From Desulfobaccales bacterium (GTDB lineage: Bacteria; Desulfobacterota; Desulfobaccia; Desulfobaccales; 0-14-0-80-60-11): DNA of 42,684 nucleotides. Below are positions 1-42,684 of this stretch, piece after piece (positions within the stretch are counted from its first letter, which is position 1; every line of letters starts with the position of its first letter). The notes beneath the pieces are model-generated. The model had not been told where the DNA came from and made no database searches. It saw nothing but the letters and a program-made list of their open reading frames with translations. A program made the position numbers and the translations under genes. The stretch is taken from NCBI GenBank assembly GCA_030694005.1, contig JAUXZG010000102.1:1-42684 (forward strand). Direction: 5' to 3'.

Positions 1-872
1 TACCCTGCCCCGCCCAGGAGGCCCCGGGGGCGCACGAACAGGACCAGCAGCAGCACCACGAAGGCGATGACATCCTTGTAGGCGCTGCTTAAGTAGGCCG
101 CGCCCAGGCTTTCCAGGAGTCCCAGGGTGAGGCCCCCCAGGATGGCCCCGGGAAAGGAGCCGAAGCCGCCCAGGATGGCCGCGGCGAAACCTTTAAGGCC
201 CAGCAGCACGCCCACATCATAGCTCAGGGTGGTGATGGGGGTCACCAGGCACCCGGCCAGGCCCCCCAAGGCGCCGGCCAGGGCGAAGCTCGTGGCCTTG
301 ACCCGCCAGACCTTAAGCCCCACCACCGCGGCCGCCGCCTCGTTGGCGGCCACGGCGCGCATGGCCAGGCCCGTGTAGGTCTTCCGAAAGAATAAGATAA
401 GAAAGACGATGGCGAGGGCGGTGAGCGCCAGGATCCACAAGGTCTGGGGCAGGATGGTGGCCCCTAACAGGCCTACCGGTTCCTCTCCGGACAGAGGCGG
501 CACGGCCATGCGGCTTTTGCCCCAGATGAGTTTCATGCCCCCCCTTAAGATGATGGACAGCCCGATGGTCAAAAAGATCAGCACCAGGTGACTCTGGGAG
601 CGGGAGGGTCTTAAGCCCAGCTCCTCTACCATTATGGCCACCAGCGTCACCCCAGCCACCGCCGCGGCCAGGGCCGGGGCCATGGGCAGGCCGGCCGCAA
701 ACAGGGCGCTGTAGAGCACCATGCCGCCCAGGGACACAAAATCCACCTGGGTGAAATTGACGATGCCCATGGTGTTGTGCACCACCCCGAAGCCTAAGGC
801 CACCAGGGCGTAGATGGCCCCTCCGGTCAAACCGGCGAAGATGAACTGGATCAGGTCCTGAAGGTTGCCCAT
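1..872 (-). CDS. livH: Branched-chain amino-acid ABC transporter permease LivH (3' end cut by window)
   Basis: Inner-membrane permease of a Liv/HAAT ABC importer for branched-chain amino acids. The reading frame is open from the ATG at 872 to the window edge, about 290 residues, so only the last few residues can be missing. The N-terminus (MGNLQDLIQFIFAGLTGGAI) and the segment GLGFGVVHNTMGIVNF-like (here ALGFGVVHNTMGIVNF) are typical of LivH. So are the central MRAVAANEAAA loop, the LGGFGSFPGAILGG segment and the C-terminal LFVRPRGLLG. Multiple hydrophobic helices alternate with short loops. LivM, LivG and LivF would be expected just outside the window, downstream on this strand. Family identity is clear from the motifs; the transported substrate is inferred. 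Confidence 0.9.
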   Translation of the reverse strand, partial: MGNLQDLIQFIFAGLTGGAIYALVALGFGVVHNTMGIVNFTQVDFVSLGGMVLYSALFAAGLPMAPALAAAVAGVTLVAIMVEELGLRPSRSQSHLVLIFLTIGLSIILRGGMKLIWGKSRMAVPPLSGEEPVGLLGATILPQTLWILALTALAIVFLILFFRKTYTGLAMRAVAANEAAAAVVGLKVWRVKATSFALAGALGGLAGCLVTPITTLSYDVGVLLGLKGFAAAILGGFGSFPGAILGGLTLGLLESLGAAYLSSAYKDVIAFVVLLLVLFVRPRGLLGGAG

Positions 873-890
873 GGTCCTTCTAGAGTAGAG

Positions 891-1095
891 TTTGGGGGGA
901 GGGCCAGGGACCTGAGGTCACCTTACAATCTCCCCCCACCCCCCCCCCTCCCAACCCGCTGAAGGGTTGCCGGTGTTAGGCGGGGCTTTAAGCCCTGCCT
1001 AACACCGGCAACATTTTCCCCCCATAAGGGATTGGGGGAGGGGGTGGGGGGGAGTTTTTTGTAAGGGTAAGGGTCTGTGACCCTTAGCCCCCTCC
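891..1095. repeat. Composite G/C-run palindromic repeat block
   Basis: The first part of the 364-base gap between livH and the nifU remnant holds no credible gene, only nested inverted repeats. A decayed hairpin starts at 891 (GGGGGGAGGGCCAGGGACCT). A nearly perfect 23-bp-arm palindrome lies at 966-988/990-1012, with one mismatch. Outer C-runs (931-955) and G-runs (1033-1052) pair around it. A further palindrome with TAAGGG/CCCTTA arms sits at 1067-1086. The segment GAGTTTTTTGTAAGGG recurs exactly at about 17506, and CCCCTCCCAACCCG recurs at about 17537, so this is a modular dispersed repeat. Confidence 0.7.
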
Positions 1096-1202
1096 TCCAC
1101 AATCCATAGCCAATCAAATTATATGAAGGGGGCAGGGTCTGGCAAGGAAAAAGGCGGCGGCGGTCAGCCGCGGCCACGGCGGCGAACCTGCCAGTAGCAT
1201 AT

Positions 1203-1239
1203 TAAAGGAGATACGGCCTCCGCTGCCATATCCCCTTTA
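1203..1239 (-). terminator. Probable intrinsic terminator after the nifU remnant
   Basis: An imperfect inverted repeat (arms 1204-1217 and 1225-1238, two mismatches) overlaps the last codons of the nifU remnant on the minus strand. It is followed by TTTAATA. It would end the nifS'-rrf2-nifU' transcript. The U-tract is short, so strength is uncertain. Confidence 0.4.
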
Positions 1240-1607
1240 TCTGGTTCTCTCCTGATAATTCTTGATGGCCGGCGCCAGGGCCTCCGCCCCCAGGTTGTTG
1301 CAGTGCGTCTGGTTCTTAGGTAGGCCGCCTAAAGTTTTGGCCACCGCTTTGTGGCGATCTTTTGGGCTTCTTTAAGTTTCTTGCCTTTGGCGATCCCGCT
1401 CACCATACTGGAGACCACAATCGCCGCCACACTTCCAAGGGTTTGGAACTTAACCTCCATCAGGCGGGCGTCTTTGACTTTGATCTAAAAGGTTATCATA
1501 TCGCCGCAGACGGGTTTGCCCGCTTCGCCGATACCGGCCGCATCCTCGATAACCCCGGCATTCCTGGGATTGGCAAAATGGCCCATAACGGTTTCGCGGT
1601 AAATTAT
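1237..1607 (-). pseudogene. Decayed NifU/IscU-type Fe-S scaffold gene
   Basis: The conceptual translation matches the NifU N-terminal (IscU-like) scaffold that holds nascent [2Fe-2S] clusters. It reads IYRETVMGHFANPRNAGVIE, then a conserved GxxVCGD-type motif (KPVCGDM), and finally QTHCNNLGAEALAPAIKNY. Several lesions are visible. The expected start codon is ATA at 1607. A TAG replaces the usual Tyr after the CGDMITF stretch. The second ligand region, normally GCGAA, reads GSVAA and so lacks its Cys. A frameshift falls in the ATKAVAKTLGG region. The first and third ligand Cys remain. It directly follows the Rrf2 regulator gene, with which its 5' end would overlap. Two coding lesions plus loss of a cluster ligand argue for a true pseudogene rather than sequencing error. 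Confidence 0.85.
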
Positions 1608-2038
1608 TTATCCTCGTTAGCCTCGATTGGAGGCTTCCCCAGGTTCACCAAATCGGCCAGAGTGATGCCCTGCAACTTGTCAAACATGGCCCGGGCGGCC
1701 TCCCGCCAGATATAGCGCGTGGGGCAACTTTTGGACCGCTCGCAGACTAAGGGATTGTCTGAACATTCCACGAAGGTCGCGCCTTCTTCCATCAGGGTCA
1801 CGATTTCCGCCACGGTAATTTCCTGGGGGGCCTTCGCCAGAATATGCCCCCCTTTGGGGCCCCGCACACTTTTCACATAATGTGCCTTCTTTAAGGGAAT
1901 GATGATCTGCTCCAGATATTTCAAGGAAATGCCCTGGCGTTTGGCAATGCTCGCCAGATTGAGGGGCCCCTGGTCGTAGTGCTGGGCCATATCCAGCATG
2001 AGTCGGGTGCCATACCGGCTTTTAGTGGAAAGTTTCAT
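1604..2038 (-). CDS. Rrf2/IscR-family [Fe-S] transcriptional regulator
   Basis: A 144-residue regulator of the Rrf2 family, whose members sense Fe-S cluster status, NO or redox and bind AT-rich palindromes as dimers. The N-terminus MKLSTKSRYGTRLMLDMA is the classic Rrf2 start. A winged helix-turn-helix follows at about residues 10-80, including GISLKYLEQI and SVRGPKGGH. A cysteine cluster at about residues 92-106 (VECSDNPLVCERSKSC) has the spacing of an Fe-S ligand loop, so cluster binding is likely. The start codon lies 3 bases after the nifS remnant stop, behind a GGGGGGTGAG ribosome site. It is the only intact gene of a collapsed nif/isc-type operon, so its present targets may lie elsewhere. 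Confidence 0.9.
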   Translation of the reverse strand: MKLSTKSRYGTRLMLDMAQHYDQGPLNLASIAKRQGISLKYLEQIIIPLKKAHYVKSVRGPKGGHILAKAPQEITVAEIVTLMEEGATFVECSDNPLVCERSKSCPTRYIWREAARAMFDKLQGITLADLVNLGKPPIEANEDK

Positions 2039-2041
2039 TGC

Positions 2042-2315
2042 TCACCCCCCGGCGGCTGCCGCCATTTTCTTGCGCCATAACGGAGAAAAGGAGCGCCGTT
2101 TTTCCACCGCTAAAGGAAGTTGTTTAAGGACATAGTGCATTCCTTCTTCCCGGTTGTCTTGATTCAGCGTCAAGACGATGGACCCCTGGGCCGGATCAGG
2201 GCGCATCCCGATGACGCCCAGCACCGGCGAGGTCTTCAGGGCCTGGGAGGCGCAGGCGGACCCGGTAGACCAGGTCTGCTGTGGCCTCAGCCTTACATTG
2301 GTTAAGGAAGCTCAT
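2042..2315 (-). pseudogene. C-terminal remnant of a NifS/IscS cysteine desulfurase
   Basis: Only the last part of a PLP-dependent cysteine desulfurase can be read. It starts at the active-site loop STGSACASQALK, where Cys is the persulfide-forming residue, and passes through AQGSIVLTLNQDNREEG to an ending EKRRSFSPLWRKK. All of these match the C-terminus of NifS. The PLP-binding N-terminal three quarters are absent. An ATG at 2315 with an AGGAG ribosome site opens in a different frame, which suggests that the promoter and leader were joined to the gene's tail by a large internal deletion. It ends 3 bases before the rrf2 start. It cannot encode an active enzyme. Confidence 0.8.
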
Positions 2316-2356
2316 CTTTATTCTCCTGGCCCCTAACACCGAAAATAAACTATTCC

Positions 2357-2373
2357 TATATAACTTGTATATA
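2357..2373. promoter_or_regulatory. Candidate Rrf2 operator/promoter region
   Basis: A perfect AT-rich inverted repeat, TATATA-ACTTG-TATATA, lies about 40 bases upstream of the ATG that once opened the nifS gene. Rrf2 proteins bind AT-rich palindromes of this size, so autoregulation is plausible. This is inference from position and symmetry. The rest of the 2316-2654 gap shows no gene. Confidence 0.35.
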
Positions 2374-2604
2374 AAAAATGGCTCTAATTAAATTTTTTAT
2401 TGTCCAAAGTAAAGCCAGGTTCTACAGAAAAGTTCAGGCAAAGAGAAATAAGACCCAAACCCGGCCGACTTCGGTAATTCTTAAGCAGCTGAACCGGGAC
2501 CTCATTGCGGGACGGACCCCGACCATCGGGAAATACTCGCCGCCGGTTCTAACCGACTGTGGGGCCGGGCCGGCGGTTTGGCGAGATTCACTTGGGAGAG
2601 GTCA

Positions 2605-2634
2605 TTGTCAAGTCCAGAAAGAAAGTGGTATTAT
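2605..2634 (+). promoter_or_regulatory. Sigma-70-like promoter for the MCE gene
   Basis: TTGTCA (2605-2610) and TATTAT (2629-2634) are separated by 18 bases. They precede the AAGAGGAG ribosome site at about 2643, giving a leader of roughly 15 bases. Motif match only. Confidence 0.45.
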
Positions 2635-2654
2635 CAAAAAATTAAGAGGAGTCT

Positions 2655-3587
2655 ATGGAAGAGGGTTTTAGCCCCCGGGAAAAGCTGGTGGGTTTCTTTA
2701 TCCTGGTGATGATCATCATTACCATGGTGACCCTGCTGGTGATCGGCCAGGGGAAAGGCTGGTTCCAATCGCAAAAAACTTATCTGATCAAATTTAAGCA
2801 GGGTTATAACCTCCGCCAGGGTTCCCTGGTAAAGATGTTTAATACCGAGATCGGCAAAGTCAGCAATATGCGCATCAGTCGCGTGATGGATGAAAATCAG
2901 GTGGAAATCAGCATCAAGGTCCTGGCGGAATACTTCGATCTCATTCGCCAGGATTCCATCGCCGAAGTCGTGAGCCCCACCCTGATCGGCAGCGAATATG
3001 TGGAGATCAGCCCCGGCTCTTCCGGTTATCCCCCCATCCAGGAGTACGGCACCATTCCTTCCCAGGCCAGAAAAAGCATGACCGAATCCATCGCCGAATT
3101 TTTCAATGAGGAACGCATTCAGCAATTTCAGACTATTTTGACTAATTTTACCCAGTTCAGCGAGCAATTGAAAAACCACGAAAAGGCCTGGCTGAGTTCG
3201 GTAAAACATGTGGATGAGATCATGGTGGCCCTGCTTGAGGCCCAGGGAACCATGGGGCAACTAATCATGAAGCAGGATTTTTATAACCGCCTGAACGAGA
3301 GTTTGGCACACTTAGACAAACTCCTGAAAGAGGCGCAAAATATCGCCGGCGATATCAAGCCCGCGGCCCAGGCCGTGGCCCAGGAGGTGGAGACCCTGAA
3401 AGGTATTCTGGCGGACATCAAGGAGGGGGCCCAGGAATTCCCCGGCCTGATGGAGTCGGCCGGAGAAGCCACCCGGGGAGGCAAAGAGGTGGTGGACGCC
3501 GTCAAGGCCAACCCGCTGATTCGTATGACCCTGCCCAAGGGCAAACCCAGCCGGGCCATTCAGGTGGAACCCCGACATGTCCCCTAA
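2655..3587 (+). CDS. MCE/MlaD-family lipid-transport protein
   Basis: A 310-residue periplasmic lipid-carrier subunit anchored in the inner membrane. MCE proteins form hexameric rings that pass phospholipids or other hydrophobic molecules between membranes. Residues about 10-31 form one TM helix (GFFILVMIIITMVTLL). The MCE domain spans about 40-118, including FKQGYNLRQGSLVKM, IGKV and the closing SPTLIGSEYVEISPG. The rest is predicted helical (about 135-290) with amphipathic repeats. The start follows an AAGAGGAG site. Its last 11 bases overlap the TPR lipoprotein gene, so the two are translationally coupled. The MlaE-like permease and MlaF-like partner are encoded convergently at 4682-6480 rather than in the same operon. 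Confidence 0.85.
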   Translation: MEEGFSPREKLVGFFILVMIIITMVTLLVIGQGKGWFQSQKTYLIKFKQGYNLRQGSLVKMFNTEIGKVSNMRISRVMDENQVEISIKVLAEYFDLIRQDSIAEVVSPTLIGSEYVEISPGSSGYPPIQEYGTIPSQARKSMTESIAEFFNEERIQQFQTILTNFTQFSEQLKNHEKAWLSSVKHVDEIMVALLEAQGTMGQLIMKQDFYNRLNESLAHLDKLLKEAQNIAGDIKPAAQAVAQEVETLKGILADIKEGAQEFPGLMESAGEATRGGKEVVDAVKANPLIRMTLPKGKPSRAIQVEPRHVP

Positions 3588-4488
3588 CCTTGGGTGGATG
3601 CTGGGGCTTTTGCTGTTGGCCCTGATAATCTGCGGCTGCTCAGCCCGGCAGGGTCCCTATGGGCAGCAGGTGCAGCGGGTCACCGATCTTTCCCTGCAGG
3701 GAGAACAGTGGATCCTTAAAGGAGATTTAAAAAGGGCTGACCGGGACTTTTCCCGGGCCTTGGAGCTGAGCCGGGCCGTGGACTACCCCCGGGGGGTAGC
3801 CCAGCACCTCAACAATTTAGGCGCCGTGGCCCTGGAACAAGGGGACCTAAAAAAGGCCGAAAGTCTATTCATGCAAGCCTGGGACCTGAACCAGGACCTC
3901 AATGATTGGGCCGAAGCCAGCACCAACCAGGCCAACCTGGCCACGGTGGCTCAGAAGGCCAAAGATTTAGGAAAGGCCGAGCAACATTTGCGCGCCGCCC
4001 AGGACGCGGCCCAAAAGTCCAAATCCAGGGCGGCCTTGGGCCAGGTGCTTTGTCGCTGGGGCTCCTTTTATCTGGATCAAAACGATCTCCCGGCTGCCCG
4101 GCAATTTCTTACGCAGGCCCAACCCCTGGCCGCCACTCCGGCCCTGAAGGGGAACCTCTACCACCAATGGGGCAGGTTATACCTGGCCCAGGGAGACACC
4201 TCAGCGGCTGCCGAAAATTTTACCAAAGCCCTAAACGCCGATCGCGAGGTCCTGGACCGGGCGGCCATGGCCGCGGACCTGTTTTCTCTGGGGGAGACCT
4301 ATCAGGCGGGGGGGGAGTGGCCCCGGGCCTTCTATTATTATGGCCGCGCCTTTGATGTTTACGCCGCCCTGGGGAAAAAGTCGCCCCTCAAGGAGTGCTT
4401 AAACCGGCTGCGGGAAGTCAACACCCAGGGCCATCTCGGCCAGTCTCTGGAGAGGTTCGAAAAACCCCCGCAACTCCCTTCTCCCTGA
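3577..4488 (+). CDS. TPR-repeat lipoprotein
   Basis: A 303-residue exported lipoprotein. The N-terminus has a hydrophobic signal (LGLLLLALII) ending in the lipobox I-C-G-C, with the lipidated Cys at residue 21. The remainder is a chain of about six TPR-like helical pairs (for example QHLNNLGAVALEQGDLKKAE and LYHQWGRLYLAQGD), a protein-binding scaffold. It overlaps the MCE gene by 11 bases, which suggests it works with the MCE ring, perhaps as a periplasmic or outer-membrane docking partner. MCE systems of other bacteria also use accessory lipoproteins. The exact role is unknown. Confidence 0.8.
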   Translation: MSPNLGWMLGLLLLALIICGCSARQGPYGQQVQRVTDLSLQGEQWILKGDLKRADRDFSRALELSRAVDYPRGVAQHLNNLGAVALEQGDLKKAESLFMQAWDLNQDLNDWAEASTNQANLATVAQKAKDLGKAEQHLRAAQDAAQKSKSRAALGQVLCRWGSFYLDQNDLPAARQFLTQAQPLAATPALKGNLYHQWGRLYLAQGDTSAAAENFTKALNADREVLDRAAMAADLFSLGETYQAGGEWPRAFYYYGRAFDVYAALGKKSPLKECLNRLREVNTQGHLGQSLERFEKPPQLPSP

Positions 4489-4608
4489 TTATCTGGGAGA
4501 AAAATATATCCCCCCGCGCCAAAGTCCCCCCAACCATCCCCAGTAAATTCTTTCTTCCGCCCAGGAACCCGATACCAGGTTAAGACCTCTGCAAAAGTTA
4601 TACATCAG

Positions 4609-4639
4609 AAAAAAGTAGGGTGCGCATTGCGCACCCTAC
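4609..4639 (-). terminator. Intrinsic terminator between convergent MCE-related genes
   Basis: A perfect palindrome with 12-bp arms (4615-4626 and 4628-4639, core GGGTGCGCA) is followed on the minus strand by six T (complement of A4609-A4614). It should stop transcription from the MlaF-like gene, and its stem could also act from the plus side. The GTAGGGTGCGCA palindrome is also a widespread bacterial repeat sequence. Confidence 0.65.
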
Positions 4640-4681
4640 ATTGACTCAGTTATAAAAATGTTACTGAGGGGCCGTATCCTT

Positions 4682-5404
4682 TCATAACAAAGACAGAAAG
4701 GCGGTCAAAGGCTGTTCTTTCTGCTCCAGGAATCGGCTTTCTTCTAAATGGCCGGCCTGCAGCCTGAGAAGCCGGTGGGCCAAGGGGTGAAAGGCCTTCA
4801 GGGAGCGGCCCATGATGATGGCCGCGCGGTCTTGCTCCTCCAGATAATTCTTCAGCCACGGGAAAACCATCTTATAAGTTTCCCCGGCTCTCAGAGGGCC
4901 TTCCAGGGCCGCCAGGATTAATTCCGGCCCCTTGACCAATTCCCGAGCCCAAAGGGCCCTGAAATAAACGGCTTCCGGCACTTGCGGCGGGAAGCGGGAC
5001 AGATAGGGACCTAAACCCAAAAATTCTAGCAACGCCCCATGTTGGCGGGAAACTTCCCATACCGTGCAGTCCTGATAATAGCAGGGACCCAGGGCGATGT
5101 TCTCCATCAAAGTGAGGCGGTGCAAAAGAACCTGCCGGGGAGTAATATAGGCAATCTGCCGGCGCAGGTGGTAAAGTTCAGACCTGGGCGCCTTGGCGGT
5201 GTCCTTCCCCCAATGCCGCACCCGGCCCCCCGCCGGGGCGCGCAGGGTGGCGGCCACGCTGAGCAGGGCTTCGCTCTCGGCCAGGTCCACTCCTTCAATT
5301 AACAGGACTTCCTTTAACCCCAGATTCAGGTCAAAGGGCGCCGGCCAGCTTAAAGGATGCTCCGGCAGCGTTACTTGCTTAAAGATGAGGCTGTGACGCA
5401 GCAT
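4682..5404 (-). CDS. MlaF-like ABC subunit with all ATPase motifs lost
   Basis: A 240-residue protein with the length and segment order of an ABC nucleotide-binding domain of the MlaF type, but without its catalytic residues. Where Walker A (GxxGxGKST) is expected, residues 37-45 read EGVDLAESE. The Q-loop region is ITPRQVLLHRLTLMENI. At the signature LSGGxxxR it has QVPEAVYFR (141-149), then ALWARELVKGPELILAALEG, so Walker B LLLDEPT has become LILAALEG. The H-loop VTHD has become IMGRS (198-202). The frame is open and compositionally like its neighbours, so it looks selected rather than decayed. It probably plays a structural role with MlaE. A hairpin at 5525-5548 separates it from mlaE. The fold assignment is by motif alignment only. 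Confidence 0.7.
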   Translation of the reverse strand: MLRHSLIFKQVTLPEHPLSWPAPFDLNLGLKEVLLIEGVDLAESEALLSVAATLRAPAGGRVRHWGKDTAKAPRSELYHLRRQIAYITPRQVLLHRLTLMENIALGPCYYQDCTVWEVSRQHGALLEFLGLGPYLSRFPPQVPEAVYFRALWARELVKGPELILAALEGPLRAGETYKMVFPWLKNYLEEQDRAAIIMGRSLKAFHPLAHRLLRLQAGHLEESRFLEQKEQPLTAFLSLL

Positions 5405-5428
5405 GGCTTGGTCAATTTGTATGAAGAT

Positions 5429-5459
5429 AGCTTTCAGCAGTCAGCTTTCAGCTTTCAGC
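5429..5459. repeat. Short tandem AGCTTTCAGC repeats
   Basis: Three near copies of AGCTTTCAGC lie just upstream of the MlaF-like gene. They are short and probably neutral, but they sit in the expected promoter region of that gene. Confidence 0.4.
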
Positions 5460-5524
5460 AAAGATTAAGGGTTGGCGAAGACAACTAAAATGTAGGGTAG
5501 GCACAGCCCACCATACAGTCTTAA

Positions 5525-5548
5525 AGAACAGCCGGGGGCGGCTGTTCT
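5525..5548 (-). terminator. Hairpin between mlaE-like and mlaF-like genes
   Basis: A 9-bp inverted repeat (AGAACAGCC / GGCTGTTCT, 6-base loop) lies 95 bases after the MlaE stop on the minus strand and is followed by TTTAAG. It may attenuate or end the long upstream operon, which would make the MlaF-like gene separately expressed. The U-tract is weak. Confidence 0.4.
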
Positions 5549-5643
5549 AAATTTCCATGTTTCGTTGTGCCCCCCGGGCATGATTGTTAGCCTGAAAGCT
5601 CACGGGATTTCCTTGAGTTGACCCTTCTTAAAAATGGCGCCCC

Positions 5644-6480
5644 TCACAGGTAGTAGGCCATGGTCAGGATGATATCCACGACCGCCAAGAGCACCAGGGA
5701 GGTGAGCGCCCCCTTGGAAGTATAGAGGGCGATTTCTCCTAAGTCTTTCTCGGCCTTCAGACCGAAGTAAATAGAAACCGAGGCAATGACCATGCCGAAG
5801 GCGGTGCACTTGGCAAAACCCACGGCCAAATCAAGCCATTGCAGCGCATGGATAAACGACAGCCAGAATTTCCCCCAAAACACGTCGGCAAACATTTGCG
5901 CAAAGAGAAACCCACCTAACACCGCCGAAAAGGTGCAAAGCACATATAAGGCCATCAGGCTGATGGTCAGGGCCCAAAGGCGCGGCACCCCCAGATACCG
6001 GTAAGGGTCAATGCCCATCATTTTCAAGGCCTCAACCTCCCGGGTCACGGACAAAGTGCCCAGCTCCGCGGTTATGGCGGACCCGGAGCGGAGCAGGACG
6101 AAAAACGCGGCCCACACCGGCCCCACCTCCCGCACCACGATGGTCACCAACAGCCAGCCGACAAACTCCTCGCCCTGGACCTTGACCAACTGCTGGGTGG
6201 CATGGACAATCACCAACAGGCCCAACATGAGGGCCGAAAAGACCAGCACATGGGCCCCCTGGATGGCGGTAAAATAAACCTGCTGGGCCGTCTCCCGCAA
6301 AATTAGGCGTAGGCCGACGGCGCTGGCAAAGGTGGTCAACAGCAGGCGGTAAAACAGGGCGCAGATGTCCAAAAGATTAGCGGCATAGCTTGAGATCGCC
6401 TCGGCAATTTTAGTTACGGCCTGCCCCAGAAGAAGTCCCAGGACCCTGATCTGCCTGGATATGAGGTTACCGGCTTTCAT
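5644..6480 (-). CDS. MlaE-family lipid ABC transporter permease
   Basis: A 278-residue inner-membrane permease of the MlaE/YrbE family, which sits under an MCE ring and couples lipid movement to an ATPase. The family signature is well kept: REVGPVWAAFF, RSGSAITAELGTLSVT, EVEALKMMGIDPYRYLGVPR, followed by four or so hydrophobic helices. The start was placed at the ATG at 6480 rather than the longer upstream frame. That ATG overlaps the TGA of the sensor-like gene as ATGA, and the protein from here has the usual family length. The ATGA junction implies coupled translation with the sensor. Its expected ATPase partner in this window (4682-5404) lacks catalytic motifs, so an ATPase encoded elsewhere or ATP-independent action must be considered. 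Confidence 0.85.
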   Translation of the reverse strand: MKAGNLISRQIRVLGLLLGQAVTKIAEAISSYAANLLDICALFYRLLLTTFASAVGLRLILRETAQQVYFTAIQGAHVLVFSALMLGLLVIVHATQQLVKVQGEEFVGWLLVTIVVREVGPVWAAFFVLLRSGSAITAELGTLSVTREVEALKMMGIDPYRYLGVPRLWALTISLMALYVLCTFSAVLGGFLFAQMFADVFWGKFWLSFIHALQWLDLAVGFAKCTAFGMVIASVSIYFGLKAEKDLGEIALYTSKGALTSLVLLAVVDIILTMAYYL

Positions 6481-8063
6481 GCGGTGCCGGAAGCGGTGGG
6501 CAATTTCAGTTGGAAGATCAAGCCGCCCCGCGGCTGGGGCTGGGCCTTGAGGCTCCCGCCGTGCTGGGCGGCAATGGCGGCAGTTAGGACCGGCCCCAGG
6601 CTGCCCTGGATTTCCCCGGACCCCTTGAAGGGCTCCAGTAGCTGCCGACATTCTTCAGGAGAAACTTGAGGGCCGGAAAACTCTAGTGATATCTGGACCC
6701 AGGCCGGGGAGGCGGCACTGGCCCTGAAGAATAATTCTCCCTCAGGCTCCACCGAGCCCCCGGCATATTCCAGTAGATAAAGGATGGCCATCTTAAGAGC
6801 CGCAGGCGAGCCCCACACCGGGGGCAAGGTGTCAATTTCCTGGACGAGCTGCACCTGTTCGGGGAGTCCCAAGGTTATTAGACGCCAGGCGCTTTCCAGA
6901 ACCGGGGTCAAATCCACCGCCTGCCAGCCCGTCTCGGCTGATGGGGATAAGCGTTGCCAATCGGCAAACGCCGTGTGCAGCCTCTCTAAAATTCCTTCTG
7001 CTAATTTGCCCTCCTGGGCGCGCCTCTGGTCGCTAAAGGCCAAAAGCGCGGGAAGCGCCCGGGCCACCACCCTCCCCCAACAGGCCTGGCCTTCCTCGGC
7101 AATGAGCCGCCGGCCGATCCTGGGGATGGCGCTTCCCAAACGAATCAGGCTGTGTTGTAAGTCCGCCACTTCGGCCTGGCCCCGGGGGTCCACCCGCTTT
7201 AAATTGTCCAGCCATAAGTCAAAATCCCGGGGCTGGGCGGTTTTCAGGTCCCCGGCCACGGAACTGAGGTTTTTCAAGGGTTCGGTAAGATTGCGCACCC
7301 AGAGATAGATCAGGCCGACGGCTATCAGGCCGGCTACGGTGAGGCTCAGGATAATTTCCAGCCAGATAGCCTTACGGACCCGGGCCTGCTCCTGGCTCTG
7401 AAACAGCAGCATCTGACTCATCCCGGAGGTATCTATGCCAATCTTGGCCACTCCCCAATAAATGGCCCCTTCATCCGGCAGCAGCACATGCACCGGCATA
7501 TAGCGCAAGAGCATTTCCCCTTCTTTTTTGGGACCGCGATTGACCGACTCCAGGAGGGTTTTGTCCACCATTTGCCGGTTATTGATGCTGTCCAAGAGTT
7601 CTTTTTCCAACCCGGAGAATTTCTTTAAGCTTTTCTGGGGGCCGGCCATGGGCTTCAGTTCCGGGGCTTCCCGACGATAAAACAGATAAGTGAGGTGCTG
7701 CCCCTGAGCATCCCCGGGAGTGCGGATGAGCTCCATGCCCTCGATGATTTCGTTGAAGGTGACCTTCTGCCACAGGAGATTTTTGATGTACCGGTCTATG
7801 TCCCGGTCAACCTCCGGGGTCACCGTAAGTAAATCTTTCAACTGGGAAAATTCCAGAACCATGAGCCGGGAAATAGTGGTGGCCTCCACCTCTTTTTCTT
7901 CTTTCATGGTTCGGATGCTGCGGTCCAGGAGGCCGTCCAGGGTAATATTGAGCAGAGGGAAAAATAGCAGAATAACACAGGCGCATAAGAGAAAAGTGGC
8001 TCCCCCCAAGAACAGGAGCCGGGACCTGAGGGAATACGGGAGGAAAGGTAATTTTTCAGGCAT
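6477..8063 (-). CDS. Two-TM HAMP sensor with degenerate histidine-kinase core
   Basis: A 528-residue membrane sensor. TM1 is at about residues 14-38, a periplasmic domain of about 195 residues follows, and TM2 is at about 233-256, then a HAMP linker. The cytoplasmic half resembles NtrY-type kinases but is stripped of catalysis. The dimerisation helix WGRVVARALPALLAFSD aligns where WxxVARxxAHEIKNPL is expected, without the phospho-accepting His. The N-box reads LKMAILYLLEYAGGS with Tyr in place of the key Asn. The G1 box reads EFSGPQVSPE, and G2 keeps only GSLGPVLTAAIAAQHGG. It is therefore likely a pseudokinase that transmits signals by conformation. It starts 5 bases after the binding-lipoprotein stop and overlaps mlaE by 4 bases. 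Confidence 0.75.
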   Translation of the reverse strand: MPEKLPFLPYSLRSRLLFLGGATFLLCACVILLFFPLLNITLDGLLDRSIRTMKEEKEVEATTISRLMVLEFSQLKDLLTVTPEVDRDIDRYIKNLLWQKVTFNEIIEGMELIRTPGDAQGQHLTYLFYRREAPELKPMAGPQKSLKKFSGLEKELLDSINNRQMVDKTLLESVNRGPKKEGEMLLRYMPVHVLLPDEGAIYWGVAKIGIDTSGMSQMLLFQSQEQARVRKAIWLEIILSLTVAGLIAVGLIYLWVRNLTEPLKNLSSVAGDLKTAQPRDFDLWLDNLKRVDPRGQAEVADLQHSLIRLGSAIPRIGRRLIAEEGQACWGRVVARALPALLAFSDQRRAQEGKLAEGILERLHTAFADWQRLSPSAETGWQAVDLTPVLESAWRLITLGLPEQVQLVQEIDTLPPVWGSPAALKMAILYLLEYAGGSVEPEGELFFRASAASPAWVQISLEFSGPQVSPEECRQLLEPFKGSGEIQGSLGPVLTAAIAAQHGGSLKAQPQPRGGLIFQLKLPTASGTA

Positions 8064-8068
8064 GTTCT

Positions 8069-9412
8069 TTATAGGCCCCCGGCTTCTTTAAGCTCATTAA
8101 TCGCCGCCTCTATGGCCGCTTCCGGGGACCGCTGCCCATAGAGCGCTTCCCCCAGATATTTTTCCAACACATTATTGAGCCGCCGGCTTTGGGGTCGGGG
8201 CCGCAATACCATGTCAGCGGAGGCGAAGGTCTCCTGGTAAACCTGCAAGACCTCCTTATTGGTCACTTTTTTAAGGGCGCTTTTTAAAGCCGGCACCTGA
8301 CCCAGAGTCTCCGCGGCCAAAACCTGAAACTGCTCGTCCGCCACCAGACTGATAAACTTTTTGGCCTTGTCGATGACCTGGGGGTTGGTCACCGCAAACC
8401 GGTTTACGCCCCAGGCAAAAGAGCCGATGTTGGAGTAGCGGTGAGCCTGGCCGGCCTGGCAGGGGATGGGCGCCACCCCGATCTGGCTCATGTCCGTAAG
8501 GCGCCCAGGACCATTTCCTTCTCTTTTGAGGATCATCTCCTTTAAATCCTGCAGGCGGGTGTTCCAGTTAATCATGAACAGGGCCTCGCCCTGGTAGAAA
8601 GCCCGCCGCAAGCTCAGGGGAGGCTCGAATTGTTTTAAATCTTTGGCCGCCGGGACGACCGTCCCCTGCATGGCGCGGAGGTCGCTGAGCGCGGCGACGG
8701 CCGCGGCCACATTGTCCTTTTGCTGCAGCACCAGTCGGTTTTCCTCATCTAAGATGCGGCCGCCATAGCCCCAAAATATGGGATAAAAGTCGTTCACAAA
8801 ATTGGTCATGTGAAAGACCAGGCCATATTTTAACGACCGCTCCTGGGCCAGGACCTTCCGGCAAATGGCCTTCAACTCCTCCCAGTTGCGGGGTGGGGCC
8901 AGTTGGTAACGCTTGAGCAAGTCCCGACGGTAAAAGAGGATATTGCCTTTGATGTAAGTGGGCACGGCCACCAATTCCTTGGCCGGCCGCCCCCGCCCCC
9001 TAGACGACGCTACGGAAAAAGCCTCCGCCACTGCCGGCGTCAGTTCTGCCTTGGAGAAGACCTGGGTGCGTTCCAACTCATAAAGCCACCCGGCCATCCC
9101 ATAACGCTGCGCCCAGGGGGCATCCAACAGCAAGACCACCGGAATTTTGCTTTCCGTGGACAGCCCCAACACAAACGGTTCATAGGGCAAAAGGGATTGC
9201 GGAACCAGCAACCCCTTGAAATACCGGTCAAAATCATCATAGGCCTTGGTTTTGCCCTGCTTCGCCAAAAGACTGATCAACTCCCGGGTGGGGGCATCAA
9301 AGGTATAAGTGAGGGTCTGACGGGAGGGGGCTTCCGCAGGAGAGCCGCAGCTCAGGCAGCCAAAGAGAAGAAGAATAGCTAATAAGCCGGTTATTTTGTT
9401 GCCGAAGTTCAT
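8069..9412 (-). CDS. Extracellular solute-binding lipoprotein, family 1 (MalE-like)
   Basis: A 447-residue periplasmic binding protein of the type used by carbohydrate ABC importers. The signal peptide ends in a lipobox around LLFGC (Cys19). Family features include AVPTYIKGNILFYRRDLL, the PRNWEELKAICRKVL motif, MFINWN-like ALFMINWN and a late SNIGSFAWGVNRFA segment. No matching sugar permease or ATPase lies nearby. It begins within the MFS gene (ATGA overlap) and precedes the HAMP sensor by 5 bases, so it may present a ligand to the sensor's periplasmic domain rather than feed an importer. The ligand is unknown. Confidence 0.8.
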   Translation of the reverse strand: MNFGNKITGLLAILLLFGCLSCGSPAEAPSRQTLTYTFDAPTRELISLLAKQGKTKAYDDFDRYFKGLLVPQSLLPYEPFVLGLSTESKIPVVLLLDAPWAQRYGMAGWLYELERTQVFSKAELTPAVAEAFSVASSRGRGRPAKELVAVPTYIKGNILFYRRDLLKRYQLAPPRNWEELKAICRKVLAQERSLKYGLVFHMTNFVNDFYPIFWGYGGRILDEENRLVLQQKDNVAAAVAALSDLRAMQGTVVPAAKDLKQFEPPLSLRRAFYQGEALFMINWNTRLQDLKEMILKREGNGPGRLTDMSQIGVAPIPCQAGQAHRYSNIGSFAWGVNRFAVTNPQVIDKAKKFISLVADEQFQVLAAETLGQVPALKSALKKVTNKEVLQVYQETFASADMVLRPRPQSRRLNNVLEKYLGEALYGQRSPEAAIEAAINELKEAGGL

Positions 9413-10764
9413 CTAAATGGCGCCCCGCCTGGGCGAAATTGCCCAGGGGGTATGATCCCCTGGGGTTCGTCCCCGAAAAGCCCCGCAAGTTTAAGCCGGT
9501 ATTTCTCCCGCTTTAAGGGGATTAGAAAAACCAGGCAGGCCAAAAGGCCCACTCCTTCCAACAGAAATACCCAACCATAAGCCCCTTGAACGGTTCCCGA
9601 GACCTTGAACATCTGGTCTTTAAGAAGCCCCCCGGTCATTTCCCCGGCCGCCAGAGCCAGGCCGCTCACCAAATTCCACAAGCCCATGAAGATGCCGCTC
9701 ATGGCCGGATGGGCCATGCTCATGGTCAGGTGGGAAAGGCCCACATTGTATAAACCCCGGGACAACCCCAAAAACCACAGGGCGTAAATGCCCCAGGTGG
9801 GATTCGGCTTAAACGAAGTCATACTCAAGACCGCAAAGGCCAGGGCGCCGATTACCAGACTGACGACTAAGACGGCTTTGTCCCCCAAAGCTTTTTGCCT
9901 GCTCAGCAGGATATGTAATCCCACCATACCCAGGAGCACCCCATAGGACATATAAACTCCGAACTCGCTGGTCTGGGCCACCGGCAGCCCCAGCACCTCA
10001 CCGCCAAAAGCCGTCAGGATAAAAGTCTGGATGGCCAGGAAAAAGATGGTGCCCAGCAAAAAAGCAAAAAAAGCCAAACTCTGGCCATTCCCCCCTAAAA
10101 ACCTGAGGGTCTGCCAGAAATCCAACTGGCTCTTTTGCGGCGGACGATCGGCTCTTTGAGAGGGCTCAATGCCCCAGACCCCCCAAAGGGTGATAATTAC
10201 CGCCACTACCGTTATCAGCCCAAACATCCGGTCCAATCCTTTAGGGTCATAAACCGGGAAAAGCAGGCTGATGATGAAGGAGCCGGCAACAAACCCGGCG
10301 ATGGTCAGGATCCACAACAGGGTCAAGGCCGACCCTCTTTGGGCCTCCGGCAGGCGGTCCACCAACAAGGCGTTAATGGCGGTGGCCGAAACCGTGGTGC
10401 CTATGCCGAACAGCGAAAAAAGCACCACCCCTTCACCTAACAGCCCCAGGTTGTGGGGGTCCGCGCCCATCGCCTGGGCCCAAGAGGGAAAGAAGGGCAT
10501 TACGGCCACGCTTAACAACATCCCCCCCCAGATGTAAGGGGCGCGATGCCGCCCGGCCAGGGCATGGGCGTCGGAAAAATAGCCGGTAACCAGACCCATG
10601 GGGGTCATCACATGCTGAAAGGCAAAGCTGAAGGTGACCAGGGTGGCGGGCACCAACAGGTCCACGATCAGCACCCGGTTGAGAACATTGACCAACAATA
10701 CCACTAAAAGCGAGGTGGCGAATCTCACCAGCCCTAATTTCAGCACCAATCTGTTGGTAAACAT
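9409..10764 (-). CDS. PucC/BCD-family MFS transporter
   Basis: A protein of about 451 residues with twelve hydrophobic helices. The N-terminal half resembles the PucC/LhaA family, known from phototrophs and linked there to (bacterio)chlorophyll and light-harvesting assembly. The clues are LNRVLIVDLLVPATLV, GYFSDAHALAGRHRAPYIWGG and a later TLLWILTIAGFVAG segment. No pigment-synthesis genes are visible here, so the substrate in this organism is unknown. The start was placed at the ATG at 10764. A TTG at 10770 is in frame, and neither has a good ribosome site. The stop overlaps the binding-lipoprotein start by 4 bases, so this is the first gene of the sensor/mlaE operon. Confidence 0.7.
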   Translation of the reverse strand: MFTNRLVLKLGLVRFATSLLVVLLVNVLNRVLIVDLLVPATLVTFSFAFQHVMTPMGLVTGYFSDAHALAGRHRAPYIWGGMLLSVAVMPFFPSWAQAMGADPHNLGLLGEGVVLFSLFGIGTTVSATAINALLVDRLPEAQRGSALTLLWILTIAGFVAGSFIISLLFPVYDPKGLDRMFGLITVVAVIITLWGVWGIEPSQRADRPPQKSQLDFWQTLRFLGGNGQSLAFFAFLLGTIFFLAIQTFILTAFGGEVLGLPVAQTSEFGVYMSYGVLLGMVGLHILLSRQKALGDKAVLVVSLVIGALAFAVLSMTSFKPNPTWGIYALWFLGLSRGLYNVGLSHLTMSMAHPAMSGIFMGLWNLVSGLALAAGEMTGGLLKDQMFKVSGTVQGAYGWVFLLEGVGLLACLVFLIPLKREKYRLKLAGLFGDEPQGIIPPGQFRPGGAPFR

Positions 10765-10861
10765 GGCCAAAAAGGAGAATAAACCGGGTGCGGCGGAAAG
10801 TAAAGCCCGGCTAGCCCGGTACTTGGCTGAAGAAATGCGCGTAAGATACTAAGGTTTTAAA

Positions 10862-10882
10862 TCCCCCTTTATAAAAGGGGGA
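10862..10882 (-). terminator. Possible terminator after the glycosyltransferase operon
   Basis: Perfect 9-bp arms TCCCCCTTT / AAAGGGGGA with a 3-base loop, followed on the minus strand by TTTAAAA. It lies between the end of the GT4 gene and the start of the MFS gene, a sensible place for termination. Confidence 0.45.
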
Positions 10883-10985
10883 CTTTAAGGTTGCCGCCGG
10901 ATTGCCTCAAAGGTCAAAAATAGCGTCAATTCAGGCAACCAAGTACTAGCCTGGCCCCCAGGGACCCAGGCGAAAACGCCAGGCT

Positions 10986-11996
10986 TTAGGACACCGTGCC
11001 ATATAGCTCCAGATAGGCCGCCACCATGCGCTCTAAGGAGAAATGCTGCTGCACCTGCTGCCGACACCGGTAGGGGTCCAGGCCGGCCAAAAGGGGGAGG
11101 CTGTCCCGCAACTGGTCATAAGAGTTCACCACCAACCCGGTTTCCCCGTGCACCACCACCTCGGGCACCGCACCCCGGCCGTAGGCCAGCACCGGGGTGC
11201 CGCAGGCCATGCCCTCCAGCATCACCAACCCGAAGGCCTCGTCCACCTCCAGGGGCAGCACCAGGGCTTGAGCCCTTTTGAGCAGATCCACCTTTTGGGA
11301 AAAATCCGCCGCCCCCAGATAAATAATCCGCTCGCCGTCCACAAAAGGGCGAATTTCCCGGTCAAAATAAGGCTGGTCCGGACCGAAGACCGGCCCGGCA
11401 ATAACCAGTTGTCTGCCGGTTTCCCGGGCCAGGCGGATGGCCGTATGCAGTCCCTTGTCGGGATAGATGCGCCCTAAGAATAAAAGAAAATCCTCTTTTT
11501 TTGCCTGGAAGGGATAGGCTTCCAGATCAAGACCGTGGGGAATCACCTGAAGGTTGGGGTGTCCCGCTAATTGTCGGCCCTGAAAAGCGCTCACCGCCAC
11601 CACCTGGGCCTCGGGAAACTTAAGGAGGTATTCACATTTTATGGGGCTGAGAGGGGTGTGCAGGGTAATTATTAGGGGGATGTCAGAAAGAGATAAGGCC
11701 CAAAAACCCGCGGCATTTTCCAGGTGAGAATGGATCACTCTCACCGGGTGAGCTTTAAGGTGAGCGAAGGCATAGGATAAGTGCAGATTTTCGGAAAACT
11801 TGTCCGGCGGCCAGAAAGAGTCGGGGAAAGGACCGAAGCAAGGAACCTTGAGGGTGGAATCCCGGGCGCTATAGAGGGCCACTTCCACCCCTTTAGCCTG
11901 TAAGCCGCGCACCAGCGCGGCCACCATCAACTCGGTGCCGCCGTAGGTTAAGGGGGGCACCGGAATCCAGGGCGGGGCGATCTGCGCCACCCGCAT
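10986..11996 (-). CDS. GT4-family glycosyltransferase
   Basis: A 336-residue GT-B fold glycosyltransferase of family 4, a retaining enzyme that uses nucleotide sugars. The N-terminal acceptor domain carries the loop PPLTYGGTELMVAALVRGL. The donor domain has FLGRIYPDKGLHTAI and the EX7E-type motif EAFGLVMLEGMACGTPVLAYG (the two Glu are in EAFGLVMLE), followed by GAVPEVV. The ATG at 11996 overlaps the stop of the preceding GT81-like gene by one base, behind AGGGA; a GTG three bases earlier is possible. It is the last gene of a three-gene glycosyltransferase operon. The acceptor is unknown. Confidence 0.85.
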   Translation of the reverse strand: MRVAQIAPPWIPVPPLTYGGTELMVAALVRGLQAKGVEVALYSARDSTLKVPCFGPFPDSFWPPDKFSENLHLSYAFAHLKAHPVRVIHSHLENAAGFWALSLSDIPLIITLHTPLSPIKCEYLLKFPEAQVVAVSAFQGRQLAGHPNLQVIPHGLDLEAYPFQAKKEDFLLFLGRIYPDKGLHTAIRLARETGRQLVIAGPVFGPDQPYFDREIRPFVDGERIIYLGAADFSQKVDLLKRAQALVLPLEVDEAFGLVMLEGMACGTPVLAYGRGAVPEVVVHGETGLVVNSYDQLRDSLPLLAGLDPYRCRQQVQQHFSLERMVAAYLELYGTVS

Positions 11997-13087
11997 CACT
12001 TCCCTCGCCGGCTCAACGCCGCCCGCACCTCAGGGCAAGACTTTAACGGCGGCAAGGTCTGGTCCCCCAGGGGCACCTCCAGCCATTTGGGCGCAGCTTT
12101 ATCACCCAACCCGGGGAGCGGGATGCTCAAGCTGGGCCTGGTTAACGGCCCGGGCTGCCACTTGAAGATGCCTGCCTGGCTCAAGACTTCTTCCAGGGTC
12201 TTAAAGACATTTCCCGCCATTTGGTCGAGACCTTTTTTAAGAGGGGTAGAGGTGAGAGGGGCGTGCCGATGGTCCATTTCCCCCATATATACCTGCACCA
12301 GGTGCGCCAGGTCAGGGGTGCCGGGCTGCAGTTGCAAATAATCCAGGGCAAAGGACAAAAGAATCATGGTTTCCACCCCATAGCCGCTCTGGAAGGCTAA
12401 AGAGGTCCAAAAATTTAAGGTCCCGGCTATCTCCCCGGACAGCAAATAGACCAATTTCTTCAGGGCCTGCACCCCCGGATGCGGACAGAGGGCCATAAGG
12501 GAGCGCAACATGGCGTTCAGCCGGCCGCCCCGGGGACGGTGATACACGACTTTGGCCGCCTCCACGGCGCGAAACCAGAGAATCGCCCCCACCGGATCCA
12601 CCACCCACTGGGGCTTGAAGTAAGCAGGTCGGATGTCGGCATCGATAAATTGGACTACCGCCCGGGGATGAGTCACCTGTTCGGCGACGATTAGATGGTG
12701 GACAAAGGCCCGCATCACCGCCCCTTTGCCCAGGGGGGCCTGCTGCTGATCCGGCGGCAGACACTCTTGAGCCTTAAAAATCCTTACCCCGGCAAAGGCC
12801 TCGGCCACTTGCCTTAATTTGCCCGGATGTGTGCCCCCAAAGGCTATCCAGACCTGATCTATGAGCCTGCCCTGAAACGGCTTCAGGGTGGCCAACAACA
12901 CCGCCAGATTGTCGGCCTCCCGGGGCGTGGCCACAGGAAACACCACCTGAACCGGAACCTGCTCCCTTTGCTTAACAGCAATCAGGTCGTCCAGACTTAA
13001 GCTTCCCGCCAGGAGCAAACCCAAGGGGGGGAGCGACGCTTCCCGGCCAAACTCAGACGGCTTAATGACTTCCGGGGGGCCTGCCAA
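11996..13087 (-). CDS. GT81-like glycosyltransferase (glucosyl-3-phosphoglycerate synthase type)
   Basis: A 363-residue GT-A glycosyltransferase. It resembles GpgS-type enzymes, which transfer a sugar from a nucleotide donor to 3-phosphoglycerate. Shared points are GKGAVMRAF (residues about 118-126), the metal-binding DxD in QFIDADIRPAYFKPQ, the stretch YHRPRGGRLNAML, a SGEIAGTLNF segment that aligns with the LAGEYAGRR region, then QSGYGVETMIL and VYMGEMDHRHAPL. It starts with TTG two bases after the previous gene's TAG and ends in the GT4 start. No phosphatase to finish glucosylglycerate is nearby. The exact donor and acceptor are not settled by sequence. Confidence 0.7.
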   Translation of the reverse strand: MAGPPEVIKPSEFGREASLPPLGLLLAGSLSLDDLIAVKQREQVPVQVVFPVATPREADNLAVLLATLKPFQGRLIDQVWIAFGGTHPGKLRQVAEAFAGVRIFKAQECLPPDQQQAPLGKGAVMRAFVHHLIVAEQVTHPRAVVQFIDADIRPAYFKPQWVVDPVGAILWFRAVEAAKVVYHRPRGGRLNAMLRSLMALCPHPGVQALKKLVYLLSGEIAGTLNFWTSLAFQSGYGVETMILLSFALDYLQLQPGTPDLAHLVQVYMGEMDHRHAPLTSTPLKKGLDQMAGNVFKTLEEVLSQAGIFKWQPGPLTRPSLSIPLPGLGDKAAPKWLEVPLGDQTLPPLKSCPEVRAALSRRGK

Positions 13088-13088
13088 G

Positions 13089-14303
13089 CTACCCCCAAAC
13101 GGCCTTTCGGGCCCGGGCCGCCACCCGGGGCTGGGCCAGCCACTCCATCAGCGCCCGCCAGGCGGCCACCGTGTGCAAGTATTCCTGAAAAACCTGCCTG
13201 CCGGTCTGGGTCAGTCGCTCCATCAAGACCAGATTTTTGAGCGTCTGGCGAGCTCCCTCCAGGTCCCCGGCGCTGAGATACTCTAGGGCCAAAAGGGTGT
13301 GGCTTTGATAGGCCCTGAGCTCCAGATCGTCCTCTAAAAAATTGCCGGGGTAAGGTTTGAGTTCTTCCGGGGTTACCTTAGCCATCTGCGGCCGGGGCTC
13401 TTGCTGGCGCAGCTTCAGGCGGGTGTAAGCGAAGCGCCCCAGGTCCTGCCGAAGCCTCAGCCAGGTAGGGTGAGGTTTGGCCGGCGGCAGGTGGACGATG
13501 CTTAAAGTGTTATCCAAAAAAAAGGGGGTCTTAAACATGCGGGCATTAATGACATAATCCACATCCTCCCCCCGGGTGATGGCCGGATCAAAGGGAATTT
13601 GCCTGAATAGTTTGGCGCTCAGGGCCAAATTGCCTCCAAAACCCAAGGGGGTGGGCTTCAGGCGGGGACCGGCCAGGGCCAGTTCAGTTAACGCCTCATT
13701 GAGCCAGCGAAACTTGGGCCAATAAGAGGTCCAGGGGGCCGAGGGTTCGGGCAGTAGGACGCCACCCCTCTCATCCCGATAAATCCCGGCCAACCCAAAA
13801 ACCGGATGCGCCTCGCCGAGACTGGCAAAATCCTCCGCTATTTTAGCCAAAAAATCCGCCTCAGCGATGACCTCGTCATCGTCTAAACTGACCAGCACCT
13901 CCGTTTCCCAGATGTTGGCCAGGATCAAGGTGAGATTGCGGATCTGGGCATAGCCGGCCAAAGAAACCAAGAAGGCCCAGCCCTCTTTCCCCTGCTCTCG
14001 GAAAAATTCCCACAAAGATTTCAGGTGCGAGGCCGAAAAAAAGACCACCTCATAGGGCAGCGGTGGAGAGTGAATGATCTCCTGGACGCGCCTTTCCACC
14101 TCTGCCTCAAGCGCAGAGGCGGTGGCCGCGGCCACCACCCCCACTTTAACCCCGGGGGTGACCAACGGGATCAGGCTTTCCAGGGTGCGTCTCAGGGTGC
14201 CCGGGGTGTTCAGCGGGGTGGGATGATCAAAAATCACCTCTTCCCGGCCCTGAGCCCCCGCATAGGTCCAATAAGTGGGGATTGCCAGCCAGTAACCCCG
14301 CAT
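13089..14303 (-). CDS. GT2-like GT-A glycosyltransferase
   Basis: A 404-residue protein with a GT-A nucleotide-sugar domain. Evidence is the metal site region VSLDDDEVIAEADFL, a large acceptor loop with GFGGNLALS, and GEDVDYVINARMF, whose acidic pair may be the catalytic base region. The C-terminal 120 residues are helical and not recognised. It opens the three-gene glycosyltransferase operon and ends only one base before the TTG of the GT81-like gene. The family call rests on these motifs. A role in making a compatible solute, a lipopolysaccharide part or another glycoconjugate cannot be told apart from sequence alone. Confidence 0.65.
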   Translation of the reverse strand: MRGYWLAIPTYWTYAGAQGREEVIFDHPTPLNTPGTLRRTLESLIPLVTPGVKVGVVAAATASALEAEVERRVQEIIHSPPLPYEVVFFSASHLKSLWEFFREQGKEGWAFLVSLAGYAQIRNLTLILANIWETEVLVSLDDDEVIAEADFLAKIAEDFASLGEAHPVFGLAGIYRDERGGVLLPEPSAPWTSYWPKFRWLNEALTELALAGPRLKPTPLGFGGNLALSAKLFRQIPFDPAITRGEDVDYVINARMFKTPFFLDNTLSIVHLPPAKPHPTWLRLRQDLGRFAYTRLKLRQQEPRPQMAKVTPEELKPYPGNFLEDDLELRAYQSHTLLALEYLSAGDLEGARQTLKNLVLMERLTQTGRQVFQEYLHTVAAWRALMEWLAQPRVAARARKAVWG

Positions 14304-14452
14304 GAAAACAGGCTATCCCCTCCGTCATGATGAGTCAAGGAGATTATCGCCCAGAGCGCTATGGCAAGAAGGGGGCCTCCCCCAAGCCACCTCTACTTTT
14401 GGGTGCGGCCTTACTCGGAAAATTAGGTTATATTTATTCACCCCAACCCAAA

Positions 14453-14905
14453 TCAGGTGGGTATCTTTACCTCTCTGACCTTCTGGAATTCCCGCACCAC
14501 CAGGCACCTGTCAACCTTTAGTTTAAGCACGGCGCACTCTAAGGAGTTCACAAAATCCTCCAGGTATGGATGTTTGTGCAGATAAATTTTAAGGAGTTGG
14601 TCTTTCTCTAAGGAGTCGACTTCGGCCGCCTGACCCAGAATGGTTACGGCTACGGCTTGCTTAAAATCCGCCTCCCGGTTGACTCTGTTGTCCACCATCA
14701 TCGCTACCCGGTCATGGGCCCTTAGGTTGGCGTATTTGCGGCTTGAACGAAGGGTGGCGAATATTATATATTTGAGGTCGGCAGTAGCCGCGCAGGCCAT
14801 CAGGCTTAAGTAGGGCTGGCCGTCTCCATGGGTGGCCAACACCGCTAATCTTTGCGAGGCGCAGAGGTCTCGAATCAGAGTAAGTAAAAAAGCCTCTTCC
14901 TGCAA
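14453..14905 (-). CDS. Pyridoxamine 5'-phosphate oxidase-like flavoprotein
   Basis: A 150-residue split-barrel protein of the PNPOx-like/FMN-binding family. The pattern is LCASQRLAVLATHGDGQPYLSLM, followed by the IIFATLRSSRKYANLRAHDRVAMMVDNR strand-helix-strand block where FMN phosphate usually binds. The start is a TTG with an AGGAG ribosome site 6 bases upstream; no closer ATG fits. Family members include F420- or FMN-dependent reductases and heme-binding proteins, so substrate and exact cofactor are open. It stands alone, divergent from the uvsE remnant. Confidence 0.75.
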   Translation of the reverse strand: MQEEAFLLTLIRDLCASQRLAVLATHGDGQPYLSLMACAATADLKYIIFATLRSSRKYANLRAHDRVAMMVDNRVNREADFKQAVAVTILGQAAEVDSLEKDQLLKIYLHKHPYLEDFVNSLECAVLKLKVDRCLVVREFQKVREVKIPT

Positions 14906-15019
14906 GGGCGTCTCCTCTTTTTAGCGCGGGTTTATCTTGGGCAACTTCCCTGCTATTGCTTCTCTGCCAGCCGGTCCCTATTTTATCTTAAATAATTACT
15001 TTTTGCAGGCGTCCCTAAT

Positions 15020-15831
15020 ATGGAAATCGGTTATCCCTGTATCAATAGAAGCCTTAAATGTAAGGGGAATCACACCTTTCGGCTCAACTCCTATTCAGCA
15101 GAGCGTTTGCTGGAAACGGTGAAAATCAATTTAGAGTGCCTCTTACAAATACTCGAATTTAATGTCTCCCACAATCTCCTATTTTTTAGAATATCCTCTA
15201 ACCTGGTGCCATTTGCGTCGCATCCCATCTGCACTTTTAACTGGCAAGATTTTTTCAAAGACGATTTTAAGAAAATCGGTTCGTTTATTAAAAGTCACGA
15301 TCTCAGAATATCCCTGCATCCGGATCAATTTGTGCTAATAAACTCTTTAAAAGAGAAGGTTCTTGACAGCAGCCTAAAAGAACTCGTCTATCATGCTGAG
15401 ATCTTAGATTTATTGCAGCTTGACAGTTCTGCCAAAATCCAGATCCATGCCGGCGGCATTTACGGCAACAAGAAAGAGAGTCTGGAAAGATTTATCAGTA
15501 ACTATCATAAGTTGGATGAATCGATTAAAAAACGCCTGGTCATTGAAAATGACGATACCAATTACTCCCTAAAAGATTGTTTATTTATCCATTTGTTAGG
15601 ACCTGGGGAGAGCACAACGGTCTGCCCATGGTGGATTATAGTTCTCAGTGGCCGGGAAAACGCCCCGGGTCCCATGCGCAATCTCTGGATATGGCGCTGT
15701 TTATAGAATTCCTGGCGCCCTCCCGGCCCTTTGATTTTGATCTTATGCTGGAAATCAAGGACAAGGAAAGAAGTTCCCTCCTGGCCTTGGAAGTCTTAAA
15801 AAATGACCCGCGATTTAACAAGCTGAGTTAA
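15020..15831 (+). pseudogene. uvsE: uvsE (UV damage endonuclease) broken by an internal deletion
   Basis: The N-terminal 190 codons encode a UVDE-type TIM-barrel endonuclease: MEIGYPCINRSLKCKGNHTF, FRISSNLVPFASHP, ISLHPDQFV, IHAGGIYGNKKES, VIENDDTNYSLKDC. At about 15590 the frame breaks. The C-terminal part resumes one frame over with VRTWGEHNGLPMVDYSSQ, GSHAQSLD and LMLEIKDKERS. The stretch normally between these, which holds the FDxHH metal ligands, is missing; I estimate 30-45 residues. The enzyme, which nicks DNA 5' of UV photoproducts, would be inactive. The remnant is clearly more A+T-rich than its neighbours, which suggests acquisition by transfer. Confidence 0.85.
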
Positions 15832-15944
15832 ACCGCGGTCTTAAAAGGGCGATTTATGGTCTTAAAAAAATGTCCTAACCCTAAAATCGGCTCAAACCCT
15901 CGAAGGTGGAAGGGGCTTAGCCGGCCCTTAAAAGGAACCGGGTC

Positions 15945-16976
15945 ATGCCGACAAAACCTGTGTTAGTGACCGGGGCCACCGGCTATGTGGGCGGGAGGCT
16001 GGTACCCCGGCTCTTAGAAAAGGGCTATCGGGTGCGGGCCCTGGGCCGGTCCTTGAGCAAGTTGCAGGCACGCCCCTGGGGGGGCCGGCATCCCCAATTG
16101 GAATTAGCCCAGGGGGATGTCTTGGATTTGGCTTCACTGTTTCAGGCGGCCGCGGGCTGCCAGGCGGCCTTTTACCTGGTGCACTCTATGATCGCCAGCC
16201 CCCAGGACTTCTCCCAAAAAGACCGCCAGGCCGCCCAGAATATGGTCCAGGCCGCGGCCGCCGCGGGTCTGGAGCACATTATTTACCTAAGTGGCTTGGG
16301 CGAGTCCGCTGATCCCCACCTGAGCCACCATTTGCGCTCCCGCCTGGAGGTGGCGCAAATCCTCCAGTCCGGGCCGGTGCCGGGGACTTTCTTGCGGGCC
16401 GCCATGATCCTGGGCTCCGGCAGCGCCTCCTTTGAAATTTTGCGCTATCTGGTGGACCGCCTGCCGGTCATGCTGACGCCCCGCTGGGTGTACAATCCGG
16501 TGCAACCCATCGGCATCCGCAACGTCTTAATCTACCTGATAGGTTGCCTGGAGCACGAGGAGACCCGGGGGCAGACCTTTGATATCGGCGGGCCGGAAGT
16601 GGTGACTTACCGGCAGCTTTTTGACATTTACGCCGAGGAAGCGGGGCTGCCCAAACGCCTGATCATTCCGGTGCCCGTCCTCACCCCCAGGCTAAGTTCC
16701 TATTGGATTCATCTGGTCACACCGGTGCCTGCCGCCATTGCCCGCCCCCTGGCGGAGGGCCTGCGCAATCCGGTAGTCTGTAAAGACCACCGGATACGAG
16801 ACATCATCCCCCAGGAGTTGCTGGACTGCCGCCAGACCATCCGCCTGGCCCTTCAAAGAATTAAGCAGCAGCAGGTGGAAACCTGCTGGATGGACGCCGG
16901 GGCCGCTGCGCCGCCGGAATGGACTTCCTGCGGCGACGTGGACTATGCCGGGGGCACCATCCTGTCTTGCGGTTAG
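15945..16976 (+). CDS. Atypical SDR (NAD(P)-binding) domain; N-terminal part of an amber-interrupted SDR-DUF2867 protein
   Basis: A 343-residue Rossmann-fold protein of the NmrA/atypical SDR group. The nucleotide loop VTGATGYVGG sits near residue 8, with AAFYLVHSM, IYLSGLGE, TFLRAAMILG and GPEVVTYRQLF further on. The usual protein continues from the segment TCWMDAG..PPEWTSCGDVDYAGG directly into a DUF2867 domain. Here a TAG at 16974-16976 interrupts where relatives have Tyr (SCG-stop-RVLLQA), and the downstream part stays in the same frame. Outcomes are a truncated protein, restart at the GTG at 16980, or suppression. A ribosome site AAGGA precedes the ATG. Confidence 0.75.
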   Translation: MPTKPVLVTGATGYVGGRLVPRLLEKGYRVRALGRSLSKLQARPWGGRHPQLELAQGDVLDLASLFQAAAGCQAAFYLVHSMIASPQDFSQKDRQAAQNMVQAAAAAGLEHIIYLSGLGESADPHLSHHLRSRLEVAQILQSGPVPGTFLRAAMILGSGSASFEILRYLVDRLPVMLTPRWVYNPVQPIGIRNVLIYLIGCLEHEETRGQTFDIGGPEVVTYRQLFDIYAEEAGLPKRLIIPVPVLTPRLSSYWIHLVTPVPAAIARPLAEGLRNPVVCKDHRIRDIIPQELLDCRQTIRLALQRIKQQQVETCWMDAGAAAPPEWTSCGDVDYAGGTILSCG

Positions 16977-16979
16977 CGG

Positions 16980-17471
16980 GTGCTACTTCAGGCCTCTGCC
17001 GAAGAGGTGTGGCCAGCCATCCAGGGAATCGGCGGCCAGGCGGGTTACTATTTCGGCAATTATCTCTGGAAAGTGCGGGGCTACGTGGACCGCCTGCTGG
17101 GGGGCATCGGGTTTCGGAGCGGCCTGCGGCATCCTCAGGAGTTGCAAACCGGAGACGCCCTGGATTTCTGGCGCGTCCTGGAAATAGACCCGCCTCACCG
17201 CTTGCTGCTCTTCGCCGAAATGAAGCTGCCCGGGGAGGCCGTGTTGGAATTTCGCCTCACCCCCCTGGAGAACGGGGTCACCGAACTTACGCAGCTGGCC
17301 CGCTTTTTGCCCCGGGGGCTGGGCGGCATCATCTACTGGTATACTTTATATCCTTTCCATCAGTGGATTTATGGTGGCATGCTTAAAGCCATCGCCCACC
17401 GCGTTAACAAACCTAGCCTTTCAGGTCCTGAGAAAATTACGCCCAAGCCCCCCACCCGGCCTAAACCATAA
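16980..17471 (+). CDS. DUF2867 domain; C-terminal part of the interrupted SDR-DUF2867 protein
   Basis: A 163-residue open frame continuing the SDR protein after its in-frame amber codon. It carries the DUF2867 pattern SAEEVWPAIQ, YYFGNYLWKVRGYVDRLLGG, DALDFWRVLEIDPPHRLLL, AEMKLPGEAVLEFRL and RFLPRGLGGIIYWY. This is a START/SRPBCC-like domain usually fused to the SDR domain. A GTG three bases after the stop could restart translation, but no ribosome site precedes it. Protein-level conservation after the stop is good, so the mutation is recent or tolerated. Confidence 0.65.
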   Translation: MLLQASAEEVWPAIQGIGGQAGYYFGNYLWKVRGYVDRLLGGIGFRSGLRHPQELQTGDALDFWRVLEIDPPHRLLLFAEMKLPGEAVLEFRLTPLENGVTELTQLARFLPRGLGGIIYWYTLYPFHQWIYGGMLKAIAHRVNKPSLSGPEKITPKPPTRPKP

Positions 17472-17490
17472 GAGGGTTAAAAGTGAGGCT

Positions 17491-17600
17491 GGGAGGAGGG
17501 CCAGGGAGTTTTTTGTAAGGGCTCCCTGCCCTCCCCCCCCCTCCCAACCCGTTTAAGGGGCCGGAGAAGGCGGAGCCTTCGGCTCCGCCTTCTCCCGGGC
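17491..17600. repeat. Composite G/C-run palindromic repeat block
   Basis: Two hairpins in tandem. One has arms GGGAGGAGGGCCAGGGAG and the matching CTCCCTGCCCTCCC, with GAGTTTTTTGTAAGGG between, identical to the segment at about 1052. The other has perfect 15-bp arms at 17563-17577 and 17581-17595 with a TTC loop. It lies between two convergent genes and may also terminate both. Confidence 0.65.
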
Positions 17601-17611
17601 CTAAACTATGT

Positions 17612-18256
17612 TTAATTAGCGACCTCGGGCCAGGGATAATCCCTTAAGACCTTAAACAATTGTTCTTCCAGACCCCTAAAGAAATGGTCGGCTCCGGCAA
17701 CTACGGTCAGTTTGGGCGGCTCGGCCTTTCTCTTGGCAGCCCCCTCCCCTCCCGGCGCCAGCATCTTCTGTAAATCCGCCAGGGGACAGATGTCATCCCG
17801 GTCACCGGCGATAATCAGGCGGAGCCGGGGCACCTGGGGCAAAAAGGCCAACTCCATAAAGGCGATGGGCGGGGCAATCATTAAGACGCCGTCCGCCTTA
17901 AGCCCCTTAAGCATGGCGTGGGCCGCCACAAAAGCCCCGAAAGAGTAACCCACCACCAGGTGAGGCCCCGGGGTGCGGGCTTTAAGAAAATTCAGGGCCG
18001 CGGCCAGGTCTTCTACCTCTAGCAGACCATTTCCATAAGCGCCGCCGCTGCCCCCCACGCCCCGAAAATTAAAGCGCAGTGTGGCCCAGCCCCGGACCTG
18101 AAAAGCCATGACCGCGGTCCAGACCACATTATTATCCATGCTGCCGCCATACCGCGGGTGGGGATGGGTGATGACCACGCCGCCCTCTTTGGCCCCCTTA
18201 AGAAAGCGGCCTTCCAGGCTGATTCCTCCCCCTAAGATGATGACTGTCTCTTCCAT
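17612..18256 (-). CDS. Alpha/beta hydrolase
   Basis: A 214-residue serine hydrolase of the alpha/beta fold, in the group of short CocE/dienelactone-like hydrolases. The THPHPRYGGSMDNNVV strand-loop and FNFRGVGGSGG form the oxyanion region. The nucleophile elbow is GYSFG, the acid lies in AGDRDDICP, and the catalytic His in GADHFFRGLE. The start was taken as the ATG at 18256 behind AAGGG; an in-frame TTG at 18277 is less likely. No signal peptide, so cytoplasmic. Substrate unknown. It is divergent from glnS. Confidence 0.8.
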   Translation of the reverse strand: MEETVIILGGGISLEGRFLKGAKEGGVVITHPHPRYGGSMDNNVVWTAVMAFQVRGWATLRFNFRGVGGSGGAYGNGLLEVEDLAAALNFLKARTPGPHLVVGYSFGAFVAAHAMLKGLKADGVLMIAPPIAFMELAFLPQVPRLRLIIAGDRDDICPLADLQKMLAPGGEGAAKRKAEPPKLTVVAGADHFFRGLEEQLFKVLRDYPWPEVAN

Positions 18257-18462
18257 GAAACCCTTACTTTCCCTCAAATTGCTTCAGCATTTACCAGAGA
18301 ATCAGCCAAAAGCCAAAGCAAATTAGCCCAATAAGGCTAACTCCCCGGACCATTTGCCAGGTGTGGCAGCCTAGTGGGACTATCCAAGGAGAAACTGTTT
18401 TATGATATTATGTAAAGGTATCCCGCGCAAATGCCAGGGAAAACCAAAAGGAAAATGCGTCC

Positions 18463-20160
18463 ATGACCACAAATGCCGCTACCCCCTCACCCAACTTCAT
18501 CCGCCAGATTATTGCCGAAGACCTGAAGGCCAACAAAAACAACGGCCGGGTGGTGACCCGCTTTCCCCCGGAACCCAACGGCTATCTGCATATCGGCCAC
18601 GCCAAATCCATCTGCCTTAATTTTACCCTGGCCGCGGAAAACCAGGGCGTTTGCCACCTCAGGTTCGACGACACTAATCCCACCAAGGAAGAAGTGGAAT
18701 ATGTGGAGTCCATCAAGGAGGACGTGCGCTGGCTCGGGTTCGATTGGGGCGACAAGCTGTTCTTTGCCTCCGACTACTTTGAGCAGCTTTATCAATACGC
18801 CGGGCACTTGATTAAAGACGGCAAGGCGTATGTCTGCAGCCTGACCCCCGCGGAAATCCGGCAGTACCGGGGTACCCTGACGGAGCCGGGTAAGGACAGC
18901 CCCTATAGGAGTCGCCCGGTGGCGGAGAACCTGGACCTGTTTACCCGCATGCGGGCCGGAGAATTTCCCGACGGGGCCCACGTGCTGAGGGCCAAGATTG
19001 ACATGGCCTCCCCCAATGTGAATATGCGGGACCCGGTTCTCTACCGCATATTGAAGGCCTCGCATCATCGCACCGGGGATCAGTGGTGCCTTTACCCCAT
19101 GTACGATTATGCCCATCCCCTGTCCGACGCTATTGAAGGCATCACGCACTCCATCTGCACCCTGGAGTTTGAGGACCACCGCCCGTTGTACGACTGGATC
19201 CTGGACCAGTTGCCCGTGCCCGGCCACCCCCAGCAAATCGAGTTTGCTCGGCTCAACCTCAGCTATACGGTGATGAGCAAGCGCAAGCTGCTCAAATTGG
19301 TGAACGACAGCCAGGTCAGCGGCTGGGACGACCCCCGCATGCCCACCATCGCCGGCATGCGGCGCCGGGGCTATCCGCCCGCGGCCATCCGCCACTTTTG
19401 CGAGCGCATCGGCGTGGGCCGAAGGGAGAATGTCGTGGACCTGGCGCTCTTGGAATACTGCGTGCGGGAAGATTTAAATAAGCACGCCCCACGGGTGATG
19501 GCCGTGCTGCGCCCTTTAAAAGTGACCATAATCAATTATCCCGAAGATAAGGTGGAGGAGCTGGACGCGGTGAACAATCCCGAAGACCCAGCTATGGGCA
19601 CCCGCCAGGTGCCTTTTTCCCGGGTGCTCTATATTGAGCGGGATGACTTTCTGGAGGACCCGCCCAAAAAGTTTTACCGCCTGGCCCCCGGTCGGGAGGT
19701 GCGGCTGCGCTACGCTTATTTCATCAAGTGCGTGGAGGTGGTGAAGGACGCGGCCACCGGCGAGGTGGTGGAGCTCAAATGCACCTATGACCCCGAGACC
19801 CGGGGCGGCTATGCCCCGGACGGGCGCCAGGTCAAGGCCACCCTGCACTGGGTGTCCGCGGCGCACACGTGTCCGGCTGAGGTGCGCCTGTATGACCGGC
19901 TCCTCACCAAACCAGACCCGGAGGAAGACAAAGACGCCGACTTTATGGCTTTTGTGAACCCCAACTCTTTGGAGGTCCTGAAGTCGTGCCGGCTGGAACC
20001 CGGTCTGGCCGGAGCCGCGCCGGGCAGTCTGTACCAGTTCGAAAGGCAGGGCTATTTTTGCGTGGATGACAAAGATTCCGCCTCGGGCGCCCTGGTCTTT
20101 AACCGCACCGTTACCTTAAAGGATCCCTGGGCCAAGATCCAGAAGGCCGGGCAGAAATAG
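18463..20160 (+). CDS. glnS: Glutaminyl-tRNA synthetase
   Basis: A 565-residue class I aminoacyl-tRNA synthetase charging tRNA-Gln with glutamine. The catalytic core begins with [17 protein letters not shown], with HIGH at residues 43-46. It continues with LRFDDTNP, the YPMYDYAHP segment and [10 protein letters not shown], and has the KMSKS-type loop as VMSKRKL. The C-terminal beta-barrel anticodon domains (VIERDDF-like YIERDDF, then [11 protein letters not shown] and GTLHWV-like [10 protein letters not shown]) are complete. It ends with a double stop, TAG then TGA. Having GlnRS means direct glutaminylation, and glutaminyl-tRNA would not depend only on GatCAB amidation. It stands alone, with an alpha/beta hydrolase gene divergent. 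Confidence 0.96.
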
Positions 20161-20381
20161 TGAGAGGCGGATAACAGAGACAAGTAACAAAAAAGTTAAG
20201 GGCACCTTTATCTGGTAGCGAACCATTTTCCTGGGCGGTGCGGAGAGCGGCCCAAAGGTCAGGCACTAAATAATCTACTTGGCGTCCAGGACAAGGTGAG
20301 CTTAAGGAAAATGGAAAATTACGTGATTCTGCGACCCAAATAAGTGAGCCGGACCTCTTTCTTCGTCGACTTCCCCATTGA

Positions 20382-21653
20382 TCAGCCCGGCTCGTCAGAG
20401 GTCTCTAAACTCAGCAGCTTGGGGCCCTGTTTTAAGATAAAAGTGTCGTTCACCGTTTCCCAAATCCAGCCGGAAAAACCGTAACCGCCTACAGGTTTGG
20501 AAACAAAGGCGCCGACCCAGGTCTCGGAGCGGGGTTGATTCATCGAGACGGTGCCGAAGACCCCAAAGCGCCTGGACTCCACCGGATGACAGTAGAGCTC
20601 CCCAATCAGGGCCTTGGTGATTTTTTCGGCCTCAGCTTGACCATAGACGGTGGCGCGCAGCCCATAACGGCTGTCCTTGGCAAGCCTTAGCGCTTCCGCG
20701 GTATTTCGGAAACTAGCGATGAAGGCCACCGGACCAAAGGTTTCCTCCTGCATACCCAGCATATCTGGGGTTGCCTCAAGTATTACGGTCGGTGGCACTA
20801 AGTTCCCTTCGAGGTTACCTCCCAGCGCCAGGCGGCCGCCTTTGGCTACGGCATCTTTGAGTTGGGCTTTAATGGCCCGGACGGCCTGAGTGCTTATCAC
20901 CGGGCCCATTTCGGTGGCCGGGTCGGCCGGATCACCCAGGCGCACCCTCCGGCTTAACTCCAAAAACAGCCGGACGAATTCGTCGTGCACTTTTTCGTGA
21001 ACATAAACCCGCTCTGGGGCAGTGCAGGTTTGCCCGGCATACAGGTATTTCGAGAGGGCCAGTTCTCTAGCCGCCGCTTCCAGGTCCGCATCGCTAAGGA
21101 CAATGAAAGGATCTTTCCCCGGCCCCTCAAAAACAAACTTCTTTTTAAAAGAACGAACCGCGGCTTCATGCTGGAGGGCGTGCTGATCCGACCCAAACAT
21201 GCAGATAGCTGGAACATCAGGGTCTGTTAGGGCCCGTGCCATAAATTCCTTACCATTGGCATAGTCAAACCGGATAGCGTCACCGAATATGGGGCGATAA
21301 ATTGCCTCGGTCAGGTGAGCAATATGAGAACCCCGGGAAGCAAACTTCACCCGCACCCGATTACCTACCAGATAAATTGAGGTAATGGCTGTATTAAGCC
21401 AGGCGCTGCCGTTATAAGGCAATATCAGAGCCACTTCCTGGTGGGGACCGGCCACCGGGCGCCGCCGCGCAAAACGTTCCGCCATATCGCCGAAGCCTGC
21501 CAGACGCTCCTGAACCGTCTCCACTTCCAGGGCGGATTCGCGATAAGTAAAGGCGCAGTCCTGGATGGCCGCGTTGATCAGGGCTGCCTGGTTCTTCACC
21601 AACCTGGTCCTGAGCTCGTCAACCTGCTCTAAGCGTTGTTCAAGGGTCAACAT
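20382..21653 (-). CDS. Aldehyde dehydrogenase family protein (short N-terminus)
   Basis: A 423-residue NAD(P)-dependent aldehyde dehydrogenase. The active-site Cys lies in YAGQTCTAPERVYV, the general-base Glu in FVFEGPGKDPFIV, and the family EETFGPVAFI motif is present. LPYNGSAWLNT replaces the usual PWNFP-type segment. The protein is shorter than the common 470-500 residues, with the difference at the N-terminus. Together with the unusual substrate-loop SMNQPRSETWVG, this suggests a distinct subfamily, and acyl-CoA reductase-like relatives should be considered. It is on the minus strand downstream of an ABC-ATPase remnant. The aldehyde substrate is unknown. Confidence 0.85.
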   Translation of the reverse strand: MLTLEQRLEQVDELRTRLVKNQAALINAAIQDCAFTYRESALEVETVQERLAGFGDMAERFARRRPVAGPHQEVALILPYNGSAWLNTAITSIYLVGNRVRVKFASRGSHIAHLTEAIYRPIFGDAIRFDYANGKEFMARALTDPDVPAICMFGSDQHALQHEAAVRSFKKKFVFEGPGKDPFIVLSDADLEAAARELALSKYLYAGQTCTAPERVYVHEKVHDEFVRLFLELSRRVRLGDPADPATEMGPVISTQAVRAIKAQLKDAVAKGGRLALGGNLEGNLVPPTVILEATPDMLGMQEETFGPVAFIASFRNTAEALRLAKDSRYGLRATVYGQAEAEKITKALIGELYCHPVESRRFGVFGTVSMNQPRSETWVGAFVSKPVGGYGFSGWIWETVNDTFILKQGPKLLSLETSDEPG

Positions 21654-21739
21654 CTAAGAAAACCTCAAGCTCAAGGTCTCTCAGGGCCTGCCGGGCCTGA
21701 GAGAATCACAAAGTCTTGGTGACAGGGGGTGGGCCCGCT

Positions 21740-21990
21740 TGGCAATGCCCCACTGATTTCTTCCCGCGCGGGGGGATTTTTCGGAGCATGCCAGGGAGAC
21801 GGCGCCTGATGAGCAAATCAAATCCCGTGGTCGGCTCATCGAGCCTGAGCGCCCGAGGATCAGGAACCAGGACGCGGGTGATAAGGATTCGCCATTCCCC
21901 GCCATTCCCCGCCCTTCCCCGGTGGAGATTCCCTCGCTAAACTTACTGGCCAGGTGGCAGGCCTTACTCCTTACCGGCAGCCCCACAACT
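21740..21990 (-). pseudogene. Remnant of an ABC transporter ATPase broken by tandem repeat expansion
   Basis: The minus strand encodes a recognisable piece of an ABC ATPase. HLASKFSEGISTGE resembles the helix before an LSTGE-type signature. One frame over, WRILITRVLVPDPRALRLDEPTTGFD gives the signature tail and an intact Walker B, followed by LLIRRRLPGMLRKI. Between the two frames lie three tandem copies of a 10-bp unit (21891-21920, minus-strand GGGGAATGGC with one variant). Two extra copies explain both the break in STGEWRIL and the frameshift. No Walker A half remains in the gap. Nothing else is seen between 21654 and 22007. Confidence 0.7.
21891..21920. repeat. Three tandem 10-bp units
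   Basis: GCCATTCCCC, GCCATTCCCC and GCCCTTCCCC in direct succession on the plus strand, inside the ABC-ATPase remnant. The layout fits slipped-strand duplication that caused the frameshift. Confidence 0.9.
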
Positions 21991-22007
21991 TTGCTTACCT
22001 CAGTTGC

Positions 22008-23489
22008 TTACGGCTCCTTTTCCCAGCCTCCGCCTAAGGCCTTGTAGAGGGCAACCAGGTTGGTATCTACGGCGCGGGTGCTCTGCACCAGGGCATCTTC
22101 GGAAGTATATAGGGAACGCTGCGCGGTGAGGACGTTCAAGAAATCCGTCTTGCCGACGAGGTAAAGTTTCGTGGCCAGGTCCACGGCCTTGCGGTTGTTA
22201 GTAACTGCCTCGAATAAGGACTTGCGGTGCTCCTGTTCCTTGGCATAAGCCACCAGCGCGGTTTCCACGTCTTTCAAGGCGGTGAGCACGGTCTTTTCAT
22301 ACGTGAGCAGCGCTTGCTCCTGGAGGGCATCCTGAACTTTGATGTTCCAGTAGATGCGGCCACCGGCAAAGATTGGCCAGGTGACGGTGGGGCCCCAGGA
22401 CCAGAACTTACTGCTCAACCCCCCCACCCTGGCTAAGTCACCAGCGGAAAAGCCAAAGCTGCCGGCCAGGTTAAACTTGGGAAAAAGGTCGGCGGTGGCC
22501 ACGCCGATGCGGGCCGTGGCGGCATGCAGCTGGGCTTCCGCCCGGCGGATGTCCGGGCGGCGGCGCAGCAGGTCTGAGGGGAGCCCCACGGGAATTTCCG
22601 GCGGGGTGGGAGGAATAGGGGCTTCCCGGATCAAGTCTTTCTCAAGGGCGGCCGGTTCCCGGCCCAGCAGCACCCCCAGGCTGTAAATGGCCGCCCGAGC
22701 CGAGGACTCCAGGACCGGGATCTGGGCTTCGGTGGTGGCCACCTGGGCGTCGGCATTGGCCAAGTCCAGGGCGCCCACAAAGCCGGCTTCATAGCGCTTC
22801 CGAATGATTTTGGCGGTATGACGCTGCGCCTTAATGTTTTGGCGGGCAATGGCGATCTGCTGTTGAAATCCCCGCAGGTTGATATAGTTGCTCCCCACGT
22901 CTCCCACCAGGGTCACCAGGACGTCGCGGCGGTCCTCCACCGCGGCCTTGAGATCGGCCCCGGCGGCCTCGATGCTGCGGCGCGTCCCCCCGAAAATATC
23001 CACCTCCCAGGTGGCATCGAGACCCGCCTGCCACAAATTCCGGAGTCCCCCGATGGTAGCGACTCCGCCGCCGGTGCCGATTTCGCTGGAGCCCTGGCTC
23101 CTTTGGTAAAGCGCCGAAGCATCCACCTCGGGCCAGAGCGGCGCCCCCGCCACTCCCCGGGCCGCCCGGGCCTGGCGGATGCGCGCCTCGGCCAAGCGCA
23201 CATCCAGGTTGGCGCGAACCGCCATTTCCACCAGGGAACTAAGGGTCGGATCGTTAAAGGAGTTCCACCATTCCACCAGCGCCACCGGATTGGGCGCGGT
23301 TTGGCTGGGATGCGCCGGGGTGACGACCTCCTGACCGTTCCAGCTGTCCGGGACCTTCGTCTCCGGCCGGCGGTAATCCGGGCCCACGGCACAGCCTACC
23401 AGCGCCGACAAGACAAACGCCGACAAGCATAATAAACTGATATGCTTTAGCTTCCGGCGGATGCGGCCCGGCTCTTCCGAAAACTGCAT
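22008..23489 (-). CDS. NodT/OprM-family outer-membrane efflux lipoprotein
   Basis: A 493-residue TolC-like outer-membrane channel. The signal peptide ends in the lipobox LVGC, followed by AVGPDYRRPETKVPDSW, the usual NodT/OprM start. Two repeats of the outer-membrane efflux domain follow, with SLVEMAVRANLDVRLAEARI, IRRAEAQLHAATARIGVATADLFPKF and TQRSLYTSEDALVQS-like AQRSLYTSEDALVQS. A good AGGAG site lies before the ATG. It is the third gene of a minus-strand set with MacA- and MacB-like proteins, which together form an inner-membrane to outer-membrane tripartite pump. A 255-base gap with hairpins separates it from macB. Confidence 0.9.
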   Translation of the reverse strand: MQFSEEPGRIRRKLKHISLLCLSAFVLSALVGCAVGPDYRRPETKVPDSWNGQEVVTPAHPSQTAPNPVALVEWWNSFNDPTLSSLVEMAVRANLDVRLAEARIRQARAARGVAGAPLWPEVDASALYQRSQGSSEIGTGGGVATIGGLRNLWQAGLDATWEVDIFGGTRRSIEAAGADLKAAVEDRRDVLVTLVGDVGSNYINLRGFQQQIAIARQNIKAQRHTAKIIRKRYEAGFVGALDLANADAQVATTEAQIPVLESSARAAIYSLGVLLGREPAALEKDLIREAPIPPTPPEIPVGLPSDLLRRRPDIRRAEAQLHAATARIGVATADLFPKFNLAGSFGFSAGDLARVGGLSSKFWSWGPTVTWPIFAGGRIYWNIKVQDALQEQALLTYEKTVLTALKDVETALVAYAKEQEHRKSLFEAVTNNRKAVDLATKLYLVGKTDFLNVLTAQRSLYTSEDALVQSTRAVDTNLVALYKALGGGWEKEP

Positions 23490-23576
23490 ATCTTCGTCTC
23501 CTAACCCTCGTCTCGCCTCTGATAATCAGCGGGTATTGTCTCACAATAATCTTTAATAAAGTTTAGCTCTAAAACT

Positions 23577-23677
23577 CCCCCTCCCACCAGGGGAGGGGGT
23601 TGGGGGGAGGGGGAAACATGGCGAAACTACAGGATTTTTTCACCCCCACCCTGACCCTCCCCCATCAAGGGGGAGGG
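23577..23677. repeat. G/C-run palindromes between macB and the outer-membrane gene
   Basis: Two hairpins: CCCCCTCCC / GGGGAGGGGG with an ACCA loop (23577-23599), and CCCTCCCCC / GGGGGAGGG (23655-23663 and 23669-23677). They belong to the same G-run/C-run class found in other gaps and may dampen read-through from macB. Confidence 0.6.
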
Positions 23678-23743
23678 AAGTATGTCATTTTCTAATGGAA
23701 GATAATTTTGGGACACCATACCAGGTGCTCCCGGTTATCAGCC

Positions 23744-25897
23744 CTATTCGTAACGGAGGGCGATGATGGGGTCCAGGCGCGAGGCTTTCCACGCCGGGTA
23801 GTAGCCAAAAATAATGCCCACCGAAACCGAGACCGCAAAGGCCGCGAAGATCGCCTCCAGGGACAGTTCCGTCGGCCAGCGCAGCAGGATCCTCACCAAA
23901 TAGGAAACCCCCCGGCCCACGACTATGCCCGCCACGCCGCCGCAGAAACAAAGAATGACGGCTTCCGCCAAAAATTGCTGGAGGATATCCCGGGCCCAGG
24001 CCCCCACGGCCATGCGCAAGCCGATCTCCCGGGTCCGCTCCGTTACCGACACCAACATGATATTCATGATGCCGACACCCCCGACCAACAGGGAGATCAG
24101 GGCCACCGCCAATAATAGCTTGGTCATCATGCCGGCGGTGGAAGATAGGGCCTTGCTCATTTCGGTCATATCCCGGATGCTGAAGTCCTCCGGCGCGCCC
24201 GGGCGAATCCGGTGCCGCTCCCGCAGCAACTGGTTGATTTGCTTGAGGGCGGCGGGTATTTCCTTGGTGGAGCGGGCCGCGGTCAGGATCTGATCCACGT
24301 TGATAAACCGCACCGGCAGGGGGGTGTCCGCGGCCTGCGTCGCCGATGGCAAAGGATAAAGCTGGTTTTGAATTTGGGGGTAGATCTGGTTGAGCGTGTT
24401 AACCTGCTGGGAGGTGCTTGACCCGGAGGTAGTCGCGGCGGCGCTCTGGTTGGCGGTGGCCGCGGAAGAGCCGGTCACCCGGAATTTAATGGTAGTCCAG
24501 GGCGCCAGCAGGATATCGTCCTGATCGATTCCCATCATGTTGGCGCCTTTGGCGCTGAGGGTGCCGATCACCCTAAAGGAGACGTTCTGCACCCGCACTT
24601 CTTTGCCAATGGGGGACTCGCCCTGGAAAAGCTCCCGGACCAGCCTCTGGCCCAGCAGGCAGACCTTGCTGACATTGCGGACATCCCGGTCCGTGAAGGC
24701 GTCGCCCTCGGCCAGGCCCCATTCCCGGACATCCAGGAACGCCGGGGTGCTGCCATAAATAAAGACGGGCACCCAGTTACGGTTGCCATAAATGACCTGG
24801 GTTCGGGCCCGGACTATGGGCGCGGCGCCTTTTATCGCCGGGCACTCATTCAAGATAGCCTCGCTGTCATGGGGGGTGAGGGTCATGACGCTGCCGGCCC
24901 CAAAGCTCACGCCGCCGCTGGAGGCCGTGCCCGGCAAGATTAACAGATTATTGGCTCCCATACTGGCGATGGTTTGCTGGATGGCGGTGGAGGAGCCGCG
25001 CCCGATCTCCATCATGGCGATGACCGCGGCCACGCCAATGATAATTCCCAGGGTGGTGAGGGCGGCCCGCAGCACGTTGCGGCGCAGGCCCTTCAATGCG
25101 GTCCGCACCATCCACTGGAGCCGCAGCCACGCCCATCCCGAGCGCAGTATCGCCCCCTTTAAGCCCGCGGCCAAAGATGAGCTGACTTGCCCGGCCTGGG
25201 CTTTTTCAGGAAGGCGCTCTTCGGCTTCCAACACCCCGTCACTAATCCTGACGATCCACTTGGCGGACCGGGCGACGTCTTCGTCGTGGGTGACCAGAAT
25301 GATGGTAACCCCTTCTTCTTCGTTGAGTTGCCGGAATAGTTCCAAGACTTCTTCACTGGTCTTGGAGTCTAAGTTGCCGGTGGGCTCATCCGCGAACAGG
25401 ATGGACGGACGGTTGACGAGGGCGCGGGCAATGGCCACCCGCTGCTGTTGCCCGCCGGAGAGTTGGGAAGGTTCGTGATCCAGGCGGTCCCACAGGCCTA
25501 CCAGCCGGAGCAAGTCTTCGGCCCGCCGGCGCGCCTCCTGGTCGGATAGGTGCTCCGCGGTATACGACAGAGGCATCATCACATTTTCCAAAGCACTGGT
25601 CCGCGGCAGTAGGTTAAAAGTCTGAAAGACGAAGCCGAGTTTCTGGTTCCGCAGTTGGGCCCACTCATCGGCCGACAGGGCCACCACATCCTGGCCTTCC
25701 AGCCGGTATTCCCCGGAAGAGGGGCGGTCGAGGCACCCCAGGATATTCATGAGCGTGGTCTTACCCGAACCCGAGGTGCCCATGAGGGCGACAAACTCGC
25801 CTTTAGAAACCGTCAGCGAGATGCCTTTCAGCACCGGCACGTCGATCTCGCCCAGGTGATAAGTCTTATAAACGTCCCGCAGTTCGATCAGTTCCAT
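23744..25897 (-). CDS. macB: MacB-type ABC exporter (fused ATPase and permease)
   Basis: A protein of 717 residues from the ATG at 25897 that couples ATP hydrolysis to efflux through a MacA/TolC-type conduit. ATPase domain (1-230): Walker [11 protein letters not shown]-loop [10 protein letters not shown], signature [10 protein letters not shown], Walker [13 protein letters not shown] and H-loop VTHD, all intact. The permease half has TM1 followed by the periplasmic MacB domain ([12 protein letters not shown] onward) and the C-terminal three-helix FtsX domain, with [21 protein letters not shown] Ser/Thr/Ala/Gln-rich insertion lies in the periplasmic domain (from about [13 protein letters not shown]). 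The upstream in-frame TTG extension is rejected because it runs into the palindromic repeat. Confidence 0.92.
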
Positions 25898-25920
25898 AAA
25901 GGTTCTCTCTGTCATCCTTC

Positions 25921-25966
25921 TTGAGGGAGGGGGCCAGGGGCTGCAAGCCCCTGCCCCTTCCCTCAA
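25921..25966. repeat. G/C-run palindrome between macA and macB
   Basis: Imperfect hairpin: TTGAGGGAGGGGGCCAGGGG pairs with a C-run arm ending TTCCCTCAA, around a short GCA-type loop. It lies in the 101-base gap between macA and macB and is a clear member of the dispersed family. Confidence 0.65.
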
Positions 25967-25998
25967 AACCCGTTCGCATCAGCCTACCGGCGCGGCGC

Positions 25999-27387
25999 TT
26001 AACGGGCCGGAGGCTGGGGCGAACCGCTTCCCCGGAAAATTTGGGGCGCAAAAGGGCTGCCGCCAGGTGCAGGCTTCCCGGCCTGCTGCTTTTCCATTTC
26101 GCCCACCACTACCTGGGTCCCTTCCTTAAGCTCGGCGCTTTCCACCTCCGTCAGAGTGCCGTCGGTTAAACCCAGGGTGACCTTAATCGGGCGCACCTGG
26201 GCTCCCTGAGGAACCCAAACGACCCCGCGGGCTTGCCTCTCCTTGCCAGCCTCGGCAGGTGGACTGGCCGGGATTGGCGATTCAGTAGCCGGCCCGGTCT
26301 TGGTTTTCCCCCGGAACTCGCGCCCTATCTGTTCCGGCTGGGGGAGCCAACGCAAGGCCGCGTTGGGGACCAAAAGGACATTGTGGCGTTCGCCCACAAT
26401 AAACTTTACGTTAGCCGTCAAGTAGGGCAACAGTTTGCCGCTCGAATTGTCGGTAATGACCTCCACCGTGTAGGTGACCACATTTTGGGTCATGGTGGCG
26501 TTGAGCCGCACCTTTCCCACTTCCCCCTGAAATACCTCGCCGGGGTAAGCATCTATGGTGAAGGTGACTGGGATGCCTGGCCGGATGTAGCCGATATCCG
26601 CTTCATTGACCGGGACCCAAACCTGCATACGCCTCAGGTCCTTGGCGATCAGAAAGAGGCTGGGGGCATTGAGGCTGGCCACGACGGTCTGGCCGATGTT
26701 GACCCGGCGGTCGATGATCACCCCTATAACCGGCGAGACGATGGTGCAGTAACTCAGGTTTTGCTGGGCCCGTTGCAGCACGGCCTCAGACTGGTTGACG
26801 GCCTTTTTTGCCTGGACAATGGCGGCCTTTCCCACCTCCAGGTTCGCCTTGGCGGTCTCAAAGGCCGATTGGGCCGCGTCATAATCGCTCTGCGACAGGG
26901 CGTCGGACGGGCCTAGCTTCTGGGCCCGCCCCCAGTCTCGCTGAGCCTGGTAGAGTTTAGCCTTGAATTGACCCAGGTCTGCTTCAGACCGCTGCAAGGC
27001 GGCATGGGATTGCCCCAGTTGGGCCTTGGCCTGATCCACATCTGCGGCATAGAGCGCATCATCGATCCGCGCCAGCACCGTCCCGGCCTCGATGGCGGAG
27101 CCGTAGTCAATCGTCTTGCCATTCTTATCTTTACCGAAGGCCACAATCCTGCCGGCGACTTGGGCGCCGATATCGATCACTTCTTCAGGCTCCACCGTCC
27201 CGGTGGCGCTGATCGTCGCCACCAGGTCCCCTTGTTTGACCGGCACCGCCCGGAACATCGCCGAGTTACGGCTGCCGCGCAGCATAAGTCCCAGGAAAGC
27301 CAGGACGACAACCACCACCCCGAGGGCGATGACCATGGTACGCTTATCGGGAAGGTTTATCTTCTTGATCCAATAACCCCAGTCCAA
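25999..27387 (-). CDS. macA: MacA-type periplasmic adaptor (membrane fusion protein)
   Basis: A 462-residue HlyD/RND-type adaptor linking MacB to the outer-membrane channel. It has one N-terminal TM helix (TMVIALGVVVVVLAFLGLML), then a lipoyl half-motif (ATGTVEPEEVIDIGAQVAGRI). A long alpha-helical hairpin rich in Ala/Gln spans about residues 115-215. The second lipoyl half (SPVIGVIIDRRVNIGQTV) and beta-barrel domains follow. The C-terminus adds a Pro/Gly-rich tail. The proposed start is TTG with an AGGGAGG site about 10 bases upstream. It is first in the efflux operon and faces the divergent marR gene across a 350-base gap with candidate operators. Confidence 0.88.
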   Translation of the reverse strand: MDWGYWIKKINLPDKRTMVIALGVVVVVLAFLGLMLRGSRNSAMFRAVPVKQGDLVATISATGTVEPEEVIDIGAQVAGRIVAFGKDKNGKTIDYGSAIEAGTVLARIDDALYAADVDQAKAQLGQSHAALQRSEADLGQFKAKLYQAQRDWGRAQKLGPSDALSQSDYDAAQSAFETAKANLEVGKAAIVQAKKAVNQSEAVLQRAQQNLSYCTIVSPVIGVIIDRRVNIGQTVVASLNAPSLFLIAKDLRRMQVWVPVNEADIGYIRPGIPVTFTIDAYPGEVFQGEVGKVRLNATMTQNVVTYTVEVITDNSSGKLLPYLTANVKFIVGERHNVLLVPNAALRWLPQPEQIGREFRGKTKTGPATESPIPASPPAEAGKERQARGVVWVPQGAQVRPIKVTLGLTDGTLTEVESAELKEGTQVVVGEMEKQQAGKPAPGGSPFAPQIFRGSGSPQPPAR

Positions 27388-27524
27388 AGCGGTATAACCT
27401 CCCTAGGGCCTTTCCTACCCCTAGCAAAACAAGCCCCGGGAAAGGGGCTGGGGGAAACGAAAAGGCCAAATCGTTTAAGAGCATTCTGAATTGAATCCCT
27501 AACCCTGTCAATGTGGTTAGCAAA

Positions 27525-27545
27525 GTTATCACTATTATATTAACC
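27525..27545 (-). promoter_or_regulatory. Candidate promoter and operator of the efflux operon
   Basis: On the minus strand a perfect TATAAT (27539-27534) lies within GTTA...TAAC arms (27525-27528 and 27541-27544). The half-site AGTTAT (27524-27529) is shared with the marR operator. No convincing -35 was found. Repression by the adjacent MarR protein is inferred. The rest of the 27388-27737 gap shows no gene. Confidence 0.35.
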
Positions 27546-27711
27546 AATTTTCGGGGAAAATCCGGCGCTAAAAAAGTCAAGCCCCCAAAAGATTAGGATA
27601 ATGGGGAAAATTGCGGATTACCGCGGGAAGTTTACCGGAGGCAGTGACGAGATTGAAACTAGAAGCTAGTAGGGGATAGAAAATTTTTTTAAAAAAATCG
27701 TTGTGTATTTA

Positions 27712-27732
27712 TTAGTTATTAACTATAACTAA
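27712..27732. promoter_or_regulatory. MarR-type inverted-repeat operator
   Basis: Perfect 8-bp arms TTAGTTAT / ATAACTAA with a 5-base TAACT spacer, ending 5 bases before the marR ATG. The size and symmetry are typical of MarR sites, so autoregulation is likely. TAACTAT inside it could be a -10 element, which would give a nearly leaderless mRNA. No ribosome site is visible. Confidence 0.7.
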
Positions 27733-27737
27733 TCTTG

Positions 27738-28181
27738 ATGAACGACTACTATCATCTCCAGGATTCCCTGGGTTTTTTTATCTACCGGACCGCCCTGGCC
27801 TTAAAGTCAGCCCTGCAGCGCTGCTTTAAAGAGAACGGCTATGAGATTACCCCGGAGCAATGGGGCATCATCCGCCATCTTTGGGAGGAAGAGGGTCTTT
27901 CCCAAAGGGAAATCGGGGAAAAGGCCTCCAAAGACAAGCCAAACATCACCAGGATGCTCGATGCCTTAGAGAAGAAACGCATTATCTTTCGCCAACCCGA
28001 TCCCCGGGACCGCCGCAAATTTTGTATTTACCTCACCAAGGAAGGCAAGCAGCTGCACGAGCGCCTCTTTCCCCTGGCGCAAAACCTGCGGCAGAGAGTT
28101 ACCCAAAACCTGGCCCAGCAAGAGATCGACCTCTTAAAGGATACCTTAAATAAAATCTGCCAAAATATTGGCAACCTTTGA
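27738..28181 (+). CDS. MarR-family transcriptional regulator
   Basis: A 147-residue winged-helix dimeric repressor of the MarR family. Residues about 30-100 form the DNA-binding domain: ITPEQWGIIRHLWEEEGLSQREIGEKASKDKPNITRMLDALEKK, then the wing with RQPDPRDRRKFCIYLTKEGK. The C-terminal helices dimerise. Ligand pockets of this family bind small aromatic compounds, and release of repression often turns on a neighbouring pump. It is divergent from the MacA-MacB-NodT operon and has a perfect inverted repeat right at its start, so control of both itself and the pump is likely. The ATG at 27738 is chosen; a TTG just before it is in frame. Confidence 0.9.
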   Translation: MNDYYHLQDSLGFFIYRTALALKSALQRCFKENGYEITPEQWGIIRHLWEEEGLSQREIGEKASKDKPNITRMLDALEKKRIIFRQPDPRDRRKFCIYLTKEGKQLHERLFPLAQNLRQRVTQNLAQQEIDLLKDTLNKICQNIGNL

Positions 28182-28433
28182 TATCCACTCTTCCCCGGCT
28201 ATTCCCTATTCCTTCCTCAGAGATCCTCTCGGAAAAATGTTGATATCATTAAAGGCGCGGTTTGAAACCCGATGAAAATGTTTTGCTAGGCTCACCATAT
28301 GGGCATTTCGGGTCCCTCCCTAAACCCCAGTTTCGCCTTGAGTCTCAGCTAGGTTCTTAACTGTATTTAATAATTGTCAGGATAAATCTTGGTCATGGCA
28401 GATTAGGTTTTCTCATGCCTTACCAGATCAGGA

Positions 28434-28721
28434 TCAAGCCGTCTCTTTAGGCCGGTGGTCCTCGACGGCATGTTTGATTTCGGTGAGGGTCTCATTGATG
28501 CGGAAAAAGATGATCAAGATCTCACAGTAGATTCTCACCGTCAGGGGTCCTAAGAATAAAATTACCAGGCCTTTCAGAATATTGGGCCCGCCGTCATATT
28601 GATTAACGCCCACGCCGATATAAACGATTCCCGCGATGACGCAGATCACTACCCCGATCCAGAAGATCACCTGGATAATGATGGGCGTGACCATGGTCCG
28701 AAATGCCATAAAGTCTCTCAT
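28434..28721 (-). CDS. DUF4282 membrane protein
   Basis: A 95-residue integral membrane protein matching the DUF4282 pattern: MRDFMAFRTMVTPIIIQVIFWIG. The first TM helix is at about 13-37, an NQYDGG loop follows, and the second helix is at about 48-70 (GLVILFLGPLTVRIYCEILI). The tail is charged (NETLTEIKHAVEDHRPKE). The start is the ATG at 28721 behind GAAAGGAG; a longer upstream frame runs through a repeat and is rejected. Function unknown. It may follow hom on the same strand, but a large palindromic block (28756-28866) lies between them. Confidence 0.8.
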   Translation of the reverse strand: MRDFMAFRTMVTPIIIQVIFWIGVVICVIAGIVYIGVGVNQYDGGPNILKGLVILFLGPLTVRIYCEILIIFFRINETLTEIKHAVEDHRPKETA

Positions 28722-28755
28722 AACCGTCTCCTTTCCTGGGGTTATCTTTTTGGCA

Positions 28756-28866
28756 GGGGGGCTGGGCCTTTGGCCCCAGCCTCCCCCTGCCCCCTTATGC
28801 GGGTTGGGTGGGGGGTGTGGGGGGAGATTATAAGAGGACTTCAAGTCCCTGGCCCTCCCCCCACAA
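28756..28866. repeat. G/C-run palindromic repeat block between hom and DUF4282
   Basis: One hairpin (28756-28787) has arms GGGGGCTGGGCC and GGCCCCAGCCTCCCC. It is followed by CGGGTTGGGTGGGGGG, the reverse of the CCCAACCCG module, then an AGGACTTCAAGTCCCT palindrome with flanking GGCCCTCCCCCC. The parts match blocks at 891-1095 and 17491-17600, in another order and orientation. Confidence 0.6.
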
Positions 28867-28883
28867 ACCTATCCCCACTCCCC

Positions 28884-30209
28884 TCAAATCTGGGCCGCGT
28901 GCAGGTGGGGGTCCTCGATGCGGTAGAAGATGGTGGGCGGGGAAATCACCGGCAGTTCATCGATCTCCCGCATGGCTTGCCGGGCGTCGGCCTCCCGGGC
29001 CTCATGGGTGATCATGACGATGGGCACCGCGCCCTTGACCTCCCGGCCTTTCTGGATCACCGCGGCGATGCTGATGCCGTTTTTCCCTAAGATGCCGGAG
29101 ACCTGGGACAGCACTCCCGGGCGGTCCAGGGCGGCAAAGCGGAAATAGTAGTTGGTCACCAGGTCATTTAGGGGCTTGATAAGCCGGGTAGAATTAAGCG
29201 CCGCCTCGCAGCCCAGGGGTGGGACCCGGCGTTTGACCCCCAGGGACAAATTGCGGGCCAGGTCCAGGATGTCGCTGACCACGGCGCTGGCAGTGGGCAT
29301 CATGCCCGCGCCTTGACCGTATAGGAGGATGGGCCCCACCGCGTCGCCGGTGAGGTAAACCGCGTTCATGGCCCCGGTCACATTGGCCAGCATATGGTCC
29401 CGGGGAATAAGGGTGGGGTGGACCCGGGCTTCCACCCGATAGCCGTCGTCCCGGGTGATGGCCAACAGCTTCAGGCTGTAGCCGAATTCCCGGGCGAACT
29501 GCAGGTCCAGGGGGTCCAGGCGGCTGATGCCTTCCACCGCGATGCTGTCCAGATCCAGGCGCGCCCCGTAGGCCAGGCTCATTAAAATGGCCAGCTTGTG
29601 GGCGGTGTCGATGCCCTCCACGTCCAGAGTGGGGTCGGCCTCGGCGTACCCGGCCTCCTGGGCCTCGGCCAACGCCTGGGCAAAGGTGGTGTTCCGCTCG
29701 GACATCTGGGTGAGGATGTAGTTGGCGGTGCCGTTTAAGATGCCAAACAGCTCCTGGATGCGGTTGGCCGCCAGCCCCTGACGCAGGGCCAGGATGATGG
29801 GGATGCCGCCGCACACCGCGGCTTCAAAGGCCACCTCCACCCCCTGCTCCTGGGCCGCGGCCAACAGCTCATTGCCGTGATGGGCCAGCAGGGCCTTGTT
29901 GGCGGTAACCACATGTTTGCCCCGGGAAATGGCGGCCAGCACAACCTGACGGGCCTCGTCCAGACCCCCCATGAGCTCCACCACAATGTCGATGTCCGGA
30001 TCGCCCAGGATGTCGTCAGCCCGGGTGGTAAGGCGCTCCGGCTCCAGGGTTACCGGCCGGGGGCGGTCCAGATCCAGGTCGGCCACCTTTTTTAGAACCA
30101 GGTCGCTGCCCAGACGCTGGGACAATAATTCCCGCTGCTCGGTAAGCAAGCGCACCACCCCGCTGCCCACCGTGCCGAAACCGATTAATCCTACCTGAAC
30201 CGGTTTCAT
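28884..30209 (-). CDS. hom: Homoserine dehydrogenase
   Basis: A 441-residue NAD(P)-dependent enzyme that reduces aspartate semialdehyde to homoserine in the threonine, methionine and isoleucine pathways. The nucleotide-binding [13 protein letters not shown] is at the N-terminus. The catalytic domain has [24 protein letters not shown], the [14 protein letters not shown] motif and [22 protein letters not shown]-terminal ACT domain (about 350-430, beginning [20 protein letters not shown]) suggests allosteric control, typically by threonine. It is translationally coupled (ATGA overlap) to the aminotransferase gene upstream and shares its promoter at 31434-31462. Confidence 0.96.
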
Positions 30210-31393
30210 GCGGGCTTCTCGCGCATGACCTTCCTTAAGCCGCGGATGGCCTGGTTGGTGCGCTGCACATTCTCCACCAGGGCAAAGCGCACATACTCAT
30301 CGCCAAACTCGCCGAAACCCAGCCCGGGGGAAACCGCTACTTTGGCCTCCCTAATCAACATCATGGTAAATTCCATGGACCCCAGGTGGCGGAATTTTCT
30401 GGGGATGCGCGCCCAGACGAACATGGTGCCCTTGGGGGGCTCCACCCGCCAGCCGATGTTGTGCAACCCCCGGCACAGGGTGTCCCGCCGCTCCTTATAA
30501 GTGGCCACGATCTGCTCCACACAATCATAGGGGCCGTTCAAGGCGATGATGGAGGCGATTTGAATGGGCTGAAACACGCCGTAATCCAGGTAGCTCTTGA
30601 TGCGGGTCAAGGCATGGATCAGGCGCTGATTGCCCACCACGAAGCCCATGCGCCAGCCGGGCATGTTGTAGCTTTTGGACAGGGAAAACAGTTCCACCCC
30701 CACCTCTTTGGCCCCGGGGACCTGGAGGAAACTGGGGGCCACATAGCCGTCAAAGACCAGGTCGGCATAGGCGAAATCATGGATGACCAGGACGTTATAT
30801 TTGTTGGCGTATTCCACAATGCGTTTGAAGAATTCCAAATCCACACACTTGGTGGTGGGATTGTGGGGGAAGGAGATGATAAGCATGGTGGGCCGGGGCC
30901 GGATCAGTTCGGTGATGTTGGCCAGGTCCTCGAAAAAATCCCGGTCGTGGGTCAAAGGGATGCTCACCAGCTGCCCCCCGGCGATCACCACGGAAGCGGC
31001 GTGGATGGGGTAGGTGGGGTTGGGCACCAATACCACATCGCCGGACTCCACCGTGGCCAACACCAGGTGCGACAGCCCCTCCTTGGCGCCGATGGTGGCG
31101 ATGGCCTCGGTCTCCGGATCGATGTCCACATCAAAGCGGCGCTTGTACCAGTCGGAAATGGCTATCCTGAGCTTGGTGATCCCCCGGGAGGCGGAATACC
31201 GGTGGTTAGGCGCTTTACCCGCGGCTTCGATGAGTTTTTCCACGATGTGGGGCGGGGTGGGCAGGTCCGGGTTGCCCATGCCTAAGTCAATAATGTCCTC
31301 CCCCCGGCGCCGGGCCTCCATCTTGAGGGCGTTGACCGTGGCGAACACATAGGGAGGCAAACGCTTCATGCGGGGAAATTCTTCAATGGCCAT
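30206..31393 (-). CDS. alaC: AlaC-like aminotransferase
   Basis: A 395-residue PLP-dependent class I aminotransferase, most like AlaC, which makes alanine from pyruvate and glutamate. Start [17 protein letters not shown], then [16 protein letters not shown]. The PLP contacts are in [11 protein letters not shown] and [14 protein letters not shown], the Schiff-base Lys in [16 protein letters not shown], and the substrate-binding Arg near [10 protein letters not shown]. The ATG at 31393 with AGGAGAG upstream is preferred to an upstream frame. It is coupled to hom by an ATGA overlap, a pairing seen in deltaproteobacteria. Substrate range could be broader than alanine. Confidence 0.92.
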
Positions 31394-31433
31394 GGAACTC
31401 TCCTTAGGGCTAAGCGGGCGATATTGCCAAAAA

Positions 31434-31462
31434 ATTATGACCCAAAGAACCCTGCTTGTCAA
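31434..31462 (-). promoter_or_regulatory. Strong sigma-70-type promoter for alaC-hom
   Basis: TTGACA (complement of 31457-31462) and CATAAT (complement of 31434-31439), 17 bases apart, about 40 bases upstream of the alaC ATG. This is a near-consensus match for housekeeping expression. Confidence 0.75.
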
Positions 31463-31490
31463 ATGGGGATTTGCGCAGTTTTATGGGGGA

Positions 31491-31539
31491 GGGGCAGGGA
31501 TGTAGGGGCGGGGTCTCCCCGCCCCTACATCCCTGCCCC
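31491..31539. repeat. Perfect 23-bp-arm palindrome
   Basis: Arms 31491-31513 and 31517-31539 are exact reverse complements with a TCT loop; the core of the left arm is GTAGGGGCGGGG. It belongs to the intergenic G-run/C-run hairpin class and lies between the CHAT gene terminator and the alaC promoter, so it may also block read-through. Confidence 0.85.
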
Positions 31540-31541
31540 AC

Positions 31542-31567
31542 AAAAAAGGCCTCCGGTTTAGGAGGCC
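31542..31567 (-). terminator. Intrinsic terminator of the CHAT operon
   Basis: Minus-strand stem GGCCTCC-TAAACC-GGAGGCC is followed by six T, a textbook rho-independent terminator. It lies about 80 bases after the CHAT gene stop. Confidence 0.85.
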
Positions 31568-31578
31568 CTGAAAATGTA

Positions 31579-31618
31579 GAGCCGGCGCCCTCGCCGGCTC
31601 AATAACCGCCGAGGGCGG
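31579..31618. repeat. Paired small hairpins near the CHAT gene end
   Basis: GAGCCGGCG-CCCT-CGCCGGCTC (9-bp perfect arms, 31579-31600) and CCGCC-GAG-GGCGG just after. The first resembles repeats common in many bacterial genomes. Confidence 0.6.
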
Positions 31619-31648
31619 CAGTTGTACATCTTATTTCCCCCACCCTCG

Positions 31649-34393
31649 CTACCCCTCCCCGTGGAGAATCAGCCCGGCCCAGAAATAGGGGTGCGGTTCT
31701 TTGACCCGCACCGCCTGGCGGGCCTCTTTAAGGGCCTCCAGTTTGGGTTTGCCTGCCTTCACGGCCTGGTAAAAGGTATGGTAAAGCTTCATGGACTCGT
31801 CCACGGGAATGTTCCACAGGGCCACCATGACGCTTCTGGCCCCGGCTTGCTGGAAGGCCCGGGCAAAGTTCAAGACGCCTTCGCCCTGCATCACCCGGCC
31901 CACCCCGGTCATGCAGGCCGCCAGGGTGACCACGTCGGCGTTCAGTTTAAAGTTCATGACTTCGCTGAAAGTCAAGAAGCCGTCGTCCTGGGATTTGGTA
32001 TCCACCTGGGACAAGACCAGCACCGGTTCCTGGAGCCCGGCCAGGTTGTTGGCCAGAAAACCGTGGGTGCCGAAGAAAAAATAGCGGTATTTTTCCAGGG
32101 GGGCCTGGCGCAGCCGGGCCTTGGTGGCCAGCACGTCCAGAAGGACCTGGGGGGGCTGAGGCGCGACCCCAAAAAGGCTCGCCAGGTCCTCCACCGTCTT
32201 TCTGGTTTCCGGCAGGGGCGGGAACTGGAGCTGGACCCCCTTCAGCGTGATGGCCGCCATGGTCATGGCCTTCTCGGGACCGGCGTGTCGCAGCTCCCCG
32301 GCCTTGCCCTGGCCCGCCTTATAAGCCAGATAACGGGGGCTATTTTTCTCATAAATGCAGTCCCCCAGGGCAAACAGCGGCATGGAGGCCTGGGCCAGAC
32401 CCAGGTGGCGGTTTAGGGCCAGGATGGCGGCGGACTGACTGTAGGTGACGGGCCAGCGGTCTCCCACCAGGGCGCTTTTGGCCCAATCCGGCCCGCTCTG
32501 CACCACCAGGGCCTCAAAGGGAAAGGCCCCCAACACCCCGTCCGGCACGATGATCAGCCGGGTGCCCGGGGCCACCCCGGCCAGGGCCGGGGCCAGCAGT
32601 TCCTGGTATAAGGCGGCGGCCTCGGCTAGGGAGAACTTTTCCAAGTCCTCTCTTCTAAGGACGCTTTGCCTAAAAGGGGCCAGCAACGCGGCCAGGCGTT
32701 TTTCCAGGGCTTCCTGCCCCAGGGGCAGGCGGAAGACCTGGGTGCGGCCCCCGGGCTCCACCTTAAAGAGGTAACTTTCCTTGTCCCCCAGGGAGTACTC
32801 CAGGAGCACTTCGCCGGGTTTCAAGGGCAGTTCCTGGGCCTTAAAGGGCCGGGGGTAATGCAGGGCCGCGTAGCGGGGCGCCAGGCGGCGCAGCTCGGCG
32901 AGCAAATCCTCCTGTTCCTTTTGCAGGGCCTCCTGCCGCTGCTGAAACTCGGCCACGACTCGGCCTCTCTTTGCCTGGGGCAGGAAGGAGGCCTCTCTTG
33001 TGGCTTCCAGCTCTTGTAAGTTTTCCTGGAGGCGTTTTTCCCGGTTCGCCAGGTCCGGCGGAATCTGCGGGCTGACGGCGCGGCCGGACCCGGCCACCAT
33101 GGCCTCCAGGAGGGCCCGGCCCTTGATGGACTCGGCAAAATAAAAGGCCGCGGCCGCCGGGTCCGGACCATAGTTTTGCAGGGCCGGAGTTAGGGGTTTT
33201 TTCTGGAGGCCCATCTCGGCCAGGACGGCCACCAGACCCTGGTAGGAGCGGAAATAGCCGCTGAACACCCCAGCTTCAAAAAAGCTGGCGCGTTCCCCCG
33301 GGGTGCGGGCCCTGAGGTCCTCGGTGGCCTGAATGGCCTTGAGAAAGGACGCCGCGGCCTCCTCCTGGCGCCCCAGGCCCTTTAGGGCCAGGCCTTGTTG
33401 GGTATAGTACTGCGCCTGATATTGCGGCCTGGTCGAAGGTATGGGGGCGATGGTGGGCAGGAGTTCCAGGGCCTGGGGCAAACGGCCGGTGGCCAGATAA
33501 AGTTCCACCAACCCCTGCTCCCCCAGCTTGTGTTTGGCCCGGCGGAAACAGGACTCCGCCTGGCCGTAATCCTTCAAGGCCAGGTAGATGAAGCCTAAAT
33601 CTTTAAGGCTCTTGGCGGTCCGGCGGTGGTCCGGCCCCAGGGTCTTCTCATTGATCTGGACCGCCCTTTGGGCCAGAGGCAGGGCCTGGTCATACAGGCC
33701 CAGCTGGGCATAAAGCACCGCCAGGTCGCCCAGGCTGGCCGCGGTGGCCCGGTGTTCCGGCCCCAGAACTTTTTCTCTAATCCTCAGAGCCCGCTCGGTC
33801 AAGGGCCGGGCCTGGGCGTGAGCTCCCATCTGGGCATAGGCATAACCCAGAATGGCCAGGCTTTGCGCGGTATCCTGGTGTTCCGGGGCCAGGACTTTCT
33901 CCCTGATCGTTAAGGCGCGCTGGGCCAGGGGTAAACCCTCTTGAAAGTATCCCAGGAGAATATAAGTCCTTGCCAACCAGGCCAGGGTGGCGGCGGTCTC
34001 CGGCGCCTCGGGGCCCAGGGCCTTTTCCCTGATCTTCAAGGCCCGCTGGTACAAGGGTAAGGCCGGATACCAGTAATAGGCCTCATCATAAGCCCGGGCC
34101 ATGCGGTGGAAAGCGGCGGCGGTCTGGGGATGCTCGGGGCCAAAGGCCTTTTCCACCACTTCCTGGGCCTGGTCGCGCAACCGCAGGCCTTCCATGCCGT
34201 GGCCTTCATTGAACATCTTCATGGCCTCTTGGGTCAAAGCCCTGGCTTTGGCCAACTGCTCCTTCTGGGCCGGGGAGAGAGATTCCAGGCCCGGGTCGGC
34301 GTCCTCAGGTTTCTGGGCAGCCCAGCCGTGGGCCCCTAAGCAAAAAATGAGCAACAAACTAAGGCAGATGGAGACACGTCTGGACATACCCAC
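31649..34393 (-). CDS. Exported TPR-CHAT protease-like protein
   Basis: A 914-residue protein. It has a signal peptide (VSICLSLLLIFCLGAHGWAA) and about eight TPR units at residues 45-330 (repeats such as RALTIREKVLAPEHQDTAQSL). A long helical linker follows, then a C-terminal CHAT domain from about residue 600. CHAT domains are caspase/separase-like cysteine peptidases. The dyad is present: His in FFGTHGFLANN and Cys in TLAACMTGVGR, followed by EGVLNFARAFQQAGARSVMVALW and the terminal YFWAGLILHG. The signal peptide suggests action in the cell envelope. It is the last of three minus-strand genes with a FecR-like protein and a CHASE2-cyclase. Its substrate is unknown. Confidence 0.88.
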   Translation of the reverse strand: MGMSRRVSICLSLLLIFCLGAHGWAAQKPEDADPGLESLSPAQKEQLAKARALTQEAMKMFNEGHGMEGLRLRDQAQEVVEKAFGPEHPQTAAAFHRMARAYDEAYYWYPALPLYQRALKIREKALGPEAPETAATLAWLARTYILLGYFQEGLPLAQRALTIREKVLAPEHQDTAQSLAILGYAYAQMGAHAQARPLTERALRIREKVLGPEHRATAASLGDLAVLYAQLGLYDQALPLAQRAVQINEKTLGPDHRRTAKSLKDLGFIYLALKDYGQAESCFRRAKHKLGEQGLVELYLATGRLPQALELLPTIAPIPSTRPQYQAQYYTQQGLALKGLGRQEEAAASFLKAIQATEDLRARTPGERASFFEAGVFSGYFRSYQGLVAVLAEMGLQKKPLTPALQNYGPDPAAAAFYFAESIKGRALLEAMVAGSGRAVSPQIPPDLANREKRLQENLQELEATREASFLPQAKRGRVVAEFQQRQEALQKEQEDLLAELRRLAPRYAALHYPRPFKAQELPLKPGEVLLEYSLGDKESYLFKVEPGGRTQVFRLPLGQEALEKRLAALLAPFRQSVLRREDLEKFSLAEAAALYQELLAPALAGVAPGTRLIIVPDGVLGAFPFEALVVQSGPDWAKSALVGDRWPVTYSQSAAILALNRHLGLAQASMPLFALGDCIYEKNSPRYLAYKAGQGKAGELRHAGPEKAMTMAAITLKGVQLQFPPLPETRKTVEDLASLFGVAPQPPQVLLDVLATKARLRQAPLEKYRYFFFGTHGFLANNLAGLQEPVLVLSQVDTKSQDDGFLTFSEVMNFKLNADVVTLAACMTGVGRVMQGEGVLNFARAFQQAGARSVMVALWNIPVDESMKLYHTFYQAVKAGKPKLEALKEARQAVRVKEPHPYFWAGLILHGEG

Positions 34394-34438
34394 CTCCCGT
34401 CATGGTAAATAGCAGGATGTAACAATCCCCTGAAATCT

Positions 34439-35248
34439 TCACGGGGAAGCAGGCCCACCAGGGGGTGCAGGTTGGGACCTCGCCCAGTTTTTCAGGTCCT
34501 TGAGGACCGGGTCGCCGGGCTTTTTGGTCAACATGGTGTCGATGACCTTGATCATCTGCTGGTACTGGCCGTAATCCGCCAGAACCCCGAGGAAATATAA
34601 TTCCGGAGTGAAGTCGTCCTCCGGCGTCTTCTTTCGCAGGCTTTGATAAATCTTTTCGGCTTCCTTGATTTCTTTCCGTTCTTCCTGGCTGAGCGGCGGC
34701 CTGCTTGCCACAGCCGGCGGCCTGGGTGCCTCCTCTGACGCCCTGGCTACCACCTCCCCCGGCTCCCCCACAGCCTTCGGCTTGGCGGCCATGAGCGGGA
34801 TGACTCCCGAATAACGCATGCTGGAGCGGGGCAGAGGCATCCCCGGAGCCAGCATCCGTTTGCTTACTTTGGTGGGCAGGACCTGCACTTCCGGTTGGGA
34901 CGGGGGCCCTTTTTCCCCTTCCCCTCGACTTTCCCCCAGGCCGGCAATAAAAGTTACCGGCCCCCTCCAGGTCTCCTGGCGGCCGTTGTCAAAATAAACC
35001 AGTTGCACCAGGCTTTCCGGCGGCAGCTTGAAATGATCCCCCTGGCGAATTTTCATGAAGGCCTGGACCCGCGCCGGTTGTTTCTGGTCGGTTTGATTAA
35101 AGTAGGTGGCCTCTCCGGAAAGTTTGGTCACTAATCCCACATCCACCGGAGAAGTTAGGACCTCCACGGCCCCCAACAGGAGCCCGCCCATCAGCAGGCA
35201 GATACCAAAAACCTTAAGTGCTTGAGCCTTTATGCTTATGGAATTCAT
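34439..35248 (-). CDS. FecR-like periplasmic protein with single TM anchor
   Basis: A 269-residue protein with an N-terminal TM or signal segment (KVFGICLLMGGLLLGAVEVL). Residues about 35-110 form a FecR-like beta domain: GLVTKLSGEATYF, FMKIRQGDHFKLPPESLVQLVYFDNGRQETW. A Pro/Ala-rich linker follows, and a C-terminal helical repeat region (about 195-260, EAEKIYQSLRKK and YFLGVLADYGQYQQM) looks TPR-like. It lies 46 bases from the CHAT gene and 73 bases from the cyclase gene, so one operon is likely. It may link the membrane cyclase to the exported CHAT protein. The family call rests on the FecR-like pattern only. Confidence 0.6.
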   Translation of the reverse strand: MNSISIKAQALKVFGICLLMGGLLLGAVEVLTSPVDVGLVTKLSGEATYFNQTDQKQPARVQAFMKIRQGDHFKLPPESLVQLVYFDNGRQETWRGPVTFIAGLGESRGEGEKGPPSQPEVQVLPTKVSKRMLAPGMPLPRSSMRYSGVIPLMAAKPKAVGEPGEVVARASEEAPRPPAVASRPPLSQEERKEIKEAEKIYQSLRKKTPEDDFTPELYFLGVLADYGQYQQMIKVIDTMLTKKPGDPVLKDLKNWARSQPAPPGGPASP

Positions 35249-35321
35249 CGCCAGTCCCTCCCAGTGATGCTAAAATGCTACCAAAATTGTGCCGATGTGA
35301 AAAGATGAAAGACCTGGGCCT

Positions 35322-37187
35322 TTAAATATTTGGTTCTTCAGAATCCAGGCCCAGCAACTCTATGACCTCAATGGCTTCCTGGCGGCCCTTGACCTGCAAC
35401 TTTTCCCGCCTGCCCGTCACCACCCCCGGCCCGGCAGCCTTGATGGTCTCTATGCTGGCCACCATGGTCCATCCCAACTCTTTGGTCAAACCCTCCAGGC
35501 GGGAGGCCGTGTTTACGGTATCTCCGATGGAAGTGAATTCCAGCCGCTTGGGCGAGCCGATATTGCCCACCACCGCCTCTCCGGTGTTAAGACCGATGCC
35601 GATGTGAAAATCAGGCAACCCCAGGCCCTTAAAACGCTGGGCCATCCAGGCGCGAAACTCCTGGGCTTTTGCGGCCATGGCCAGGGCGCTTTTAATAGCC
35701 CGCCGGGCATGGTCCGGGTGGGCCGCTGGCGCCCCAAACACCGCCATCACCCCGTCCCCGATGAATTTGTCCACCATCCCGCCCTGTTCTAAAATAGGTT
35801 CGCACACCCGGGTAAAATAGGTATTGAGCATCTCCACCACTTCGTGGGGCCTCAGGTGCTCGGAAATCGTGGTGAAATTGCGAATATCGGCAAAGAGCAC
35901 GGTCACCTGGAAGGCTTCGCCCCCCAGGTCGGGGTGCTTGCCGGCAGCCAGGAGTTTTTCTACCACCTCGTCCGCCACATAACGCCCAAAGATCTGGCGC
36001 AGCCTGGCCCGCTCCCGCTCTTCGCCGGTGAGTCTCACCCCCAGACTCCCTAGGTAGGTCAGGATGAGACCCACTTGCACCCCGGCGACGGGAAGAATAA
36101 GGTCGCGCCAAAACAGCAGGTAGGCCACCGCCCCGCAGGCCAGGCCCAGGATAACCCCGGCGGCCAGCCCAACCAGGGGAGATAACCTGAAAAAAATCAA
36201 GGTTCCCAGGGTTACCACCAAAAGCAAATAAAACCAACGGATAACTGTGGGCACCGGCTGGGGAAACCGTCCCGTAAGGATGGTCTCCACAATGTTGGCA
36301 TGAAGCTCAGGCCCGGTCATCATGAGCGCCCCCCTACCCAAAAAGCCTCGGGCATAGGGGGTCAAGGCAATGTCCTGCTGCCCCGATAATTCCGCCCCCA
36401 ATATGACCAACTTATCCTTGAGCCTGAGAATGTCCGGGTCCATTTCCGCCTGGGGGGCAAGCAGACGGCGGAAAGACAGCCGGGGAATGGTGCCCGGCGG
36501 GCCAGCGAAATTAACATAAAGGAGGGGTTGACCTTTACCAACAGGTTCGGCGGCACCGGCCCGCTCCGCCAACCGCGTGGCAAAGGTAACCCAGGCCTCA
36601 CCCTCATCGTCCGCCAGGATCGGCACGAATTGACGGATCACGCCGTCGGGGTCATTGTAAAAATTGACCAGGCCCACATCGTCCAGCTTGCCCGGCAGCG
36701 AAAGCCAGTAATCGGCGAGGGGCAAGAGCACTTTTCTCATGCCCTTCTCATCGATGACCAGGTTGGCGGCCAACACCACCTTACCTGAAGCCAGCTGTTC
36801 CCTGAAGGGCAGGTCGAACCGGCGGCTCTGCTGCGGGTCGGGCAATCCCAGCTTTTTGAGCCAGGATTCAGCGCTTGCGGAGAAAAGATAATCCAGGCCA
36901 ACGACCCGGACCCCGACTTTTCGCAAAACTTCCAGGGCCCGGGCAATGTGGGGGGACCAGAACACCAGGGGTTCGTCCTGACGTTCCAATCTGGTCTGGT
37001 CGTCGATGGCCGCAATGACCACATTTTCAGGGAGGTACCGCCGGCCTGCCAGTTGATGCCAGGTATCATAATAAAAGGCCTCCGGCATTTTAAACCAGTC
37101 GGCCCGGGAGGCGACTTCCACCACCCCCCAAACTATGATCACCAGCAGCGCCCCATACCAAAAATTCCTGCGCATGGTCAGGCCCAT
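35322..37187 (-). CDS. CHASE2-domain class III adenylate cyclase
   Basis: A 621-residue membrane receptor cyclase. TM1 (about 8-24) is followed by a periplasmic CHASE2 sensor domain (about 30-305: VVIAAIDDQTRLERQ, VVGLDYLFS, GLVNFYNDPDGVIR, LGAELSGQQDIALTPY). Three TM helices span about 313-385. The C-terminal cyclase domain starts at about 425. Metal-binding Asp residues lie in VLFADIRNFT and FIGDGVMAVFG. The adenine-specifying Lys (MVDKFIGDG) and the Asp and Asn/Arg of SIGDTVNTASRLEG are present. The enzyme should therefore make cAMP on sensing an envelope signal. It is first in the operon with the FecR-like and CHAT genes. Confidence 0.92.
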   Translation of the reverse strand: MGLTMRRNFWYGALLVIIVWGVVEVASRADWFKMPEAFYYDTWHQLAGRRYLPENVVIAAIDDQTRLERQDEPLVFWSPHIARALEVLRKVGVRVVGLDYLFSASAESWLKKLGLPDPQQSRRFDLPFREQLASGKVVLAANLVIDEKGMRKVLLPLADYWLSLPGKLDDVGLVNFYNDPDGVIRQFVPILADDEGEAWVTFATRLAERAGAAEPVGKGQPLLYVNFAGPPGTIPRLSFRRLLAPQAEMDPDILRLKDKLVILGAELSGQQDIALTPYARGFLGRGALMMTGPELHANIVETILTGRFPQPVPTVIRWFYLLLVVTLGTLIFFRLSPLVGLAAGVILGLACGAVAYLLFWRDLILPVAGVQVGLILTYLGSLGVRLTGEERERARLRQIFGRYVADEVVEKLLAAGKHPDLGGEAFQVTVLFADIRNFTTISEHLRPHEVVEMLNTYFTRVCEPILEQGGMVDKFIGDGVMAVFGAPAAHPDHARRAIKSALAMAAKAQEFRAWMAQRFKGLGLPDFHIGIGLNTGEAVVGNIGSPKRLEFTSIGDTVNTASRLEGLTKELGWTMVASIETIKAAGPGVVTGRREKLQVKGRQEAIEVIELLGLDSEEPNI

Positions 37188-37293
37188 TAATCTGTGGGAA
37201 TAGGACTCAGGGTTCTAGCCCTCCAGTTTTTGTTCCGCCTCGGGGCGATATCTACATGATGCTCAGTTTTTTCGGAAAATGGTAGCAAGAAAT

Positions 37294-37324
37294 AAAAAGG
37301 GGCACGGCCAAAAACCGTAACCCC
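37294..37324 (-). terminator. Intrinsic terminator of the tRNA-Val transcript
   Basis: Minus-strand stem of GGGGTTACGG paired with CCGTGCCCC (small bulge), followed by TTTTT. It starts 11 bases after the tRNA end and separates the tRNA from the CHASE2-cyclase gene. Confidence 0.75.
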
Positions 37325-37334
37325 TTGAATTTGC

Positions 37335-37409
37335 TGGTAGGCGGTACTGGATTTGAACCAGTGACTTCCACCGTGTGAGGATGGCACTCTACCACTGAGT
37401 TAACCGCCC
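37335..37409 (-). tRNA. tRNA-Val (anticodon CAC)
   Basis: A full cloverleaf can be folded. The acceptor arm is GGGCGGT / ACCGCCT with one G-U pair, and the D-arm ACTC/GAGT has loop AGTGGTA. Anticodon stem CCATC/GGTGG has loop CTCACAC and anticodon CAC, which reads GUG (valine). T-arm ACTGG/CCAGT has loop TTCAAAT. CCA is encoded in the gene. It has its own promoter and terminator. Confidence 0.95.
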
Positions 37410-37427
37410 GGCTTTGTCGTCTAATTT

Positions 37428-37456
37428 TTTATAAATCAAAAAAGGTGCTTTGACAA
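37428..37456 (-). promoter_or_regulatory. Promoter of tRNA-Val
   Basis: TTGTCA (complement of 37451-37456) and TATAAA (complement of 37428-37433) with 17-base spacing, about 19 bases upstream of the tRNA 5' end. The spacing puts the transcription start a few bases before the tRNA leader. Confidence 0.7.
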
Positions 37457-37511
37457 GTCCCTGTGGCCCGCCGAGGGAAAGATTTTTAGCGGTGACCGGG
37501 GTTTATAACCC

Positions 37512-38180
37512 CTAGCCACCCAGGTCAATCACCTGCCAGGCCTGCTCTTGTCGAATGATTTCCCCGGCCAGGTCCACCACTTCGGGGTGGGCGTCGATGA
37601 GGCCGGTGTCGCTGGTGCATATGGGGCCTTTACAGTTTACCAGTTCCCGCTCCGGCACCGGCGCCGCCGCGGCCGCCACCAAAAGCCCCCGGGCCGCCCA
37701 GATCTCCGTGGTGCGCCGGGCCAGTTCCCCGCTGAAGCTTAAAGGGGCGTCATAAAAGACGCTTAAGCGGCCCACCTGATGTTTAGCCAGATAAGCGGCC
37801 AGCAGGTTAAGGACCTTATCGGTCTCGGTAGAGGGCCGGAAGGCCCGGGACACCTGTCCCACATCCCGGATAAAGCCGTCGTCCGCGGCCACCAGGGGCA
37901 GGCGGCGTAAGGCGCATTCCAGGGTGATGAGGACATTGTGGCCGTCCACCCCTAAGGGTTGGCCCGTCAGGTCTTTTAAAAGGCGCAGTTTGGCCCGGCG
38001 GGCGGCGGCCTCAGCCGGGGCGAACACCCCCCGGTGCAGCAACTGGCGGGCGGTGTGATGCAGATTATAGCGGTTCCCCACCAGGGTTAGGGACGCGCCC
38101 CGGGGGTAGCCCCGGGCCAAAAGATGGCGCAGGTCCCGGGCGGCTTCTTTTAGTAACGGTAGCGCTTGCTTGATTGCCAA
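37512..38180 (-). CDS. DUF434 family protein
   Basis: A 222-residue soluble protein of unknown function. Its N-terminal 60 residues match DUF434: DLRHLLARGYPRGASLTLVGNRYNL, then RQLLHRGVF. The C-terminal part (GQPLGVDGHNVLITLECAL, DGFIRDVGQV, FYDAPLSFSGELA, NCKGPICTSDTGLID) is the usual partner domain of this family, with an Asp/His/Asn-rich pocket that could bind a nucleotide or metal. This is not proven. The start is a TTG with AAAGG close by, so translation may be weak. It stands alone between tRNA-Val and the flavodiiron gene. Confidence 0.75.
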   Translation of the reverse strand: MAIKQALPLLKEAARDLRHLLARGYPRGASLTLVGNRYNLHHTARQLLHRGVFAPAEAAARRAKLRLLKDLTGQPLGVDGHNVLITLECALRRLPLVAADDGFIRDVGQVSRAFRPSTETDKVLNLLAAYLAKHQVGRLSVFYDAPLSFSGELARRTTEIWAARGLLVAAAAAPVPERELVNCKGPICTSDTGLIDAHPEVVDLAGEIIRQEQAWQVIDLGG

Positions 38181-38194
38181 CCTTTTTCGAGGGT

Positions 38195-38323
38195 CTTCGC
38201 TTCGCTCAGAATGACAAGATAAGAATAGCTTCCAGCCTTTGGGAGCACAGGCGGGACGCCTGTGCCACTAATTTGGGTTTTGGGGGAGGAGGGCAGGGAC
38301 CTCAGGTCCCTGGCCCTCCCCCC
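38195..38323. repeat. Repeat cluster downstream of the flavodiiron gene
   Basis: Three different repeats in sequence. At 38195-38216 is CTTCGCTTCGCTCAGAATGA, a sequence found between genes in many bacteria. At 38245-38265 lie perfect arms GCACAGGCG / CGCCTGTGC. At 38281-38323 is the G-run/C-run hairpin with the core CAGGGACCT-C-AGGTCCCTG. The last may end transcription of the flavodiiron gene. Confidence 0.65.
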
Positions 38324-38332
38324 ATAAAACCA

Positions 38333-39523
38333 TCACTTCCCTTTCAAATTCTCCCGGGCCAGTTTTTCGCCCAGGGATCGGGCTGCGTCCAATTCTTGCG
38401 GGTCGGGAATATACTTGCACCGCAGCCCCTCATGCACCACCTTGAGTTTCATGGCCTCCAGTTCCTGGTTGATTAGTTTCACCGCCTCGCCGCTCCAGCC
38501 AAAGGACCCGAAGGCCGCGGCTGCCTTTCCTTTGGGGCGCAGCCCCTTCAGGTAGGTCAAGAACTGGGCCATGGTGGGGAAAATGCCGTTATTTAAGGTG
38601 GGAGACCCGAACAGCAGGAGGCCCGCGTCCAGTACCTCGGTGACGATGTCGCTGTAATGGGTGCGGCGCAGGTGGTGCAACTGGGCCTCCACCCCGGCGT
38701 CCATCAGGCCCTGGGTCAAGGCCTCGGCCATCATCTCCGTGCTGTGCCACATGGTGTCGTAAATCACCAGGGCCTTGGGCTCCACCTCCCCGGCGGCCCA
38801 CTTCCGGTAGGCCTCCAGCACCCAGGCCGGGTTGCGGTAGATCAGCCCATGGTCCGGCGCAATCATCTTGAAGGCCAGCCCCAACTGGGCGACTTTCTCT
38901 AAGAGCTGGGTTATCAGGGTGCCGAAGGGCATCAGGATGTTGGCATAATACTTTTTAAGCTGATGGAAATAGTCGGGAGGATAGTCGGGCAGCTGGTCGT
39001 CGAAGCGCTCGCTGGAGGCCAGGTGCGCTCCAAAGGCGTCGCTGGAGAACAGGAGCTGTTCCTCCTTGAGGTAGGTCATCATGGAGTCCGGCCAGTGAAG
39101 CATGGGAGTTTCCAGAAAGGTCAGGTTATACCTTCCCAGGGACAGGTCGCTGCCGGTCTTCACCTCCACGAAGGGCCAGTCCTGTTTAAAGTGGCGGCTC
39201 AAACCCGCCTTGCCCAGAGGCGAGCAGAAAACCTTTTCCGGCCGCACCCGAGCGATGACCTCGGGCAGACCCCCGGAATGGTCCATTTCCACATGGTTGG
39301 AGACGATATAAGAGATCTTCTCCGGGGGCACAATTTCAGCCACCCGGGCCATCATCTCCGGCACCAATTCGGCCTTGACCGTGTCGATGAGGGTGATGTG
39401 CTCGTCCAATATCAGATAAGCGTTGTAAGTGGTGCCCGCTTCCGTGAGATAACCATGAAAGTCCCTCAAGGTCCAATCAATGGCTCCCACCCAATAGACC
39501 TTAGGAACCAGCTCCACTACCAT
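38333..39523 (-). CDS. Flavodiiron protein (A-type; rubredoxin:oxygen oxidoreductase / NO reductase)
   Basis: A 396-residue soluble enzyme that reduces O2 to water, or NO to N2O, and protects anaerobes. The N-terminal metallo-beta-lactamase-like domain carries the diiron ligand pattern NHVEMDHSGG, with further ligands in LHWPDSMMT-type and APDHGLIYR segments. The C-terminal flavodoxin domain (from about 255, ALVIYDTMWHSTEMMAEAL) binds FMN through the Thr/Ser-rich loop and GSPTLNNGIFPT. There is no C-terminal rubredoxin extension. A GGAGG site precedes the ATG. Electrons would come from a rubredoxin encoded elsewhere. It shows that the organism meets oxygen or NO despite an anaerobic setting. 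Confidence 0.95.
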   Translation of the reverse strand: MVVELVPKVYWVGAIDWTLRDFHGYLTEAGTTYNAYLILDEHITLIDTVKAELVPEMMARVAEIVPPEKISYIVSNHVEMDHSGGLPEVIARVRPEKVFCSPLGKAGLSRHFKQDWPFVEVKTGSDLSLGRYNLTFLETPMLHWPDSMMTYLKEEQLLFSSDAFGAHLASSERFDDQLPDYPPDYFHQLKKYYANILMPFGTLITQLLEKVAQLGLAFKMIAPDHGLIYRNPAWVLEAYRKWAAGEVEPKALVIYDTMWHSTEMMAEALTQGLMDAGVEAQLHHLRRTHYSDIVTEVLDAGLLLFGSPTLNNGIFPTMAQFLTYLKGLRPKGKAAAAFGSFGWSGEAVKLINQELEAMKLKVVHEGLRCKYIPDPQELDAARSLGEKLARENLKGK

Positions 39524-39562
39524 ATTGACCTCCGGGTTAATGAGCTTGAGGGTTAATGAATT

Positions 39563-39603
39563 TGGGGGAGGGGGCTAAGGGCCTGTGGCCCTTACCCCCA
39601 CCA
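39563..39603. repeat. G/C-run palindrome after dnaJ/cbpA
   Basis: TGGGGGAGGGGGCTAAGGGCC, broken here as TGGGGGAGGGGG then CTAAGGGCC, pairs with GGCCCTTACCCCCA across a TGT loop. The inner core resembles the one at 1067-1086. It lies 9 bases beyond the DnaJ stop, a likely transcription end on the minus strand. Confidence 0.65.
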
Positions 39604-39612
39604 CATCTTGCC

Positions 39613-40560
39613 CTACAACCCCTCCTTTACCAGGTCTTCCAGGAGGGTTTTTTGTTTTTTGGTCAAATTTGTGGGGGTTTCCACGATGATGCGGACGTAT
39701 TGGTCCCCCCGGTTTTTGCCGTTGGCGAAGGGCAGGCCGTAGTTTTTAAGGCGCATCTTGGTATGGCTCTGGGTGCCGGGCGGCACCTTGAGGCTCATGG
39801 TCTTGCCGTCCAGGGTGGGGATAGTCACCTTGGTCCCTAAGGTGGCCTCGGTGAACTGGATACGCCGGTCCACATAAAGGTCATTCCCTTCCCGTTTGAA
39901 GACCGGGTGTTCCACCTCTTTCAGTCTGACATAGAGGTCGCCGGAGGGGCCTCCCATGTGGCTTACGCCCCCTTTGCCGGCCAGACGCAACTTTTTTCCC
40001 GGCAAAGTCCCGGGGGGGATTTTCACGGATATCTTTTCCGCCTGGCCGTCCCGGCTGAAGCTTACCAGCTTCTCGGTACCGAAGGCCATTTCGTGGAGGG
40101 TGATGGGCAGTTCCACCTGCAGGTCGTCCCCTTTCAGGGGCTGGGCCTGGGCTTGAAAGTCTTCCGGGGCGCCATAACGAAAGATGCGGGTGCGGCCCCC
40201 CCTAGGCGCAGAATGGGCCCTAAAATTTCCATAACCGCCAAATATACGGCTGAAGAAACTGTCGGAAGCACCGGCGCCAAAAATCTCGCTGAAGTCAAAA
40301 CCTCGAAAGATGTCTTCCTGGGAGAACTTGGCCCGAAAGCCCTGGAAACCGTAAGTGTCGTATTCTTTGCGTTTCTCTGGATTGCTCAGGACGGCATAGG
40401 CTTCGCTGATCTGCTTAAACTTCTCTTCGGCTTGGCTTTTATCCCCCTTCACCTTATCGGGATGGTACTTGAGGGCTAGCTTGCGGTAAGCTTTTTTAAG
40501 TTCTTCCGGGGTGACATTACGGCTAACCCCGAGTATTTGGTAATAATCCATCTCCGCCAT
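39613..40560 (-). CDS. CbpA-type DnaJ co-chaperone
   Basis: A 315-residue Hsp40. The J-domain (5-70) contains the essential HPD in YHPDKVKGD and activates DnaK. A Gly/Phe-rich linker (about 80-125) follows, then two DnaJ C-terminal substrate domains (from [15 protein letters not shown] to the end) with [19 protein letters not shown]. The Cys-rich zinc finger of full DnaJ is absent, as in CbpA, so this is type B. It has a consensus sigma-70 promoter directly upstream. No dnaK or grpE lies in the window. Confidence 0.92.
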
Positions 40561-40607
40561 GGGATATTCTCACATTTGCCGCCAGGCCAGGCTGGCTGAT
40601 TTCCAAT

Positions 40608-40635
40608 ATTATAAGATTTGGATGAATTTTGTCAA
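40608..40635 (-). promoter_or_regulatory. Consensus sigma-70 promoter of the cbpA-type gene
   Basis: Exact TTGACA (complement of 40630-40635) and exact TATAAT (complement of 40608-40613), with a 16-base spacer, about 48 bases upstream of the ATG. No heat-shock (sigma-32 or CIRCE) element was seen. Confidence 0.8.
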
Positions 40636-40810
40636 GGCATCTTTAAGTATAACCTTTGTATTTTATTAGAAAAATCTCATAAGGCATTTTGTCTTCGGTT
40701 ATTTATCTCCTTGATTATTTATTTTTTTGTGGTATCTATCACGTGTTATGTAGTATGGCCCGGTTCCGACCCGGCAAGTAGCTGGATATTCTTTTTTCAA
40801 GGAGGTTGGC

Positions 40811-41107
40811 ATGACGGCTTTAATCGGCGGACTGATCGCGTTAGCACTGGGATTGATCGGCCTCGGCATGTGGTGGCGGGATTTCCTCAGCTTACTGGCC
40901 GGAGGCGTTCCCTTACTGCTCCTCTTAGGCGGCGCCTTGGCTGTTTATTTAGGGTTTGAGGAGACTAAAGACAAGTTTTTCAAGAAATCCGAGACCCCGG
41001 CTTACGAACCCCCCAAGGTGGCCGAAGCTGAGGTGGAACAATATAAGGCCGAAGTGGAGAAGCTTAAGGCCGAAATGGAGTCGCTCAAGAAGAAAAAGGA
41101 AAAATAA
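40811..41107 (+). CDS. Small membrane protein with C-terminal coiled coil
   Basis: A 98-residue protein. Two hydrophobic helices lie at residues about 3-22 (ALIGGLIALALGLIGLGMW) and 27-48 (LLAGGVPLLLLLGGALAVYLG). A cytoplasmic coiled coil follows at about 68-98, rich in Lys and Glu (VEQYKAEVEKLKAEMESLKKKKE). An AAGGAGG site lies 7 bases before the ATG. No family is recognised. Its small size and coiled coil suggest an assembly or scaffold role. The upstream 250 bases are A+T-rich and hold the divergent cbpA promoter. It is convergent with birA, with only 6 bases between the two stops. Confidence 0.75.
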   Translation: MTALIGGLIALALGLIGLGMWWRDFLSLLAGGVPLLLLLGGALAVYLGFEETKDKFFKKSETPAYEPPKVAEAEVEQYKAEVEKLKAEMESLKKKKEK

Positions 41108-41113
41108 GGTCTC

Positions 41114-42142
41114 TCAGGAAGGAATCTCATCCCCCGGCCCCGGTCCAGGGGCCGGGGCAATCTCCCCCGAGGTCACCCGGACGATGTCCCCGGTACGGGT
41201 CTGGACCAACAAGGCCCCGTCCGGCGCCACCTCCAGGGCCTCGCCGCTGATGGCTACCTCCCCCTGACGCACTGTCACTGCCTTCCCCAAGGTCACCGTG
41301 TATTTCTTCCATTCTGCCAAAATGTCGGGGAATTGACGGGCCAAAAAGCGCTCATAAAGGTCCTCGAACTCTTCCAGCCAGGCCTTCAAAATTTGCAGAC
41401 GGGGAAACGGACCGCCGGCCGCCAGGGCCAGGGAAGTGGCGGTGGTTTTAAGCTCCGCCGGGAACTGAACATTATTGACATTAAGCCCCAGACCCACCAC
41501 CAAATGGCGGATCCGGTCTGTTTCGGTCTCCATTTCCGTAAGAATGCCCCCCACTTTCTGGTCACCCAGCAGTAAATCATTGGGCCATTTGATCCCCAGG
41601 GTCAGCCCGGTGGCCCGGCGCACCGCCCTGACCACGGCCACCGCGGTGGTGAGAGTGATCTGGGGGAGCTCCGTAGGTGGCAAAGGCGGACGCAGCAGGA
41701 GCGACACATAGAGGCCGGCAGCTTGAGGAGAGTCCCACTCGCGGCCCAATCGGCCCCGGCCTTTACTCTGGGCCTCGGCCACCACCAGGGTTCCTTGGGG
41801 CGCGCCTTTGGCCCCCAATTCCTTGGCCAGATCATTGGTGGAGGCCAGGGTCTCGAAGTGATAAATGGGCCCCTTTAGCTGGCAGACTTTCAGCCCCTGG
41901 GAGATCTCCTCGGGAAGAAGCTTGTCCGGGATGGTCAGCAGACGGTATCCCCGCCGGGGAGACCCCTCGATGCCGTACCCCAGGGCCTTAAGGCGGTTTA
42001 TCCGCTTCCACACCGCGGCCCGGCTCAAACCCAACCGAGACGCCAGCGTCTCTCCGGAGAGAGGCGCGGCCGCGTCTTTCAGAGCTTTAAGCACCACCGC
42101 CAGCGGGCTGTGGTGGTCTTTAGGGGAATCCAGGCGCTTCAT
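41114..42142 (-). CDS. birA: Bifunctional biotin-protein ligase / biotin operon repressor
   Basis: A 342-residue BirA. The N-terminal winged helix-turn-helix (about 15-80: LSGETLASRLGLSRAAVWKRINRLKALGY, GYRLL) should bind biotin operators. The ligase domain carries the biotinyl-AMP loop GRGRLGREWDSP and KWPNDLLLGDQKVGGILTE, with a C-terminal SH3-like domain (VTLGKAVTVRQGEVAISGEALEVAPDGALLVQT). It attaches biotin to carboxylase carrier proteins and also represses biotin genes. No bio genes lie in the window. It follows a small membrane-protein gene by 34 bases. Confidence 0.94.
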   Translation of the reverse strand: MKRLDSPKDHHSPLAVVLKALKDAAAPLSGETLASRLGLSRAAVWKRINRLKALGYGIEGSPRRGYRLLTIPDKLLPEEISQGLKVCQLKGPIYHFETLASTNDLAKELGAKGAPQGTLVVAEAQSKGRGRLGREWDSPQAAGLYVSLLLRPPLPPTELPQITLTTAVAVVRAVRRATGLTLGIKWPNDLLLGDQKVGGILTEMETETDRIRHLVVGLGLNVNNVQFPAELKTTATSLALAAGGPFPRLQILKAWLEEFEDLYERFLARQFPDILAEWKKYTVTLGKAVTVRQGEVAISGEALEVAPDGALLVQTRTGDIVRVTSGEIAPAPGPGPGDEIPS

Positions 42143-42176
42143 TTGACTACCGGGTGACGCCCCCGGCTCGGCTTTT

Positions 42177-42464
42177 TTAGTGGCCGCCCCGGGGGGGAGT
42201 TGTCTCGGACTCCACTATCTGGCGTTTAAGGGAATTGTTATAAACCGCCGCCCCCAACAGAAACCCCACCACCAACCCGACTATGGCCGCGGTGGGGGTG
42301 GGGGACATCAGCAAGGCGATGCACAGCCCGGTCAAGCCATAGGCCAAAGGGATGTAAAGCTGCGCCGGGCTCCACTGGCAGGCCGGCAGCAAGGCCAAAA
42401 TGAGGGCCAGGGCCACCAGCTTCCGGCCTACCCCGCCGCCCCGCAGTGCTTTCCCACCGGCCAT
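42177..42464 (-). CDS. Small membrane protein or lipoprotein of unknown function
   Basis: A 95-residue protein from the ATG at 42464 (AGGGAT upstream); the longer frame is rejected because it runs into a palindrome. An N-terminal hydrophobic stretch (LVALALILALLPAC) resembles a lipoprotein signal with LPAC as lipobox. Two more hydrophobic helices follow at about 43-58 and 66-82 (AAIVGLVVGFLLGAAVYNNS), with a basic tail. No known family is seen. It may share a transcript with birA, which begins 34 bases downstream. Confidence 0.6.
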   Translation of the reverse strand: MAGGKALRGGGVGRKLVALALILALLPACQWSPAQLYIPLAYGLTGLCIALLMSPTPTAAIVGLVVGFLLGAAVYNNSLKRQIVESETTPPRGGH

Positions 42465-42501
42465 AAAAAAAATTATCCCTCGCTGCCGTGATGAGTGGTT
42501 A

Positions 42502-42546
42502 TTGGGGGAGGGGGCCAGGGGCCGGTGGCCCCTGCCCCCTCCCCAA
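42502..42546. repeat. G/C-run palindrome upstream of the small membrane gene
   Basis: Left arm TTGGGGGAGGGGGCC plus AGGGGCC pairs with GGCCCCTG and a C-run ending CTCCCCAA, with a GGT loop and two unpaired bases. It is the best-preserved member of the dispersed family in this window. Confidence 0.7.
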
Positions 42547-42581
42547 ACCCCTACCCCCAACCCCTTAAGGTTTTAATCTCC

Positions 42582-42618
42582 CCGGGGAAGTCGGGGCCGA
42601 TAGCCCCGACTTCCCCGG
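42582..42618. repeat. Perfect 16-bp-arm palindrome near the window end
   Basis: Arms CCGGGGAAGTCGGGGC and GCCCCGACTTCCCCGG with a CGATA loop. The block 42547-42684 is otherwise C-runs and G-runs with no gene visible. Confidence 0.8.
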
Positions 42619-42684
42619 CCCCTTAAAGGGGGGGGGGAGGGGCGGTTGAGGGGAGGGCGGGGGAGCCGCGCTCCCCCGACCCTC

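Follow-up and report, generated by a model that had tools for sequence, protein, structure and literature searches.

The window analysed here, i.e. the whole stretch of 42,684 nucleotides, comes from a draft genome of 2.62 Mb with a completeness of 94.7%. It carries an MCE gene pair on one strand and a longer series of genes on the other:

2655–3587 (+): MCE (MlaD-domain) protein with one MCE domain and a helical C-terminal half (Pfam MlaD, 48.9 bits)
3577–4488 (+): TPR lipoprotein, partner of the MCE gene (Pfam TPR_12)
4615–4639 (−): terminator-like hairpin 3' of the ABC gene, an 11-pair stem with a TTTTTT tail (pattern match only)
4682–5404 (−): pseudo-ABC ATPase, a nucleotide-binding subunit that appears dead (motif losses; NBD fold in the AF2 model)
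5644–6480 (−): divergent MlaE permease; one conserved segment is expected to contain the coupling helix (Pfam MlaE, 176 bits)
6477–8063 (−): membrane-bound pseudo-histidine-kinase whose predicted periplasmic domain is conserved (boxes lost; kinase-like matches in sequence and fold)
8069–9412 (−): maltose/trehalose-type solute-binding lipoprotein (Pfam SBP_bac_8; MalE3 in the PDB, E 6.6e-28)
9409–10770 (−): PUCC-type MFS transporter (Pfam PUCC, 206 bits; orthologue alignment)
10986–11999 (−): GT4-type glycosyltransferase (Pfam Glycos_transf_1, 85 bits; conserved neighbour of the MFS gene)
11996–13087 (−): putative glycosyltransferase, distant from glucosyl-3-phosphoglycerate synthase (NCBIfam GpgS, 55 bits against a cut-off of 262; conserved DAD)
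13089–14303 (−): putative GT-A glycosyltransferase, without a Pfam family (conserved DDDE; orthologues 53–71% identical)

An earlier, sequence-only reading of this DNA had named the genes from the MCE protein to the MFS transporter. All of them are found where it placed them, and Pfam bears out their domains, with the exception of a HAMP domain in the sensor, for which no HAMP model matched at E ≤ 1. The MlaD, MlaE, SBP and PUCC assignments all exceed the Pfam cut-offs, for instance 176 bits against 22.5 for MlaE (PF02405) and 48.9 against 25.1 for MlaD (PF02470). The gene set of that reading was too small, as it missed the three glycosyltransferase-like genes upstream (10986–14303, minus strand), which in the relatives belong to this gene series too. 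The product of 13089–14303 has no confident match in Pfam or in a profile search of the PDB, and we infer that it is a glycosyltransferase. There is no ABC sugar permease adjoining the gene of the solute-binding lipoprotein. The tight junctions described earlier hold around the sensor, with overlaps of 4 nt between sensor and MlaE and between MFS and binding lipoprotein, and a gap of 5 nt between binding lipoprotein and sensor; the MCE and TPR genes overlap by 11 nt. They do not extend to the MlaE and ABC genes, which are 239 nt apart (5405–5643) as compared to mostly an overlap or a short gap in the relatives. This spacer carries a short CTGAAAGC-like repeat. The convergent layout is present here, but it is limited to the genus of the window and one further genome, G007, and had therefore been over-read.

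Two other regions of the window can be mentioned. A gene for a UvdE-type UV endonuclease at 15020–15706 (plus strand) is apparently broken by a frameshift or a small deletion, the coding sequence for its C-terminus seems to run on in a different frame at about 15560–15720, and the stretch has a lower GC content, 48.8%. At 31649–37187 on the minus strand there are a TPR/CHAT-like, a FecR-like and a CHASE2-type adenylate cyclase gene in series, all named by sequence reading alone.

The motifs of the ABC subunit are lost, as the sequence-only reading had claimed. In the window protein the Walker A position reads GVDLAESE, the signature VPEAV, the Walker B LILAALEG and the H-loop IMGRS. We aligned the window protein with 14 other copies (34–55% identical to it), for a total of 14 genomes, and the Walker A Lys, the Q-loop Gln, the signature and the Walker B Asp-Glu are missing in all 15. 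The sequences at these positions differ between the copies, e.g. GVDLAESE, GAGLAESL and GLDVRRAD at Walker A and VPEA, LPAD and LPSR in place of LSGG, and the Q-loop Gln is replaced by Pro. Only one of the 15 copies has a His at the H-loop position, that of G007 (LAGHS). None of the copies can then be counted as the ATPase of an MlaFEDB-type system, with Walker A, signature and Walker B, and to judge from these motifs the subunit is catalytically dead. Among 32 other MlaE loci of the order and its neighbours, all of them checked (30 first chosen by motifs, the other two cut by contig ends), the adjacent ATPase has an intact Walker A in every case, and the signature is present in all 30 that are not cut. 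Alignment with 30 intact MlaE-adjacent and 20 LolD-type ATPases ruled out misalignment as the cause of the motif loss. A pseudogene or an assembly error was likewise ruled out by the open frames and the identical losses in 14 genomes, of which one is closed (3,282,536 bp, matching D. acetoxidans). Since orthologues in 13 further genomes share the losses, they are not due to chance or to a local pseudogene. No description of a dead MlaF was found in the freely accessible literature.

Despite a weak Pfam score (13.6 bits to ABC_tran, below the cut-off of 25), the pseudo-ABC protein is predicted to have the NBD fold (AF2, pLDDT 87; Foldseek), and its model superimposes on E. coli MlaF (6xbd) with a TM score of 0.82 and an rmsd of 2.6 Å. 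The model is about equally near to LolD, MacB, MetN and FtsE, so the fold comparison is neutral on its ancestry. In a profile search against the PDB the protein comes out nearer to LolD, MetN and FtsE than to MlaF, whereas a profile-profile comparison with local families prefers MlaF (1.3e-23) over LolD (1.2e-16). With similar closeness in fold and disagreeing profiles, the label "MlaF-like" given to it earlier is not established, and an MlaF ancestry is unproven.

What the protein has conserved is of another kind. The stretch from the Q-loop to the ENI segment, which is the usual docking place of coupling helices and hence the predicted docking groove, is the most conserved part (97th percentile), while Walker A (24th percentile) and Walker B (31st) both fall under the median. 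MlaE is also conserved across 13 aligned proteins, including the segment REVEAL..MGIDPYR. The MlaE–MlaF contact of E. coli is formed by a coupling helix that lies between TM2 and TM3 (PMC7790496). The conservation of groove and segment would fit with continued docking of the two proteins.

The sensor has lost its motifs as well. In the window its H-box reads GRVVARALP, its N-box YLLEYA and its G1 box EFSGPQ, and in all 13 sensors aligned (the others 33–58% identical to that of the window) the phospho-accepting His, the N-box Asn, the G1 Asp and the G2 pattern are missing. The loss of the His, the Asn and the G1 motif, reported earlier for this one protein, is in other words general. By its boxes the sensor is catalytically dead, and yet the domain still aligns with the kinase core of ZraS (profile, E 1.3e-18) and falls just below the cut-off of HATPase_c (25.7 against 26.4 bits). 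The ZraS profile and the predicted structure both point to an HATPase-like fold joined to a membrane sensor part. The N-terminal half of the protein is well conserved and predicted to be largely periplasmic.

We searched 29 genomes of one order, including Desulfobacca, and the module was present in 14, seven of the 22 in the family of the window and all seven of the other family. The pseudo-ABC, the sensor and the divergent MlaE occur in the same 14 genomes, among them the cultured Desulfobacca acetoxidans. The MCE protein (orthologues 46–62% identical) and the GpgS-like enzyme are found in 13 of the 14, the exception being a genome that is 72% complete, and the TPR lipoprotein gene adjoins the MCE gene at every MCE locus read. 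No further carriers were found in the phylum: a profile of the N-terminal half of the sensor matched 10 of 395 genomes, all with the module, and a contig scan with the sensor gave two relatives, both from module genomes. The gene set is thus kept beyond the source strain, including parts that are not linked. The pseudo-ABC gene comes next after that of MlaE in 10 of 14 genomes (11 copies), in both families, and in four genomes of the genus Desulfobacca it is unlinked from the MlaE operon yet retained. The MCE and TPR genes form a separate locus in most genomes, and the most constant linkage is that of the three putative glycosyltransferases, MFS, SBP, sensor and MlaE, in this order. That the parts occur together without linkage argues for a shared role, although few events stand behind it: presence and absence are correlated with phylogeny, and on two single-gene trees a minimum of three gains or losses is needed. 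One draft genome (G017) has two pairs of MlaE and pseudo-ABC genes on separate contigs, L037 (G017:C127) and L041 (G017:C16); either a duplication or a mixed bin could account for them.

The open frames are under purifying selection, as had been suspected. Between close species pairs dN/dS was 0.26–0.53 for the pseudo-ABC, 0.13–0.35 for the sensor and 0.14–0.44 for MlaE, ratios that are rough since dS is small in part of the set. Intact MlaF gave 0.10–0.27 in the same species pairs, and as the values for the pseudo-ABC are about twice that, its constraint is the weaker one. The sequence-only reading had itself pointed out that close relatives with intact motifs in these genes and relaxed selection here, or a gene set confined to this strain, would speak against it; we found no relative with an intact version of either gene, and the check does not refute the reading.

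The module is a real, conserved and unusual variant of MCE transport with retained pseudo-enzymes. Starting from its gene content, the motif loss, the open frames under purifying selection and the joint presence and absence of its parts, our preferred explanation, to which we give about an even chance, is a clade-specific MCE transporter in which the pseudo-ATPase serves as a non-hydrolysing subunit of MlaE and the pseudo-histidine-kinase reads a periplasmic signal. Evolution would have kept the shape of both ATP-using proteins and removed their chemistry. The pseudo-ABC would be a structural or regulatory subunit, docked to the coupling helices of an MlaE dimer, and MlaE may hand a lipid to, or receive it from, the MCE ring and the TPR lipoprotein. 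The lipid is perhaps glycosylated by the three neighbouring enzymes, and the sugar-binding lipoprotein and the pseudo-histidine-kinase could pass the signal of a periplasmic ligand on to the complex through their conformation, without phosphotransfer. It is plausible that the substrate is a glycosylated lipid, or that the sugar is a signal. The sequence-only reading had proposed a lipid conduit that works independently of ATP, with the lipoprotein and the pseudokinase as its gate, and we keep this as a hypothesis. A more specific version, in which a glycosylated lipid is moved without ATP hydrolysis, the retired ABC protein is a fixed clamp on MlaE and the retired kinase gates it through the sugar-binding lipoprotein, seems unlikely to us. 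We place the non-hydrolysing subunit first among the explanations, since in 10 of 14 genomes the gene comes after that of a divergent MlaE of its own. The position of the pseudo-ABC gene outside the MlaE operon in the genus Desulfobacca counts against it, as do the weaker constraint on the pseudo-ABC, the conflicting signs of its ancestry as a partner of MlaE and the small number of independent presence/absence events.

Next in the ranking comes the possibility that an intact MlaF supplies MlaE of the module with power in trans, either by itself or paired with the pseudo-ABC in a heterodimer, in the manner of the shared MceG; we consider this doubtful, though it deserves to be weighed. The sequence-only reading had asked for a second intact mlaF, and there are in fact three intact MlaF-type ATPases in the genome of the window. 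A supply of ATP in trans is therefore possible, and that these ATPases could be available to MlaE of the module is a point against the subunit reading. A precedent exists in mycobacteria, where MceG is apparently common to all Mce transporters (PMC10517005), and MlaE retains the segment in which its coupling helix is expected. Against such a supply, no orphan intact MlaF stands out in this genome, since the best three matches each lie beside another MlaE gene of their own and the next one drops from 179 to 111 bits. Known ABC heterodimers with a degenerate site still bind ATP, unlike what is expected of the pseudo-ABC, which lacks Walker A as well. An intact series of MlaE, ATPase, MCE and TPR genes is present in the same genome, L051 (G000:C226, 1–3287). 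Its MCE and TPR proteins are 23% and 29% identical to the window pair, and it is likely a paralogous, powered version.

Third, and rather unlikely in our judgement, the pseudo-ABC may be a decoy that sits on the coupling helices of an MlaE and excludes a working ATPase, with the pseudo-sensor in control of its release. Mce1N, which binds YrbE1B and excludes MceG in mycobacteria (PMC10517005), is a precedent, and the decoy would explain a predicted docking groove that is conserved when catalysis is gone, in a genome with three intact MlaF. On the other hand, the pseudo-ABC gene mostly adjoins one dedicated, divergent MlaE, which suits a subunit better than a free regulator, and every intact MlaF adjoins its own MlaE. 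It is quite improbable that the MlaE-like and the ABC-like protein no longer take part in lipid transport and now serve signalling or glycoconjugate export with the MFS, the lipoprotein and the glycosyltransferases, as the constant linkage of those genes and the mostly separate MCE-TPR locus might suggest, because the MCE-TPR orthologues follow the module in 13 of 14 genomes, adjacent to it in two genera, and MlaE is far over its Pfam cut-off.

The energy source of MCE systems is still debated, and so is the direction of their lipid transport. A natural system in which MlaE is kept and paired with a conserved pseudo-ATPase sets the structural role of the NBD apart from its energetic one, and the module can be tested as it is present in a cultured type strain, Desulfobacca acetoxidans.

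The module resembles MlaFEDB in its MlaE permease, its MCE protein and an NBD-fold subunit whose gene usually adjoins that of MlaE. It differs in that the NBD appears catalytically dead, no MlaB-, MlaC- or MlaA-like gene was recognised in the cluster, and a sensor, an MFS transporter, a sugar-binding lipoprotein and putative glycosyltransferases are added. BceABS also combines a sensor kinase with an ABC transporter, and the models of the pseudo-ABC and the sensor both match Bce structures, but the likeness is at the fold level only, and BceA and BceS are active enzymes. PqiABC and LetAB are MCE systems with no known ATPase (PMC10897342). Their PqiA and LetA are of another fold, whereas the membrane partners here are, by Pfam, MlaE and a PUCC-type MFS transporter, with a pseudo-NBD retained. 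In mycobacterial Mce1, which also has an MlaE-family permease, the non-enzymatic Mce1N displaces the ATPase MceG from YrbE1B (PMC10517005), but that regulator is a membrane protein and not an NBD that has died, and MceG itself is active and, it appears, shared. DivL and other pseudo-histidine-kinases likewise have a kinase fold in a new role (PMC4211667), from which the sensor described here differs in being tied to a transporter, in a cluster without a response regulator or an active kinase.
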